Origin: a virus
Reading direction: 5' to 3' (one strand)
DNA length: 64,000 nucleotides
Virus record (IMG/VR): IMGVR_UViG_3300012000_000001
Coordinates: 49,553 to 113,552 of that record
The translations under genes were made by a program, and so were the position numbers. This document shows positions 1 through 64,000 of this stretch, one piece after another. Each line of letters opens with the position of its first letter. Positions within the stretch are counted from its first letter, which is position 1. The notes below the pieces were generated by a model. The model did not search any database and was not told the DNA's origin. It worked only from the letters and a program-made list of their open reading frames with translations.

Positions 1-2
1 CC

Positions 3-3000
3 CCAGCCGTTGATACTGGTGCTGCTGTTGCATTTGCTGCTAATCCTAAGCTATGGGCAGAAGTGGAACAAAAGGTTAAGGCTTCTGGAGATGCGTCTGA
101 TGCTAATAGAACAGAAATTCTCAGAGAGATAGTTGCCAGAGAATTATTAACAAATAAACAGCTAGAAACAGCTCAAAAGACCAAACAACTATCAGATGCT
201 ATGGATGCTGCTAATAGAGCTGGCAGAAGATTAGCTGAAAGCTTTCAAAATATATCTGAAACTATCGATCAGTCTATTAATAGAATTCAGCAAGAATCTG
301 AGACTCGTCAAGCACAGGTCAATAGCGAGGTAGAAGCACGAAGAGGAAATGCTGGTTTTGATGATAGAGCAGTTAATAATAGAAATGTTGGAGTATTAAC
401 TAATCCTAAAGCATACCAGAATGACCCCAAACGTATAGAAGATGCTATTAAAGCCGGTACAATAGGTATGGCCCCAGATCTGGCTCAAAAAATGGGCGGC
501 GCTGCCAAACTAGAAGCAACACTACCTAACGTAATGAGAACAGCCATTTCTTCTGAACTCAAAAGCAATGCTGGTTTAACATTAGATGAAGCTGCAGATG
601 CAGCAAGAAAGAAGGGCACAGAGGCTATCAAAGCATCTGGACTATCAGAAACCGATCAAAGAGTAGCACTAGACAAGCTCAATGCATCAATAGATTCACA
701 AAAAGAGAAAGCACAAAAAGAAAACCAAACCCCGGCAACACAAGTAGATGCTTTCTCTGATTCTATTAGCGAACTTGGTCCAGAAATAGCCAATATGTTT
801 GGTAATGCTGGTAAAAAGTTAGACGATCTTATCAAAGCTAGACAGGGTATTTATAATACTTTCGCTAAGAATCTTGAAGCAGCGGCTGATGCTGCTCGTA
901 AAGCCAGAGATTCTTTCAATAAGGCTAAAGACATAAGATATAATGCAAAGATGGATTTAAGAGAAGCTCAAACTGGTGTTGGCGAGAGCTACGATGAAGC
1001 TAAGGCTAAGTTTGATAGCGATATTAAACAACTAACTGGAGGAGCTACTGATCCTCAAGCTATTGGTCAAAATATTGATAATTTGACAGCTAAACGTAAG
1101 CAGCAGATGGATGCTAGAGATGCTGCAATGTCTAATCCCAACTTAACACAAGATCAACAAAAAGCCGAAGCTGAAAAATTTGCTAAAGATATTCAAGCTA
1201 CTAATAATGCATTGAATGATAATAGAGAAGCATTAGATAAGATGGCTAATAGTGCGGAATTAGCACAAAAAGCATTAGACGAGGTAAAGAATGTTAAAGG
1301 GCTACAACAAGATAGAGAAAACTTTGTTAATCAGCTATTGACAAATACTCCAGAAGAAGCAGACAAACTTAATCAAAGCTTTATCAGACTTCAACGTAAT
1401 TTGTCCGGTGGTTTAAATGGTCCAGGTAATCAAAGAGATGCTAAAAATGCATATAACGACACATTACGACGCACCGGAAGTGTTAGAGAAGCTACCAGAG
1501 CAGGTAATACTGTATTAGCAGATCAAAGAAAACAGACTCTTCAATTGATGCAAGATCCTGGATTTAGGGGAATGATGACCCTTAATATGAAAAACGAATC
1601 GCTCAGAAGAACCGGAAAGGAGATGAGTAATGAGCAAATAGACAAGACTTTTAGACAGCAAGAAGGTATGTTAATGCAGCAGATGGCGGTTGAAAGCGGG
1701 ATGATCAACAACCCAATGGTCAGACAAGCATTAGCTGCAAAACAAGATCCTAATGCTGATCCTGCAATGAAAAGAGCTGCTGATCAATTCTTACAAGCTA
1801 CTGGTTTACAAGCTAAAGCAACAGAAGAACAGGGTAGATTAGAATTAGCCAATGTACAAAGCTTATTAGTTACTGCTACTGATGATTTAAGAAAATCAAT
1901 AGACGCTTTAACAACAAGCATTAATGCTTGGCTAGGTAAAGACGGAGAAAGAGTTCCTGGCGCTGTTGGACCTATGGCGCCTGTTCCGGCCGGGGCTAGA
2001 GTAGCTCGGCCAATTGCTCCGGTGGGCAGAAGTAGTGGAGGTATTATAAATGGTCTAAGAGTCAAGCCTCAATATGCTAGTGTTGGTAAATTAATAGACT
2101 TTTCTCCCAAGGGTACTGATACTGTTCCCGCCATGTTAACTCCGGGAGAATTTGTTGTTAATGCTAGATCAACCTCACAACATCTTCCATTGTTAAAGGC
2201 TATTAATAGTGGGTCCGGAGTTGATGCTACTGCTAATATGAGCAAGGGTGGAGTTGTTTATCTGAATGATGGTGGACTATTAGCTGAGTTTCAAAAAATA
2301 GATGCTAATAAATCTAATTTTTTAGAATCTGGCGAAATAGACCTTCAAACGATTCAGAGAGTAGACAGAGATAGAGACAATAAGATTTCATTTAGTGAAT
2401 ATGCTGCCATAGCTCAAGGAGCGGCTAATGCTGGTGGGTCCACAAATATGGGCCAAAGACCATCAGTTAAGAGTGGCTTTAAAGCTCAATATATGAATTT
2501 TGGAACCTATTCTAATGATAGAGCTAAAAAATATTCAGATAGATATCAAGGTACTAGAGACGAGTTTCCAAGAGAATCAGATCCACCAAAGAAATTTGCT
2601 AAAGGAGTACCAACTAAACGAAGACCATCTTTAGTTCCTGGAGATCCTAGAGCAAAAGATACCGAACCTAGCTTCTTTAGATTAGACCTTAATGAAGATG
2701 GTATTTTAGATAACAAAGAAGGCTATCCATACCAAGATTTAGATAAAGACAAAGATGGTAATATAACACAAACAGAGTGGAAAAATAACGTACTAGCACG
2801 AGCAGAAGTTCGTAAACTAGAAAATCAAATCAAAATAGATCAACAAACAATAGATGATGGAGGAGCCACTCCCCCAGACTTTGAACAGAAAAAACGAAAA
2901 CTAGGTTTCGCTAAAATAAATGCTGGAATGGCTGCTGCTCCTGGTTATAATGGAGAATTTGTTGATAGACAAAAACGTATTGACGATAATGTGAATAAGA

Positions 3001-6000
3001 GATTATTAGGGGGTGGTTCTCTTAATAGCCCTGATGGTTCTTATGTATTTAACAGAGAACTTAATAAGATTTATGATCGTAGATCAGCTTTTGAAGAAGA
3101 AAGAAGAGCACAGAGAGCTAAGGACGAAAATGCAACGGACGAAGAAATATTTGATCGCACAGTAGAGGCTTATGGGGCGGGAGACTCTAACTACTGGCGA
3201 AATAGTATGGGTGTCTCCGAACTGCCAAATGTTTATGATAATTCTAGAACTTTAGATGTTATTCGTAACGAGAGTGATCTCTCCAGTAAGGGAGATCCTA
3301 ATGGAGAAAAAACTAGAGCATATATAGACGGATATATACAATCACAAGGAGCAAGACAACAAGCGGACAGAGTGGCTCGTGGTATTGGGGTAGAGATTGA
3401 TTCTCCAGATATTGCTGTAACAGGAACTCAGGGGCCGGTAGATAATCTTAACTATTTAATAGACCAAAAAGAAAAGGGCAGAGTAGCAGAAAAAGCAGCA
3501 AGAGATGAAAGATTTAAAGAAGATAATAAGCAAAGAGCAGACGCTCAGGTTAAACAAGCAGAAAAACAAGCAAATTTAGAGAAAAGAGCTAAAGAGTTAG
3601 GTGTGACTGTAGATACCAGTGATATTAGAGGAACCGTATATGAAAGTGGTGGAGGTTTTTCAAATCAGCCAGGAAGTGGTCGAGCAGTTTCAGTAGAAGA
3701 ACAAAAACAAAGAAGAGTAGAAAAAGCTATAAATAATAAGCTTTCTTTCACAGATAAAACGGGTAGATATTCTACCACTGGTACTATTGATAAAGTCGAT
3801 CTAGAGAAGGGTACTGTTAGAATAGCTAAGATGGATGGTAAAACTGGTCAACCCAAAGTTGATGAAAATGGAGAGCAAGTATATACCACTGTACCATTGG
3901 ATAAACTTAGTAACCAATCTAGAGATAAAGTAATAGCAGAGGCTGAAGCAAGAGGCGAGGCTGTTATAAAAGAAGATGATGATAGAAGAAAACGAATTAA
4001 TGATAATGTTGATCAGAGTGTTGCTGGTATTAATATTGATTCATCATTACCTAGTTTTGAACCAGCAATACCATTAGCTGAAGATTTTACAGATAGGGCA
4101 AATCAAATACGTCAAGAAACTATGACAGATTTAGCAATGGAACAATCTAGATTAGATTCTTCTGAGCAGCTTCCTGAAGTAGCCCCATCCAGAAGAGCTA
4201 TTGACCCAGTAACTGGTAGGATCATGGGTCCAAAAAGCGACCATCCCAGCATTGATGCTCAAGCAGAATCTGAATTAAAAATTGACAGAAAATTTAAACT
4301 CAAAGATACAGAGGCTCGATATCAAGAACTTAGAGATCGATCAAAAGCAGAAAGTTCATACGATAGATCGTGGCTTGGAGAAAACTGGCCTAAAGAATGG
4401 GGAGGAGTAGAAAAACCGAAACAAAGATTAACAAGAAAAGAATTGGAAGAACTAGGTAGAATGGAAAGCGAGAGAGGTGTTCCTTGGACATCTCGTTTGG
4501 GTGCAAATGTTACTGCCGAACAAACAAGAAGAGAGTCTGGCCTAGAAGAAGCACAAATTGAAAGCTTGAGTCAACAAGAGACAAAACAATTTCAAACACA
4601 GTTAGAGAAAGATAAAGATTCTGAAGGAGGAGAAGCCGTAGGTTTGGCCGCTCAAAGAGCAGTAGTTCCTTTATTGGCTGGTACCGCTGCTGTTGTTACC
4701 GCTCCTGCTTGGGCTCCAGTAGGATTGCTTGGTGGCGCACTTACTATCGGTGGAGGTGTTGTCGCTAGTTTAGCGACTAATAAAGCACAAGATTATGTAT
4801 TACAAGGCACCGATTTTGATAAAAGACAAAGAGAATTAGCAGAAAAAAGACCAGGAGCAACTGCTGTTGGGTCTTTATTGCCAGGATTATTAACAGGTAA
4901 TCCGTTAACTGGTGCAGCTACTATGGGCCGCGCACTCTTAACAAGAGTTGCTAGTGGAGCCACCGAAACAGCATTAGGGGCCGGCATCAGAGGAGCCACG
5001 AACGAAGGAGATTTTGGGACTTGGCAAGATGCTGTAATGGATTTTATTTCTGGATTTATTCTTCCATCATCTAATTTTGGAAGTAAGGGATCCAGAAATT
5101 ATAGTCGTCCAGAAGGTCCAGCAAAACCCAAAACAGAAGCAGTCGCTTTAAAAGAACTTGCTAAAACAGTTAAGACTGAACAACGAGCAAGAACACGAGA
5201 AAATGTTATTAAGGGCGAAAATATAATAGAAGCTAAAAAAGACCAAGCGAGCATCAGAGAGTCACAAGCTGCGGTTCAAAGAGTAGAAGCGGCAAAAGAA
5301 GCAGCAGGAGATCAAGCGGCATTTGATTTCTTTAGTCCAATTCTTCATTTATTGCCACAAAATGGTTTGGGTATTCCAGGAATGAAAGATGTTGGTATTC
5401 CCATGAGTGAAAGTTCTAGTCCTCTAATGAGAGGAACTTCAGCTGTGATGAATAGACTAAATCAAGAGTTTAAACTTGCTGCTACTCTAGGACAGGCCGA
5501 TGGATTAACTACAGAACAGCTTACAAAAAGTTTATTAGAGACTGGAATAGATCCTGAAAGAGCAGCAGCAATAATAAAACAAAGAAATGATAAAGCAAGA
5601 TCTGATAAAACTATAGAATCAGCAAAAACAAATGCTGAGAGAAAACAAAAACTTGATGCTGAATTTGCTAAAGAGCTTGAGTCTGCTAAAGATAAATCAG
5701 AACGTCGAAAGATTGAATTAGAATATAGAGAAGCAGATAAATCCGGTATAACGATTGAAGAGCTTAGACAACAAAAGGCCGGAACGGTCAAAGCTAAGGA
5801 GCAATCTGAGGTTGATAGCTTATTAGTAGATTTTGTTGATAGTCTAAAAGAATCAAGCAAGCCAACAACTATTGATAATCCACCCATCGGAAAACCCCTC
5901 GATCTAGGCATAGACCCACTCGCACCAATAACATCTGCCAGAGATAATGCTGCTACTACAGCAGCTAGTAATAAGCCTACTAAAACAGAAAATACTAAGC

Positions 6001-8855
6001 CAAACAAATATGTTGAAAGTAGCGAACTGTCAAGCGAAGCGGCTGATGTTATGAGTATGATGGATAGTACTGAAGCACCAGTTTTAGCTACCGCTAAAGA
6101 CACAGCATTAGCCGAAACGGCTGGAAAAAAACCAACCGGAAACCCGAGCGTCCTCCCAGATAGATCACTAGGTTTTTTCCAACAAAAAGGGGACTCTAGA
6201 TGGTTCGATAATCCTGATGCTATAAAAACCAAAAAAGATCTTTTAGAGAAAGGAGAAATATCTGGAGCCACAGGATATAAAACAAGATTTACTCCAAAAC
6301 CAGGACAGTTAGATTCTGTCAAAGAGCTTATTGCTAAAGATCCAGAATTAGCTAGTATGATTACTACTTTGAAAACTAATGAGGACTTTTTGGTTCTATA
6401 TAGCACCAAGGGCAATGCTGAACAAGCAGCAGCCATTAATGCTCGAATTGAGCAACTTGCTGGGGATAAGTTGGTTGAAGGAGGAGCTACTTCATATGGA
6501 GATAATATACCTCTTGGTAAATATGGTAGCGCCCGGTTCGATCCAGATAATGGAGGAGCAAAAGCAGAATATATAGACACACTATATGGTAAGATGAGAG
6601 AATTAGTTAAAAATAAAGAGTTTACTGATAATAATCCTGAATTCACTAAAGTTTTTACAGACTCTCGTAATGCAGAATTAGCAATGATTCCTCGAATGAA
6701 GCTTAATAATCCAAATGCCACACTAGACACCGCAAAAATTGTTTATAATGTTGGCGATTATATTAAAAGCCTTCCAGAGGACATACAAGCTTCTCTATAT
6801 AAGGATATACCAGAGTTTGAAGGAAATGATTTATCTCGTCAGGTTAAAAGTGCACAAGAAGCCCAAAGGGCATCGGTTGAACGAACACCTAGAGAATCAA
6901 CAAGCCCACAGCAAAAAGCAGCAGTTGAAACAGCAACCAGAGACGCTACGAGCACGCCAACCAAAGCTCCTATTACTGGAGATGAATTTGAATTAGGAGA
7001 ATTATCTCCAGAAACTATTGCTAGTATGGCTGAAGAAGCAAGAATAGAATCACAAGCTCGCACAACTGAAACCAAACCATCACTATCCTCTCTTGAACAA
7101 AATCCAGAAGACTTTACAGCTGGTCTTGCCGAAACTCTTTCTCCATTCCCAGAAGGCTTTTTCCCGAATGGGTCATCTAAACCAGACATTACACCACTAA
7201 AAGAGTCAGATCTTGGTCGTACCCAAGCGTCTTCTCCAGAAGCGGTTTCGGCTGGTCAAGCTGCCAAAAAGAAAATGAGAGAAAGAAGACAAGCAGCCAA
7301 ATCTTCCGAACAAATATCTGTAGAAAAAATATATGGTCCTTTATATAGAGAAGCTAAAAAAGCTAACGATACAGTAGAGATGGCCAGAATACAATCAGAA
7401 GCTAATGCAGAATTTAAGAAACGCTCTCAAGAAGCTTTGTCAAGATCTGAAAATAAAAAGAACAGTTTCCTTCCCGTTATGAGTAAAGTCTTAGCAATAG
7501 CTGCCCCAATTGGAACTGCTATAGGTTATGGATTAGGATCATTATTAAGTGGTTCTATGGGTAGGAAACAAGAAGAACCTCAAGATCTGCCTGCTAGACT
7601 AAAAGATAACGCTGCTTCAGCACAAGCAACAGCAAAACCTGTCAACCCTATGGCTCCTCAACAATATGGGGCCGGAGTTTATCAAGGCCCGTCATCCATG
7701 ATGCCAACCTTTGATTTAACAAAAACGAAAACTGATGCTGCAGCAATGCCAGAAATTGACGCAAAAGATAATAATGCTGCCCCGATGCCGGAAGTTAAGA
7801 AACCAGTAAAGAAAGCTAGAGGAGGTTTAATATATGCATCTGAAGGTATGAAGATTCCTAGACCTAATACAATACTATCTAGTTCACAATCTAATAGTGG
7901 ACTATATGACAGATACGCCGCTTCAGCATCACAACCAATAGATATTGGCAAGTCTTCAGAAAATTCTTTTTCAAGGTATATAAAATCTGGTGGTAGAAGA
8001 ATGTCTGACAACGTCGAGGTTAGACCCAAATTAACAACAGATGAAGTACTACAGTATTTTGAAAACAAAGAAGCAAAAGAACGTCGTGAAGGTGCTCCTC
8101 CTGCTGGCGGTAGGGTTCAATATGCAACTGGTGGAATAGTATATGCGAATAACGGCGCCCTAATAAATGCCCAACCAATGGGCACTGACACTGTTCCAGC
8201 AATGCTAACTCCAGGAGAATTTGTGATTAAACGTAGTGAAGCCCAAAAGCATATGCCACTATTAGAAGCTATTAATAGTGGATCATATAGTAGAGGCGGT
8301 TTGGTTAATTATATGGCTAATGGTGGATTAGTCATTCCGCATTACCTTAAAGAAGGAAGCAAATCCCCTGTACCAGCACCAGCACCGGTTACTGGTGGTG
8401 TATCTAGTAGTGTTGGAGTAGACGTTTCTGGTTTAACATCACTAGTCGCCGGATTACAAAAAACGGTCAATGATTTAGGAGCATCCATACCATCAATGTC
8501 ACAAGTGGCCGAAAATATAAACAGTGCTGTTGGTACATTTGTGTCTAGTGGTGCTCAAGTTGGAGATATAATAAACAATGCCATTAACCCAGTTGTACAA
8601 GGATTAAGAGAGGTAAATATTCCCGATCAAATTACTGTTGCTGGCACGGTTGATAGTAGACATACGTTTAACGGAGCAGAGGCAGCCAATCAGGTTCTTA
8701 GTACAATGGGTTCAGCAATGGAACAACAAGCAAATCAAAAAATTGGTCAGTTCGCTGGAGCCATAAATCGGGGTATTGGTAATCTAGGAGAAGGTGTTTT
8801 GGGTCCAGATACTGGTCAAATTATGGGTCAAATCGGCGGCACAAATTATGCTTAA
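3..8855 (+). CDS. Tail tape-measure protein, 5' end cut by window edge
   Basis: The reading frame is open from the first bases of the window, so the N-terminus lies outside it; residue numbers here count from the GTG at 63. The product sets tail length and occupies the tail lumen. Two copies of a Gly-Thr-Asp-Thr-Val-Pro-Ala-Met-Leu-Thr-Pro-Gly-Glu-Phe-Val motif (from G684 and G2707), each followed by a HxPLLxAINSG segment, are typical of tape-measure proteins. Most of the chain is Ala/Lys/Glu/Gln-rich and helical. Hydrophobic stretches lie near residues 1530-1590 and 2475-2505. Four EF-hand-type loops (747-758, 768-779, 875-886, 894-905) form two pairs; three have full D-x-D/N-x-D/N spacing ending in Glu. 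At about 1.5 angstrom per residue the visible part would suit a tail of roughly 0.4 micrometre, but disordered regions make that only a guide. The family call is firm; the role of the calcium loops is inference. Confidence 0.85.
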   Translation, partial: PAVDTGAAVAFAANPKLWAEVEQKVKASGDASDANRTEILREIVARELLTNKQLETAQKTKQLSDAMDAANRAGRRLAESFQNISETIDQSINRIQQESETRQAQVNSEVEARRGNAGFDDRAVNNRNVGVLTNPKAYQNDPKRIEDAIKAGTIGMAPDLAQKMGGAAKLEATLPNVMRTAISSELKSNAGLTLDEAADAARKKGTEAIKASGLSETDQRVALDKLNASIDSQKEKAQKENQTPATQVDAFSDSISELGPEIANMFGNAGKKLDDLIKARQGIYNTFAKNLEAAADAARKARDSFNKAKDIRYNAKMDLREAQTGVGESYDEAKAKFDSDIKQLTGGATDPQAIGQNIDNLTAKRKQQMDARDAAMSNPNLTQDQQKAEAEKFAKDIQATNNALNDNREALDKMANSAELAQKALDEVKNVKGLQQDRENFVNQLLTNTPEEADKLNQSFIRLQRNLSGGLNGPGNQRDAKNAYNDTLRRTGSVREATRAGNTVLADQRKQTLQLMQDPGFRGMMTLNMKNESLRRTGKEMSNEQIDKTFRQQEGMLMQQMAVESGMINNPMVRQALAAKQDPNADPAMKRAADQFLQATGLQAKATEEQGRLELANVQSLLVTATDDLRKSIDALTTSINAWLGKDGERVPGAVGPMAPVPAGARVARPIAPVGRSSGGIINGLRVKPQYASVGKLIDFSPKGTDTVPAMLTPGEFVVNARSTSQHLPLLKAINSGSGVDATANMSKGGVVYLNDGGLLAEFQKIDANKSNFLESGEIDLQTIQRVDRDRDNKISFSEYAAIAQGAANAGGSTNMGQRPSVKSGFKAQYMNFGTYSNDRAKKYSDRYQGTRDEFPRESDPPKKFAKGVPTKRRPSLVPGDPRAKDTEPSFFRLDLNEDGILDNKEGYPYQDLDKDKDGNITQTEWKNNVLARAEVRKLENQIKIDQQTIDDGGATPPDFEQKKRKLGFAKINAGMAAAPGYNGEFVDRQKRIDDNVNKRLLGGGSLNSPDGSYVFNRELNKIYDRRSAFEEERRAQRAKDENATDEEIFDRTVEAYGAGDSNYWRNSMGVSELPNVYDNSRTLDVIRNESDLSSKGDPNGEKTRAYIDGYIQSQGARQQADRVARGIGVEIDSPDIAVTGTQGPVDNLNYLIDQKEKGRVAEKAARDERFKEDNKQRADAQVKQAEKQANLEKRAKELGVTVDTSDIRGTVYESGGGFSNQPGSGRAVSVEEQKQRRVEKAINNKLSFTDKTGRYSTTGTIDKVDLEKGTVRIAKMDGKTGQPKVDENGEQVYTTVPLDKLSNQSRDKVIAEAEARGEAVIKEDDDRRKRINDNVDQSVAGINIDSSLPSFEPAIPLAEDFTDRANQIRQETMTDLAMEQSRLDSSEQLPEVAPSRRAIDPVTGRIMGPKSDHPSIDAQAESELKIDRKFKLKDTEARYQELRDRSKAESSYDRSWLGENWPKEWGGVEKPKQRLTRKELEELGRMESERGVPWTSRLGANVTAEQTRRESGLEEAQIESLSQQETKQFQTQLEKDKDSEGGEAVGLAAQRAVVPLLAGTAAVVTAPAWAPVGLLGGALTIGGGVVASLATNKAQDYVLQGTDFDKRQRELAEKRPGATAVGSLLPGLLTGNPLTGAATMGRALLTRVASGATETALGAGIRGATNEGDFGTWQDAVMDFISGFILPSSNFGSKGSRNYSRPEGPAKPKTEAVALKELAKTVKTEQRARTRENVIKGENIIEAKKDQASIRESQAAVQRVEAAKEAAGDQAAFDFFSPILHLLPQNGLGIPGMKDVGIPMSESSSPLMRGTSAVMNRLNQEFKLAATLGQADGLTTEQLTKSLLETGIDPERAAAIIKQRNDKARSDKTIESAKTNAERKQKLDAEFAKELESAKDKSERRKIELEYREADKSGITIEELRQQKAGTVKAKEQSEVDSLLVDFVDSLKESSKPTTIDNPPIGKPLDLGIDPLAPITSARDNAATTAASNKPTKTENTKPNKYVESSELSSEAADVMSMMDSTEAPVLATAKDTALAETAGKKPTGNPSVLPDRSLGFFQQKGDSRWFDNPDAIKTKKDLLEKGEISGATGYKTRFTPKPGQLDSVKELIAKDPELASMITTLKTNEDFLVLYSTKGNAEQAAAINARIEQLAGDKLVEGGATSYGDNIPLGKYGSARFDPDNGGAKAEYIDTLYGKMRELVKNKEFTDNNPEFTKVFTDSRNAELAMIPRMKLNNPNATLDTAKIVYNVGDYIKSLPEDIQASLYKDIPEFEGNDLSRQVKSAQEAQRASVERTPRESTSPQQKAAVETATRDATSTPTKAPITGDEFELGELSPETIASMAEEARIESQARTTETKPSLSSLEQNPEDFTAGLAETLSPFPEGFFPNGSSKPDITPLKESDLGRTQASSPEAVSAGQAAKKKMRERRQAAKSSEQISVEKIYGPLYREAKKANDTVEMARIQSEANAEFKKRSQEALSRSENKKNSFLPVMSKVLAIAAPIGTAIGYGLGSLLSGSMGRKQEEPQDLPARLKDNAASAQATAKPVNPMAPQQYGAGVYQGPSSMMPTFDLTKTKTDAAAMPEIDAKDNNAAPMPEVKKPVKKARGGLIYASEGMKIPRPNTILSSSQSNSGLYDRYAASASQPIDIGKSSENSFSRYIKSGGRRMSDNVEVRPKLTTDEVLQYFENKEAKERREGAPPAGGRVQYATGGIVYANNGALINAQPMGTDTVPAMLTPGEFVIKRSEAQKHMPLLEAINSGSYSRGGLVNYMANGGLVIPHYLKEGSKSPVPAPAPVTGGVSSSVGVDVSGLTSLVAGLQKTVNDLGASIPSMSQVAENINSAVGTFVSSGAQVGDIINNAINPVVQGLREVNIPDQITVAGTVDSRHTFNGAEAANQVLSTMGSAMEQQANQKIGQFAGAINRGIGNLGEGVLGPDTGQIMGQIGGTNYA
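2112..2210 (+). repeat. Tape-measure GTDTVPAML motif, copy 1
   Basis: This encodes the first GTDTVPAMLTPGEFV segment plus the following HLPLLKAINSG stretch. It recurs almost unchanged at 8181-8280, about 6.07 kb downstream in the same gene. The motif is common in phage tape-measure proteins, usually near a glycine-rich 'GGxV' stretch, which is present after both copies here. Confidence 0.8.
8181..8280 (+). repeat. Tape-measure GTDTVPAML motif, copy 2
   Basis: Second copy of the GTDTVPAMLTPGEFV motif followed by HMPLLEAINSG and Gly-rich 'RGGLV/NGGLV' segments, near the C-terminus. Protein identity to copy 1 is very high but codons differ, so this is an old, selected duplication and not a recent one. 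Confidence 0.8.
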
Positions 8856-8875
8856 TAAATATATGAGAACTTATT

Positions 8876-11389
8876 ATGCCAAATAAACTTATAAAAGTTT
8901 TTGATAATATCGGTTTTAGTTTTACACTAAACAACAGTACATTTGTTATTAATAAATCATTACCAGGATTTAATAGTCTTTCTCAAGAGCATGTAGGATA
9001 TCATATTCCTTATTTATGTCGTAATAAAAAGTTACAACTATATGAGACCGGTGTGGGTGAGGTTTGTTGGGATGCTAATGGAAACATTGTTGTTAAAAGA
9101 ACGGATGTCGTTCAATCTTCTAATAATAAGCAGCCCGTAAACTTTGGAGATTCAGACAATGAATTTTATATATTTGCCAATCAATATGTTTTTAATCGCA
9201 CCATATCAAATGTCGTTGTCTTAACTAATAATACCACACTAGAACCCATCAATGGTATATATCTCGTAGATTGTTCCAGTAATAGTATAGATATTCGACT
9301 CCCAGAAGCTGAGAAGGCTTCGAATATTGTTATTGAAATAAAAAATATATCATCTATTAATAGCTTAACAGTTCGTGATTTTAGTGGTAAACCACTGAGT
9401 ATTTTAAGCAATAGTAAGCTATATAGTAAATTTGTAGTTAATGGAGATAAGTGGATTGATCTGAATAACTCTCAGGCAGGTGGTGAGCCCATTGTTCAGT
9501 CACTAAATCTTTCTTCAGATACAACGGACAATAAATATGGAGATTTAGTTAATACCTTAAGCACAGGTAGTGGAGATGATTTTTCATTACAATATAAATC
9601 CGGCAACGATCTAATTGGTTCTGCCGCATACTGGGATACAGAAAATAACAATTTATTATTGGGTGCTGATAGTGTTGGTGAGGCTTACTCTGTATTAGCA
9701 GCATCTGGTGATAATTCTACTATTATTAATCAACAAAAATATAATAGTAATTTTATCGTAAATGGTAGTGGTAATAGAAACTTATTTTTCTCATATGATG
9801 GTAGATTAGGGTTAAATATACCTTCTGGTTCTAGGCCGTCAACCATTTTTCATGTAGTTAACACTATTTGTCAAGAAGGTTTTAGATTAGAAAATCGTAA
9901 TGCCTGCCACCCAGCAAATATTACCCTTTATCATAAACCAAGTTCAGCCATCACAAATGGCACTGTTGTATCACAAATTAATTTAGCTGGTAAAAATAGT
10001 GATGGAAATAGAGTAGACTATGGTATGATTGAGGCGTCTGCTGTTAATGCGGCCTCTTCTTCAGCAGAAGGCGGGATACAGCTTAAAGTAGCGGCTGTCG
10101 GCACAGGCATCAAAGTTTTTGATAGTAACTATTCATCAACAGTTGTTGGCTACAGTGGCAATGCGCTAACAATCAATCGTGTAGGACAGACCACTCTGCA
10201 AAATAATGCTGCTGCTATTTCTCTTAGTTCCACAGCTGTAAATATTAGCGGAACAACTAGTGTAGGAATAAACGCTCCCAGTGTTGTGGTCGGTAGTGCG
10301 GGATCGTCGGTGAGTATACCCGGAGCCATGTCCGCAGGAAGTGTATCGTCAACATCACTACAATCTAATAATATTACAATACCAAACATAGCTGCTAGTA
10401 GTTTTCTAACGGTTAATGGCAATAATCAGTTAGTTGGTAGCACTACAATGTCGGTCAATGCTTTAGGTACCATTAATTTACCAATAGTGCCGAATAAGAT
10501 TTTACAAACTACTACTAACGGCGCTGTAACTGGTATTTATTCTACAGACGATTATTTTAGAACAGATGGCGATGTATTATGGAATAAATATACCCAAAGA
10601 CTAGCATCGGCTTGTTTACGACAAATTACTTTTGTTAATCCTGTACCTATCGAAGAATATAGTGCCGGAGACCAGCTAGCAATTGTATCTTCTACTTCTA
10701 CTACTTATAGAAGAGTTGTTAGTGTTGATATTGCAAATAATTTAATTACTGGATTATTAGTTGATCAAAATATATCTCTGACAGATGTAGACAATTTAAC
10801 TGTTTATTCCATCACAAAGGGTGGATATTTAACAATGCAAATGTCTACTGAGGATGGTGTTATATCAGATTCTACAAAAAATGTTCTCAGTGTTAGAGGA
10901 GGTACTCCTTCGGTACTAAATACTCTACAAAAAGATATTGATTTTTCTGTATATGGTATAGATGCCGTACCAGCACTAAAAATTAAAGCCAATTCAGGCA
11001 AAGTCAGTATTATATCTGGTGTGTATCGCCCATTTTCTCCCAAGCATGAACTTCCAGTATTTCCTATAGTTGTTACAACTGGAGGTGTTGGAATATCAAA
11101 TCTCTATTCATCTGCTAATTTTAATTATGACAATACTCAGAATTTATTTTCTGGTATAGTATCAGATATCGGGTCTAATGGATTACCTTCTCATTATGGA
11201 ACATATGATCAAAATGGTAATGCTTCGGAATGGGTAGAAAAGCCAGGGATGTTAGAAAGTCGAGATCAAGAAGAGTTTGTGGCTGGGGCGGATCGTATAG
11301 AACTTCTAATGCTATATCTGGTAGTGGTCTTAAACATATCGAGCTATTACCTAGAGCATCTGGCCATGATTATGTGGGCTTTAGAATAG
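8876..11389 (+). CDS. Tail-fibre-like protein, upstream part of an apparently frameshifted gene
   Basis: This begins 20 bases after the tape-measure stop. The 837-residue frame is Ser/Asn/Gly/Thr-rich beta-type sequence typical of phage fibres: repeated short strands around residues 380-520, then a segment (about 640-740) containing TKGGYLTMQ that is paralogous to one in the gene at 12461. From about 11105 it runs into the C-terminal half of an FGE/SUMF-type domain (SANFNY, then YDQNGNASEW). The frame then degenerates after about residue 795 into hydrophobic sequence lacking family features. The proper continuation, with GGSY and VGFRIA, is in the -1 frame from about 11270. The true product is therefore probably one protein of about 1,190 residues spanning 8876-12441. 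A sequencing or assembly indel, a real mutation and ribosomal frameshifting are all possible; I see no canonical slippery heptamer. Confidence 0.7.
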   Translation: MPNKLIKVFDNIGFSFTLNNSTFVINKSLPGFNSLSQEHVGYHIPYLCRNKKLQLYETGVGEVCWDANGNIVVKRTDVVQSSNNKQPVNFGDSDNEFYIFANQYVFNRTISNVVVLTNNTTLEPINGIYLVDCSSNSIDIRLPEAEKASNIVIEIKNISSINSLTVRDFSGKPLSILSNSKLYSKFVVNGDKWIDLNNSQAGGEPIVQSLNLSSDTTDNKYGDLVNTLSTGSGDDFSLQYKSGNDLIGSAAYWDTENNNLLLGADSVGEAYSVLAASGDNSTIINQQKYNSNFIVNGSGNRNLFFSYDGRLGLNIPSGSRPSTIFHVVNTICQEGFRLENRNACHPANITLYHKPSSAITNGTVVSQINLAGKNSDGNRVDYGMIEASAVNAASSSAEGGIQLKVAAVGTGIKVFDSNYSSTVVGYSGNALTINRVGQTTLQNNAAAISLSSTAVNISGTTSVGINAPSVVVGSAGSSVSIPGAMSAGSVSSTSLQSNNITIPNIAASSFLTVNGNNQLVGSTTMSVNALGTINLPIVPNKILQTTTNGAVTGIYSTDDYFRTDGDVLWNKYTQRLASACLRQITFVNPVPIEEYSAGDQLAIVSSTSTTYRRVVSVDIANNLITGLLVDQNISLTDVDNLTVYSITKGGYLTMQMSTEDGVISDSTKNVLSVRGGTPSVLNTLQKDIDFSVYGIDAVPALKIKANSGKVSIISGVYRPFSPKHELPVFPIVVTTGGVGISNLYSSANFNYDNTQNLFSGIVSDIGSNGLPSHYGTYDQNGNASEWVEKPGMLESRDQEEFVAGADRIELLMLYLVVVLNISSYYLEHLAMIMWALE

Positions 11390-12441
11390 CTAGTCTATAT
11401 AACACCACCGATCCATCCTCAATATCTGCAACAAATCAATTAAATATGACTTTTGTTGGTGTGATAGACCCCCAAAATAGTGAAGATGATACAACTACTT
11501 ATATTCGTAGTTCAGTAAATGGCAATGAACAATTTAATTCTATAGTTATTAACAACTTAGGCGTTGTTGATAAAATGTATAGAATTGGCAAGTATGAAGT
11601 CACCAATGCTCAATATTGTAGATTTTTAAACGCTGTAGCTATTAATAATGATAGAGGATTATATGATACTAGAATGTCTAGTGAAAATGTTGGAGGCATA
11701 ACCAGAATATATGATGAAGAATATATTTATAGCGTTAAGCCCAACATGTCAAATAAGCCTGTATTATTTGTTGATTATTTAAGTACTATAAGATTTATTA
11801 ATTGGCTACACAATGGGGCGAATGTCACTATTGAAGAGTCTAATATTGATTATGTATTAGACACTGGAGCATATACAATTATACCTATTGGTACCGATTC
11901 CTATAATGTTGTTAAGGCTTCTTATCGTAAATATTGGCTACCGGACTTAAATGAATGGCATAAAGCCGCCTATTTCCAGCCAGTAGACGTTAATGCCTAT
12001 GTTGGAACTTCTACAGTTATGGTTAAAAGAGAAGATCCATACTTAGTGGCGTCCGGAGTTGATAGTGATACGAAAAAGTTTAAAGAATTATTTGCTAATC
12101 TTAGTGTTAGTGGTTGGTTGTATGTTGATCACTTAATTGTTGGAGACGGTACAATTAGGTCTTCAAGACGGTTTACTAATATCACCAATCCTACATCTAC
12201 GACCGACACCAATACACAGCAAAATACTCAGTCAACAAATAATAGTAATAGCAATTTGCCACCAACATCCCTAGACAATATTATTAATAACGATAACAAT
12301 GCAGTCGAGTCAACCGCTTCAACAGTATCAGTTGGTACCAGGATACCCGGTATTCCATTGAGAAGAGCAGAAGATACAGACTGTGCTGAAAATCCGCCTT
12401 GGTTCTGTGATCCTAACAACACTGGTCCAAGTTTATTTTAG
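11230..12441 (+). CDS. Downstream part of frameshifted fibre gene, FGE/SUMF-type domain
   Basis: This frame overlaps the previous one in the -1 phase. The first 15 or so residues from the ATG at 11230 are Arg/Lys-rich and unlike the family, and I see no convincing ribosome binding site, so this is probably not an independent start. From about 11270 it carries the end of an FGE C-half (GGSY, then VGFRIAS), a linker of about 65 residues, then an FGE N-half: YRIGKYEVTNAQYCRFLNAV at about 11580, KPNMSNKPV, INWLHN, and YWLPDLNEWHKAAYF near 11930. The order is C-half then N-half, a circular permutation of the usual FGE domain. The C-terminal 90 residues are Asn/Thr/Ser-rich and low in complexity. 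FGE-type domains adopt a C-type-lectin fold; here a receptor or glycan-binding role is more likely than catalysis. Confidence 0.7.
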   Translation: MGRKARDVRKSRSRRVCGWGGSYRTSNAISGSGLKHIELLPRASGHDYVGFRIASLYNTTDPSSISATNQLNMTFVGVIDPQNSEDDTTTYIRSSVNGNEQFNSIVINNLGVVDKMYRIGKYEVTNAQYCRFLNAVAINNDRGLYDTRMSSENVGGITRIYDEEYIYSVKPNMSNKPVLFVDYLSTIRFINWLHNGANVTIEESNIDYVLDTGAYTIIPIGTDSYNVVKASYRKYWLPDLNEWHKAAYFQPVDVNAYVGTSTVMVKREDPYLVASGVDSDTKKFKELFANLSVSGWLYVDHLIVGDGTIRSSRRFTNITNPTSTTDTNTQQNTQSTNNSNSNLPPTSLDNIINNDNNAVESTASTVSVGTRIPGIPLRRAEDTDCAENPPWFCDPNNTGPSLF

Positions 12442-12460
12442 TAACAATTAAGGAATTATT

Positions 12461-14947
12461 ATGAGTACGCCATGGTATACAATATTCGGCCCTAGGTCTT
12501 GGCCAGGAGTTGAGATTAACACCGGTAATAAAAAGATAGACGCCGTATACTATAATCTTCTCAGTGATAATAATGTACAATTGGCCGCTAGTGGTATAAT
12601 GTGGTTAGTTGCCGGTACCGGCATAAGAATGATTACGCCAGGATATGTTGATGTTAGTGGTATGAGAGCGCATACCATGCTATTTAAAGAGGCCAAAAGG
12701 ATTGATGGCAGTGGACAGATCATACCAACATACAGTGGCACAATAGGTGCTGTAACGTATAAAACAGATGATCATACTTTAGCTGGTATTCCCAGTAATG
12801 AACTAGTATACAATACCGGACTCGGAAAATTAACTATGCCATCTAAAGACGTTGGCATGTTATATGTTAGCAGGGGTGACGTTGATGACGGAGAATCTCC
12901 AACAAAAGAGTTTGGCTCATTCTCAGAAATAGTCCCAGTGCCACAAAGAGTCATTCCTGGCGAGGGTGACAGTCCCCCTATTATTATACCATCATATGTT
13001 ACAGTTTCGACACATGCTATTTTTGAAAGCGGTCTCTCAATCTATCCTAATCTAGATAGTTATAAGGGTAGTGTTCTCACCCATATGGGTTCTGGCAATA
13101 AGGTTGAGTGGGCAGCGGCTCCTTATTTGAAGGCTGATGGAGTTACTTGGTCGCGCTTCCCCAAACGTCCTATATTAATTGATGGTGATAGAATCATATT
13201 CTATAAGGATAAGCCTAAGTGGGCACAAGATTGGGTTAATAGTCCAACACTAGAAATATTAACTGAAGAGTTCGGAATTGGTGAGGATACTATAGAACTA
13301 ATCACACTAAAAGATCGACAAGTAACGCATGTAAAATTTGCGACCACCGTATTGTATGGTGTTGGAGATATTCAGACAGAAGAAGGCCCAGACTTAATTA
13401 CTCCTTTAAATTCTCTATTTACTTCTGTAACCTTTACTGATCCAGATGAAACTGATCCTAATGCTACTCAGCCGCAAGGGTTCGCAGTTAAGATTTGTAG
13501 CCCCAATCCTTGGGATGGTGCTAGTATAGTCGGCACTAACGGCTATGCTTTCTCGGCCACCAAGGGTGGTTATATGAGTATGCAGCTAGCCCCAGATGCT
13601 ACTAATAGATTTAATTGTATTCAAAACTTTCCTAACAGTCCTTTTAGATTTAAACCAAGTACATCTAATAATATCAGTATCAGACCAGATGTAAACACTG
13701 GTTTTAATTTATTGGCTGAAAATATTGACTTTATGGTTTTTGGTAAATACAAAACACCATTTAATAATTATGAAGAATCTGCATTTGATTTAGACGATAC
13801 GCTAACGCCTACTGGACTAATTCCAGCATTAAGAGTGGATGCAAATATTCCTAATGCTGCTAGTGGAACTGTGGAGTCTGGCGTTTATTATGTTAAGTAT
13901 TTAGATAGAGCTAGAATTAATCCATCTGGTTGGAGTTATGATGAAAATCCTAAAGTGATGATTAATAGTAAGACAGCATATCAAATATCATCTCTAGCCA
14001 CCGGAATTAATACTGGATTAGGACTATATGCAGACCTAACAGTGAGCGGTATTACATATAGTAATCAAATTATCGCAGATAAGATCTTCCTCAATCCTAA
14101 GCCAACAGCCGATAATTCTAGTACATATATTGCTAATTCATTGTTAACTATTGACCGCTCAGGAAGAGTAATTTCTCGTGTTCCAAGACAAAACCCCACC
14201 GCACCATCTGCGCCCAGTGGATTAAGACTAGATCCGGGCCATACTAATGGTATAGGGAATACAGAATTATCCTTAGCTTGGGTCGCTCCGGTTAATGATG
14301 GTAGAAGTGCTATTATAGACTATATTATAGAATTCTCTAGTAATAATGGTGATACTTGGACAACTTTACCCAACAATCTCTATAGTATAGACAGGGCATC
14401 GAATACTACTCCGCTAGCCACTATTGTAGGCTTGTCCCCATTAGTGTCATATCAATTCAGAGTAGCCGCGCAAAACGGTATTGGTGTCGGAGATCCTTCA
14501 GACCCCTCTGCTGCTATGACACCCGGTTCACAAGTACCCAAACGGCCAGACAACTTGGCAGCAAGCAGGGTGTTTGACGAAACACTATACTCTACTGTAA
14601 CATTAACATGGGAAACTCCACAATTCGGATCGGCTGAGGTTTTGGGCTATGTTATCGAAGAATCCAGAGATGGAGGACTAACATGGCAATATTATAACCT
14701 TCCATCTGCATTGATTACCACAAGCTCTGAATTAATATCAGGTACTGAATCTGCTTTAGATTATGTTTATAGAGTTTCTGCATGGAATTCTTATGGACAA
14801 AGCGCTTTTGCTTATGTTTATGTTGAAAGCAATCTAATTGATGAGGTAGATCCAGAGGAAGCAGCTAGAGAAGAAGAACGAGAAAATGATGTATTAAGCA
14901 ATTGGGATTTCGGAACAGTATTATTCACAGGAGTATGTCCAATATGA
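12461..14947 (+). CDS. Fibre/baseplate protein with two fibronectin type III domains
   Basis: The ATG at 12461 follows an AGGA ribosome binding site. The 828-residue product starts with a region of unknown fold (MSTPWYTIFGPRSW) and has a middle segment around residues 365-500 (TKGGYMSMQ, ENIDFMVFGKY, VPALRVDANI-like) matching the gene at 8876. Two Fn3 domains end it, about residues 585-690 (SAPSGLRLDP, TELSLAWVAP, YQFRVAAQNGIG) and 695-790 (RPDNLAASR, TVTLTWETP, YRVSAWNSYGQS). Fn3 modules are common in tail-tip and fibre proteins and bind carbohydrate or act as spacers. It is probably part of the virion at the tail tip or fibre base, given its position after the tape measure. The TGA stop overlaps the next ATG, suggesting coupled translation. 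Confidence 0.75.
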   Translation: MSTPWYTIFGPRSWPGVEINTGNKKIDAVYYNLLSDNNVQLAASGIMWLVAGTGIRMITPGYVDVSGMRAHTMLFKEAKRIDGSGQIIPTYSGTIGAVTYKTDDHTLAGIPSNELVYNTGLGKLTMPSKDVGMLYVSRGDVDDGESPTKEFGSFSEIVPVPQRVIPGEGDSPPIIIPSYVTVSTHAIFESGLSIYPNLDSYKGSVLTHMGSGNKVEWAAAPYLKADGVTWSRFPKRPILIDGDRIIFYKDKPKWAQDWVNSPTLEILTEEFGIGEDTIELITLKDRQVTHVKFATTVLYGVGDIQTEEGPDLITPLNSLFTSVTFTDPDETDPNATQPQGFAVKICSPNPWDGASIVGTNGYAFSATKGGYMSMQLAPDATNRFNCIQNFPNSPFRFKPSTSNNISIRPDVNTGFNLLAENIDFMVFGKYKTPFNNYEESAFDLDDTLTPTGLIPALRVDANIPNAASGTVESGVYYVKYLDRARINPSGWSYDENPKVMINSKTAYQISSLATGINTGLGLYADLTVSGITYSNQIIADKIFLNPKPTADNSSTYIANSLLTIDRSGRVISRVPRQNPTAPSAPSGLRLDPGHTNGIGNTELSLAWVAPVNDGRSAIIDYIIEFSSNNGDTWTTLPNNLYSIDRASNTTPLATIVGLSPLVSYQFRVAAQNGIGVGDPSDPSAAMTPGSQVPKRPDNLAASRVFDETLYSTVTLTWETPQFGSAEVLGYVIEESRDGGLTWQYYNLPSALITTSSELISGTESALDYVYRVSAWNSYGQSAFAYVYVESNLIDEVDPEEAAREEERENDVLSNWDFGTVLFTGVCPI

Positions 14948-15513
14948 GTCTTCTACTATTTAAAAGAGATGAAACGGGATTAGGCCATCCAGCACCAGAG
15001 CAATTGACTGTTGGTGAAATCGTTATCAATAGCGTAACCGGAAAACTATATACCAAGCTAATAGATGGTTCTGTTGTTGAGTTTATAGGACAAAAAATTT
15101 GTTTTGATCCAGTTCCAGAAATCAATACATATTATGAGAATGTTTTAATAACTAATGATGTTGTATCTAATTTTTGTTGTTCTGGTGCTATACTAGAGTT
15201 TGAGATTAAAAAACTGAAACCCGAACCTACACCATATTCATTTAGACTAATTGAATTGACTAATAATGCCAATCCGCAAGAGATAGAGATTCAGGATGCT
15301 CAGTTTTCTACTTACGAGGAGACCATTCCTCCAGTAGCTCCTAGCACAACACCAACAATTATACCTTATCGCAAGGCGATTGTACCGGTCAATCTTGCTA
15401 TTTCTTTAAACACTACGAGCATTAGTTTGTTTAAATTTGCGGTATTATCAGATCTCAACAGACCCGCACTAATTGAAAAAATTATAACTATTAAATGTCA
15501 AGAAGGTACTTAA
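14944..15513 (+). CDS. Small fibre-associated structural protein
   Basis: The start chosen is the ATG at 14944, which overlaps the preceding stop; an upstream ATG at 14902 would add 14 residues of out-of-frame fibre gene. The N-terminus (LTVGEIVINSVTGKLYTK, then DGSVVEF) matches the 'GEIAINTxTGKLYxKxxDGxV' opening seen in many phage fibre and tail-attached proteins, where it marks a virion-binding or oligomerising segment. The remainder (about residues 60-189) is an unassigned beta-rich region with a Pro/Thr linker. It is probably an adaptor or short fibre component. Family-level function is moderately supported; the exact role is unknown. Confidence 0.6.
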   Translation: MSLLLFKRDETGLGHPAPEQLTVGEIVINSVTGKLYTKLIDGSVVEFIGQKICFDPVPEINTYYENVLITNDVVSNFCCSGAILEFEIKKLKPEPTPYSFRLIELTNNANPQEIEIQDAQFSTYEETIPPVAPSTTPTIIPYRKAIVPVNLAISLNTTSISLFKFAVLSDLNRPALIEKIITIKCQEGT

Positions 15514-15525
15514 GGGTAATCTTTT

Positions 15526-16413
15526 ATGATAAACATGATTAATCATAGTCTAGAAGAAGGTGAGGCAGGTCTCTTATTGAGATTTAATGTTGACCAAACC
15601 CAACTCAAGAAGAGAGATCAATATATTATTCAGTTCGATTCGCCAGTATCATTGCCCTATGATCCTCCTGTTTTTTTGGATTTTACGCCCAGTCCTCCTT
15701 CATACTCTTTGATTAACAACAGCAATATTGTTCCACAAATTTTTGTTAAAATTAAATCTCTACATAGGGCTGAGACAAAAACATTACTGCGTTTAATTAT
15801 TAAAGACATATATAATACCATTTTATATATTGATTATCTATTAATTATTTGCTCTCCGCAATCAACATTAAAATTTGATGGATCATTGCTGCCAACTAAT
15901 TCATCAACTAATGTTGGAGACAACGGTGGTAGTTTAATCAGATTAACTCAACCTAATACCATAAGACTAGATGTGGGAATGTCAGTTGAAGGTCCAGGCT
16001 TGTCGGCTAGTGAAACATATTTAATAAGAGCCATAGTAACCAATGATACTGTTGAGTTAAATAAACTAGTTCCTACATTTGATAATAGACAGCTTAATGG
16101 CACATTTACATTTACTAGAGTTACCGGATGTGTTGATCCTAGCACACTAGCACTTAGATCCACCCAGCCGACCTATACTATTTTAGACTACAATAATAAT
16201 TGGACATATAAAGTTGGCAATAGAATTATTGCTCAATTTATTGTAGAAAATAAAAATGCTAATTTAGACACTATAGTATTGTTGCCAATTAAAAATGCGG
16301 CTTTATTGAACAATTCCGATACTTCCGCAGGCATTCCTAGTATTTCTATCATAAAGGGCGGCGGAAGGGTAATGAATGATAGTCAGTGCTTATCAGAATT
16401 AGTTTTTAGTTGA
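15526..16413 (+). CDS. Predicted virion structural protein, unknown
   Basis: The product has 295 residues and I do not recognise it as a whole. A segment at about residues 140-180 (IRLDVGMSVEGPGLSASETY, then LIRAIV, TVELNKL) matches a beta-strand motif (GMxVxGxGIxxxTxVxxI...ITLS) often seen in secreted and phage structural proteins. No catalytic motif, signal peptide or membrane segment is visible. It is flanked on both sides by fibre genes on the same strand, so a structural role in the adhesion apparatus is the likely reading. Confidence 0.5.
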   Translation: MINMINHSLEEGEAGLLLRFNVDQTQLKKRDQYIIQFDSPVSLPYDPPVFLDFTPSPPSYSLINNSNIVPQIFVKIKSLHRAETKTLLRLIIKDIYNTILYIDYLLIICSPQSTLKFDGSLLPTNSSTNVGDNGGSLIRLTQPNTIRLDVGMSVEGPGLSASETYLIRAIVTNDTVELNKLVPTFDNRQLNGTFTFTRVTGCVDPSTLALRSTQPTYTILDYNNNWTYKVGNRIIAQFIVENKNANLDTIVLLPIKNAALLNNSDTSAGIPSISIIKGGGRVMNDSQCLSELVFS

Positions 16414-16468
16414 TTGATAAATAACGTGGTGTAATTAACTATGAGTTTCTTTATTTTGAGTAAACAAT
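16414..16468 (+). other. Longest intergenic gap in the plus-strand arm (55 bp)
   Basis: This AT-rich gap includes a 13-codon frame beginning at 16441 that ends inside the next gene. I looked for a sigma-70 promoter, but the TTGATT and TGTAAT-like boxes are only about 14 bases apart. There is no hairpin. A weak GAG about 9 bases upstream of 16469 could serve as ribosome binding site for the next gene. Confidence 0.4.
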
Positions 16469-17668
16469 ATGATTATAAATAGCCAATTTTTTATTACATA
16501 CTATATCGGCACAGAGCCACTACCTCTGAAAACGATTCCTCCTTCTTTAGCGCCCAATAGTACTGGTCGTATAGAGTATGATAATTTTATGCAGGCTATC
16601 GATACTATATATGGTAGTCAAACTTTAGATGGTTCTATTCCTAAATTTTGGACTAGGCGTACACAAACCGTTGATCAGCTTGGCAACATTAAATATTTCT
16701 ATGAGCCTCATCCAGATTCTACATTATCTCAGCTGGATAGTAAATCTTCATATTATTTTATAGTTAGAGACACCACAGCTATTCCGGTTAGAATTCCTGC
16801 TATTGGCGGACTCCTATTAGGATTTACAGACGCCAATAAGCTGCCCAATGTACTACCAGAAACCATTCCCAATACTAAATTATCTACAGATAGTAAGTAC
16901 TCCTTTTCTCCCAAAATCGAAAATCTTCAACCTTATGAAGAATATAAGTATGAATTTAAAACAGTCAATGCCAACTGGCCGGTTAGCATTAATTCGATTT
17001 CGGGTGTTATCAAGCCCTCAACTGGACAAGCCTCTATTGAAAGCAGTATAGGGTTTTGTCCAAGCACAGGCAATTGCGACACCAATGTTATGCCTTTTAC
17101 TTTACCAGAAGCCTGTACTTTATCAAGCTCTGACAATAAGAGCATTACTATGCAGTTATCTGTTTCCCCATTATCATATAATGGAGCTGAGGTACTGAGT
17201 AATCAATTTACAATAGAGTGTGAAGACTGCTTACCAAAACCATTTATTGCTATATCAGGTAAATCTCCTGCGATAGTAGTAGAACCAACCAGTGACGATG
17301 CAGATCCTGCTTCGTATGGCTTTGAGTTAGTCACCCGTAATTTAGAGCTAGATAAAGAATATTCTTATAGGATAGAAGTGTTACGATCAGAGTGGCCATT
17401 TGTATTTACAACACCCACATCTGGCACTATTAATATTAAATCATCTACTGATAAACCTCTATTAGATGGTCAGTTGTTTTTCTGCCCGGCTACAGGATTG
17501 TGTCCACCTAATCAAAATGGTGTTGCAAACTACACCGTACCATCATATCCCAAGTTTTTAACTGGCGCTGCTGCCTACAATGTAACGCTTAGGGCTGTAC
17601 TAGATTCTTCAGAATGTAACACAGAAACTGTGTATAGTTTACCCATCACCATCTCATACAAAAATTAA
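16469..17668 (+). CDS. N-W-P repeat fibre protein, repeats 1-2
   Basis: The product has 399 residues. The N-terminal 140 residues are unique (FFITYYIGTEPLPLKT...). The remainder holds two copies of a repeat of about 135 residues. Each opens with a strand such as YEEYKYEF, then (N/E)WP (trp codons near 16975 and 17393), an SG turn, FCPxTGxC and finally CxxCLP. Copy 2 lacks the closing CxxC pair before the gene ends. No Pfam-type family comes to mind. The spacing and Gly/Pro turns look like Ig-like beta sandwiches with two Cys pairs, which could form disulphides or bind metal. It is placed with eight further copies in the next two genes, so these three products probably assemble into one structure. 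Confidence 0.6.
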   Translation: MIINSQFFITYYIGTEPLPLKTIPPSLAPNSTGRIEYDNFMQAIDTIYGSQTLDGSIPKFWTRRTQTVDQLGNIKYFYEPHPDSTLSQLDSKSSYYFIVRDTTAIPVRIPAIGGLLLGFTDANKLPNVLPETIPNTKLSTDSKYSFSPKIENLQPYEEYKYEFKTVNANWPVSINSISGVIKPSTGQASIESSIGFCPSTGNCDTNVMPFTLPEACTLSSSDNKSITMQLSVSPLSYNGAEVLSNQFTIECEDCLPKPFIAISGKSPAIVVEPTSDDADPASYGFELVTRNLELDKEYSYRIEVLRSEWPFVFTTPTSGTINIKSSTDKPLLDGQLFFCPATGLCPPNQNGVANYTVPSYPKFLTGAAAYNVTLRAVLDSSECNTETVYSLPITISYKN

Positions 17669-20600
17669 ACTATGAATACAGATAATACAAATAACGACAT
17701 CAGACTTGTAGGTTTAGCCAGTACAGATACTGGTTCAGACACCAGCACAACCACTAATAATACTTCTAGTCATATAAGCGACATCTCTTTATCAATTAAA
17801 GGACTTATTAAGAGACTAGAATACAAATATGAAGTAGAGGGGCTTGGAGGCAATTGGCCTGTAGCCATAGTTCCCAACTCGGGCTCTTTTATTGCTCAAT
17901 CAAAAACTGCCAATATTTATCTTAAAGCTATTTTTTGTCCAAATATGACTTTATGTCCATCGGGCAGTGCGGATGTATTACCGTATAATCGTAATTATAG
18001 TTACGGCGTTGAAGATAAATTGCTTTTCACAACTCTTAGATTAAAAGTATCTGAAATAGATTCTAATAGTGATTTTATTTACAGCGCCGCTACAGGACTG
18101 TCTTGTATTAATTGTTTACCCGAAGTAGGACCTAAAATAACTTTACCAAATAGTATTGTACTAGATTCTGAAACAAAGAATAGTATCACTATTAGTGGAA
18201 TGGCTAGCGGTATGTTTCCAGAAACAAGATATTCATATAGGTTCAAGGTATTAGATGCAACATGGCCAGTTGAACTATATCCCCTAAGTGGAACCGTTAA
18301 GGGGTCAGATGATACTTTTGCCGTTCCAACACAATTAGTTTTTTGTGAATCTGCTGGAAATTATGATACAGAAATGTGTGGTGTTGACAAAGACAAAAGA
18401 GCCACAATAAGCCTAGAGTTAACACCTGTGGCAGAAGGTACTGAAACAGTATCTATACTAAGCATTAATGAGGATACAGTAATTAGCAATGATATGTTTG
18501 CAGAATGTAATGATTGCGTTCCTGTGCCCAAATTAGAACTAAACGTTACACCTTCTTTAACCATCACTAAAGCTAATCGCATATCTATTGTTGGTAATAT
18601 TATTAATCTTAATCCCGGTCGTACATATCATTATAGCTTAGACAATATTGATTCAAATTGGCCGCTATATGTAGGTAATAGATCCGGAGTAATTACTACA
18701 GACTCTACCGATTATACCCTAAATTTTGTCGGAGAATTTTGTCAAGCAGTTTCATTATGCCCGTCAGGATCTTCTGCCGTAATACCGTACTCGACCGTAG
18801 TCAGTCATACAAATGCATATACATCATCATCATTTAAACTAAAACTAGTTGACCCGGCTGTGACAGGCACTTATTATAGCAATAACATTAGGGTGTACTG
18901 TAGTGATTGTTCACAGAATTTTATGCCGGTTGTGGTGTCGTCTCAGGTATCAGATAACCCCTCTTGTTAAATAAGGTATATAAATGTCAAATGTCAAAAC
19001 TATCGGAATTAAAGTAAGTGGATTAAGTCCATTAGACACATATAATTATACATTTACAAACAAAGGTGGGAATTGGCCCGTTAAGGTATATCCCCTATCT
19101 GGTACTTTCCAACCTAATTCACTAAATAATGTTTACGAAATTAAGTCATATGTAGAGTTTTGTGCAACCACTGGTTTGTGTCCATCTGGTTCGCCTAATG
19201 TGCTATATAATGCCCCATATATAGATAGCAATGCAGGCGCCTCCGTAGATAGAACTAGCCTCTATTCTATACTCGGATTGTCTGTAAATTCTGTTGCTAC
19301 AGACGCAAATGTTTTAGACACTCAAACCCTTATAGAGTGCGGAAATTGCTTACCAAATATAACCCTTACTGCTGAAGAAAACATAGCGTTAGATGAAAAT
19401 ACTTTAAATAGTCAACAGATTGTCACATCTGTTAATGGACTAGTCCCAAATCAATTATATACATATGTATTTAGTGCTATTGATAGTAATTGGCCCGTTA
19501 AGGTTACTCCAGTATCAGGACAAATTCGTTCCTCATCGGATTCGGCCAATATCAAAAGCTTAATCACGCTATGTGCAAATGAAAATGATTGTGTTAATGG
19601 TTTAGATTTTACTGGTACTCAAAATTGTGATGCTGGACAAAGCCCCTTCGCCGCTGTTAAATTAACAGTATCGCCAGCAAATAGTAATCTGCAATCACCA
19701 GTATCTACAGACCTTACTATCACATGTGATCATTGTATTCCCAAGCTGTTACTAACACTACCTTCTACTATCCAATTAGACAGAATAACTAAGAACAAGA
19801 CATCACTCAATCTTGTTGCTTCCAATCTAAAGGTCGGTAAACAATATATTTATCGTATTAATAGCGTAGATGCTAATTGGCCAGCCATTGTCACTCCTGT
19901 TAGCGGTAGATTAACTGCTAATTATGAAACAATGAACATTCCAATGAAGGTGACACTATGTCCTTCTACTGGACTATGTCCATCTAATAGCAGTGACGTT
20001 ATTGACTATTCAATCGACGACAAGTGTTTAGTAGACTATTCTAACGTAGAAAGATTTGTAAGATTTAATGCAGAGATAACCGGTGATGATTGTTCCGGTT
20101 CTTTAGATAAGGTCTATAGTAATGATTTAACAGTTTCTTGCCTAGATTGCCTACCTAGAGTAAAAGCATCAATACCAAACATGATGCTATTGTCATCAGA
20201 TTCGCTCAACGTTAATACTTTTAGTGCCGAATTAACGGATATGGTTCCTGGACAGAAATATGAATATTTATTTAAAACCAATGACAGTAATTGGCCTACT
20301 CTTATTTATCCCATTACAGGCATTATTAGTTCAGATAGCTCTACCACAACAATACCAGCCCGTGTAACATTTTGCAGATCAACGGGGCTTTGTGAGAACG
20401 CAGATAATCTATTAGACTATACTTACAGTAGTAGTAGTTTATATACAGAAGGTCTGGAAAGATATTCATCTGTTGTTTTAGAGGTCAAGCCTGTTGATTG
20501 TTCCTATATTAGTCCCACTACTAGCAACGCTATGCTTGTTAGATGTGATGATTGCTTACCAACACCATCTTTGGCACACTCGTCCAATGCATTTACTTTA

Positions 20601-21290
20601 TCTTCGCCCGGAGTAAATCGCTATCAATTGTCAACATCTGCTCAAAATTTAATTCCTGGTGAAACATACTCATACTCACTGAATTATGTTGACAGTAATT
20701 GGCCAACAATAGTATCCAAACAGTCTGGACAATTCGTTGCTGTTGGTTCATCTAAAAATATTGTTACTGAATTACAGTTTTGTTTCCCTAGTGGCTCTTG
20801 TGCTATTAATACCACTGACGTAATGCCATATCGAGTTAGTCCTATTACTAGCAATACTAATAAGTACACAACTATTAACTTATCTATTGTAGATAATACA
20901 AGTGCGACAGCACCAACTATAAGTGACGACTTCACACTAACTTGCGCCAATTGTTTGCCAAATGTCAATTACTCTGTACTATTCTCTGGAGGACCAACTA
21001 TGGTGCTTCCAACCAATTGCTGCTCAGGTAATCAGGTTGTTAGAGTTAATATTTCTGGAGCTATTCCTGGAGATGCACATACTTATGAATTAACCTCATC
21101 ATCTCCTAATGTTTCATTTATGCCCAATAGTGGTCAAGTTATATTCAAACAAGGTGGAGTTGGTACTATCGTAAGTATGATGAGTACCGCTTTGAGCACC
21201 GAAGAATCTGCAATAGCTCAATGTAAGCTAACAAACGTTAGTTCTAATATTGAAGCCGTAGATTTCTTGGTGATCAAATGTGGCGCCAAT
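16925..21290 (+). repeat. Array of ten N-W-P/Cys-pair repeats plus one degenerate copy, across three genes
   Basis: The conserved Trp codon falls near 16975, 17393, 17855, 18263, 18659, 19074, 19490, 19876, 20291 and 20700, giving steps of about 385-460 bp, most within 10 bp of 415. The consensus is (Y)xYxFxxxDxNWPxxxxPxSGxxxx, then about 25 residues, FCxxTGxCPxxxxxVxxY, about 50 residues, and CxxCLP. Stops at 17668 and 18970 and restarts at 17672 and 18984 fall between repeats. Confidence 0.8.
17672..18970 (+). CDS. N-W-P repeat fibre protein, repeats 3-5
   Basis: The product has 432 residues and starts 3 bases after the previous stop. A short Asn/Thr-rich N-terminus (about 25 residues) leads directly into three repeats of about 135 residues with NWPVAIVPNSG, TWPVELYPLSG and NWPLYVGNRSG cores and FCxxxxLCPSGS and CxxCxP pairs (CINCLP, CNDCVP, CSDCSQ). 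Copy 4 has a variant FC...NYDTEMC pair. No enzymatic motif is visible. It is likely a virion surface protein like its two neighbours. Confidence is high that this is a real gene and low on function. Confidence 0.6.
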   Translation: MNTDNTNNDIRLVGLASTDTGSDTSTTTNNTSSHISDISLSIKGLIKRLEYKYEVEGLGGNWPVAIVPNSGSFIAQSKTANIYLKAIFCPNMTLCPSGSADVLPYNRNYSYGVEDKLLFTTLRLKVSEIDSNSDFIYSAATGLSCINCLPEVGPKITLPNSIVLDSETKNSITISGMASGMFPETRYSYRFKVLDATWPVELYPLSGTVKGSDDTFAVPTQLVFCESAGNYDTEMCGVDKDKRATISLELTPVAEGTETVSILSINEDTVISNDMFAECNDCVPVPKLELNVTPSLTITKANRISIVGNIINLNPGRTYHYSLDNIDSNWPLYVGNRSGVITTDSTDYTLNFVGEFCQAVSLCPSGSSAVIPYSTVVSHTNAYTSSSFKLKLVDPAVTGTYYSNNIRVYCSDCSQNFMPVVVSSQVSDNPSC

Positions 21291-21299
21291 GCCTGTTAA
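18984..21299 (+). CDS. N-W-P repeat fibre protein, repeats 6-11
   Basis: The ATG at 18984 sits behind an AAGG ribosome binding site. The 771-residue product is almost entirely repeats: five full copies (NWPVKVYPLSG, NWPVKVTPVSG, NWPAIVTPVSG, NWPTLIYPITG, NWPTIVSKQSG) and a degenerate sixth (about residues 665-771) that has lost the Trp and most Cys. Closing pairs read CGNCLP, CDHCIP, CLDCLP, CDDCLP and CANCLP. The copies differ at many positions and codons, so they are an old array. The repeat phase continues from the previous gene with almost no extra sequence at the boundary. Predicted role: stacked Ig-like modules of a fibre or tail-tip appendage. Confidence 0.6.
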   Translation: MSNVKTIGIKVSGLSPLDTYNYTFTNKGGNWPVKVYPLSGTFQPNSLNNVYEIKSYVEFCATTGLCPSGSPNVLYNAPYIDSNAGASVDRTSLYSILGLSVNSVATDANVLDTQTLIECGNCLPNITLTAEENIALDENTLNSQQIVTSVNGLVPNQLYTYVFSAIDSNWPVKVTPVSGQIRSSSDSANIKSLITLCANENDCVNGLDFTGTQNCDAGQSPFAAVKLTVSPANSNLQSPVSTDLTITCDHCIPKLLLTLPSTIQLDRITKNKTSLNLVASNLKVGKQYIYRINSVDANWPAIVTPVSGRLTANYETMNIPMKVTLCPSTGLCPSNSSDVIDYSIDDKCLVDYSNVERFVRFNAEITGDDCSGSLDKVYSNDLTVSCLDCLPRVKASIPNMMLLSSDSLNVNTFSAELTDMVPGQKYEYLFKTNDSNWPTLIYPITGIISSDSSTTTIPARVTFCRSTGLCENADNLLDYTYSSSSLYTEGLERYSSVVLEVKPVDCSYISPTTSNAMLVRCDDCLPTPSLAHSSNAFTLSSPGVNRYQLSTSAQNLIPGETYSYSLNYVDSNWPTIVSKQSGQFVAVGSSKNIVTELQFCFPSGSCAINTTDVMPYRVSPITSNTNKYTTINLSIVDNTSATAPTISDDFTLTCANCLPNVNYSVLFSGGPTMVLPTNCCSGNQVVRVNISGAIPGDAHTYELTSSSPNVSFMPNSGQVIFKQGGVGTIVSMMSTALSTEESAIAQCKLTNVSSNIEAVDFLVIKCGANAC

Positions 21300-21322
21300 T
21301 TTTATAAAAAGAGGATTTGATA

Positions 21323-24300
21323 ATGCTAGATATTATAGGATTAAATACAGCCAATTATAATAACTGTGTAGAGTGGAGATATATTCCTGGCGACGTTACA
21401 ACAGTAGGTTATAATGGTGGTCCTAGTGCATATAACACTTATGATCAGTGTGGGAATGTATGGGAATGGACAGAAGAACTAGACACAATTTCTATTGGAA
21501 TAGATAATTTTTATTATCGAAGAATTAGAGGCGGTTCGTTTAGAGACTCCGCTGAACAACTCAGATCATCTTATGTTCATTCTAGATATGTGCCCGGTCA
21601 ACCAGAACCAGATAATGGCTTAGTCATTAAAGACGATATAGGTTTTAGAATAGCTTCTAGCGGTAATCCACTATCTTTACCTAATTTTACTACAGTATCT
21701 GATGTGGGAAATGCATCTTTAGTTCTAACTGGAACATATGCTGGATCCTATGGTTCTGTTAACTATGAATATCGTATTGGTCAACTTCTAGTTACTAACG
21801 ATGATTATGTATCGTTTCTGAATAGTGTTGACCCGAATGGCTTGAGGCGTCAAAGAACATCCACCTTTAATGCGTCTGGCGAAGCAACAGTTAATAACCA
21901 AAATATATTATATCATTTTTTTATGTCCTCTAATGATAGAGGAGGTATATTATATAATAGTGCAGAAGCATCTGGCAGCAGGTATTCGTCAAAACCCAAT
22001 GCCGGTAGTAAACCAGTAAATTTTATTACTTGGTATATGGCCGCAAGTTATTGCAACTGGTTGCACAATAGGGTCTCGGACCCAACGTCAACCGTTACTA
22101 ATACTGGTGCCTATGATTTGTCTTTAGATGATCATTTAATTGTGCGTAATGCAAATAGCTATTATAGTCTTCCTTCTGATAATGAATGGGTAAAAGCAGC
22201 ATATTATAAGGGTGGTTCTCTTAATGCGGGATACTGGACATATGCAACAAGATCAAACACTGAGCCAGCTTGTATAGATATTGATGAGAATGGTATTGGT
22301 CCATGGCAGATGTCCAAAGACTATGTGGATATTTCATTGGACAATTTAACTGTAGGCCATGCCTATACTGTTTCGTTTTCTATTTCTAAAACCTCTCCAT
22401 ATAGTGTAACATTAGATAAGAACTCCTATTCTTTCGTAGCGTCATCAGTATCTGAAATAGTCACTATTTGTGTTACTAAGCATATCATAGTTGATTTTTG
22501 TATTATTACATCTTCATTAAATAACAATACTACCAATACTCTAGAATTTGTACAACCAACCGTTATCCAATGCGCTTCGCGTTCAGCTTGTAAGTTAACT
22601 CGCACGCCAACTCCTACCAAAACAGTTACACCTACACCTGGGGCTAGTAGCACGCCCACTCCAACAGTAACAGTTACGCCGTCTATTACTCCAACAAAAA
22701 CCGTCACTCCTACTGTTACACCCACTATTACTGCCACATCCACAAGAACTCCGACACCAACACGCACAGAAACACCAACTGTTACTCCTACGACTACAGT
22801 AACACCAACTATAACTCCAACAAATACTGTAACACCAACAGTAACTCCAACAGTAACAGCTACACCAACAGTTACGCCTACTATCACACCAACCACAACT
22901 GTTTCGCCAACTGTAACCCAAACTCCAGGTGCTTCTAGTTCTCCAACACCCACCGTAACAGCTACGCCAACCAAAACCCCAACAAATACTCCTACAAGAA
23001 CAGTAACGCCTACTGTTACTCCCACGAGAACAGTAACTCCTACGAACACTGTTACGCCAACTAACACAGTAACGCCTACTCGCACAGCCACAGTGACACC
23101 AAGTGTTACGGTCACTAAAACAGCCACCCCCACCGTCACGCCGTCAAGACCAAACGTTTTTACTAGCACTTGGAATACATCAAATACTGGCGTTAGTGAT
23201 ATTAATCAAATTAAACTTCCTTTAATTTTTAATGGTACTTATAACTTTAATGTAAATTGGGGTGATGGTACTTCTGATACAATAACCGCTTGGGATCAGT
23301 CGGCAACAACACATACTTATTCTCTAGCCAATATTGCTGGTCCATTCGTTTCTAGTAGAACTGCCGGTATAGCTTATGGTAATGGTATATTTGTTAGCGT
23401 GCCTACAAGCACTGATACTATAGCAACAAGCGTTAATGGAACATCATGGACCCTCACGGCTCCTGTTGGACTCTCAGCTTTCTCTAGCGTGGTATATGGT
23501 AATGGTAGATTTGTTGCTGTTTCAGACAATGTTACCAGTGTTGCAGTTACTAGTACAGACGGCATTGCATGGACTAAAGTATATTTAGCCAACTTAAAAT
23601 CTTGGAGAGGTTCAGCTTATGGTAATGGTAGGTTCGTAATTGTGTCAGATAATATTGCAGTTAATGTTAGTACAGACGGTGTATCTTGGACTGCTGCTGT
23701 TTTACCATCAAATATTAACCCTCGCAGGATTACATATGCTAATGGTCTCTTTATTGTCGTTGGAGGTACTACTACTACGTACTTTACTTCTCCCGACGGT
23801 CAGGTGTGGACTGCAAGAGCCCTGCCAGCATCTAATCAATATGTAGGAATATCTTATGGCAACGGCCTGTTTGTCGCCTTGCCGGGTACGAATAGATATA
23901 GCAGTTCTCTAGTCAGTACTAACATTGTCTATATCAGTCCGGATGGCATTAACTGGACTGCTAGATCTTTACCAGTGGGTTCTATATATTCCAATGTTTT
24001 TTATGCCGATGAGTTATTTATTATAACTCCCTATAACACTAGTACGGCTTTGGTGAGTAGTGATGGTATTAATTGGAATCCTTTTAAATTACCTGCAATT
24101 ACTCTCTGGTCAGAAGTAGCATATGGTAATAATACTTGGGTTATAACCTCACCATCTTTAACTTCCATAGCTTTAGGATCTACTGCCACGATTAATCCTA
24201 TAAAAACTATAAGAATCTCTGGAACTATACAGGGGTGGGAATTTAATAATAGTGGAGACCGACTAAAGATTACTAATATTAGTAATTGGGGTCCACTAAA

Positions 24301-25858
24301 TATGAATGTTGCTAATAGCGCTAGAAATTTTGCTGGTTGTGCCTATCTGGACATATCCTCTGTTGGAACTCCCGTTATGCCAACAAATTGTAGCGGTATG
24401 TTTGAGGGTTGTGCTAGTCTTGTTGGTATTGGTATCAATGGTTTCAATATGTCTAGCGTAACAAATACATCGTACATGCTCGCTTCTTGCCCCAACTTTA
24501 ATGCTCCAATTAATAATTGGAATACTAGTTTAGTGACTAATATGTCTGGCATGTTCTTTGGGGCTACCAGGTTTAATCAGCCGATAGGTTTGTGGAACAC
24601 TGGTTCGGTAACCAACATGAGCAGTATGTTTAACGGAGCCGCAGCTTTTAATCAGTCTCTAAATACTTGGAATACTAGTTCTGTAACTAATATGGCCAGC
24701 ATGTTTTCTGGAGCCTCTGTTTATAATCAAAGTATGAGTAATTGGAATACTGGTGCTGTAACTAATATGAATTCAATGTTCTTTGAAGCATTGGCTTTCA
24801 ATCAAGATATTAGTATGTGGAATATTGGTTTAGTTACTAGTATGTCAGACATGTTAAGATTTACATCTTATAGTCAGGCTAACTACCACGCACTTTTAAT
24901 TGCTTGGGGAGACCCGACCCGAACAGTTCAAAACAATGTAACCTTTGCAATAGATCAAGAATTTTTATCTACGAATGCCACAGCCGTTACTAGAAGACTA
25001 TACTTAATTAATACTAAAAACTGGAATATTATTGATTATGGTAATGAAACTAGTATGGTTTTCGTTTGGAGGTATCAGTCTATTTGGTTCCCCATCAATA
25101 GATATTCGGCGAATGAGATATTTGAAATCTTCCAAGTCGCATCAGACGCTGTTGTAGAAGTTAACTGGGGTAATGGTCAAAATTTTGTTTATACCGGATC
25201 AAGCAGACTTAGTGGTGTTCAGTCTCCTACTGGTTTAGTGAATAATACAGACTATACTATAAGAGTGACTAGAAGAAGCGGAAGTAGCGATATTCGTTTT
25301 AGGGTTGGTTCATACTATTACTATGGATTTTCTGTGCCTAGCGCATACACCCCATTCCAAAGCGGTTTACAAAGAGTGGTTAGGTTTGGAACTAATATTA
25401 TCTTAGGTTCTGGCGGGGCTCACTTTTACTTTTGTAGGAATTTAACAAGATTGTCAGCAACAGATGGTCCAAAAATGCCATTAGATAATAATTTAAACAA
25501 TTGTTTTCTAAATTGCTTTGTTTTTACTGGAGATGGACTATCCTACTGGAATACCAGTAATATTACCACTATGGAATCTTTATTTAGCAGCAATGATGGT
25601 TTGACATTTGACTTAAGAAATTTGAATTTTAGTAAAGCAACAAATATGACTAATATGTTAAGTGGAGCTTATAGGTTTAATACAAATAAAACAGCATTAT
25701 ATAGTAATTTATTAATTTACTTAAACGACAATACGACTACTACTGCTGTGCCTTTAGGAGCAGCTGGATTAACCTATTTTAATCAGGCCAGCGTTATTTC
25801 TGCTAGAAACGGATTATTAGCTAGGGGATGGACCATAACCGATTCAGGAGCAGTTTAG
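21323..25858 (+). CDS. Mosaic adhesin: permuted FGE domain, Thr-Pro stalk, beta-propeller, BspA/DUF285 repeats
   Basis: The ATG at 21323 is preceded by an AGAGG ribosome binding site; an upstream TTG is less likely. Domains in order over 1,511 residues: a permuted FGE/SUMF-type domain (1-315; C-half with [21 protein letters not shown] and IGFRIAS, then N-half with [16 protein letters not shown] and [13 protein letters not shown]); a linker (315-425); a Thr-Pro low-complexity stalk (about 425-610); a strand region with VNWGDGTSD and THTY; seven propeller-like repeats (about 670-955); the continuation [14 protein letters not shown]; BspA-like DUF285 repeats (about 1025-1180, [13 protein letters not shown]); and a C-terminal part with a second WGNG element and more WNTSN repeats. 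This is a virion-surface receptor-binding or glycan-binding protein by family knowledge of its modules. No signal peptide is present, which fits assembly into virions. Confidence 0.75.
22599..23150 (+). repeat. Thr-Pro-rich low-complexity stalk
   Basis: This encodes about 180 residues of TPTxTxTPTVTP-type repeats, broken twice by a PGASS(T/S)PTPTV element. The reverse strand shows a long Val-Gly frame that is only the mirror of this bias. Codons for Thr and Pro vary freely, so the protein pattern and not the DNA is conserved. Such sequences act as extended, often O-glycosylated linkers. Confidence 0.8.
23340..24180 (+). repeat. Seven YGNGxFV...DGxxWT repeats, probable seven-bladed beta-propeller
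   Basis: Seven copies of about 40 residues are seen: (I/V/S)xYGNGxFVxVS followed by S(T/P)DGxxWT. The cores are [60 protein letters not shown] and [10 protein letters not shown]. The seventh lacks the closing DGxxWT. Seven WD-like repeats fit one closed propeller. The block lies between THTY and IRISG, which are normally close together in BspA-type domains. Confidence 0.7.
24380..24875 (+). repeat. BspA-like DUF285 leucine-rich-type repeats
   Basis: Tandem units of about 25-30 residues carry the core WNTSxVTNMxxMFxxAxxFNQ (for example [39 protein letters not shown]). This is the DUF285 signature of BspA-like surface proteins, which are solenoid adhesins in bacteria and some phages. Confidence 0.85.
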
Positions 25859-25859
25859 T

Positions 25860-26300
25860 ATGAAAATTATTAACAATACTTATAAAATATTATATATTTA
25901 TTTATTTAACAAACGAAGCGTAGGCCTGTTGTTTTTTTCACAACAAATAGAATCTGAGGATGATATTAAGGTGTTTACAACAGAAAATGAATGGATCAAT
26001 TATGTCAATGATCAAATTGGTAATGATACTTGGTTTAATGAAGAAATTAAAGCACAAATAAAACTATCAGAAAATATGCCATGCATTGATATTGGTTATT
26101 TAACTCAATATAATTTTAGACTATCTGTTAACGATCAAACAGAGCAGCATCTCGAATATTTGTCAGGATTAGATAATAGCACTATAGAGCTTGCAAGTAT
26201 GTATGGAGATAAATATTATTTAAATAAAAATGAGTTTATGAAATTGTTTGAGCAATATAAATTGGATAAACCATTATATCTTAATCTAGTAAAGAGTTAA
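25860..26300 (+). CDS. Small unknown protein between two adhesin genes
   Basis: The product has 146 residues; its ATG begins one base after the preceding TAG. I do not recognise the family. The first 30 residues are hydrophobic and aromatic (ILYIYLFNKRSVGLLFF) with a charged break; I do not see a clean signal peptide. The rest is acidic, Asn/Tyr-rich and probably alpha/beta. Its position between two adhesins with the same permuted domain suggests a chaperone or small fibre-attached subunit, as is common beside phage fibre genes, but this is context only. Confidence 0.5.
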   Translation: MKIINNTYKILYIYLFNKRSVGLLFFSQQIESEDDIKVFTTENEWINYVNDQIGNDTWFNEEIKAQIKLSENMPCIDIGYLTQYNFRLSVNDQTEQHLEYLSGLDNSTIELASMYGDKYYLNKNEFMKLFEQYKLDKPLYLNLVKS

Positions 26301-26303
26301 ATT

Positions 26304-27743
26304 ATGCTACTAACGTGCAATAGCGCAAACTATAATAGTAGGGCCGACTGGAATACTCTAGACGGCAATTTGTCTACAGTTGGTTCTAATGGTAAATCTA
26401 GTTATTATGGAACTTTTGATCAGACGGGTAATATTAATGAATTATTAGATACTATTAGTGGTAGTTATCCTATTATTCGCGGGGGTGCATTCAATAATGA
26501 TCAAACATATTTGTCTAAGTCTTGGTTCGGTACACAGGCCGCTGACGGCAAGGTGAGTAATATTGGTTTTCGCGTAGCCAAAGTGGCTGCGAGCATAGAT
26601 AGTACAAACTATGTGCTGATAGAAGATGCTAGTAATAGTGGAGATGCCTCCAACAGTGATTTTGGTAGAGTTAATTATAATTATCAAATTAAAAAATATC
26701 CCGTCACCAATAGTGAGTATGCAGAGTTTCTTAATGCCATATGCAAAACCCCAAATGGGTTGGGATTATGGCATACTGATATGGGTGATTTAAATAGGCG
26801 TGGTGGTATTAATAGAAGTTTAGTTAATGGTATATATATTTATACTGTTAGAATTAATATGGGAGATAAACCAGTAAACTATATTAATTGGTTTAGCTCC
26901 GTTAGATATATTAATTGGTTATCTAATAATAAACCAACCGGTGTTCCTGGAACAAGCACCACCGAAGATGGGGTTTACACATTATCTAATTTTATAATTC
27001 AGGGAACCAATAAGCCATCGCCAAATAATAAAAATTCTTATTGGCTACCTTCTGAAGATGAATGGTATAAAGCTGCTTATTATACCAATAATAAAAATGG
27101 CTCGGGTCCGGGATATTGGGCTTATGCCACACAATCAGATTCGATTCCAGATTCTGTTGTTGTTGATAGCTCCGGGACTGCAAATAATACATTTAGCAAT
27201 CCTAATATTTGCATCAGCCCAACGCCAACCCCTTCGATTACTCCAACTATTACCGTTTCTCCATCGGTTACACCGAGTGTTACCATCTCTTCGTCTGCTA
27301 CACCAACTCCAACAGCATCAGTGACCCCAACAAATACAGTTACACCAACAGTAACTCCTACTAAGAGTGCCACTCCCACTCCAACAGTTACGCGAACGGT
27401 AACGCCCACACCATCTATAACACCAACTATTACTCCTACCATAACGGTTTCTATATCTCCAACACGTACCCCTACTATGACTAGGAGTTTAACTCCTACT
27501 AGTACACCCACAGCAACGGTTACCGTTACTCCGTCAAAAAGCCTGTGTGCATCCAAAAAACTTGGCGAATTGTTATATCAAAGCTCAGTGTATGTTAATG
27601 ATGATATACAAGTACTTCATAAGGGGTTTTTATTACAAGGTAAATTATTGCCTAATTTGAGTATTTTGAGTGAGATCCCAAATGCCTCACCCACACCAAC
27701 TCGTACAACGACCCCTACTCCAACACCATCTTCTAGCGGTTAG
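26304..27743 (+). CDS. Second adhesin: permuted FGE domain with Thr-Pro stalk
   Basis: The ATG at 26304 starts MLLTCNSANYN, closely matching the start of the gene at 21323. Residues 1-95 are an FGE C-half (TFDQTGN, IIRGGAF, IGFRVAK). Residues about 120-285 are an FGE N-half (YQIKKYPVTNSEYAEFLNA, MGDKPVNYINW, NWLSNN, YWLPSEDEWYKAAYY, WAYATQSDS). The usual EW after GN is replaced by NELL. A Thr-Pro stalk (27212-27540) follows, then about 50 residues of globular sequence (CASKKLGELLYQ...) and a short Thr-Pro tail. It lacks the propeller and DUF285 modules of its larger paralogue. It is likely a tail-fibre tip or decoration protein with a C-type-lectin-fold binding domain. Confidence 0.75.
   Translation: MLLTCNSANYNSRADWNTLDGNLSTVGSNGKSSYYGTFDQTGNINELLDTISGSYPIIRGGAFNNDQTYLSKSWFGTQAADGKVSNIGFRVAKVAASIDSTNYVLIEDASNSGDASNSDFGRVNYNYQIKKYPVTNSEYAEFLNAICKTPNGLGLWHTDMGDLNRRGGINRSLVNGIYIYTVRINMGDKPVNYINWFSSVRYINWLSNNKPTGVPGTSTTEDGVYTLSNFIIQGTNKPSPNNKNSYWLPSEDEWYKAAYYTNNKNGSGPGYWAYATQSDSIPDSVVVDSSGTANNTFSNPNICISPTPTPSITPTITVSPSVTPSVTISSSATPTPTASVTPTNTVTPTVTPTKSATPTPTVTRTVTPTPSITPTITPTITVSISPTRTPTMTRSLTPTSTPTATVTVTPSKSLCASKKLGELLYQSSVYVNDDIQVLHKGFLLQGKLLPNLSILSEIPNASPTPTRTTTPTPTPSSSG
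27212..27540 (+). repeat. Thr-Pro-rich stalk of second adhesin
   Basis: This encodes about 110 residues rich in Thr, Pro, Ser and Val (PTPTVTRTVTPTPSITPT-type). It has the same character as the stalk at 22599-23150. A Val-Gly frame on the opposite strand is its mirror image and not a gene. Confidence 0.75.
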
Positions 27744-27766
27744 TAAGTTACAAGGATTTAGGACTA

Positions 27767-29764
27767 ATGGTATACTCTCAAGATTTTTTAGATGCTACAT
27801 TAGATAATGTTAATAATTTTACAGCACTATCTACTGGATCCGGCCCTACAGTACAGGTACTATTTAAAGGCTCTGGTATTCATACTATTGGTGGACCAAC
27901 ACCATTTGTAGATATATCTATGAATGTAGAGAGTAATAGCATAGGTATTCCAGAAGCTGCCACTACCAAAATAACACTAACTGGTAAAATTGTGCGCCCC
28001 CAAGCAACTAATGCTACCGGTAGTGGTATTAGCCATGTATTAAGCGGAGTCAAGCAACTAAATGATTTGTTTACTCCGGATCAATTTGGTGAATTTAAAA
28101 TCACATGCAATAGTAATGGATCACCATCAACAGACATATATGCACTAACCGGTGTTAAGGTGATTAGTGTTGATGTGTCTAAAACTGATAACAACTGGAT
28201 ACAAACTGCCGACTATACTATTGTACTAGAAGGATACAAAAGTTATATCTCAGGGTATTCGGTTAAAGGACTCGTTGATTCTTGGTCCATAGAATCATTA
28301 GAAGACTATACCTATAGTAATTTTACTATTAATGGTATTACACAAAAAGTAGAATATCATAATCCTAATCTCAAACCAACAGCGCCTACAGCACAATCGC
28401 TACAACCAGGAAGTACTCAAACTGGCGGAACATCAGGAGGACAAACACCATCTTCGTCATCTGCTACTCTGGACATTATTAATATTCCACAATTTAAAGT
28501 TACCCGTACTCTAAGCGCTATTGGTATTCCGAGTGGTACTGGTGCCACCAGCGGCCTCATGAATAATACCTATCTTAATGCGAAAGCATGGGTTGATTCT
28601 AGGCTTGGTCTGAGCTTAACTAATTCTCCCGGAACCGGCGTGGTATCTCTGTCTGGGGCAGGTGGGACTCCTCCTCCTCATTTGGCCACAGGTTATCTAT
28701 ATAACCATATAAGGAATACTAATTTTAGTATTACAGAAGGTAGATATGAGGTTGTGGATAATTGGATTGCGATGCCTACAGGTATCGGCTTTATTGAAGA
28801 CTATACTATAGATATGTCTACAGATGAACGATACATCCATACCGTATCAGTAAAAGGAGAAATACGAGGTTTATCCCTAGCTAGTGGTTCATTAGGTAGT
28901 GGAGTATCCAACTTAAGTTCTGGTAATCCATCTAGGATTATAGCTCCGACAGGAGGAGCATATGCTGGATCATTAGTTCATCAGGTTCCAGACACCCTCG
29001 GCTCTAGCAGCACCACTGCTTCAATAACCGTTAATAAATATCAAAATGCTCTTAGTGGATGGATATACGATATAAAGCCGTACTTATATCGCAGAGCTTG
29101 CATTGCTATGAGCACCAGCGATAGAACGGTTGGATATGTTCCGCCATATAATGCTGGTGGAGGTTCTCAATCCCCTCCGAACAATCCTGTTTATTCTAAA
29201 CATGGTTTATTAAATATTATTCCAATATCTACTTCAGAATCACATAATACTAGAAAGGGTATAATTTCTTACTCTTATGATTTTAATAATAAATTTACCA
29301 TTATTAGCGGCGTTATATCTGAAAGTATAAATATTGAGGATAGTGGTCCTACCGACGTAATTGGAGAAGCTTTTGTGCTAGGTAGAGCACTTGGGCCAGT
29401 TTTACAAAATTTAGGAACTAAAACTTCGGCCAAAAAAAGTGTTACTGTAGAAGTTACAGTAGTACCACCGTCTAGCCTAAAGGGGTTTTTTGTACAAAAT
29501 AGCGATTGTCCGCTATGGACAGGGGGAACGGTGTATCAAGCTATAACGGGAATTGTAGAAGGATTAAAACCATTCGGAGATAGGCCGACAGCATTTTTTG
29601 GATCATCAAATGTTATGAGAGGAGGAGGATCGACCAACGCAACAGGACAAGTATTTGTTTCATCAGATAATCAAACTTGGGATCCGACTAATGGAAGGTT
29701 TGTTCGATCTGTATCGTGGACGTATCAACAATGCACAACAAGTAAGAGCTGGTTAGACCATTAA
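27767..29764 (+). CDS. Predicted baseplate or tail-tip protein
   Basis: The product has 665 residues; its ATG lies behind an AGGA-type site. The N-terminal 200 residues form a beta-rich domain (VDISMNVESNS, ITLTGKIV, WIQTADYTIVLEGYKSYISGY). A Gly/Ser/Thr-Pro linker (about 205-235) leads to a second part where the themes recur (FKVTRTLSAIGIPSG, NFSITEGRYEVVDNW, FIEDYTIDMSTDERYIHTVS), and a C-terminal beta region. There are no catalytic motifs. Its place between fibre genes and two very large structural genes, and the repeated strand pattern, suggest a tail-tube-like or baseplate component. I do not recognise a named family. Confidence 0.5.
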   Translation: MVYSQDFLDATLDNVNNFTALSTGSGPTVQVLFKGSGIHTIGGPTPFVDISMNVESNSIGIPEAATTKITLTGKIVRPQATNATGSGISHVLSGVKQLNDLFTPDQFGEFKITCNSNGSPSTDIYALTGVKVISVDVSKTDNNWIQTADYTIVLEGYKSYISGYSVKGLVDSWSIESLEDYTYSNFTINGITQKVEYHNPNLKPTAPTAQSLQPGSTQTGGTSGGQTPSSSSATLDIINIPQFKVTRTLSAIGIPSGTGATSGLMNNTYLNAKAWVDSRLGLSLTNSPGTGVVSLSGAGGTPPPHLATGYLYNHIRNTNFSITEGRYEVVDNWIAMPTGIGFIEDYTIDMSTDERYIHTVSVKGEIRGLSLASGSLGSGVSNLSSGNPSRIIAPTGGAYAGSLVHQVPDTLGSSSTTASITVNKYQNALSGWIYDIKPYLYRRACIAMSTSDRTVGYVPPYNAGGGSQSPPNNPVYSKHGLLNIIPISTSESHNTRKGIISYSYDFNNKFTIISGVISESINIEDSGPTDVIGEAFVLGRALGPVLQNLGTKTSAKKSVTVEVTVVPPSSLKGFFVQNSDCPLWTGGTVYQAITGIVEGLKPFGDRPTAFFGSSNVMRGGGSTNATGQVFVSSDNQTWDPTNGRFVRSVSWTYQQCTTSKSWLDH

Positions 29765-29766
29765 TT

Positions 29767-32700
29767 ATGCCAACACAAAGCTGTAATACCGAACCTAAGC
29801 AGATCGCTCAGACATTATTTTTAGGAGCTAGTGTATCTAGTTATAATACTAGCGCAGGGTGGGGCGGCCAGCCTTCACAGATAACTGTTAATTTAATCGA
29901 GGACGAGGCAGCATCAAAATGTTTGCCAGAAGGCGCTCAGACATATAATCAATTTGCAAATAGTTCTTTTGCCGATAATCATTATTCAACCTGTACAGGG
30001 GTAGGCTGTTATATTGATAAGTATACCGGACAGCAAGCCACAAACAACACACCTGTGGATAATAGAATCATCCCCGGTAAGGTATATTATTTTTTAGATT
30101 CTACAACAGGATTATTAAAATCACGATATTGGAGTAAACCAGACCCTGGATTTTTTGGCAATAGTACTAAAATAGATGGTGGAGGTGTTGATCAAACTAC
30201 CGGTACTACAACCTTTAGATATGATATTATCGATACGCCGGTATATTTTCGTATGGGAGATTTTATGTTTGGCGGTTTTGTACAGTCTTGGACCAGGAAT
30301 CTTAATAGTGGAGGTAAGCAATATAGCGTTATAATTAATGGACCATCATCTATCTTAAACTCTTGTTATGTTATTATAGATAAGTTTGCGGGCTCAGTAT
30401 TTAGCAAGGCGTCGTCTTCCACCATATATGGTTCGCCTAAAAATTATCTGGGTGTCGATACAAACATCACATACGATAATACCCACCTAAAAAAAGGTAT
30501 TTTACCAAATGTCTTTAATGTTTATGGTTTTCTTGAATCTTTTGGAACTAATGGTTTTGGAGGTTCAGGGAAAAATGATAACGGAGTGAGTATTAATTAT
30601 ATTTTAGATGCGCTATCTGTATTAACCTCACTATCTCCATCTTCGTCTAAAAAACTATGGACAACCGGAACAGAGCTACCTCGTACAGCATTTTCACCAT
30701 TTGGAAGAATCATTTCCAAGTGTATGGTTAAAGACAAAGCAGATTCAGATTTGTATTCTCCTATCACTAGTGCATTTTCTTCGTTTGGAGTTATACCACC
30801 TCAGCCAACTATTGCCGGTATTGGCGCCCCTAATACAGAAGGGGGTGATCGCTGTCAGTTTGTTTTAGATTTAAATGATTTAATCTATACAGACAGAACC
30901 AGAACAACAAAAAGACTACCAGACGATATTAGACTAACTGGCCCAGTAATGAGCGTTATGGAGCTAATTAATACAGTAGCAGAAAAAACTGGGCAAGATA
31001 TTTTTATTGAGATGGTTCCAACGGTATATAATAGCACTATCACTCACGTTATTAAAGTTAAAACAATATCCAGACTACAACAGCCTAGACCAAATATTAT
31101 AGAAAATACTATTAAAAACATGGAATGTAATGGATATTATATATCTTCTAATTCCTTTGGCAAAGAAAAGAACGAAACACCAGCAAGAGCGATGATTATT
31201 GGAGGTCAACAGCAAAGATTATTTCAAGTTAAAAGTTATAGATTAGCATATTCTCAATCTAGTTTTATTTATAATCCTAAAACCGGAAACTTTATTAACT
31301 ATAGAGTATATAACCAACCCAATAGCACCCCCAATTCACTACCATTCTTCTCTCAAGCTGCTCAATATGGTCATGGTAAGATAAGACCAGTCAACTTTTG
31401 TACAACTCGAAATAAACTATTAACGGATCATTTAAATAGCAATGCTGGTTTTACATACCACGATATAGTTAATGATGAAGATAGGGCAACGGGTACTACC
31501 GCATCTTTTGCTGTAGCAGACAGTGTGTGGGCTGATGCCTCAGAAACGGGTAGTGGAATATCTTCGACACATGGCAACTATAAAACAGCAATAAAATTAA
31601 CCGCACAAGCCCCCATAGCGGCCAATGATAGATGGATTCCTTTGTATATGGACGCTATTTGTCCATTTTTTGGTTTTGTTAATGATGAGAACGCTACGGT
31701 ATCTATAGGAACAGATAATGACTCTAATACGGATGCCAGACAAATTCGTCCAGTATGGCTAGACTCTTGGACTGGACAAATTAATGTTGTAATCAATGTT
31801 AATGAATTGCCAACCCTTAATGTAAAATTAAATAAGGTTAGTTTAGGTTCCAGCTTCACATTACCATACACGTACACAAGATCCATTGCACAAAACACCA
31901 AGGTTCTAGACAAAACAGGACAGATTACCTCATTACCAGATGTTGAATATTTTTATATTACAGAGTCTGAGATTAGAGCAGCTTTGGCTGGATTTGATAA
32001 CTTTTTGGTTTATTCGTTGTCAAAGACATATAAACCAGATTTAATAGAAATGGTTAGAAGGGCATATTTTCTACAGACCAAACAAAAACTAGTAGACAGA
32101 GGAGTATCGGCAACAGAAGCCGAGACTATAGCCCATAAAGAAACTGACTGGTATTGGAAACTATTAGGTGGTAATATAGGTGGAGATGAATTATATCCTG
32201 TGCCCATTAGCCCAGACAAAACTGATGGTTCACAATATATACAAGAGAAAGCTTTGCAAGATCTCAAATTATTACATAAATTCGTAGCAGAAGTTGGCAA
32301 GCATTACGGTAAAAAATACATGGTTGCTGCGTGGGGCTTGCAATCATATAAAGACGAGAGTTTGTTCGGAGCCGCTTTCAGTACTGCACAAGGATATGGC
32401 TATATCTTTCAAGGCGATGGTAAATTAACATATAATTACATGCCTACTAATGAAGGCGCCTGGGAAGAGTATGGTAATATAATCGATGACAGTATCGTTG
32501 TTGGTAGTCCAGAATGGTATGCTATTACAGATGAACAGGGTAGAATTAAGCCATTACTAGGCTTTAATAACAACTATAATTTTGACCATGTTCGATATGC
32601 TAAATGTCAAGCAGCTAAAAATGCGAAATTTAATGATCCTAATGACGAATGGAATCAAGCCAATGCCAATCCTTATTTTAGTTTTAATACCTGGTTAACT

Positions 32701-35700
32701 TTGCAAGAGGCTAAAACCACCAATTGTTCTGATACCTATGTTTTCCCATCTCTGGACATATCTAATTTATCTAGTTCTGATTATATTGTCATTGATCAAA
32801 AAACAACCGGGCTGACACCCACATTGAGTGTCGTATCCAATAGTAACGGCACATACGGCACAATTAGCCTAACTAACAATATAGCATCATATAATGCATG
32901 GGGTGAGCAGTTAAAGTCTAGGGATGCTCAGGGCGCAGAGGTACCCCTAACTAAATCTAAAATATATGTTCCAACCAGTGTAGAAGAAAATTATGTATTC
33001 TTGGACCCAATCAATAAACAATATGCTAAGATATTAATTGATTCTCCAGGATTAAGTCTCTATTTATCTAGTGAGGAAAATGCTAAAGATCCTAATAGGA
33101 CAGTAATCTCTAACGTTGCTGCTGAAGACCTCATAATATATTTAAAGACCCGTCAACAATATGATTATGAGTGGATAAGATACATGCTTAGTTATATTGT
33201 GCCAATGAGCCAAAGCAATGGTGTGCTTGGTGGAGATATTATGTATGGTACGATTGCAGCAGCTAGTAATACAACAGCGAATAATGTGGAATTAGCACCA
33301 AAAGCAGCACACCCATTTTTTGCTGCTATTCCCATCAAATCTAATATCTTTGTTTATGGTCCATGGACAAATTATCCTCATATTACCGGAACAGGCATTT
33401 TTCCAGAGGCTACGACAATTGATCAAAGTACAACTTTGCCGGTAACATGCACACCAAGCACTTTTACAACAACGGCTGAGATGGCAGAAAAAGCCGTCAA
33501 TAATATGATAACCGCTACAGAAATTGAGGTACAAGAAGATTTTGTACCTTGGAACTATGGTGGAATATATAATTTAGACATAGCTGCATTTAAAGAAATA
33601 GAAACCAAAGTCAATTATCAAACAATTATAGAAACAGCACAGGTTGAGATGCCTGGGTTGCCATTATTCAATTTGGGCGGAAATTTTGTATATGGAAATA
33701 TAGGCTTGGGTTATGATGCTGTAACCACTAGAGATATTAATTATGAGTCGTCTTCTTATGACCCTAATCCATTAGTAGATCTTACATATGCTGGTGGAAG
33801 TTTGGTATTTTCTCCTAATTCTATGAATACCAATACTTTTAATTATCAAATTATAGATGTAAAACAGGTAGCCGCTTTTGTTGCTGGCCCAATCATTACA
33901 AGTATTCAAACTTCAATTGGCCAACAGGGTATTAGTACCACATATACTTTTAGAACATATACTAGAAAAATTGGACTTTTTAATAAAGAAGAAAATGATC
34001 GAATGAAACGATTGGCTAAAATCAATATGCAGAGAAACAAACAGATAGCCAATTTGCATAACCAAATGCAGAATATTCAACAGCAACAGCAAAAATTTAT
34101 TACAGATGAAAGATTGAATAAAGCCGAGTTTGGAAGTCAAGACTTATCATCTAAATTATATGGCTGGAGTCCTAGTATGGTTATTATTGGCCAAGCTAGA
34201 CCATATATTGAAGAGCCATTGAGGACACCTAAATATGCTGAAGACTTCACATTAAATAGTAATCCCGGTGGACTTAATACCCAACCCGGATCTGCAACAC
34301 AATGGAGAGTGCCGTCTGGTAGTGACGTTGGAGATTCATCGGTAGAAAAAAATGGATTATTAACCAATAGCAGCAATGCTAGGACTTTCTTAAAAAGCAC
34401 AGGACGCATAACATCAACCGTACAACTTTATGAAAGAAAAGAAGTCAATGGTCAATTAGACAAAGATTATGGGATGCAATCAGCAATGAGTCTAGACGGA
34501 CTATTGTCTCCTATTTCTTTTTATCCTACATACAAAAACGCAACCTTCTCTTATTCTTTACATGACACAGCACGGTGTCCGTTTTGCAAGGGAACTAAAA
34601 TTCGCAAAATGGAAACAATAGAGTATTTAGACAGTGGTCAAAAAAACAAAACAACTATCGACGTAGCCTGTGATAAATGTACTTATCTTAATAAGAAGCT
34701 TAATGCTACCTTAAATACAGACAATAATGATGTTCCTATTAATCTAATTACATTAAACCCCATTGTCGTGCCTAAGGGTGAATTTAAAAATAGTAATAGT
34801 CAAAATTATAGCGGGAATCATCCAGATAAATTGCACGGTGATTTGTCGAATATAGGAGGATACACTGGCCAAACCAGATATTTTAGAGACAGACTCAGAC
34901 ACTGTATTGAAATTGTCGCCAGAGGGTCTGTTCCACCATCTAAGGCTGGCTATGCTCTAGAAACTAGTCGTAATGTCAATAAGGCTAGTACCAATCTAAC
35001 ATCTAACAAAAATAATTTAGACTATTATCATCAAGACATTATGCTTAGTCATATGAGATCTAAATATGGTGATAGTGTGAACAATGGTGTTGTTCATGAG
35101 AATAATCAGAGGTTTATCGGTTTAAGAGGTCCATTAGTATTACATTCTTGGGGATATGACCAAGATGGTTCTCCAGTGCCCAATGCTGCGGATGAACCTT
35201 ATGCTTTTGACTCTTATGGAAGACCCATGAGATTCAAAATTAAAATTACTCGAAAAACTAATACTAAAAAATATAAATCATTAAATATAGGAGAATCTTT
35301 TGCTCTACAAAACGACTCCAACGCCCCCATTTATGCAAAAACATTTAATAATGAATATCTTCCAAGTGGAGTAAATGACAATACTGACGTATATCCTGTT
35401 GATATTGAAAACGACCTTAAAACAAATGGTGGTTATGATCCTAATCAGGGATACACTGGAGATATTATTGGCAAAACCCAAAAATGGAATGGATCAAGAT
35501 GGACTGAAAAAGTTGCTACCAATGATTTTTATTTGAATTGGGCAGAAAGGCCCGATTTATGGAAGGTTGGTCCTATTGATTTATTTTGGGATGACGAAAG
35601 AAAAGTATGGAGTGGAGGAGATGGTGGGGCCGAATTAATGCCTCCATATATTGTTACTAATAGTAATGATATTAGTACTTTAGAAGAGTTTTTACGCAAA

Positions 35701-36159
35701 AGAAAAAAGAAAAAAGCATCATATCAAAACATATATGCTACATTAGAAGAAGATTTAATTAAACAACCAGATTTTGATGAAACTTATGCTACAAGAGCTT
35801 TTATAGATGATTTAGAATATTCAAAAGATCCTTTGCTGGCCGGTTATAGACGTTTAATATATGTTAAAGATAAGTGCGGATATTCTGCTCCAAAAGGAAC
35901 CAAGCTATTATGTAGATACAATAGAGTCACCGGCTTTTATGAACCAATCAGTAAACCGGCGATTATGGCCAAAGGATCTATCGCTAGCAGCAATAAAGCT
36001 ACTATAGAACTACACTATGTTCAAGGGAGAAGATCTGGTACAGTACCTTCTGTTATGATGGATTATACTAACCCGATGGGATTTACAACAAATACAGGAA
36101 TGATAGGAATGTTTACATTTATCAACGGAACGTGGACTTTAATTTCAATTAAATCATAA
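29767..36159 (+). CDS. Giant structural protein (2,130 residues), possible baseplate hub
   Basis: This starts 2 bases after the previous stop. The N-terminal part (about 30-210) includes SQITVNLIEDEA and YFRMGDFMFGGFVQSWTRN, which resembles the beta-barrel opening of hub-type tail proteins. A large mixed region without recognisable domains follows. Around residues 1410-1455 there is a Gln/Asn-rich coiled coil (MQRNKQIANLHNQMQNIQQQ). Near 1605-1645 a Cys4 zinc-ribbon-type element appears (CPFC, then CDKC about 30 residues on), unusual in a virion protein. The last 400 residues contain WDDERKVWSGG and RKRKKKKASYQ segments. Its order (after fibres, before another giant) and coupling suit a baseplate or tail-tip scaffold. 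The hub assignment is inference; the gene itself is certain. Confidence 0.55.
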   Translation: MPTQSCNTEPKQIAQTLFLGASVSSYNTSAGWGGQPSQITVNLIEDEAASKCLPEGAQTYNQFANSSFADNHYSTCTGVGCYIDKYTGQQATNNTPVDNRIIPGKVYYFLDSTTGLLKSRYWSKPDPGFFGNSTKIDGGGVDQTTGTTTFRYDIIDTPVYFRMGDFMFGGFVQSWTRNLNSGGKQYSVIINGPSSILNSCYVIIDKFAGSVFSKASSSTIYGSPKNYLGVDTNITYDNTHLKKGILPNVFNVYGFLESFGTNGFGGSGKNDNGVSINYILDALSVLTSLSPSSSKKLWTTGTELPRTAFSPFGRIISKCMVKDKADSDLYSPITSAFSSFGVIPPQPTIAGIGAPNTEGGDRCQFVLDLNDLIYTDRTRTTKRLPDDIRLTGPVMSVMELINTVAEKTGQDIFIEMVPTVYNSTITHVIKVKTISRLQQPRPNIIENTIKNMECNGYYISSNSFGKEKNETPARAMIIGGQQQRLFQVKSYRLAYSQSSFIYNPKTGNFINYRVYNQPNSTPNSLPFFSQAAQYGHGKIRPVNFCTTRNKLLTDHLNSNAGFTYHDIVNDEDRATGTTASFAVADSVWADASETGSGISSTHGNYKTAIKLTAQAPIAANDRWIPLYMDAICPFFGFVNDENATVSIGTDNDSNTDARQIRPVWLDSWTGQINVVINVNELPTLNVKLNKVSLGSSFTLPYTYTRSIAQNTKVLDKTGQITSLPDVEYFYITESEIRAALAGFDNFLVYSLSKTYKPDLIEMVRRAYFLQTKQKLVDRGVSATEAETIAHKETDWYWKLLGGNIGGDELYPVPISPDKTDGSQYIQEKALQDLKLLHKFVAEVGKHYGKKYMVAAWGLQSYKDESLFGAAFSTAQGYGYIFQGDGKLTYNYMPTNEGAWEEYGNIIDDSIVVGSPEWYAITDEQGRIKPLLGFNNNYNFDHVRYAKCQAAKNAKFNDPNDEWNQANANPYFSFNTWLTLQEAKTTNCSDTYVFPSLDISNLSSSDYIVIDQKTTGLTPTLSVVSNSNGTYGTISLTNNIASYNAWGEQLKSRDAQGAEVPLTKSKIYVPTSVEENYVFLDPINKQYAKILIDSPGLSLYLSSEENAKDPNRTVISNVAAEDLIIYLKTRQQYDYEWIRYMLSYIVPMSQSNGVLGGDIMYGTIAAASNTTANNVELAPKAAHPFFAAIPIKSNIFVYGPWTNYPHITGTGIFPEATTIDQSTTLPVTCTPSTFTTTAEMAEKAVNNMITATEIEVQEDFVPWNYGGIYNLDIAAFKEIETKVNYQTIIETAQVEMPGLPLFNLGGNFVYGNIGLGYDAVTTRDINYESSSYDPNPLVDLTYAGGSLVFSPNSMNTNTFNYQIIDVKQVAAFVAGPIITSIQTSIGQQGISTTYTFRTYTRKIGLFNKEENDRMKRLAKINMQRNKQIANLHNQMQNIQQQQQKFITDERLNKAEFGSQDLSSKLYGWSPSMVIIGQARPYIEEPLRTPKYAEDFTLNSNPGGLNTQPGSATQWRVPSGSDVGDSSVEKNGLLTNSSNARTFLKSTGRITSTVQLYERKEVNGQLDKDYGMQSAMSLDGLLSPISFYPTYKNATFSYSLHDTARCPFCKGTKIRKMETIEYLDSGQKNKTTIDVACDKCTYLNKKLNATLNTDNNDVPINLITLNPIVVPKGEFKNSNSQNYSGNHPDKLHGDLSNIGGYTGQTRYFRDRLRHCIEIVARGSVPPSKAGYALETSRNVNKASTNLTSNKNNLDYYHQDIMLSHMRSKYGDSVNNGVVHENNQRFIGLRGPLVLHSWGYDQDGSPVPNAADEPYAFDSYGRPMRFKIKITRKTNTKKYKSLNIGESFALQNDSNAPIYAKTFNNEYLPSGVNDNTDVYPVDIENDLKTNGGYDPNQGYTGDIIGKTQKWNGSRWTEKVATNDFYLNWAERPDLWKVGPIDLFWDDERKVWSGGDGGAELMPPYIVTNSNDISTLEEFLRKRKKKKASYQNIYATLEEDLIKQPDFDETYATRAFIDDLEYSKDPLLAGYRRLIYVKDKCGYSAPKGTKLLCRYNRVTGFYEPISKPAIMAKGSIASSNKATIELHYVQGRRSGTVPSVMMDYTNPMGFTTNTGMIGMFTFINGTWTLISIKS

Positions 36160-36162
36160 TAA

Positions 36163-39100
36163 ATGCTATCTTCAAGACTTATAGACAAAACTAATAAATG
36201 TAATATTGTATATAGATCATTTGTAGATGATTTATATCCATATAAGATATCTACTGACGGCTCATCTATTTTATATAGTGATAATTCTAGCCAAACTATA
36301 TCTTATAACAAATTAGATACCATAGGAGCACTAGCTGTCCAGTCTTATTCAGATATTAATAATGATGCATTAGCCGATTGTTGGCTGCCGGTTTTTGTTA
36401 CAGACGATGCGCATATAGAGAATAAGTTATTGTCTGATGATGGTAGTTATGCCAACGGCAACTCTGCGTTAATTAGCGGTCGCATAGGCATGGAAAATTT
36501 TCTATCATTTACTCCGAGTTTTAGAAGTTTCTCCAACGCCGGACAGATGTCTATTGACTGGATTTTAAATCGACATAACATTCCATATGCAGTATATTAT
36601 GGTATAATGTGTTGGGTTAGACGCAATAGCACATCTAATCCTATGATTATAGGCGGAGCCGCCTCTAAATTAGAGAGCTTTCCGCCCGGCACTAGACTAA
36701 AGCACTCCACCAAACCCAATGATGTATTGATTAAAATTGATAATAATACATTATATTTAGTTAACAGTCAAAGGTACACTGTTTCCACAGCCGTATTACA
36801 TCCTGATGAAAATATGTTTATTATTCAAGCATCGACGCTAACAGACTCTTATACTTTAGCGCCTGTTGTTACTAAAGAAACCTGGACCCCATCATCCACA
36901 ACAACGAATACAGAAAACGTAGATGGTTTCACCATCGCCCAATTAAATAATAACGTTAGACTATGGGTGCCAGACGGGGATTGTATATTCTATTATGCTT
37001 CTGAAGCTGAAAAGAGGGTGGCTGAAATAAAGGGCATACCTTCGAATGGTTTTGTCTCCCCGTGCCTAACTCGATCATATACTGCCATATATCGTATCTT
37101 GACACTTGATCAAACTCGTAGTTTTGCTAAAAAGAATTTACGAATCGCCAGATGCTATAGAAAGCTAGCACATGCTTTAAGTACTAGTCCTTTTATTACA
37201 GATTTTGCTATTAGGTCATTAGACTCAGCAGCGGTTAAGACTATTGTTGACACGTATATAAATAATAGTGCTACATCAACAAGCATAACTACTGAAACCA
37301 ATTTATTAAAGACAGCATTAAAAGACATTAGTCTATTTTTACAAAAAACCATTACTGTCGGTAGTGGCACAGCTAATACCGGTTTATATTTAGATACTAA
37401 ACCATCGCCATATAGTCTTAACAATAATTTAATTACTAATAAAAACCAGCTATTCACAAAACTGATTACAAAATATGGAGCTAATCTGGTTCTGTCCAGC
37501 GGACCTGTGACCTTAAGTGTTAATAGTAGTTTATTCTCAGATAATGCTGGTGCCGTTATTACACAAGCTATGGATTATTACTGTCCTAAGAACACTAAAG
37601 AAAGTTTAATCTATAATAATCAAAAAATTACTTATGAAGGCACCTCAATAGTTAGTAATATATCTCCAACAAATTCTAGTCTTTCTATTAGAAATACATT
37701 TTCTAATGAAGAAACCGTATCTATACCATTATACGATATAGCCAAACCAGACATAGATGGTGCGCAAACGTTATTCCAACCCAAGCTGTTATATACTGGA
37801 TATATTGATAGACAATATATGTCTAATGGTACATTATTTAATGTGGCAAATAATATTGGTTCATATTATAAATACGCAATGAAAACATCGTCTCGTATTG
37901 ATACAAATGGTACTCTGATACCCAGCCCAGATTTAATAAAGGGAGAAGAGAATGGGCCAGAATTAGACGCCATGGATTTATTGCTCAATGTTAGAGATAA
38001 AACATCATTACTATTACACGATAGATATATTGAAAACCAGATGTCTTTTTTGTGGGAAAAATTGTCTGGCCCAGATTGTGAATTTATAGAGAATAATGGA
38101 GGCTTCACCAATACTGCTAAACCGTCTAATACTACAGCTAATAGTAGATATATAAGATTAAAAATAAAAACTTCGGGCAAATATGTTGTTCAATGTACTA
38201 TTAATTCACCATATGGTACATTTAAAAAACAAAAAACAATATATGTTTATGATGGTGCCGATCTGATGGAAAAATATAATGACAACGGTTTTAGCATCAC
38301 GATATCATACGTACCCAATGTTATGCTCAACAAATGGTATGATGAAAATACACAGTCTTGGGCAGATGTGCCCGTTTTACTTCCTAATGAGCCCGAATTT
38401 ACTCCTATTTATCTTAATCGAGACAATCTAAGGGTACGTTGCTCTAAATTTAATAGGGTGGCTATTAGTCAAATTGGAGCGGTTTTTGTTCCGATTAGTA
38501 CCGGCTTTACTGTTAGAGAAATGGTTGGCGTGATAGGCTCTCTTCCAGAAACCGAAGTAGTTAAATTAGACGAATTATACAAATTTAAAACCAATAAAGA
38601 GTATACGGCTTCATCAGTATCTAATTTGGCTATAACATATAACTTAGAATCTAATACTATAGCCAAGTTATCAGCTATTTATGTAGAAAAAATTCGAAGT
38701 AACCTACCCAACTGTGAGCAATGTTTTAGTTTATACGAGCCTAAACTAAGAGCAAGAAAAAGTAGTGTTTTTACTGGAAGCAGTAGAACTAATACTGTTA
38801 GATATGATCGTATCAATAAATTTCCAGAAGGCTTTAAATTATATAAATACAAAACCGCTAATGGTCCCGGCTTAATTTCGGCCGAAGAAGATGGCACGGT
38901 TGGCTTTAGCTATCCTAAAATCTCCACAACCTCGGCCCCCGCTGTTAAAACCTATGGAGGATATACTAATAGTGTTATTAATAACTTGGGCATACAAAAT
39001 AATATTAATTCTTTTTATGGTACTAATATACCCGGTTTAGAACGACCACGAGCAAATGCATCAGATGCCGGATCATTAGCGGCGACAACACCAGCCACGC

Positions 39101-42100
39101 TGCCTCCTGTTACGGGTTTTCCATTAGATATAGCAAACGATGATGATCCTAGCAAACACAAATTATGTTATCAAAGGCAAGTTCCCTATGTTGGTGGCGG
39201 ACCTATTACTTTCACCAAGGGTGTGTTACATCCAAATAGCGGATGGATACCACATACATCTAGTGATTATGCTATTCATGCTAATCGTAGCAGTGTCTTG
39301 AAATTTAATCCAGGAGCTAGAAGTACATTTAGTTTTATTGGACCAAAAGTATCCAATATATCAGCACTATCTGCTAATATAGCAAGCGGAGTAGTTGAGC
39401 CGAATACATTGTCCAGTTCAATATCTTTAAAGATGGCAAATGGAGTACAGTGGGATCCTCCTTGTTATTGTGAAAATCCTGGTGAAAATGCTAGTTTAGA
39501 ACTTTACAACACTAATCAAAAACATAAAGAATATATTGATACTACAACACACAGATCGTCACATGGATATAGGTATCTACATGGTGGAGAACCCAAGCCT
39601 ATTGAACGAACGGCACTAACTAATGTTGCGACTTATAATGATGAATTCGGGGCTGATCAAGATAATGATACATTCTCATATTCATTTGCTGTCACCGGGC
39701 CTGCGTCTCTACCTAGCGAAGTTATGGGCGCTGACGGAAAAATCAATTTACGAATACCGACAGTACAATCATTTGGTATCAAAGATATTGAAGTCAAATT
39801 AAATTTTTTAAATTATGTCAATACTAAGAATTTAGTCATATGGTTAGAAGTACAACCAGACGGTACTGAAACGAAAACTAGAGGACCAGACAGAAACGGT
39901 AAATACCCTTCACCAATTAAAGCTTCCAAAAAGTTTTTAGACCAGACTATCCCACCATCCGTAGTATCTGGCATTAATTATCAAACGGGCATAGATTCAC
40001 AGCTACTATATAGCAATATACCAAATAATAAAATTGCTAATTATTTAGATTGTTTATTAAATGCTGAGAATGATTCCCCCGGCGGCCCATTAAGGCTCTT
40101 ATTGTTAAACCAAGAGCATATAGAAAATAATGGATACAACTTTAGTATTAAATTTTCTGATAATGCCTCTAAATATAATGTTTTATATGATCAAAACATT
40201 ATCAACGGAACACAGGTAACTAATAGTACAACATACCCAGCCCACACCTTATCCGATTTAGAAAAACAACAAAATATAGTACGCAGCATGGGGGAAGTGA
40301 GACCATCTTTGTCGGCAGTATCATACTCAGATAGACAGGCTTGTCAATTTAGCAAAATTCTAAAAACCAATAGACTTAACCCGACTGCTGCAAGTTTCAG
40401 TAAATTTTATACAAACACACTATTTAAAAATGCAGCACCAGAGAGTGGTCCCTGTCCTCCAGAAAGATCTCCTAAGCAGAAAGACGGAGACTTGAATGGG
40501 ACTACAGTATTTACACTCAAAATTATGGTATTGGACGAAGCAGAGGACATGGCTCCGAATGATACATTGATCAGTAATCAATATCTAACGGGTCTTTCTT
40601 CAGCATCCAAAACACAAACTTCTAATGATATATTTAACTCATTATGTAATTGGGAGTTAATTCTACATGTAGGAGATGTTCCAAAATTCGTACCACACAC
40701 CAACCCCAATCTTGCTTCATATGGTAATTGTGATGCTTTGTCTTTACTAGACTATACTAAAAATTTAAAATATCCTGGATATAGTTTTATCGCCGATTTA
40801 ACAAACTATCAACATTTATTGCCTTTAGCGAATATAGATGCTCCAAATATGGGCATCGCAGATACCTCTTTATGCTTAACCAATAAAAATGATCCAACAG
40901 GTGGAGGTTTTGTTGTTAAACCAGTAGATTTTCCTAGCTATGCCATAGTACAGATATTAGCTTCTTTAGTTTCTCCAACTACTGGCACTCTAATTGGAAC
41001 AGCAACCGCTCCGGGTGTTGGATATAGTCAGGGATTTAATACTATTATTAGCTGGTTTGCAGAAAGCCGTTTTTTAAGTTCACTAGAAGATTCTGGTAGA
41101 CAGATCTATTCACAATCGTATACCAAATACCCATTCGGCTCTCCTGAAAAAATATTATTAAATGTGCGTAAGAATGATTCGTTATGGTATTCTTTAGAAG
41201 CATTTATTATGAAATATCATAACACACCAATTTTGCAATTAAAGAAACATAATTATCTAAAAGTGCAAAGAGGAATAAGTAAATATGCTACAGAATTTAA
41301 ATTTAGTTTGGTACAGGATTATCAGGATTTGATTAATACAAAAGATGTGCCGGAACTAATTTTTGATTGTTCTGGAGATTTGCCATTTAATCAGACCAGT
41401 ATAACATATCCAGCAACATATGGAAATCTATTAGTAAATTATGGTGATTTGATCAATATCTCTGTTACGGGCGTTGCCAATACTCCTGATGGTACTTGTT
41501 CGGAAAATAATGGACTCTATGTTGCATTGGATACTGGTTGGAAAAAAGTAGATAATGACAATTTAGCAAATTTATCTCAAACAATATCTATGTTAGAACA
41601 TAATGCTGCTTTATCCTATAATAATAGCTTTTTTACGAATGAATTGAAAGCCGCAATTACTGATTCAAAAACGATTATCTGCAAAAGTAGAATACCTTAT
41701 GATATCTTTTTAGTGGGAGATAGTATAGAATGTTATCCCAATACAGAGCGTCTATCGTCTAGCAGTGCCGAAATTATTACTGTAAAAATTTTAAAGAAGG
41801 CATTAATTACCAAAAATAATAGTTTATATTCTGTTTTTGTTATAGATACAGCAATTACCACCCAAGATACTCTGTCTCCAACACCAGACACAAATACATT
41901 ATTAGTTTATTCAAATAATACTACTAGGGATCAGGGCATTAACAAAGAATATAGTGCGTGGGGATTAGATTCTAATGGCTACTTTAAAGAAACTCCCCCA
42001 TACGCAGGGTTTTCTGCTCATAGCGTCGGCTCTTATGGCAATATATCGCCATTTGTTAACAAAAATTTATTAGATAAAAATTTCAGATTTAATCAAATAC

Positions 42101-44103
42101 AACCCACACACGAAGTTTTGAATAACCATCAAAATGATAAAATTAAATACAATAAAATTAATATCTATAATTTTAATAATGGCGCCCTATTACCTATCAC
42201 TGGTTTTACTAACGATATGTCCTGTGGATTTGCTTACAGCGAAGTAGATTTATACGAACCTAGCATTTTTCAAACCAATACACAAAACGTAGCCGTTTCT
42301 ACCGAGAACATGCGTCAGGCTAATGCTGATTTTGGCGATCTAGAACGTAGCTTGATAGAACAGTTAAAACAATCAACTGGCTATAATGAAAAAAATTATT
42401 CCTTTATGTATGTTAGAACATCTACAGCCACATCTCAAAGCTCCCCAATAGCCATTCCTCTATCTGGTTGCTTAACAATAGAGAATAATTATATAGAACA
42501 TATTCCTATTAAATTAGTAGATTTAGACGGTATTGTCTCAAGACTAGACACTATAGATAGTATTAAAACACAACCCAGCTTAGAAAACATTGTTGGAGAT
42601 CCTAGCCAAACATCATCTGTACTAGCGTCAAACAGTATTAAATATGTACAAAAGCATTTAGACAGACTCACCAAAGACGATCCTGCTGAATGTCATCGCC
42701 CCAATGCTACTGTCTCTAATTGTCCAAAACTCAGAACACAAACTAAATTAAATAAGCTGTATAATGAGCGTACTGATTTATTAAAACTGTTAGAGCAACA
42801 GGCCGTAGCCTTTGCAACTGTTATATATGCTGATGATTCTAATAATAGACAAACTGTTACTGGTGAAATTATCGCAGAGGGTGTGGATTTTATTACGGTT
42901 TCTAATACCAGCGGAGTGTCTAAAATTTCTAAATCAAGTATTATAAACACAGATACTGAGTATGGTCTAACTAAAACATATACTAGAAAAGACTTGTTGC
43001 CCAGTAACCATATTCAAAAAATACCCACCGATGTTTTACCTAAAATAGAACCTCTTATCACCACTAATACCGATGGCAGTATTGATATTGTATATTCTCC
43101 AATAAACTTAAATCATTATTGGATAAATATTGACCCCAAACAATCATGTGTGCTGGACTTTACTAGCAATCCTAAGATTTTAGTATCTACAGAATATCAA
43201 TGCATCAGAGCTAATGAGTCTTTATTAAACTCTGTTGTTAGTCTGGTAGCAGATAATAATGTGTGTCCGGATTTTGCCACCAAAGAAGGAGTTCCACAAT
43301 TCCCCTCCGAAGCGATAGGAGACGAGGGTTTTTCGTCGAATAATAAAAAATATAAATATACAATACCTGTTAATATTGTTGACACACAAAAAAATACATA
43401 CACTTCACAGTATCCTGCTATAACGGGTTGGAAAACTCTAACTAAAGAACGTTATTTTAATATAAATGCTGATAATAGTTTGGGCTTAGAAGGGGTCGGT
43501 TCGGAGATTACTGTAGCCTCTACAGAAACATATTTAGTGCCCGAAATCTCCACAGCCCCATCTTATAATGATGGATCTGCTGACGCTCAATCAGTTCCCG
43601 GTATCGGCGTATGTCAAACAAACCTAGGAAGTCCAGGCGGATACGGATTATTAGGTCCGGATTATCTTGGTACCAGAGTTGGACAAAGTACAAGGGTACA
43701 GAATATATTTAATTTAGACGATATTAATAGTATTGAAGTACAAATTAAACGTATACCAAGACTTTTACGTGGTTGTGACTTATTAGGCACTGTATACAGG
43801 TATGGTAATCGTAGTTTATTTAGACAACAGTCTTCGGCAAATCCAAGAGTACCATTTGAAGTAGACGGTATTGGTATTAATGGGCCGTTAAATAATAGTT
43901 TATACTGTTGGATATGTTTACAACAAAGTGCTCAAGACAATAAACTCAGATATGCATCAATACCACCATTTCTACAGCATCAAAACGAGATGATCTTCAG
44001 AAGTTTCTTTGGTAGTGTAGACCGTATAGAGAACAGAACAGATTTAATGATTTCGTATTATCCATGGGAGCTTATTCCGTATGAGTACTCAAGATTCGAA
44101 TAA
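36163..44103 (+). CDS. Giant structural protein (2,646 residues), unknown
   Basis: The ATG at 36163 is 3 bases after the preceding stop. I recognise no full-length family. The N-terminal third has beta-rich sequence (YGIMCWVRR, FTIAQLNNNVRLWVPDGD). A PKD/Ig-like domain lies near residues 625-700 (FLWEKLSGPDCEFIENN, then SGKYVVQCTINSPYGTFKK). The rest is Asn/Ser/Thr/Tyr-rich and lacks transmembrane segments, signal peptide, protease or lysozyme motifs that I can see. Size and context mark it as a virion protein of the tail tip or a giant fibre. Its end overlaps the start of the next gene by 23 bases. Confidence 0.5.
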   Translation: MLSSRLIDKTNKCNIVYRSFVDDLYPYKISTDGSSILYSDNSSQTISYNKLDTIGALAVQSYSDINNDALADCWLPVFVTDDAHIENKLLSDDGSYANGNSALISGRIGMENFLSFTPSFRSFSNAGQMSIDWILNRHNIPYAVYYGIMCWVRRNSTSNPMIIGGAASKLESFPPGTRLKHSTKPNDVLIKIDNNTLYLVNSQRYTVSTAVLHPDENMFIIQASTLTDSYTLAPVVTKETWTPSSTTTNTENVDGFTIAQLNNNVRLWVPDGDCIFYYASEAEKRVAEIKGIPSNGFVSPCLTRSYTAIYRILTLDQTRSFAKKNLRIARCYRKLAHALSTSPFITDFAIRSLDSAAVKTIVDTYINNSATSTSITTETNLLKTALKDISLFLQKTITVGSGTANTGLYLDTKPSPYSLNNNLITNKNQLFTKLITKYGANLVLSSGPVTLSVNSSLFSDNAGAVITQAMDYYCPKNTKESLIYNNQKITYEGTSIVSNISPTNSSLSIRNTFSNEETVSIPLYDIAKPDIDGAQTLFQPKLLYTGYIDRQYMSNGTLFNVANNIGSYYKYAMKTSSRIDTNGTLIPSPDLIKGEENGPELDAMDLLLNVRDKTSLLLHDRYIENQMSFLWEKLSGPDCEFIENNGGFTNTAKPSNTTANSRYIRLKIKTSGKYVVQCTINSPYGTFKKQKTIYVYDGADLMEKYNDNGFSITISYVPNVMLNKWYDENTQSWADVPVLLPNEPEFTPIYLNRDNLRVRCSKFNRVAISQIGAVFVPISTGFTVREMVGVIGSLPETEVVKLDELYKFKTNKEYTASSVSNLAITYNLESNTIAKLSAIYVEKIRSNLPNCEQCFSLYEPKLRARKSSVFTGSSRTNTVRYDRINKFPEGFKLYKYKTANGPGLISAEEDGTVGFSYPKISTTSAPAVKTYGGYTNSVINNLGIQNNINSFYGTNIPGLERPRANASDAGSLAATTPATLPPVTGFPLDIANDDDPSKHKLCYQRQVPYVGGGPITFTKGVLHPNSGWIPHTSSDYAIHANRSSVLKFNPGARSTFSFIGPKVSNISALSANIASGVVEPNTLSSSISLKMANGVQWDPPCYCENPGENASLELYNTNQKHKEYIDTTTHRSSHGYRYLHGGEPKPIERTALTNVATYNDEFGADQDNDTFSYSFAVTGPASLPSEVMGADGKINLRIPTVQSFGIKDIEVKLNFLNYVNTKNLVIWLEVQPDGTETKTRGPDRNGKYPSPIKASKKFLDQTIPPSVVSGINYQTGIDSQLLYSNIPNNKIANYLDCLLNAENDSPGGPLRLLLLNQEHIENNGYNFSIKFSDNASKYNVLYDQNIINGTQVTNSTTYPAHTLSDLEKQQNIVRSMGEVRPSLSAVSYSDRQACQFSKILKTNRLNPTAASFSKFYTNTLFKNAAPESGPCPPERSPKQKDGDLNGTTVFTLKIMVLDEAEDMAPNDTLISNQYLTGLSSASKTQTSNDIFNSLCNWELILHVGDVPKFVPHTNPNLASYGNCDALSLLDYTKNLKYPGYSFIADLTNYQHLLPLANIDAPNMGIADTSLCLTNKNDPTGGGFVVKPVDFPSYAIVQILASLVSPTTGTLIGTATAPGVGYSQGFNTIISWFAESRFLSSLEDSGRQIYSQSYTKYPFGSPEKILLNVRKNDSLWYSLEAFIMKYHNTPILQLKKHNYLKVQRGISKYATEFKFSLVQDYQDLINTKDVPELIFDCSGDLPFNQTSITYPATYGNLLVNYGDLINISVTGVANTPDGTCSENNGLYVALDTGWKKVDNDNLANLSQTISMLEHNAALSYNNSFFTNELKAAITDSKTIICKSRIPYDIFLVGDSIECYPNTERLSSSSAEIITVKILKKALITKNNSLYSVFVIDTAITTQDTLSPTPDTNTLLVYSNNTTRDQGINKEYSAWGLDSNGYFKETPPYAGFSAHSVGSYGNISPFVNKNLLDKNFRFNQIQPTHEVLNNHQNDKIKYNKINIYNFNNGALLPITGFTNDMSCGFAYSEVDLYEPSIFQTNTQNVAVSTENMRQANADFGDLERSLIEQLKQSTGYNEKNYSFMYVRTSTATSQSSPIAIPLSGCLTIENNYIEHIPIKLVDLDGIVSRLDTIDSIKTQPSLENIVGDPSQTSSVLASNSIKYVQKHLDRLTKDDPAECHRPNATVSNCPKLRTQTKLNKLYNERTDLLKLLEQQAVAFATVIYADDSNNRQTVTGEIIAEGVDFITVSNTSGVSKISKSSIINTDTEYGLTKTYTRKDLLPSNHIQKIPTDVLPKIEPLITTNTDGSIDIVYSPINLNHYWINIDPKQSCVLDFTSNPKILVSTEYQCIRANESLLNSVVSLVADNNVCPDFATKEGVPQFPSEAIGDEGFSSNNKKYKYTIPVNIVDTQKNTYTSQYPAITGWKTLTKERYFNINADNSLGLEGVGSEITVASTETYLVPEISTAPSYNDGSADAQSVPGIGVCQTNLGSPGGYGLLGPDYLGTRVGQSTRVQNIFNLDDINSIEVQIKRIPRLLRGCDLLGTVYRYGNRSLFRQQSSANPRVPFEVDGIGINGPLNNSLYCWICLQQSAQDNKLRYASIPPFLQHQNEMIFRSFFGSVDRIENRTDLMISYYPWELIPYEYSRFE

Positions 44104-44488
44104 TATGTGGTTTTGCAACTTTATAGAAGTAGGATTAGATACTTATCTTTGCTCTAAGTGCGGAACACAAATATCATCCGAAGATGGTCCTCCCGCCATC
44201 CTGTGCAGTGTGCCGTCTAATGAGCCAGAGGAGCAACCCTCGGTAGCCTTTTCTACTAAAGTTAAAAACTTTATTATGGCGGCTTCTGAGCATATAAACA
44301 ATGGCGCTAAACTTTGCACAGACGAACAAATAGAACAGCGATATAACATATGTCAAACATGTGAGCATTTTGTAAACTCAACATGCAATCAATGCGGCTG
44401 TCCTATTGTTCGTAACAAGCGCTTTATTAGCAAGCTATCGTGGGCATCATCAGAATGTCCAGTTGGCAAGTGGGGTAAACTAGATTAG
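44081..44488 (+). CDS. Small zinc-ribbon protein at the end of the structural arm
   Basis: The product has 135 residues. I chose the ATG at 44081, which has GGAG 11 bases upstream; an alternative ATG at 44105 would begin MWFCNF and avoid the overlap. The N-terminal part has CSKCGT. The C-terminal part has RYNICQTCEHFVNSTCNQCG, then CPI and a late SSECPVGKW, a pattern of Cys pairs found in small phage proteins often encoded near tail genes. These probably bind one or two zinc ions. Function is not known; a virion assembly or baseplate accessory role is inferred from location. The stop overlaps the stop of the convergent gene. Confidence 0.65.
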   Translation: MSTQDSNNMWFCNFIEVGLDTYLCSKCGTQISSEDGPPAILCSVPSNEPEEQPSVAFSTKVKNFIMAASEHINNGAKLCTDEQIEQRYNICQTCEHFVNSTCNQCGCPIVRNKRFISKLSWASSECPVGKWGKLD

Positions 44489-44832
44489 TTCTTTTTACCG
44501 CCTTTGCTTTCTGACTGTTCTTTAGACCACTTATGCCAGCCCTTATTTGGAAGAATGACTCCATTGTCATCTTTTCGCTTAGGAAATAGAGTGCCACCCT
44601 TCTTGTGTTGACCAAATGCCAATATGGCACCACAGTCAGCACAGCGTAACTCATAATAATCATTGCCCTCCACATTTCGCACAATAAATCGCAGATTTGT
44701 GGATGAACAGAGACCGCACCTTTCTTCTGCAAAAATTTCTTGTATAACGGCCAGCTCTTTAAAAATTTCCTTTTGTCCAGAACCCTCTAATTCAAAAGTT
44801 AGCTTGTCATTAGCCTTGTATAATACTTTCAT
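44485..44832 (-). CDS. Small zinc-ribbon protein downstream of annealing protein
   Basis: The start chosen is the ATG at 44832, two bases after the upstream stop and behind a GGAA-type site; an in-frame ATG at 44844 is possible but lies inside the previous gene. The 115-residue product begins MKVLYKANDKLTFELEG and has a Cys4 ribbon: CGLC near residue 39 and CADC near 64, followed by a Lys/Gly-rich tail (KSKGGKKN end). Such small ribbons often sit beside phage recombination genes. Its exact role is unknown, possibly a nucleic-acid-binding partner of the neighbouring protein. Confidence 0.6.
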   Translation of the reverse strand: MKVLYKANDKLTFELEGSGQKEIFKELAVIQEIFAEERCGLCSSTNLRFIVRNVEGNDYYELRCADCGAILAFGQHKKGGTLFPKRKDDNGVILPNKGWHKWSKEQSESKGGKKN

Positions 44833-44834
44833 CG

Positions 44835-45569
44835 TTATTTCCAATCTTTAGAATACCCAATAATATTCTCTGGTATATCATTTGTATTTTGCTGGTATTT
44901 AGATAATAGTCTAATAATCCCAACAGCATCCTCATGAGATACCGTATAAATATTATCGGTCGGTAGTTGACTATCTGAGAACAATCTCATTACATTAATA
45001 TTAAGTCTTTGGGCCATAACGTCAATGAAATTAATTTGATTATTACTAATCTTAGAAACTGTGTTTAGATCAGGATTGTCCTCAATTTCCTTAGAAATTT
45101 CCTCAGCAGCAACAACTTTTCGTAGTCTTAGTGCCCTTCTGAGTGCTCTACCTTCTGCTCGGGTTTCGGCAACAGCCACCGGATGATTACGATATACCTT
45201 GTCACAATTACCCCAATAAACGTCAGCAGAGCCATCCACAGTCACAGTATTTAAATCCCTGCTGTCCGACTGGGCATCGTTTAAAACATAGGTTATAGAA
45301 TGAACCACGGTTGCTCGTTTTTCATTGTCCGGAGTCGGAGTTTGTACAACGGAGCTAGTTGATGCTATAACTTTACAATTAAGGGCCAATTCAAAAATAC
45401 GGCGTAATCCATCTGTGGTAGGGTTGTCCGAAATTTTTTCATCATCAGATAACAAACCCAATACATAGTCTGTCCATTCTAAGTCCGTAATCTTTGGAAC
45501 TTTAACAGTATCGGTTGTGGGTGTTTCGGTTTCCTTGTCCTTGTTTTTTTCCTTGTCGGCCTTGGCCAT
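44835..45569 (-). CDS. Probable single-strand annealing (ERF/Rad52-like) protein
   Basis: The product has 244 residues, with a charged Lys/Glu/Asp/Thr-rich N-terminus (1-25). A central beta/alpha domain contains TTDGLRRIFELAL, RATVVHSITYVL, DVYWGNCDKVY, HPVAVAETRAEGRALRRALR and KVVAAEE. The 'ETRAxGRALRxAL' helix is reminiscent of phage single-strand annealing proteins. The C-terminal module (NQINFIDVMAQRLNINV, then EDAVGIIRLLSKYQ) looks like the QxxxIxxLAxxLG...AxxLIxxL element that closes several ERF-type proteins. With RecA, SSB and exonucleases on the same strand, a role in recombination or end annealing fits. Alternative: a conserved phage DNA-binding protein without annealing activity. 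Confidence 0.45.
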   Translation of the reverse strand: MAKADKEKNKDKETETPTTDTVKVPKITDLEWTDYVLGLLSDDEKISDNPTTDGLRRIFELALNCKVIASTSSVVQTPTPDNEKRATVVHSITYVLNDAQSDSRDLNTVTVDGSADVYWGNCDKVYRNHPVAVAETRAEGRALRRALRLRKVVAAEEISKEIEDNPDLNTVSKISNNQINFIDVMAQRLNINVMRLFSDSQLPTDNIYTVSHEDAVGIIRLLSKYQQNTNDIPENIIGYSKDWK

Positions 45570-45574
45570 AGTTA

Positions 45575-46372
45575 TTAATCCTCAATGGTTAAAATTAGTG
45601 GTGTTTTAGACTGTTCACAAGATTTGATAGTATCAACTAGTTTATTAAATATCAATATTCCTCTGGCATTTGAAAAATCTTTGGTTTGTTTGATTCTGAT
45701 CAGATGCCATCCTTTACCAGTAATCAAGCCTTCTTTTTTCTTATCATATTTAATGTTACGATCAAGAGATTGCTCGCCCCATACCGGCTCAAAATGAGAA
45801 GGTCCGTCAACTTCAATAGCCGTACCCATAGTAGGCAAGAATAGGTCAATTTGCAACTTGGTATTGACTAGAGATTGTTCTTTATGAAATTCTACAACAT
45901 AGCCTGATCCCAATAACTCTTTGAGTAAAAACTTTTCTAGTTTTGAGCCAACTTTGCTTGACTCTCTAATTGCTACAATAGCCGCCTGTTGCATATTCTC
46001 TTTTTGGTTGATATCTAATTTATCCCAATTTGCTTTAGCCTTGGCTTTGCGTGATGCTAATTCTTGATCATCTAATGATTCCCAAGCATTTAACACACCT
46101 AGGCCAATTTTTTGTTTAATATCTGATGATCTTTCAGTTCCTTTTGTTGGATGCTTATGCTTTCCTGTCTGTAAAGCATTTTTTTGTGCATCCGACTTAT
46201 TTCTAATGGTTATGTGAAATTTTTTAGCATCTCTTCTAACTTTGTTAGGATAGGTAGACCATGCCTCTGCTATATCAGCAAAGCTTTTATTTAATTGTTC
46301 ATACCATGTTCTAATAATCTGTTCTTTTTGCTTATCAGACAAATTATCATATATATTTTGAGATTTCGTCAT
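45575..46372 (-). CDS. HTH/NUMOD-like plus PD-(D/E)XK (DUF559/Vsr-like) endonuclease
   Basis: The product has 265 residues. The N-terminal 55 residues look like a helix-turn-helix (KSFADIAEAWSTYPNKVRRD). The middle (70-135) has a KHPTKGTERSSDIKQKIG stretch resembling the NUMOD motifs of homing endonucleases. The C-terminal domain (about 155-245) carries EKFLLKELLGSGYVVEFHKE, LQIDLFLPTMGTAIEVDGPS and WHLIRIKQ, the D-x(9-11)-E-x-D core of Vsr/DUF559-type nucleases. This architecture matches freestanding homing-type nucleases in phages, which often lie near split or intron-carrying genes. It could equally be a repair nuclease. The gene overlaps the one upstream by 26 bases, which suggests it is settled in the operon. 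Confidence 0.6.
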   Translation of the reverse strand: MTKSQNIYDNLSDKQKEQIIRTWYEQLNKSFADIAEAWSTYPNKVRRDAKKFHITIRNKSDAQKNALQTGKHKHPTKGTERSSDIKQKIGLGVLNAWESLDDQELASRKAKAKANWDKLDINQKENMQQAAIVAIRESSKVGSKLEKFLLKELLGSGYVVEFHKEQSLVNTKLQIDLFLPTMGTAIEVDGPSHFEPVWGEQSLDRNIKYDKKKEGLITGKGWHLIRIKQTKDFSNARGILIFNKLVDTIKSCEQSKTPLILTIED

Positions 46373-46805
46373 AAGTAAATCGCTCCACTACTGCTACGGG
46401 TTTTTTCCAGCACATTGAATATAGGTCGTTTAATACGGGGCTTGAGACTATAATATCTAGATTATCTTGATCATAAATAGACTTCCACTGACTATACAAA
46501 GACGAACCTGATTGTGTCCAGTGAGCATCCGAAGTAAAGAGTATTCTTTGGCTAATATTGGGAAACTTATTAGTTAAAATCACACTCGGTATATCAAATA
46601 ATATAAGCTTACCATAAAAAAATTGGGATTGCTGAAGATGCAACAACGGAACGTTAAACGTATTGATACGATCCGAATAACTATTAAAAACTAAGTGTTC
46701 TTGATAAGGTCTATGCTTTATAAAATCAGAAATAGTTGATAAGATATTATCATAGATTTTGTTATTCAATAACTTAATTAATACAAAGCCTATATCTTCA
46801 TTCAT
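46347..46805 (-). CDS. Unknown protein of the glycan cassette
   Basis: The product has 152 residues and is not recognised. It is alpha/beta in character, with LLHLQQSQFFYGKLILFDIP and ILFTSDAHWTQSGSSL, but lacks a complete glycosyltransferase motif. Its start overlaps the end of the glycosyltransferase-like gene upstream and its end overlaps the endonuclease gene, so it is translated with the cassette. It may be a partner or a remnant of a transferase. No function is assigned. Confidence 0.45.
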   Translation of the reverse strand: MNEDIGFVLIKLLNNKIYDNILSTISDFIKHRPYQEHLVFNSYSDRINTFNVPLLHLQQSQFFYGKLILFDIPSVILTNKFPNISQRILFTSDAHWTQSGSSLYSQWKSIYDQDNLDIIVSSPVLNDLYSMCWKKPVAVVERFTYDEISKYI

Positions 46806-47538
46806 AGTTTAGTATTTCTTTCAAAAAGCGACCATATGTAATAGTATCTGACTGAGTTATATTGTCTATAGACTTTTTTTGATAAACATTTTGAGCAATA
46901 TCTTCTATGGTTATGGGTATACATCCACAAGCAATTGCTTCTGTCCTATAGTTGAGCCCTATATCTAAATTAATATCTAGATAATATTTATGATTTTGTA
47001 GCAATGCTGCCTTATCTGGCTCTGTTACCATACCCAAGTTCTGATAATGCTTAATACTAGGACAATTAAACATTTTAATAGGTATGTTGGTTTTTGGATA
47101 TAGCAAATCAGACATGCTATTAATAATACTTGATAAACCTTCCATGAAACATACTATACCATCGGTTCTATTGGTATTGTCTTTGTTATAAAACAGCTGA
47201 TCATTGATGAGATACGGAGGTATGATAATATCTGTATCGGCGTATCCTATAGTTTTAATATTGCTATCATGAATAGCATTTTGCAAACTTGATAAAGCAT
47301 TATGGTTTAGAACAAAAAAGTATATTTTGGTGGTACCAGAGTAGTCCTGACAAAACTGTACAATTTCATTAGATATTCCATTGGCAGCAAATATACAATA
47401 GTCGGGCTTGTGTCTAAAAAAGGTTTGATACAGATTGTTATCTATTGCTATATCAATAATTCTTATTTTCTCTGATGATATAGACGAACAGTTCTGTAAA
47501 AACTTACCAGGACCCTGTTGTATAAGAAGAGATTTCAT
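46798..47538 (-). CDS. GT-B-like glycosyltransferase, divergent
   Basis: The product has 246 residues. The C-terminal half resembles the donor-binding half of GT-B enzymes: HYQNLGMVTEPDKAALLQNH, then LDINLDIGLNYRTEAIACG with CIPIT, corresponding to the 'E-A-x-A-C-G-x-P-V' acceptor/donor loop. The N-terminal half (PDYCIFAANGISNEIVQF) looks Rossmann-like. It is shorter than typical 350-400-residue members, so it may be reduced or act with a neighbour. It overlaps the next upstream gene by 4 bases. Role: probably transfers a sugar to a phage or host glycan. Confidence 0.5.
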   Translation of the reverse strand: MKSLLIQQGPGKFLQNCSSISSEKIRIIDIAIDNNLYQTFFRHKPDYCIFAANGISNEIVQFCQDYSGTTKIYFFVLNHNALSSLQNAIHDSNIKTIGYADTDIIIPPYLINDQLFYNKDNTNRTDGIVCFMEGLSSIINSMSDLLYPKTNIPIKMFNCPSIKHYQNLGMVTEPDKAALLQNHKYYLDINLDIGLNYRTEAIACGCIPITIEDIAQNVYQKKSIDNITQSDTITYGRFLKEILNYE

Positions 47539-48206
47539 ATAAATGTTTTAGCCTTTGGCAAATCCTTAATAGTATTAATTTTCATAACTTTAGTTTTATT
47601 TATATAGTGCTTATCAATAATTATATTATTAGCAATCATTTGATTTAATAATTCAAACAAATACATTTGACCAATATTTTTTTGTTGTATAATATCATGC
47701 AATCCTAGAACAGCTTCGCCATCCAAATACACACATTCGGCCCACGGCTCAGGCAAATCATAAAAAATGTATTCTGTAGATTTATTAGTGGTAACACATC
47801 CTAGATTAAAGTTTTCTTTAGTTTTGTCAAGAAGAAATAATTTGGACTTACCAGACAACAGGTTTCTTGTAAGTGCATTGTTTTTTAATAAAATGCCATT
47901 ATTAATAATTAATAAATTTTTTGGAGAATGATCTTGCAAATATAATCTAATTGATTCTGCTTGATTAGTATCTTTATACATGGGGTTAAAACTATACCCC
48001 ACGTTCAAAGAATCTAGCATATCATGTATACGATCAGCCTCAAATCCTGTTGCGACCGTTATGTGTGTTTTAAGATCCAGACTTTTTATAGTATGTATCT
48101 GATATTCTAATACCTTGGTATGCTTTTTAATTTCTAATAGGGCTTTGGAACCTATAGACTTCATACCCTTAGTAATTTCTGGTACTAAAATCAAAACATT
48201 CAGCAT
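47535..48206 (-). CDS. Nucleotidyltransferase-like (GT-A fold) protein
   Basis: The product has 223 residues. The N-terminus (MLNVLILVPEITKGMKSIGS, KALLEI, VLEYQIHTIKSL, HITVATGFEADRIHDML) follows the plan of sugar-phosphate nucleotidyltransferases ('G...K.L..I....LEYQI..L......I.VVTGY....I'), though the first Gly-rich loop is atypical and lacks GxGxR. The middle has NLLIINNGILL in place of the usual metal-binding Asp segment, so catalysis is uncertain. It probably activates a sugar or alditol phosphate for the neighbouring transferases. Confidence 0.5.
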   Translation of the reverse strand: MLNVLILVPEITKGMKSIGSKALLEIKKHTKVLEYQIHTIKSLDLKTHITVATGFEADRIHDMLDSLNVGYSFNPMYKDTNQAESIRLYLQDHSPKNLLIINNGILLKNNALTRNLLSGKSKLFLLDKTKENFNLGCVTTNKSTEYIFYDLPEPWAECVYLDGEAVLGLHDIIQQKNIGQMYLFELLNQMIANNIIIDKHYINKTKVMKINTIKDLPKAKTFI

Positions 48207-48209
48207 TTG

Positions 48210-48626
48210 TTAAACAATTATTCTTTCGATGGTTATGGTAATATTATATTTATTATAGTTAACATTCATTAATTTAAATGTATTAATATCAATTAAAGAT
48301 AATACATCTTCTGGTATAATAATGTTGCTTTTGCCTCGTAGCGCATCAAAGATTTGTGATGATGGTAGTTTAGAATTACTAAAATCTTCGAATAATTTTT
48401 TGAAATTAGTAAAACTGACCACCATTTGACCACTTGGTTTTAATTTGGCTAAACTATTAGCAATAATATCTCGCAAATTTTCCTTATCTAGATATTCTAA
48501 ACAAGAGCACAAAATATTATCTGCTGAATGATTAACGATCTGATCTATATTATTATAGATGGTTTTTTGATATCCCGCCACACTGGAGAGTGGCTCTGAT
48601 ACACTGACTATGTGATAATTTCTCAT
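48210..48626 (-). CDS. Methyltransferase-like short protein
   Basis: The product has 138 residues. Residues 30-75 (NHSADNILCSCLEYLDKENL, RDIIANSLAKLKPSGQMVVS) match the post-motif II/III region of class I SAM-dependent methyltransferases ('D.I.....LEHL......L..I...LKPGG.LVI'). The glycine-rich SAM-binding loop is absent, so the enzyme is either truncated or has a non-catalytic or modified role. It starts 4 bases inside the upstream gene. Confidence 0.45.
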   Translation of the reverse strand: MRNYHIVSVSEPLSSVAGYQKTIYNNIDQIVNHSADNILCSCLEYLDKENLRDIIANSLAKLKPSGQMVVSFTNFKKLFEDFSNSKLPSSQIFDALRGKSNIIIPEDVLSLIDINTFKLMNVNYNKYNITITIERIIV

Positions 48627-49498
48627 GCAGTAAAAAACTCCTCAAATTTAATTTTATTTAATAGATTACTTATACTATTGGTAAACTGATCAAAATTATG
48701 GTTTGTCTTAATCCATGATTGGTTTTTGTTAATATCTTCTAAACTTAATGAATCATTAATAATTGAGCTTAATACATTATTAATATTTCCATAATCAAAT
48801 AACTGTGTTATACCAGTTAAATTTTCTGATTGGGCCGTTGAGGTTACTGTTTTGCAGCCCAGGTATTGGGCTATTAGAATATGAAGATGATTATAAATGT
48901 CAATTACCACTTGATATTTAGACATTATTTCGTATAGTCTATCAATAGACTGTATATTCTGTAGGCTATCTATTATTTGAGCAGTGGGTATGGACGTTTT
49001 AATGTGTTGATATAAACCATTAATATCTGTAGTACCATTTAGATTCATTACTAGCACAGATTCGGTTTTTGGTACATTCTCAAATTCAGACCTAACCGGG
49101 ATACCGTATGGGATAATAAAAGAACGCTGGTCGCTAAAACCCCAAGCGTTTTTGGTAACCTCGTCAGTAAATATTTTGTATGTATTAGATAATTGATTTC
49201 TGACTAGTGCTATGTCTTCTTTTTTAAATTTTAATGGAGGGTTGGCATGAAACCATAACAGATCTAATAGGTGGGCATTTGCGACCAATGATTTAGTATT
49301 CTGTGTATGTTCAAAAAAATTATTGCTCCAAAATAAATCATAATAGTAATGTTGGTATTGATTGCCCATATCATACAAACTATGTTCAGTAAGCCTAACT
49401 AATAAGTCAAAAACATGATTAGTTGGAGCATATAAGACATTGGTTCGACTGTCTATATTTTTGTATGCTATGTTATATATTGTATTTAGAGTAGACAT
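48623..49498 (-). CDS. GT-B-like glycosyltransferase
   Basis: The product has 291 residues. Features in order: TNVLYAPTNHVFDLLVRLTE, LLDLLWFHANPPLKFKKED, SFIIPYGIPVRSEF (a GT-B linker-type 'I.YGIP' segment), VLVMNLNGTTDINGL, and YQVVIDIYNHLHILIAQYLG with CKTVTS, corresponding to the C-terminal nucleotide-sugar-binding fold. The typical E-x7-E motif is not clear. It is likely a family-divergent transferase acting with its neighbours. It overlaps the upstream stop by one base. Confidence 0.5.
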   Translation of the reverse strand: MSTLNTIYNIAYKNIDSRTNVLYAPTNHVFDLLVRLTEHSLYDMGNQYQHYYYDLFWSNNFFEHTQNTKSLVANAHLLDLLWFHANPPLKFKKEDIALVRNQLSNTYKIFTDEVTKNAWGFSDQRSFIIPYGIPVRSEFENVPKTESVLVMNLNGTTDINGLYQHIKTSIPTAQIIDSLQNIQSIDRLYEIMSKYQVVIDIYNHLHILIAQYLGCKTVTSTAQSENLTGITQLFDYGNINNVLSSIINDSLSLEDINKNQSWIKTNHNFDQFTNSISNLLNKIKFEEFFTA

Positions 49499-50502
49499 CA
49501 GATATACTTATTAATATGTTGTGTTTTAAATAATGAGATTTGATTGGAAGTATTTTTAGAAACTATATATGCTTTTATAGCAGAGTTTATGCTTTCAGAA
49601 GATATTTTTAATGATCCATTATAGCTAATATAATTAGCGTGATTGGTTAGATTAAAATGATAATCTGTATTAATTTTTAGTATTGAATTGTTGAGACTAG
49701 AAGCTAGTTTGGTATTAATGCTATTAGAACCATAGTCTATTGCGTCTATATAAGTATTAGCTGATTTATGTGCAATACAGATATTATTTAAATCAGAAGA
49801 TATAGGCGCTATAATCACTCTACTAAGTGTATGGTTTATACCCATTGCCTTATAGGCATCTTGAATAAATTTTTCTAATTCTGACTTTTCATTTGCTGTT
49901 ATATCTAGAGTAAATAATATCAACACCATGTCTTTAGATTTTAGATTAGCGATAAACGCAACTATAATATCATAAATGACTCTGGCATTTAATTTATAGT
50001 TACATACCATGTAGAGCTTAGTATTGCTATTGCCGAACAAACCAATATTAAAAGAAGTAGCTGGTGATGCTGTTACAGAAAATGTGTAGTCTATATTCTT
50101 GATGTTTTTTTGTAAAAATGGATATGCCTGAGAAAGCCTGACGGCATCACTCTTATTGTCGATTAATATAGTTGAAAATTTAGATAAGTTTTGTGCTTCA
50201 GTTTGATCTATTAGATCTGGACTCATAATAGGGATCAAGATATTATTTTGTACGGCGTTTATGGGTCTCGCTTGTTCTAATGGAACATGCTGAATTACCG
50301 TATCTAATTTGTCTATTTGATTTTTTTCTTTAGTACTTAGTACATTATCAATAGCGTCTATAGCGTATTTACTATCAATAAACAATGGTCTAAGCTGAAC
50401 ATTATTTGATGATCCACTAATTATATTATGGGCTAAAGCCCTAGACCATATGCCGTTCAGATCTCTTTGTCTATATGGTCCTATATATAGAATATTTTTC
50501 AT
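49498..50502 (-). CDS. GT-B-like glycosyltransferase, divergent
   Basis: The product has 334 residues. It opens MKNILYIGPYRQRDLNGIWS, a Rossmann strand and loop typical of GT-B enzymes ('I...GP.....G.g'). A second Rossmann-like half includes KLYMVCNYKLNARVIYDIIV, MVLILFTLDIT and NICIAHKSANTYIDAIDYGS, which occupies the place of 'Y..aD....PS..EG.G'. Catalytic acidic residues are not evident. The stop/start overlap (TAATG type) couples it to the GT4 gene upstream. Confidence 0.5.
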   Translation of the reverse strand: MKNILYIGPYRQRDLNGIWSRALAHNIISGSSNNVQLRPLFIDSKYAIDAIDNVLSTKEKNQIDKLDTVIQHVPLEQARPINAVQNNILIPIMSPDLIDQTEAQNLSKFSTILIDNKSDAVRLSQAYPFLQKNIKNIDYTFSVTASPATSFNIGLFGNSNTKLYMVCNYKLNARVIYDIIVAFIANLKSKDMVLILFTLDITANEKSELEKFIQDAYKAMGINHTLSRVIIAPISSDLNNICIAHKSANTYIDAIDYGSNSINTKLASSLNNSILKINTDYHFNLTNHANYISYNGSLKISSESINSAIKAYIVSKNTSNQISLFKTQHINKYI

Positions 50503-52169
50503 TATGTATTACTTTTTAAGTGAGCATATTGTATAAAGTCTTCATCAAACTTAGTATTATTTATTTTTACATTATGTGCTTGGTTATTATTGTCGATTAG
50601 AGTATTAATATAGTCTAGTACTCCATTAAAATCAAACGCGGCCATAGACATAGCACTACTTTGAACAAAGCCGTAATCGGCGTTGTTTAATAATTCTAGC
50701 ATTTTGTGAGATCCTATGATTCCAGGATCTTTAAAATTATTATTACAAATCGCTATTAGCTGATCAAAATATTCTTGTGGCTGTACGTTGGTTTGTGGTT
50801 TGACATTTACTTGATATTCTCCATCATTCCAGTCGGCTCTGTAGCTCTTGGCATTCAAAGAATCTAGATATTGTTCCCATTTTTTAGCAATAATATCCCA
50901 ATTATAATACTGATGTGCTAATCCTTGTATTTCATGCCTAAGACTTTCTCTGGTTGGTGCTGGTTTGTTAATAAAGTCTAGAATATAGTTACTAAGGTCT
51001 TCATTATCTGGATAGGCTCTTAGGGCCTTAGTTTCTAGTTCCTTAAATAATGTACGAACCTTAATTGGATATGCTTTAAGTTTTTTAACTATGTCGCACA
51101 TTGCACTATAATTAACTGTAGCAATGGGCACTCCGCAAGCCCCTGCTTCGACTTGTGGCATCCCAAAGCCTTCGCATATTGAATATTGTATGTATAAATC
51201 AAATATGTTATAGATGCTGCTTAGTGTTTCTGGTGTAACGCCGTCAGTAACTGACGGGAATGTCATTGTTTTGCTCATGCATCTCTTGCATACTTTTTGA
51301 GCACCGCTAAAAACAGAACATTCAGTCACTTTGCAACTTTTGCAAATATACGTAAAAAGTACCTTATTGGCCACTCTATACTGTCTTAGTAGCTCAGGAA
51401 TATCCCAACCCATATCAGGGTAGCTGGTGTGTAAATAAAGATATAGGTTATGTCCTATGGGACTATTGTCTGATTGTAGTTTATCTAACGTTTTTCTAAA
51501 AACACTAAATAATTCTGGTATAAGCTTTCGTTTTTGGTTCCTCATAACAGAACCAATAATAATGGAGTCTTGAGATAAGCCTAGTTGTTGTTTAACTTCG
51601 GCACGGTTTTTAATTTTAAATACATTAATATCCACACCGGGAGATGCTGTATCTATATAGTTGATTTTATTAGATGACTGCTCTTTTAATACCTCTGCGC
51701 CCCAGTCAGAATAAGTAAAAATTGCATCCGCACCTAAAAAAGTATCTATCCATTCTTCTTGTTGAGGAGAGGAATCGACCGTTGGCATCAATATCCAATG
51801 GAAAAATTTTCGTAGTGGAGACATTGCTTGATAGGCACTCATCCAGTAGTCTCTAACATCAATGACAACATCTGGCTTAAAGTCTAATAAAACTTTCTCA
51901 AATCTCCAGCGACCAAATTGATTGTCTACCCTCGACATATACTCTTTATGTCTTGGGTCGGTATCTCTCACCGCATTGGCGTAATATTTCCAATGAATAG
52001 AAGAATCTCTAGGATCATTGACAAATCCATATGAAGCAAATTCTGCTATTTCATACTTATTTGTTTTGTGCAGCCTAGAGAGTAGCTCTTTCGCATAAAT
52101 ACCGAAACCAGAATTAACAAAGCTGGCTTCTGAACACATTAAGACTTTAAGTTTGTTTTTTGTCATCAT
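50502..52169 (-). CDS. GT4-family glycosyltransferase with zinc-ribbon insert
   Basis: The product has 555 residues. The N-terminal Rossmann domain (LKVLMCSEASFVNSGFGIYA, AKELLSRL) has the G-x-G-x-Y/h-A opening of GT4 enzymes. The C-terminal domain has SPGVDINVFK, GSVMRNQKRKLIPELF and the diagnostic CEGFGMPQVEAGACGVPIA segment with the E-x7-E pair (E333, E341). Between them, residues 276-297 form an extra Cys cluster (C276, C279, C284, C294, C297), a zinc-ribbon-like insertion not usual in GT4. About 120 residues after the GT4 core have unassigned function. Likely reaction: sugar transfer from a nucleotide sugar, retaining configuration, target unknown. It is first of the cassette, with a hairpin just ahead of its ATG. 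Confidence 0.8.
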   Translation of the reverse strand: MMTKNKLKVLMCSEASFVNSGFGIYAKELLSRLHKTNKYEIAEFASYGFVNDPRDSSIHWKYYANAVRDTDPRHKEYMSRVDNQFGRWRFEKVLLDFKPDVVIDVRDYWMSAYQAMSPLRKFFHWILMPTVDSSPQQEEWIDTFLGADAIFTYSDWGAEVLKEQSSNKINYIDTASPGVDINVFKIKNRAEVKQQLGLSQDSIIIGSVMRNQKRKLIPELFSVFRKTLDKLQSDNSPIGHNLYLYLHTSYPDMGWDIPELLRQYRVANKVLFTYICKSCKVTECSVFSGAQKVCKRCMSKTMTFPSVTDGVTPETLSSIYNIFDLYIQYSICEGFGMPQVEAGACGVPIATVNYSAMCDIVKKLKAYPIKVRTLFKELETKALRAYPDNEDLSNYILDFINKPAPTRESLRHEIQGLAHQYYNWDIIAKKWEQYLDSLNAKSYRADWNDGEYQVNVKPQTNVQPQEYFDQLIAICNNNFKDPGIIGSHKMLELLNNADYGFVQSSAMSMAAFDFNGVLDYINTLIDNNNQAHNVKINNTKFDEDFIQYAHLKSNT

Positions 52170-52176
52170 AAGAATA

Positions 52177-52203
52177 CGGGGGTCCGCTATTCACAGACCC
52201 CCG
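52177..52203 (-). promoter_or_regulatory. Strong hairpin between ssb and the glycosyltransferase gene
   Basis: An 8-bp perfect G/C-rich stem (CGGGGGTC at 52177-52184 pairing with GACCCCCG at 52196-52203) encloses an 11-base loop. In transcripts from the minus strand it ends 7 bases before the ATG at 52169 and is not followed by a U tract, so it does not look like a normal intrinsic terminator. It could attenuate, protect a processed mRNA end, or restrict translation of the cassette. Confidence 0.6.
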
Positions 52204-52228
52204 CATTTGTCCTAAATTCCTATCAGAA

Positions 52229-52600
52229 TTAAAATGCTACAGGCTCAGATGATTCCTGCTTACTGTTCTTGGTAAGGCGGGTAATCTTAGAGAAGTTATT
52301 AACCCTAACCTTAAGACTACTATGCTTAACGCCATCCTTTTCCCATGTGTCATTACGTAATGATCCTTCGACCATTACTAGATCGCCCTTCTTAAAAGAT
52401 TCAGCGATCATCTCGGCGCCACTATCCCAAGCCTCACAATTAATAAAGGATGTAATCTTATCCTTGTCTCCACTGGCCTTGGTATACTCGCGTGATACCG
52501 CTACAGTAAAATTGACAACAGATGTTTGCTTGCCTCCAGTATTCACAACCCTTAGTTCTGGATCACGAGCAAGATTACCCCTTAGCAATGTTATATTCAT
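52229..52600 (-). CDS. ssb: Single-stranded DNA-binding protein
   Basis: The start is the ATG at 52600, chosen because AAGGAG lies 6 bases upstream (52607-52612); an upstream in-frame ATG at 52633 would place this site inside the gene. The 123-residue product has the OB-fold sequence of bacterial SSB: MNITLLRGNLARDPELRV, VVNFTVAVSREY, ITSFINCEAWDSGAEMIAES, KKGDLVMVEGSLRND and LKVRVNNFSKI. The C-terminus ends in a short acidic-poor tail (SSEPVAF), not the DDDIPF tip of host SSB, so partner binding may differ. It coats single-stranded DNA during replication and recombination and is served by its own promoter. Confidence 0.92.
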   Translation of the reverse strand: MNITLLRGNLARDPELRVVNTGGKQTSVVNFTVAVSREYTKASGDKDKITSFINCEAWDSGAEMIAESFKKGDLVMVEGSLRNDTWEKDGVKHSSLKVRVNNFSKITRLTKNSKQESSEPVAF

Positions 52601-52606
52601 TTCAAA

Positions 52607-52612
52607 CTCCTT
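52607..52612 (-). promoter_or_regulatory. ssb ribosome binding site
   Basis: AAGGAG on the minus strand, 6 bases from the ATG at 52600. It decides the ssb start. Confidence 0.8.
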
Positions 52613-52640
52613 GGTAAAAAAGAAACCACGCAACTATTAC

Positions 52641-52668
52641 ATTATAGTGAAGAGCCCCTTTCTGTCAA
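52641..52668 (-). promoter_or_regulatory. Near-consensus sigma-70 promoter for ssb
   Basis: On the minus strand TTGACA (52668-52663) and TATAAT (52646-52641) are separated by 16 bases. Both hexamers match the consensus exactly. The -35 box overlaps the TGA stop of the upstream polymerase gene (TGA at 52667-52665). The -10 box is 40 bases from the ssb ATG. This implies host RNA polymerase transcribes ssb and the genes beyond it independently of the replication operon. Confidence 0.85.
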
Positions 52669-54290
52669 GCCACGGGCTCAAAACACTTTTCTACGATCAG
52701 ACCATCCTTGCTTTTGCTTTTATTCCCAGAAAATACTAGAATATTTCCTAAAAATAAATATGAACGATATTTGGAGAATTGTTCTGGAAATAATACTACC
52801 GAATCTAATGTTCCATATTGATCTTCTATAGTAACAAATGCCATCTCCAACCCTGGATTTTTTCCACTCTTAGTTTTTGTCACATTAATATTACTAATTT
52901 CTCCAACCAATACAATATTTTCTTTTAATAAAGATGTTTTAAATGTTTTACAATTGCAATTGGCCATAGTAATATCATAAACATCTAATTTGGAACACGT
53001 AATACCCACACCCAAAAGCTCATTTTCTTGATCGGATAACCATTCAATTTTATCGATTAAAGAATATGGTGGATGCTCTAGTGATTTGATATAATTAGAT
53101 ACTGTTTCTTTACGGCCACGAATTAGTTTGGTCTCAACAAACAGCCTTTGCATAATTTCTTTTACACTGCTACCAATCATTGTTTTAGCATATACATTAA
53201 ATACTGTTTGTTCTTTCTTTGTTAGGCCGGAACAAATATCGTATTCAAATAACATTTCTGATCTATTCTTTTTATAGTAATCAAATGCACCACAGCTAAT
53301 CAATGCCTTGGCGGCGACAGAATTAATATTCATTAGTATGGTGCCTATCATTTCTGGCCAAGATACTTCTGATATATTAACGTTTTTTGTTAGTTGTAAA
53401 ATTTTAGTATATACAGATTTGCCAACTCCCTTTATATCAGTCAGGCCAAAGTATATTTTTTTATCTTTTAATACAAAAAACTCATTGGTATTTCTAAAAT
53501 CAGGAATATGAACTTCTATGTCCATTTCCATCGCATTTCTAACTAATTCTTTAATTTCTTGTTGTGGATCGATTTTGTCTTTAGCAAACCTTAAATATGA
53601 TGCGAAGAAAACTTTTGGGAAATGTGCCTTGGCATATGCCGACAAATATGCATTCATTGCATAACTGATAGAATGACTAGCATTAAATAAATATCTTTGA
53701 GATTTTTCAATCCATTCAAAGATTTGTGCGGCCTCTGCTTCTGATAGTTTTCCTGTTTTTTTAGCTCCTTCTATAAATTGTTTGCGTACCTTTGCCATCT
53801 TGTCAGCCTGTTTTTTTCCAATCGCTTTTCTTAAGTCATCCGCTTCTTTAAGATTAAAACCAGCTAACTCTTTAGCGATAGACATAGCTTGTTCTTGGTA
53901 AATCATTTCAGAATAAGTGTCTTTTAAAATTGGTTCTAATGCCGGATGAAAATAATCAATAGACTCTAAACCATTTTTCTTATCTATATAATGACTACTT
54001 ACGCTCTTACCGTCACGATGAGCCTCTAGACACCCCGGCCTTAAAATACTAATAAGCCCAGATAGCTGTTCAATATTTTGAGGCTTCAATTTTCTGGCCA
54101 TGGTTTGACCAAGCCTTGATTCTAATTGAAAGCACCCCTTGGTATTTCCAGCAGAAATAAGCTCCCATGTTTTATAACAATCAAGACTAATATCAGATAA
54201 CTTAGGAGAAAATTTAATTTTAGGAAATTCTCCACTTTTGTCCAACACTTCAAACTTACAACCGCAATCAAATACAAAAAAGTCTGACAT
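52665..54290 (-). CDS. dnaE: DNA polymerase III alpha subunit, C-terminal half
   Basis: The product has 541 residues and is the second half of a split PolIII alpha. Residues 1-45 (MSDFFVFDCGCKFEVLDK...) form an extra N-terminus with a CGC element. From about 46 it follows the DnaE family: SAGNTKGCFQLESRLG, KLKPQNIEQLSGLISILRPG, YQEQAMSIAKELAGF, DDLRKAIGKKQADKMAKVRK, LFNASHSISYAMNAYLSAYA, a helix-hairpin-helix (LTDIKGVGKSVYTKIL, about 283-300) and an OB-fold (NIVLVGEISNINVTKT to VVLFPEQF, about 458-530). It ends after the OB-fold without the tau-binding C-terminal domain of E. coli. The catalytic Asp residues are in the other half (55165-57033), so both proteins must associate to make an active polymerase. 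Confidence 0.9.
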   Translation of the reverse strand: MSDFFVFDCGCKFEVLDKSGEFPKIKFSPKLSDISLDCYKTWELISAGNTKGCFQLESRLGQTMARKLKPQNIEQLSGLISILRPGCLEAHRDGKSVSSHYIDKKNGLESIDYFHPALEPILKDTYSEMIYQEQAMSIAKELAGFNLKEADDLRKAIGKKQADKMAKVRKQFIEGAKKTGKLSEAEAAQIFEWIEKSQRYLFNASHSISYAMNAYLSAYAKAHFPKVFFASYLRFAKDKIDPQQEIKELVRNAMEMDIEVHIPDFRNTNEFFVLKDKKIYFGLTDIKGVGKSVYTKILQLTKNVNISEVSWPEMIGTILMNINSVAAKALISCGAFDYYKKNRSEMLFEYDICSGLTKKEQTVFNVYAKTMIGSSVKEIMQRLFVETKLIRGRKETVSNYIKSLEHPPYSLIDKIEWLSDQENELLGVGITCSKLDVYDITMANCNCKTFKTSLLKENIVLVGEISNINVTKTKSGKNPGLEMAFVTIEDQYGTLDSVVLFPEQFSKYRSYLFLGNILVFSGNKSKSKDGLIVEKCFEPVA

Positions 54291-54291
54291 A

Positions 54292-54990
54292 TTATCTAAT
54301 ACTAAAAGCTGATTTAAACTTTACCTTTGTCGCTATATTTCTATGTAATCTTAAAAATCTAATAAGAATATCCGCCGTATCTCTAACATCTTTTAGAGCA
54401 TCATGAGCGCCTTCTTTATCTATGCCTAAATAGTCTCTCAGGTTATCGAGTGTATAATTTTTGAGTTCATTATTTCCTTCAAACCAGTAAAATACCAAAT
54501 TCATTAAATCTATAACATCTCTTGGATAAAATATATCCGACCTACCCTCTTTGTTAAGATTATCATATTTTTTACTTAGTCTCTCAATAATCCGAAGATC
54601 GAATCTGTTTATATTATAACCAGCTGCAATCGGTGCCGTAAAGCATGATTTTTTGCCGGTTGAGCGAGAATGATACATATTCAGGTATGATATGAATAAC
54701 TTCCAGCCATTTTCTTGTTTTTGATAAGATTTCCAGTCACAAAGAATTTCTTCTTTGGGCTTTGATCTGACCTTGGCATGAAAATCTAGCACATCAGAAT
54801 CTGCATATGCATATTCAATATTATTCTCTAGCGCTTCTGGTTTAACAGTTATATTAAATTCAGAGTCTGGAATAATCTCTAATCGATACGGATCAATCAT
54901 TAGAGCAGCAATCTGAACGGGGCTACAAAGATCCGGATTAGCCCCGTCCGTTTCTAAGTCAAATACACAAATTTTTTGTAGATTAGCCAT
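54292..54990 (-). CDS. dnaQ: DnaQ-like DEDDh 3'-5' exonuclease, proofreading subunit
   Basis: The product has 232 residues. Exo I: D11-L-E13 in VFDLETDG. Exo II: D131 in GYNINRFDLRI. Exo III: H196 and D201 in GAHDALKDVRDTA, with H-x4-D spacing as in the E. coli epsilon subunit. A few extra residues between Exo I and II (NMYHSRSTGKKSCF) are phage-specific. It removes mismatched 3' ends during synthesis. The gene sits between the two halves of PolIII alpha and ends one base before the start of the C-terminal half, so the replicase and its editor are probably made together. Confidence 0.9.
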   Translation of the reverse strand: MANLQKICVFDLETDGANPDLCSPVQIAALMIDPYRLEIIPDSEFNITVKPEALENNIEYAYADSDVLDFHAKVRSKPKEEILCDWKSYQKQENGWKLFISYLNMYHSRSTGKKSCFTAPIAAGYNINRFDLRIIERLSKKYDNLNKEGRSDIFYPRDVIDLMNLVFYWFEGNNELKNYTLDNLRDYLGIDKEGAHDALKDVRDTADILIRFLRLHRNIATKVKFKSAFSIR

Positions 54991-55162
54991 TCACCACTAC
55001 TACTGTTGAACCTGGAAAAAATGCCTTTTGGTTAGTGTCTGATGCTACCTGACAATTAATTGACCTACAGCAACTAACTCTAACCTCTTCTGTTTTAACG
55101 TACTCAACACCGTTGACTGTAAACTGTGTGCCAACGGCAACCTCTTCAAATTTCTTTTCCAT
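54983..55162 (-). CDS. 59-residue conserved-looking phage protein inside the split polymerase locus
   Basis: The ATG at 55162 lies two bases after the stop of the N-terminal polymerase gene, and the stop overlaps the DnaQ start by 8 bases. The product, starting MEKKFEEVAVGTQFTVNGVE, is an all-beta, Gly/Val-rich protein with a VRVSCCRSINC segment and ends GSTVVVVNG. It resembles small phage proteins of the 'VGTxFxxNGxxYxK...SCCRSxN...F.P.T.V' type, function unknown. It could be a replisome accessory or a small regulatory protein. It is too short for most automated gene calls but fits the spacing perfectly. Confidence 0.65.
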   Translation of the reverse strand: MEKKFEEVAVGTQFTVNGVEYVKTEEVRVSCCRSINCQVASDTNQKAFFPGSTVVVVNG

Positions 55163-55164
55163 AA

Positions 55165-57033
55165 TTACTCTCCATATTGTAATATATCTGATATTGTCAT
55201 AATCTTATCCAACATTGCAACACCTAGAATATCAAATTTGATCAAACCAAGACCTTCTAAGTCCTGCATTTCCATACCGGCTATGGCTTGTTTATTTCTG
55301 GTGTCATATACCATAGGACATACAGAACTCAGATTTTCACTACTAATAACTACACCGGCAGCATGTTTTGATTGATTAGATTTAGTACCCTCTAATCGTA
55401 TTGCCTGCTCAAATCTTTTTGCCAACGGACCTTCGAGCACGTTGTCATTAGATATATAGCACCATTCCTTGAGCTTGTCAACATTATTTTCTAATGCCCA
55501 CTGAATAATAGAAGCTTCACCGGTATCTTCTTTCATTTCTTGAAGCTCGTCTGCAATTTTGGCTTCGTCTGGAATATTTTTTGTAATCCTATTCATTTCA
55601 TCAAACGAAATATTGCCATATACTCTTAAAACTTCTTTAAGAGCCCCTCTACCTTTCATAGTATTGAAAGTAATCATCTGAGAAACCTTATTTGCACCAT
55701 ACTTATTTTTAATATAGTCAATAATATATTCTCGTTTGGTGATAGGTACGTCAACATCTATATCTGGCATGGATATGTGATCGACTGTATTTCGCCCCTC
55801 ATTATAAAATCTTTCGAATAACAAATCATATTTGATAGGATTAATATCTGTTATACCTATTAGATATGATACCAGACAACCAGCAGCACTACCTCTTCCG
55901 GGACCGGGAAGCCAGCCATGGGATTTAACGTGATTCACAATATCCTGAACAATTAGAAAGTAGCTGGACAAACCCGCATTTTGTAAAACACTGAGTTCAA
56001 ATTTAATTCTGTTTAAATAAGTTTCGTGTTCAGTTTCGGGTATTTTATTAGATATTTTATCTCGCCAACCATTTCGGCATAGTTGTCTGAGGTATTCGTC
56101 TGGTTCTAAATTATTAGGACAATCAAATTTAGGCAAAGCCGGTTTGCTTAAAATGCTGTATTCTTCACACAAAGAATCAACATAGAGAGTATTCTCAATT
56201 TCTTCTTCTGTGTGTAGTGCAAACATTTCTTCTGGAGACAGAATATGATAGTTATCTGACTGAAAAAAACAACTTAGAGGAACTTCCTGATTGGCTAAAA
56301 GTTTTTTGTTAACGTCTACTAGTGTTGTTTTAAGATTATTACACAACAATATACGTTGATCTATAGCATCCTCTTTATTGCAATAGTGTGCGTCTGGAGT
56401 GCAGATTACTTTTGTATTGGTTTTCTGTCCAAGAGCACGAACAAAATCAGTAACCTCTTGCTGCATAGGGTTTAACACCCTATCCATTAGTTGTACCTCA
56501 AGGAAAAAATTTTCTGGACCAAAAATTTCTTTCATCTTGGCTACAAAATCTATGCCAGTCTTTTCAGCAGTGTTTGAGGATGTTTCAACCAAATCTGGCA
56601 ACAAAGACCCTAGGTGGCCACAAAATCCTATAATGTTTCCATCTAAGAAATTTGCTAATTTATCCATACTAATTCTAGGCTTATGATAAAAATTTTCTTC
56701 TCTATTAGTTTCAGAAACTATAGAAATAAGCCTACGCCAACCAGCCAAGTTTTTAGCCAATACTAAAAAATGACTTAAGCCATTATTTTCTTTAGACTTG
56801 ATAGTAGAATCATCATGAGAAATATATAGTTCACACCCCAAAATAGGTTTGATGTTTTGAGCCCTAAGTGCTTGAAAAAACTGTAAGGAACCAGATATGG
56901 TGCCATGATCAGTAAGGGCACAAGACTTTATGCCTACACTAGCACATCTTTGTGCTATTTGATGAGGCTTACTAATTCCATCCAATAAACTGTAGTGAGA
57001 ATGATTATGCAAAGAGGCGTATGTTTTTGTCAT
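55165..57033 (-). CDS. dnaE: DNA polymerase III alpha subunit, N-terminal half (PHP and catalytic Asp)
   Basis: The product has 622 residues. The PHP domain (1-280) has HNHSHYS (H9, H11), TDHG (D42-H43), a GCELYI segment and CTPDAHY (D214, H216), so its metal-binding residues look intact and it may have phosphoesterase activity. The palm has GPGRGSAAGCLVSYLIGIT (about 377-395), catalytic D424 and D426 in MPDIDVD, and the third catalytic D601 in LIKFDILG. The fingers start with SKHAAGVVI (about 556-564). The gene stops 21 residues after D601; the fingers, HhH and OB regions are in the gene at 52665-54290. No intein N-terminal sequence is visible at the end. Summed length, about 1,163 residues, is that of a normal DnaE. 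Confidence 0.92.
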   Translation of the reverse strand: MTKTYASLHNHSHYSLLDGISKPHQIAQRCASVGIKSCALTDHGTISGSLQFFQALRAQNIKPILGCELYISHDDSTIKSKENNGLSHFLVLAKNLAGWRRLISIVSETNREENFYHKPRISMDKLANFLDGNIIGFCGHLGSLLPDLVETSSNTAEKTGIDFVAKMKEIFGPENFFLEVQLMDRVLNPMQQEVTDFVRALGQKTNTKVICTPDAHYCNKEDAIDQRILLCNNLKTTLVDVNKKLLANQEVPLSCFFQSDNYHILSPEEMFALHTEEEIENTLYVDSLCEEYSILSKPALPKFDCPNNLEPDEYLRQLCRNGWRDKISNKIPETEHETYLNRIKFELSVLQNAGLSSYFLIVQDIVNHVKSHGWLPGPGRGSAAGCLVSYLIGITDINPIKYDLLFERFYNEGRNTVDHISMPDIDVDVPITKREYIIDYIKNKYGANKVSQMITFNTMKGRGALKEVLRVYGNISFDEMNRITKNIPDEAKIADELQEMKEDTGEASIIQWALENNVDKLKEWCYISNDNVLEGPLAKRFEQAIRLEGTKSNQSKHAAGVVISSENLSSVCPMVYDTRNKQAIAGMEMQDLEGLGLIKFDILGVAMLDKIMTISDILQYGE

Positions 57034-58070
57034 ACCGATCCTGGTGCCTTATAAGATCCAAAAGAGTGATTCGGGTGTTTGTACAGTTCCATTGTAGTGT
57101 CGATACCGTAAAGATCAAGGTCGTGCTTTATCTGCTCGCACTTAGTCATTTTCTGTCCAATCTGACACACCTGACCGTCCCTATATTCGACTATGGGTTC
57201 GATATTGGTGTTTTCAAATGTGGTTTTACCAAAATGACATAGCTTGCTACACATCCAGCTTTTGTTTAGTCTTGGCTTCCGTGTGCTTTTAATAGCTTCA
57301 AATTTAGCCCGTAGCATATTCTCAGTATCTGCTAAATCAGAATCATGAAAACAAATGGTGAATGGTCCGCCATCATTAATAAAATATATCGAAAACATAA
57401 TATGTTTAATATGTGGATATAAGTGCTTGATAGCATAATGATAAATGCGTAATTGAGGATCTTTTTCTAGTTTTTCTTGTGTTTTTTCTTCCCCGGTTGC
57501 CCAATCAAGCCTTCTGCCTGTTTTCCAGTCTATGATCTCTATAGTATCCTCATTCACTAAAGTAATAAGGTCTATAGTCCCCTTCATTGCTAAATTACCT
57601 GCTATCGTTTGAGACCCAACATTATATGAGTATTTAGCCCATGGTTTTTTAATCTCAAAATCAAAGTGTTGTTCTGGACACAGTATCTGTCTATTTCTTG
57701 GATCAAACATTCCATTATTAAATTTTATAGCCTTATAGACCCAGGCATGACAATCCTTATAATCTTTAGCCGACCATTTGTGGTGTTGTGTGAGGTCAGT
57801 ATAGTGCTTATATACTTGTTCAATAATGCTATTTAAGTTATATTTATTTACATTTATTAAACCAACTACATCATCGTCAATAGACTCCAAATTATCTTGT
57901 TGAGCCTTCTTGATGACTGCTAAAATTTCTAAAACCTTATGGGTAATAGTGCCTTTGTCTGCCTTTTGGCCAGATAGACCACGCCACCCTAAAACATATT
58001 CCCCAAAATATTGTTGTTCACACATTGAGTGTGTATTGTAACTGGAACTACGAAAATATGTTATAATCAT
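57030..58070 (-). CDS. RecB/Cas4-like PD-(D/E)XK nuclease
   Basis: The product has 346 residues. Motif I: H44 in KGTITHKVLE. Core: GTID167 and IIDWKTG (D181-x-K183). QLRIYHYAI (Q206) is the typical QxxxY element of the RecB family. Cys residues at the start (C17 in MCEQQYF) and near residues 270-310 (CSKLCHF, then QVCQ) could form a [4Fe-4S] cluster as in Cas4 and AddB, but the exact spacing is not certain. It probably resects or processes ends of phage DNA. Its stop overlaps the polymerase start by 4 bases. Confidence 0.75.
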   Translation of the reverse strand: MIITYFRSSSYNTHSMCEQQYFGEYVLGWRGLSGQKADKGTITHKVLEILAVIKKAQQDNLESIDDDVVGLINVNKYNLNSIIEQVYKHYTDLTQHHKWSAKDYKDCHAWVYKAIKFNNGMFDPRNRQILCPEQHFDFEIKKPWAKYSYNVGSQTIAGNLAMKGTIDLITLVNEDTIEIIDWKTGRRLDWATGEEKTQEKLEKDPQLRIYHYAIKHLYPHIKHIMFSIYFINDGGPFTICFHDSDLADTENMLRAKFEAIKSTRKPRLNKSWMCSKLCHFGKTTFENTNIEPIVEYRDGQVCQIGQKMTKCEQIKHDLDLYGIDTTMELYKHPNHSFGSYKAPGSV

Positions 58071-58798
58071 CTGGTCAATCCTAGGATTTTTTCTATTAAT
58101 GTTTTTACTTGACTAACCTGATCATATATAGACGACTCAGCATTGTCTATCACATGATCAAATTTGGACCAATCATACCTATCTTTATCTAAGATGCATT
58201 CGCTTAAATGATCAGAGTTGTGCGGATTCCGAGTAAGTCTTAATACTTTACCTCCGATATTTTGTATAGCCTCAACTTCGTTTGGAAAACGGCAATCGGT
58301 TATAACGGCTAGTTTGGGTTGTTCTCTCACAATTTTAGTAACTGTAGCTTTAACCCATACGTCAGAATCTAGCTTGCGAAAAATATCGGTCCCGATAATC
58401 TGCATAGCGTCTCTAGCAGTTAGCGGCTGATCATTCCATGTCAAGTGTGTTGGTTGGTTTTTGTCCATATCTGAGCCATAACACTGATCATATGTTAAAC
58501 CCAAAATATTCATACAAATATCTTGTTTTAACACATCAGCAAAGTTATAAATTTTAATTTGACTATTTAGTTTGGCTAATAGAGATTGGGCTTCTGTATC
58601 TGTTTTGGGTATAGATAACGGAGAGAACACCCCTTCGTATTGTTTATTTCCACCAAGGTCCGATATAAGAACCTGCCCATCTTCATCAAAAAATATTTTT
58701 TCAGCCAAATTAAGTTTAGCAATATATAACGATAAAATAAAATTACCCACCGTTGTTTTCCCAGACTGCTTGCGACCAGAAACACCCAACACTATCAT
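58067..58798 (-). CDS. Deoxynucleoside monophosphate kinase
   Basis: The product has 243 residues. The P-loop is GVSGRKQSGKTTVGNF (G8 to K14). Other family features: FADVLKQDICMNILGL, AMQIIGTDIFRKLDSDVWVK, VITDCRFPNEVEAIQ and VLRLTRNP, which follow the T4 gp1-type dNMP kinase plan. It phosphorylates dNMPs to dNDPs, probably recycling nucleotides from degraded host DNA for phage replication. It overlaps genes on both sides by 4 bases, in keeping with a coupled replication operon. Confidence 0.85.
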   Translation of the reverse strand: MIVLGVSGRKQSGKTTVGNFILSLYIAKLNLAEKIFFDEDGQVLISDLGGNKQYEGVFSPLSIPKTDTEAQSLLAKLNSQIKIYNFADVLKQDICMNILGLTYDQCYGSDMDKNQPTHLTWNDQPLTARDAMQIIGTDIFRKLDSDVWVKATVTKIVREQPKLAVITDCRFPNEVEAIQNIGGKVLRLTRNPHNSDHLSECILDKDRYDWSKFDHVIDNAESSIYDQVSQVKTLIEKILGLTR

Positions 58799-59961
58799 AT
58801 AGTATATCCTTTAAGTTGTGGTACTATGCTTTCATGAATCTGTTCTATTGTCATATCTGCAATATCATTAGAAGTTAATTGTATATGTTTAATGTTATAT
58901 GTTCTACAACATTTCTCTTCAATATTTTTAGCAGCTGCCTGACCAGCTTGGTCATTGTCCATAATAGTAATTATGTTCATTGCGCCCGAAATGTCCAATA
59001 ACATCTTCTGCTTGTGGCTTAATGATGCGCCGAAGATGGCAACAGCATTGTGTATTCCTGCTTCTTCTAGTCTCCATACGTTACCGGGACTCTCTACAAG
59101 AATAACGGTATGAGAAGTAGAAATATGGTCTTTTGCAAACCAATAGTTGTACAGACACTCTTGGGTTTTAAAGTTTTTATTATGTCTCCATTTAGAATAT
59201 TTCCAAATTTCACTATCTGATGGACAGTCGCTGTCTGGTATATGATATCCTGAACATTGGCCGCATTTATCATGTATTGTTCTACCCGTACACCCAATCA
59301 TATATTGGCCACTATCATCATAGACAGGGACAACCGCTCTAGAGTGCATTTCTTTGTTGGGATCAGAGCAGTCTCCTACGTCATACCGTCTCAATACTTC
59401 CTCGCTGAACCCTCTATTTAAAAAGTAAGTGGAAGGAATCGACAATGCTTTAACAACCGATGCTCGGGGCACAGTGCTGATATTGGCCAACCTATCAGAA
59501 GGCTGAATATTTTTAATAGCATTAATAAAAGTGGACTTTTCTTTAGCCTTTTTAGACACCTTTATATTAGCAGGATCCTCTTTGCTAAAATCAATAGCAT
59601 ACCCAAGAGCCTCTGCAAAAGACACTACTGGGTCTCCGGGTTTTACCCATCCCTTTTCATGAGATAAGCATCCTCTAATAAATCCTATGATAGAGGACTT
59701 GAATGTTTCCTCACATTGATGAGTACGACATTTCCAATTTCCCCTATAAGAATCTCCTTGATGATATAAATTAAAAGCAGAGTCATTATCCCCACCATGA
59801 ATGGGACAACTCATAATGATCATTTTGTCTAACATTCTATAAGAAGTTATACCAAGATGGCTCAAAAGGTTTTCAATATCATCACAAACAACATCAGATA
59901 AATGCTTTAACTGATGCTGATCATACGAAAGGTATTTCTTCTGTTTCTTCATTGTTTTCAT
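58795..59961 (-). CDS. dnaG: DnaG-type DNA primase
   Basis: The product has 388 residues; the ATG at 59961 lies 41 bases inside the helicase gene, with another ATG at 59952. The N-terminal zinc finger is CHC2-like: C52, H55, C78, C83 (SCPIHGG, then WKCRTHQC). The middle (200-250) has an extra Cys-rich patch (CTGRTIHDKCGQC). Toprim domain: E290 in VILVESPGNVWRLEEAG and D335-x-D337 in IITIMDNDQAGQAAA. It is shorter than E. coli DnaG (581) because it lacks the helicase-binding C-terminal domain. It makes primers at the fork with the helicase encoded just upstream. Confidence 0.88.
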   Translation of the reverse strand: MKTMKKQKKYLSYDQHQLKHLSDVVCDDIENLLSHLGITSYRMLDKMIIMSCPIHGGDNDSAFNLYHQGDSYRGNWKCRTHQCEETFKSSIIGFIRGCLSHEKGWVKPGDPVVSFAEALGYAIDFSKEDPANIKVSKKAKEKSTFINAIKNIQPSDRLANISTVPRASVVKALSIPSTYFLNRGFSEEVLRRYDVGDCSDPNKEMHSRAVVPVYDDSGQYMIGCTGRTIHDKCGQCSGYHIPDSDCPSDSEIWKYSKWRHNKNFKTQECLYNYWFAKDHISTSHTVILVESPGNVWRLEEAGIHNAVAIFGASLSHKQKMLLDISGAMNIITIMDNDQAGQAAAKNIEEKCCRTYNIKHIQLTSNDIADMTIEQIHESIVPQLKGYTI

Positions 59962-61393
59962 TGTTGCTAACTATAAACCCATCTTTTTTAGTTTGAACAT
60001 TATTCATTAATTCTAATCTGGTCTTGCCCTCTGTAATTTTAGCACACCACCCCTTCATATGACAGTTGATGTAGTCATTATCGTCTAATCCTCCACCATG
60101 GCGACTAATTAACGGAACCAGTTTTCTGTTTCCATGTTCTCCGCCATCTTCTGCAATCTCTTCGTCTGATTTACGTTTAAAAATAGTAAAGTTGCTGCAC
60201 AACCATATAATTCTATCGGAACCGCTGGCAGTATCAGTACTTTCTTTAGATATGCCATCTCTATTTAATTGAATAAAGGCTACAATAGGTACTTTGTATT
60301 TAACGGCAAAATTATGTAATGATGTCATCATAAACCCAAGGACTTGGTATTCTTTCATATCCTGAGAAATACCAGCAGAGTCCATGAGCTTTAGATAATC
60401 ATAAAAAATTACACACTCTTTGGCAGTGCCGTCATCATTGAGCCCCACTTCTTTAACTATCCACCTCCTCATTAGAGCTAGTTGTTCTTCAAATGATTTT
60501 CCTGCAATACTATGGTGGTAAAGTCTACTCTCCTTAAGCTCATTAACAGCCGCTTTCATCTTGGCTAAAGATCCGGGCGTATCTCCAAATTTGCCTGTTT
60601 CTATCTTAGATATTTCTAATTCTGATGACATAGCAAGTATACGATGCACATGATCTTCTCTAGTCATTTCGGTATCCATATTCAATACCGGTATTTTTAA
60701 CTTGCTAGCAATATAATAACCCATATTGTCTGATAGTAGTGTTTTACCTACTTTGGGTCTAGCTGCTATCACATTAACAGTTCCGCGACGTAATCCTCCA
60801 CCAATAGACTGGTCATATACAGGAAAACCTGTTGAGATACCAATCTGATCAACTTTATTCTCTTGTAAAGACTTAATATAATCATCAATATCTTTACTAA
60901 TAGCCAACGGAGTAGATTCTCCGTCACTTGATAATGATGAAGCAAAGTTAAAGATGGAATCTTCTGCAATGCCTATTATAGAAGATATGTTTTCTGAGCC
61001 AGTAACATCTAATAGCTGTTCTTGCACACCTTCAAGTTCCTTATGGAGCAATCTCGCTATTTCGAGTTTCTTAATCTTTGCAGCAAATTTTCTAACATTC
61101 TCCAAATTAACTGGGAAGTCAAAAATTGCTTTGAGATGCTGCGCTTCTTCTTTCTTTGATAGAATATGAGAAAGATCTAGTTCTTGGGCAGAAGAGTATA
61201 TCGAAGCCAGATCGATTTTAGTTTGTGAATTTTTATCACAGATATTCTTAATACATTTATAGATTATTTGATTGCTGTCAATAGTAAATGTATCTTCTTT
61301 AAGAATATCACAAATATCCAAATAGGCATCCTCACCATACTTTAAGATGCCGCTCAATACCGCACGCTCTGCGGAAGGATCACATAAAATCAT
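59921..61393 (-). CDS. dnaB: DnaB-like replicative DNA helicase
   Basis: The product has 490 residues. The N-terminal all-helical domain (1-100) starts PSAERAVLSGILKYGED, typical of DnaB. The RecA-like motor has Walker A ARPKVGKT (K217), VLNMDTEMT (E242), Walker B VIFYDYLKL (D332), a sensor VAFIQLNRDG (Q375) and an ASGSDRI segment with the arginine-finger-type Arg near 394. A Ser/Asp-rich C-terminal tail ends EEIPFV. It unwinds DNA 5'-3' at the fork as a hexamer. It has an overlapping start with the primase, giving a paired primosome cassette. Confidence 0.92.
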   Translation of the reverse strand: MILCDPSAERAVLSGILKYGEDAYLDICDILKEDTFTIDSNQIIYKCIKNICDKNSQTKIDLASIYSSAQELDLSHILSKKEEAQHLKAIFDFPVNLENVRKFAAKIKKLEIARLLHKELEGVQEQLLDVTGSENISSIIGIAEDSIFNFASSLSSDGESTPLAISKDIDDYIKSLQENKVDQIGISTGFPVYDQSIGGGLRRGTVNVIAARPKVGKTLLSDNMGYYIASKLKIPVLNMDTEMTREDHVHRILAMSSELEISKIETGKFGDTPGSLAKMKAAVNELKESRLYHHSIAGKSFEEQLALMRRWIVKEVGLNDDGTAKECVIFYDYLKLMDSAGISQDMKEYQVLGFMMTSLHNFAVKYKVPIVAFIQLNRDGISKESTDTASGSDRIIWLCSNFTIFKRKSDEEIAEDGGEHGNRKLVPLISRHGGGLDDNDYINCHMKGWCAKITEGKTRLELMNNVQTKKDGFIVSNNENNEETEEIPFV

Positions 61394-61402
61394 AAATAGC
61401 TT

Positions 61403-61834
61403 TTACCCCGCTTGAGTTGAACAATTATTACACTTATATCTCGATGCGCCTTCAAAAATAAGTCCTGGACTTACTATTTCGGTTCTCCCACATACTCTAC
61501 AGGTTACTTCTACTGGTTCAAACTCCCTCATCCTCGCTACAGGAGGATGCTTAGCAAGTTTTTTGTCTACTGCTGCATCCTCTTTATGCATATTAAATTC
61601 TGGCATATTAGCAAACTTGTTCTCAAATTCATCATCATCTTTTCTTTTTCTTTGACGACTTTTAGTTTTCAGCTTTGTTGGTGCTGTTTTTGGTTTTCTT
61701 GTATTAGGAGCAGTTTCTGGTACGTCATCTGCTTCTGCGGCAGTAACAGTATCGTCATTTGGCAGAAGACTCTGTAGTAAATTAATTAAAAGCTTAACAT
61801 TTTCTGGATTGTTTAATACTTCTTTAGGATCCAT
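61403..61834 (-). CDS. Zinc-ribbon protein with charged linker
   Basis: The product has 143 residues. A helical N-terminus (VLNNPENVKLLINLLQSLLP) and a Lys/Arg/Pro/Thr-rich disordered middle (40-80) precede a C-terminal Cys4 ribbon: CRVCG (about 111-115) and CNNC (about 134-137). Such a plan suits a nucleic-acid or polymerase-binding adaptor. It sits between the helical protein and the helicase in the replication operon, starting 11 bases inside the upstream gene. No named family is recognised. Confidence 0.55.
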   Translation of the reverse strand: MDPKEVLNNPENVKLLINLLQSLLPNDDTVTAAEADDVPETAPNTRKPKTAPTKLKTKSRQRKRKDDDEFENKFANMPEFNMHKEDAAVDKKLAKHPPVARMREFEPVEVTCRVCGRTEIVSPGLIFEGASRYKCNNCSTQAG

Positions 61835-62315
61835 GGTTCACCTTGGCTCGTTGAATAGATAACATAATATCAGATAAATTCTTTAAACTATTAGCTATAT
61901 AAGATAATCTATCAGATCTTTGCTTTGCAAATTTCTTAATATTGTTCAGAGATTGGGCTTTTTCATTATGCTTAATCGCCTGCAAGGATTTCTCTATATA
62001 TCCGTAACCCTTATAATTATTAATTTCATCAGCAATGGTTTCTTTAATAGATTCATCGGCCCAGTTTTGTCTAGCAATTTCTCTGTTTATTGTTCTTTGA
62101 ACATGAAAAGCAAACTGTGCCAGCCTATATGATATTTGGGCACAGTCCTCTGGTGATAACTTTTCTATCTCGTCTCTCGACATAGTAAGATAGTTATTTA
62201 TTTCCTGTTCGGATACACCATATGTCTGAGTATATTCAGGCAAAGCAATGCTCTTTTCATACTCATCCAGTATTTTGTCCCAATGCTGTAAATCTTCTTT
62301 TGCTGTTCTAGTCAT
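61824..62315 (-). CDS. Helical protein of recombination operon
   Basis: The product has 163 residues and is almost wholly helical: DLQHWDKILDEYEKS, EQEINNYLTMSRDEIEKL, CAQISYRLAQFAFHVQRTIN and YGYIEKSLQAIKHNEKAQSL. The last stretch (KFAKQRSDRLSYIANSLKNL) is basic. I do not recognise a named family. Its place near RecA and SSB genes could suit a recombination mediator such as UvsY in T4, but there is no visible similarity, so this is only a hypothesis. It overlaps the genes on either side. Confidence 0.5.
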   Translation of the reverse strand: MTRTAKEDLQHWDKILDEYEKSIALPEYTQTYGVSEQEINNYLTMSRDEIEKLSPEDCAQISYRLAQFAFHVQRTINREIARQNWADESIKETIADEINNYKGYGYIEKSLQAIKHNEKAQSLNNIKKFAKQRSDRLSYIANSLKNLSDIMLSIQRAKVNHGS

Positions 62316-62718
62316 TCTGAGATATCCTTTTTCCCCATACGTCAGCTTCTTCCATATATCCGAATACTATATATTTAATACCATTTTTTTCACACCATTC
62401 TTGCTTATCATGATCTCTTTTTTGAGCCTTGAGAAAAGACATTATAGAATTATGATAGAATGGTATAAATTTATAATGCTGTTCTCCATGCACTTCTATA
62501 GCCATCTTTAACAAGGGAATGTAGAAATCCAGATACAGAGTTTCCGACCTTCTTAAAGGAACTGGTACTTCCTCTAAGATCTGCATAGTAGGATAGTTCT
62601 GTACGATAACTTTCCTGGCCTGCAAATGAAGAGATGACTTGTTCTGTAGTTTACCCTTTGAGATGCATCCTGTCAAGTGCCAAGCAACCACATTGTTGTC
62701 CAAATCGATAATATTCAT
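62308..62718 (-). CDS. Small PD-(D/E)XK (Vsr/DUF559-like) nuclease
   Basis: The product has 136 residues. The core is YLDFYIPLLKMAIEVHGEQH (Asp, then E-x-H/D with E-Q-H), followed by an AQKRDHDKQEWCEKNGIKYI helix and strand, as in Vsr or DUF559-type nucleases; the usual lysine of the core is replaced by His-Gly. It is small and lacks a DNA-binding add-on. It overlaps RecA by 4 bases. It may nick recombination or repair intermediates; its catalytic competence is uncertain. Confidence 0.6.
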   Translation of the reverse strand: MNIIDLDNNVVAWHLTGCISKGKLQNKSSLHLQARKVIVQNYPTMQILEEVPVPLRRSETLYLDFYIPLLKMAIEVHGEQHYKFIPFYHNSIMSFLKAQKRDHDKQEWCEKNGIKYIVFGYMEEADVWGKRISQND

Positions 62719-63737
62719 TTCTTGATTCCAAGAACCTCTTTTACAGCATTTTCTACAATAGTATAGGACTCGGGATTTTCTAATAGATAATTTCTAACCT
62801 TTTCAGCCCCTTGGAATTTTGGCTTATCTTCAAGAACTGTAATTGTGTACCAAGCACCACCCTTGTGAATTATACCAACATCAGAGGCTAAATTAATAAT
62901 TTCTGTATATTTATCAATACCTTGTCCATATCGAATAAAACTGGTAGTTGTAGCTCCGGGCGGACCAAGAGCAGAGCATATTACTTGCCATTCTATTTCT
63001 TGTCCGATTTGTGTATTATCAGAACCTAGTAGCCAAGGCTTAAAGGTCTTAGCTCTAAGCTTAATGTCTGTTTGATAAGCAATAGCCTGTCCAGACTTTT
63101 CTTTAAATTCAGCACCATAGCCTGTAGGATTACCCATTAAATGAGTAATGCCAATAACTATATTTTTATTTACTGGAATAACATTAGCCACCTTGCGGCA
63201 AAATTTAGCTAATAACTTGGCACCGTCTGCTCTCTGCATTTTATCCATATCGGAAGTAATTTCAGCCTCTGTACACAATGCAGAATATGAGTCTATAATT
63301 AGAATACAACCAGGAACTTCATTAATAATTCTTTCAGCTATCTGTAAGTACTCTTCTCCATGTAGAATCTTTCCTTGTTGAGATCCAATCACATGAAATC
63401 GAGTTAAGTCCAAATTTGGTATACCTTCCAAATCTCTCTTTTTCAATCTACCTTCGATGTTAAGGTAGTACACTTGCCGACCATCTTTAAAAGATCCGTG
63501 AGCGTATTCTTTTTTTTGTGCTGTAGCGGCAAAGTCCAACGAGGATGTTGTTTTACCACACTTAGGCTGCCCCGTTAATACAACAAAACTACCCTCAGGT
63601 ATTCCTCCGTTCAGAGCTATATCCAATGCTGGACTAACTGGTATGGTCAAAACCTTTTTATCTACAAGAGCATTGCCCGATAAAATGATTTCATCACCAA
63701 AATTTTTAATCACATCTTCTTTAAGTGTAGTAGCCAT
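62715..63737 (-). CDS. recA: RecA/UvsX-like recombinase
   Basis: The product has 340 residues. Walker A is GQPKCGKTT (G56-T64). VYYLNIEGRLKKRDLEGI stands in for the 'DAE' loop of RecA, CILIIDSYSALC is Walker B, and KNIVIGITHLMGNPT matches the ATP-sensing segment. The region after (VLEDKPKFQGAEKVRNYLLE) fits the RecA C-terminal basic part. It catalyses strand exchange in phage recombination and repair. Its start codon ATG overlaps the upstream stop (TAATG at 63739-63735). Confidence 0.88.
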   Translation of the reverse strand: MATTLKEDVIKNFGDEIILSGNALVDKKVLTIPVSPALDIALNGGIPEGSFVVLTGQPKCGKTTSSLDFAATAQKKEYAHGSFKDGRQVYYLNIEGRLKKRDLEGIPNLDLTRFHVIGSQQGKILHGEEYLQIAERIINEVPGCILIIDSYSALCTEAEITSDMDKMQRADGAKLLAKFCRKVANVIPVNKNIVIGITHLMGNPTGYGAEFKEKSGQAIAYQTDIKLRAKTFKPWLLGSDNTQIGQEIEWQVICSALGPPGATTTSFIRYGQGIDKYTEIINLASDVGIIHKGGAWYTITVLEDKPKFQGAEKVRNYLLENPESYTIVENAVKEVLGIKK

Positions 63738-64000
63738 TATTCTAAGTCCCGTAGTTTGGAAATGATATTAGGTTTATTTGTAGTTTTTCTGTGAACTACA
63801 TTTTCTTTACGATCATAATCTGTAGTCAACTCCGTATTCTCCTGCTCCACAGACTTCTGATATTGTTCTATAATAACTATCAGATGAGGAGCACGCAAAG
63901 AATAAATTTTCGCTGCTTTGTTATCGTTTAGTGCCTTGATAATGGCTCTAGGATGGTATTTTTGCAATAGTTTATTTGCTGAACTAATTTGATTTCTATA
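63737..64000 (-). CDS. Unknown protein, 5' end cut by window edge
   Basis: The frame stays open to the window edge, reading SSANKLLQKYHPRAIIKALN before a possible TTG-start region, so the N-terminus is missing. The visible 87 residues have NKAAKIYSLRAPHLIVIIEQ and a charged tail (TTDYDRKENVVHRKTTNKP). No family is recognised. It is immediately upstream of recA with a TAATG stop/start overlap and so belongs to the same operon. Confidence 0.5.
   Translation of the reverse strand, partial: YRNQISSANKLLQKYHPRAIIKALNDNKAAKIYSLRAPHLIVIIEQYQKSVEQENTELTTDYDRKENVVHRKTTNKPNIISKLRDLE

What the first reader, a model, noticed from the sequence alone, without database searches (positions are those of the whole stretch)
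52665..57033. DNA polymerase III alpha split immediately after its catalytic palm
The N-half carries PHP plus all three catalytic Asp (D424, D426, D601) and ends 21 residues after D601. The C-half starts before the GNTKGCFQLES region and holds fingers, HhH and OB-fold. A 59-residue gene and a DnaQ exonuclease occupy the gap. No intein fragments are visible at either end. The C-half has 45 extra N-terminal residues with a CGC element that may aid reassembly.
Basis: partly seen in the sequence, partly recalled or inferred. Interest (0 to 1): 0.65.

Follow-up and report, generated by a model that had tools for sequence, protein, structure and literature searches.

The report
Two-piece DNA polymerase in large phages
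A large clade of uncultured phages makes its main DNA-copying enzyme as two separate proteins that must snap together, and in a fifth of its members the start of the same gene is also broken by a stop signal that ribosomes probably have to jump.

Summary
The window, part of a 197-kb IMG/VR virus record, encodes DNA polymerase III alpha as two genes: N-half (622 aa: PHP, palm, thumb, all three catalytic Asp) and C-half (541 aa: fingers, HhH, OB fold), with a 59-aa gene and a DnaQ exonuclease between. It is not an artefact: all 170 related loci that reach both halves are broken at the same palm-fingers linker, none in the clade is fused, and both halves are under purifying selection. No intein or catalogued intron is present. 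No other replicative polymerase was found in ten large records of the clade. Best reading: two subunits, co-expressed and joined without a covalent bond. Splits are known (Iyer 2021 jumbo phages; T4-like gp43A/43B); the same linker broke independently in Rossellomorea phage phiT1. So this is a new variant of a known kind. The CGC element is clade-specific but dispensable. Beyond the finding, the N-half gene attracts homing endonucleases: one relative has a three-piece polymerase, and about a fifth carry at the PHP HxH codons a stop, a 5-9-nt gap and a strong hairpin, sometimes with an HNH endonuclease, resembling T4 gene 60 translational bypassing. That is untested but most novel.

The parts
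55165..57033 (-). DNA polymerase III alpha, N-half (622 aa): PHP domain, palm, thumb
   Evidence: dN/dS about 0.017 against L003
56491..57012 (-). PHP domain (residues 8-181 of the N-half); nine metal-ligand positions H9 H11 D18 H43 E68 H88 H140 D214 H216 all filled (the last two lie just beyond the Pfam match)
   Evidence: Pfam PF02811; ligand list from PMC3666897; conservation in 108 N-halves
55222..56097 (-). DNA_pol3_alpha palm/thumb region (residues 313-604)
   Evidence: Pfam PF07733
55756..55764 (-). codons D424 to D426, first two catalytic Asp
   Evidence: alignment with Taq, E. coli and Mtb alpha; D in 108 of 108
55231..55233 (-). codon D601, third catalytic Asp; the N-half ends 21 residues later
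54983..55162 (-). 59-aa conserved gene, small beta-barrel, invariant Cys31-Cys32; present in 165 of 170 gaps of the clade
   Evidence: model pLDDT 94; only weak EF-P/eIF5A-like fold matches, E 0.1
54292..54990 (-). DnaQ-family DEDDh 3'-5' exonuclease (D11, E13, D131, H196, D201 invariant)
   Evidence: Pfam PF00929, phrog_192; conservation, motifs in 83 homologues
52665..54290 (-). DNA polymerase III alpha, C-half (541 aa): fingers, HhH, OB fold
   Evidence: model pLDDT 86, best PDB matches all Pol III alpha, E 5e-22
54177..54290 (-). clade-specific N-terminal element of the C-half with C9-G-C11 and C38
53751..54203 (-). fingers domain (residues 30-180 of the C-half)
   Evidence: Pfam PF17657
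53256..53519 (-). helix-hairpin-helix region (residues 258-345)
   Evidence: Pfam PF14579
52698..52913 (-). OB fold (residues 460-531)
   Evidence: Pfam PF01336, below the curated cut-off; fold match

Best explanation
The phage's replicative C-family DNA polymerase is a true two-subunit enzyme. The N-half brings the PHP nuclease site and the whole catalytic palm; the C-half brings fingers, HhH and OB fold. They are made from one operon, in the order N-half, 59-aa protein, DnaQ, C-half, with ends that abut or overlap, so they are made together, and they dock without a covalent bond across the palm-fingers linker, the natural hinge, to form a polymerase. DnaQ most likely serves as its proofreader, alongside a PHP site that keeps all nine metal ligands. 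Shown: the split, its conservation, selection on both halves, intact catalytic residues, and the absence of any other polymerase found. Inferred: assembly, activity, and the DnaQ contact. The split is derived from a one-piece polymerase. The likeliest origin is insertion of a homing endonuclease into conserved codons, since relatives still carry such genes in or beside this polymerase, but no endonuclease remains in this window.
For: All 80 nearest relatives keep the break and the gap genes as far as their contigs reach. In the clade 170 loci are split and none fused; gap census: N-59aa-DnaQ-C 163, with an extra HNH gene 2, N-DnaQ-C 3, N-DnaQ-EndoVII-C 1, neither 1. Selection: dN/dS about 0.017 (N) and 0.016 (C) against L003, though dS is saturated. 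Catalytic Asp 108 of 108. Ten large records (175-244 kb): exactly one fingers domain each, no PolA, no PolB; control genomes ring. Tree: the split clade lies among fused enzymes and starred branches force at least 3 changes. C-half model matches Pol III alpha. Precedent: split gp43A/43B co-purify and are active, split NrdA is functional (PMC2988022). Nuclease genes in or near the gene: L170 LAGLIDADG inside the palm, L281 and L107 HNH in the gap, L171 EndoVII-like in the gap.
Against: No complex could be modelled here and nothing was tested at the bench. No beta clamp was found in the record by PF00712, and no conserved clamp motif was seen by eye in the C-half, so processivity is unexplained. 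The virus records are linear and may be incomplete. Most gaps hold no homing endonuclease today, so the origin by insertion is inferred from a few relatives. Support for placing L314 with the clade is only 88.
Confidence: 0.85

Rival explanations
1. Sequencing or assembly error, or a dying pseudogene: a fused gene broken in this record only.
For: Interrupted genes in metagenomic contigs are often artefacts (general knowledge; no tool result supports it here).
Against: The same break with the same intervening genes occurs in 170 loci from many metagenomes; both halves are under purifying selection.
Confidence: 0.01
2. The halves are joined covalently, by a split intein or by RNA trans-splicing.
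For: Cyanobacterial DnaE is split by an intein (PMC3919608).
Against: No intein domain in either protein. The N-half stops 17-30 residues after the last Asp in all relatives; the C-half begins with its own Met and element. No Rfam intron at the window locus at E<1, apart from one chance snoRNA match.
Confidence: 0.03
3. The halves do not form a polymerase: the N-half acts as a nuclease, the C-half as a DNA-binding protein, and the host enzyme replicates the phage.
For: Assembly is not shown, and no clamp was found.
Against: All three catalytic Asp and the conserved fingers motifs are invariant; no other polymerase was found in ten large records; the genes sit with primase, DnaB helicase and SSB.
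Confidence: 0.07
4. The two-gene form is ancestral (as Iyer et al. propose for a minimal phage Pol III) rather than a later fission.
For: Iyer et al. suggest that split minimal versions model the ancestral enzyme (PMC7824862).
Against: The split clade lies among fused phage and bacterial enzymes, a second split lineage (phiT1, L249) lies elsewhere, and the domain make-up is a full PHP-containing DnaE. The root of the tree is not fixed.
Confidence: 0.05
5. The break arose by capture of DnaQ and the 59-aa gene themselves (or by plain rearrangement), not through a homing endonuclease. (A rival on origin only; compatible with the two-subunit reading.)
For: DnaQ is in 169 of 170 gaps and the 59-aa gene in 165; an endonuclease is in only 3.
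Against: The same gene is invaded by nucleases at two other conserved sites (L170 palm; PHP start in L129 and L331), and the early-branching member L171 has an EndoVII-like gene in the gap.
Confidence: 0.4

Closest known systems
Split minimal Pol III alpha of group 2.2 jumbo phages (Iyer et al. 2021, PMC7824862)
   Same: Phage C-family polymerase encoded as two proteins, catalytic part and template-binding part, presumed to reconstitute an enzyme.
   Different: Those lack PHP and the other domains, their two genes lie far apart, and a family B polymerase is also present. Here PHP and OB are kept, the genes share an operon with DnaQ, and no PolB or PolA was found.
Rossellomorea phage phiT1 gp20/gp18 (PV767480; annotated as two 'DNA polymerase III subunit alpha' genes)
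   Same: Split at the same palm-fingers linker, with a small gene in between.
   Different: Separate origin on the tree; unrelated 49-aa gene, no DnaQ in the gap, no CGC element.
T4-like gp43A/43B (Aeromonas phages 25, 44RR) and phage Aeh1 split NrdA (PMC2988022)
   Same: Phage enzymes in two pieces that work without splicing, linked to homing endonucleases.
   Different: Family B polymerase or ribonucleotide reductase; in the window no endonuclease is left at the break.
Cyanobacterial split DnaE (split intein)
   Same: Pol III alpha encoded by two genes.
   Different: Joined by protein splicing; no intein here.
T4 gene 60 / mobA translational bypass (compared with the relatives' N-half gene only)
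   Same: Stop directly after the take-off codon, upstream stem-loop, homing endonuclease next door in some.
   Different: Polymerase gene; gap of 5-9 nt instead of 50; landing codon is Ser or Thr and not always identical; not shown experimentally.

Membership tests
C-family DNA polymerase (DnaE, Pol III alpha) | PHP, palm/thumb, fingers, HhH and OB domains | tested here: met
   spread over two proteins; the OB match is below Pfam's cut-off but the fold search finds it
C-family DNA polymerase (DnaE, Pol III alpha) | three catalytic Asp of the palm | tested here: met
   D424, D426, D601
C-family DNA polymerase (DnaE, Pol III alpha) | one polypeptide | tested here: not met
   two genes 874 nt apart in the window, split in 170 loci
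C-family DNA polymerase (DnaE, Pol III alpha) | clamp-binding motif after the HhH region | tested here: inconclusive
   no conserved QxxLF-like motif seen in the A3 consensus; no clamp in the record by PF00712
C-family DNA polymerase (DnaE, Pol III alpha) | DNA synthesis by the assembled enzyme | not testable with these tools
   needs protein biochemistry
Split-intein DnaE | intein halves at the junction | tested here: not met
   no Hint or intein domain by Pfam; junction tails
Group 2.2 jumbo-phage split minimal Pol III | no PHP domain | tested here: not met
   PHP present, E 5.6e-34
Group 2.2 jumbo-phage split minimal Pol III | accompanied by a family B polymerase | tested here: not met
   no PF00136 match in ten records
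Group 2.2 jumbo-phage split minimal Pol III | the two genes far apart | tested here: not met
   gap 0.8-4.1 kb in all loci
Homing-endonuclease 'genes in pieces' | endonuclease gene at the break | tested here: not met
   absent in the window; present in L281, L107 and L171 gaps and, at another site, in L170
T4 gene 60-type translational bypass (relatives' N-half gene) | stop codon directly after the take-off codon, and a stem-loop | tested here: met
   TCY-TAR and hairpin of -16.7 to -20.3 kcal/mol against a mean of -3.2 in 87 continuous relatives
T4 gene 60-type translational bypass (relatives' N-half gene) | matching take-off and landing codons | tested here: inconclusive
   TCY to TCN in most, TCC to ACT in some
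T4 gene 60-type translational bypass (relatives' N-half gene) | a single protein made across the gap | not testable with these tools
   needs a reporter and mass spectrometry

The most novel reading that the evidence does not exclude
In about a fifth of this clade the first codons of the polymerase N-half are a mobile cassette: an HNH homing endonuclease (intact, remnant or lost) plus a hairpin-stop-gap element inserted in the PHP HxH codons, which ribosomes bypass to rebuild ...LHVHS-HYSLLDG. With the palm-fingers fission and a three-piece polymerase in one relative, a single replicase gene would then show three ways of surviving homing-endonuclease attack, with translational bypassing (known in phages essentially from T4 gene 60) recurring as a conserved, mobile device in an essential polymerase.
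Probability: 0.6. Interest if true: 0.85.

Novelty: new variant of a known kind. Interest (0 to 1): 0.62.

Why it matters
A C-family replicase that works as two natural subunits would show that the palm-fingers hinge of DNA polymerase III can be cut, giving a ready tool for studying how this polymerase opens and closes and how DnaQ and PHP proofreading share work. The clade is common in large uncultured phages, so the arrangement is not a curiosity of one genome. Recurrent invasion of one polymerase gene by homing endonucleases makes the origin of split genes testable, and the hairpin-stop-gap element offers a second natural system, with dozens of variants, for the long-standing question of how ribosomes jump gaps.

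Tried and rejected
Sequencing artefact: rejected. Intein or RNA intron at the junction: none found; no Rfam intron at L170 either. A second polymerase doing the work: no PolA or PolB in ten records, one fingers domain each. Zinc site shared between the CGC element and another part: C9, C11, C38 are nearly constant, but no fourth ligand co-varies with them and L171, which lost them, is too divergent to judge. Function of the 59-aa protein from its fold: a confident small barrel, but only weak EF-P-like matches. Seeking phiT1-like loci with a single protein gave nothing; an alignment was needed. Host: DUF1501 and DUF1559-like genes inside two gaps hint at planctomycete hosts, not established. 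Larrie's intein-like tail: Pfam finds no intein domain. For the PHP gap element, a single frameshift was rejected because the gap length varies over all three frames. Modelling of the N-half/C-half/DnaQ complex was not possible with the tools, which fold single chains only.
Full report
What is there. The window is bases 49553-113552 of a 197,026-base IMG/VR virus record. On the minus strand it carries a replication block: DnaB-type helicase, Toprim primase, dNMP kinase, PD-(D/E)XK nuclease, Pol III alpha N-half, a 59-aa gene, DnaQ, Pol III alpha C-half and SSB. The four genes of the finding follow each other tightly: 2 nt between the N-half stop and the 59-aa start, an 8-nt overlap into DnaQ, 1 nt between DnaQ and the C-half. 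This favours joint translation (inference).

Where the cut lies. The N-half aligns to Taq, E. coli and M. tuberculosis alpha through the third catalytic Asp (D601) and stops 21 residues later. The C-half aligns to E. coli alpha from its residue 31, E. coli 586. The break is therefore in the palm-fingers linker. All conserved residues are kept and about 25-30 residues are gained, not 45.

It is real and conserved. A scan with the N-half gave 219 relatives, the best 80 at 68-100% identity. In every one the N-half ends at the same place and is followed by the 59-aa gene, DnaQ and the C-half as far as the contig goes. With more distant relatives, 170 loci of the clade have both halves and all are split. 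Residues after the last Asp number 17-30, most often 21. dN/dS is about 0.017 for the N-half and 0.016 for the C-half against L003, with dS saturated, so only the direction of selection is safe. Some loci are different stretches of the same contig, so 170 is a count of loci, not of independent viruses; the non-redundant N-half set has 108 sequences.

It is probably the phage's replicase. In the own record and nine other large records (175-244 kb) there is exactly one fingers domain and no family A or B polymerase, while control genomes ring. No beta clamp was found in the own record. The nine metal positions of PHP listed by Barros et al. (PMC3666897) are all filled, with His at position 7, and are kept across the clade; DnaQ keeps its DEDDh residues. 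That paper reports that loss of PHP ligands goes with a separate exonuclease, so having both is less usual, though Clostridia with several active proofreaders are described (PMC12926913).

Evolution. In a tree of 71 sequences the split clade (L314, L171, L309 and 17 core rows) lies among fused phage and bacterial enzymes; phiT1 and L249 form a second, separate split lineage at the same linker; starred branches force at least three changes (quick method, root not fixed). Tenacibaculum phage Larrie is cut elsewhere, just before the PDxD motif. Iyer et al. 2021 describe a minimal split Pol III without PHP in group 2.2 jumbo phages (PMC7824862). So the kind is known, and the present arrangement is a variant.

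The CGC element. C9 and C11 occur in 62 of 64 aligned C-halves and C38 in 63. None of 92 fused linkers has CxC. All three Cys are missing in L171 and L066; L306 keeps only C38. This fits a small metal-binding or folding unit that belongs to the split clade, but a fourth ligand is missing and a role in reassembly is unproven. The C-half model (pLDDT 86) puts a short hairpin there.

Gap contents. 163 of 170 loci have 59-aa gene plus DnaQ; two add an HNH gene (L107, L281); L309, L315 and L324 have DnaQ plus a uracil-DNA glycosylase; L171 has DnaQ plus an EndoVII-like nuclease; L294 and L312 add ThyX and genes with DUF1501 or DUF1559 domains. In L170, on a contig binned with an alphaproteobacterium, a LAGLIDADG gene also cuts the N-half just before PDIDID, so that polymerase is in three pieces. 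The picture is of a gene repeatedly entered by homing endonucleases at conserved codons, as known for T4-like gp43 and Aeh1 nrdA, whose pieces work together (PMC2988022).

A further break in relatives. About a fifth of distinct N-half genes (20 of 110 tree rows) do not read through their start. They encode M(D/G)(V/M)xxxYxPLHVHS, a stop (TAR), and after 5-9 nt, in any of the three frames, S/T-HYSLLDG or a close variant. Other relatives and the window read ..LHxHSHYSLLDG.. without a break. The remaining seven PHP ligands stay conserved in the broken genes, so the HxH is presumably still supplied. The stretch from ATG to the codon before the last Ser folds into one hairpin of -16.7 to -20.3 kcal/mol in 15 of 15 variants, against a mean of -3.2 and a minimum of -11.0 in 87 continuous relatives. 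The outer nine pairs are 98% paired, 22-48% when slid, with one pair changed on both sides. Searching 2.9 million viral contigs for the conserved 19-mer gave 30 stretches, all but one at this gene. The element is scattered on the N-half tree (12 changes, at least 9 forced; L033 was mislabelled continuous there, which inflates the count slightly). Broken loci have 59-173 nt, or 857 or 1134 nt, from the upstream nuclease gene's stop to SLLDG, against 35-49 nt in most continuous ones. The long ones hold an intact HNH endonuclease, L169 and L313 its remnant, and L129 still shows what looks like the old start MKNYIPLHVHAH upstream of it. One continuous relative, L281, also has an HNH ORF abutting its start, so the association is not exclusive. 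T4 gene 60 has the same set: homing endonuclease, stop after the take-off codon, stem-loop, bypassed gap (PMC3014915, PMC5009743). I therefore predict translational bypassing, perhaps as a mobile cassette, at about 0.6; a separate 14-residue peptide, reinitiation or RNA processing remain open.

Verdict. The wider locus is more interesting than the split alone.

Noticed in passing
L030, L031, L032, L036, L041, L060, L064, L065, L107, L127, L129, L152, L169, L304, L313, L327-L354 except L342 (5' end of the N-half gene; not in the window): Stop codon plus 5-9-nt gap inside the PHP HxH motif, preceded by a strong conserved hairpin that includes the start codon; looks like T4 gene 60-type translational bypassing.
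   Followed up: yes
L129/L347, L331/L345 upstream of the N-half; remnants in L169, L313: HNH homing endonuclease directly upstream of the gap element; L129 keeps what looks like the old gene start before it.
   Followed up: partly
L170:3230-4081: LAGLIDADG endonuclease gene inserted just before the catalytic PDIDID codons, giving a three-piece polymerase; no Rfam intron there.
   Followed up: partly
L088 (Rossellomorea phage phiT1, PV767480) and L249: Independent split of Pol III alpha at the same palm-fingers linker, with a different small gene in between.
   Followed up: yes
L082:1899-5479 (Tenacibaculum phage Larrie): Pol III alpha split before PDxD; the first piece ends in an intein-like tail, but Pfam finds no intein.
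   Followed up: partly
L294:8722-11782 and L312:9178-11207: DUF1501, DUF1559/prepilin-like and ThyX genes lie between DnaQ and the C-half; they suggest planctomycete-type hosts.
   Followed up: no
window 54983-55162: The 59-aa gap protein has an invariant Cys-Cys pair and a confident small beta-barrel model, function unknown.
   Followed up: partly
window 55165-57033 and 54292-54990: Complete PHP metal site together with an intact DnaQ exonuclease: possibly two proofreading sites in one phage replicase.
   Followed up: partly
L268, L285, L290: Further cut forms: L268 has its C-terminal OB part as a separate ORF; L285 and L290 have the first about 100 PHP residues in a separate ORF.
   Followed up: no
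L095:10032-10382 and L094:19511-19596 (own record): The record carries a tmRNA gene (tag GETQLALAA) and a tRNA-Leu.
   Followed up: no
window 63-8855, 29767-36159, 36163-44103 (+): Three very long ORFs of 2930, 2130 and 2646 aa on the other strand, not examined.
   Followed up: no
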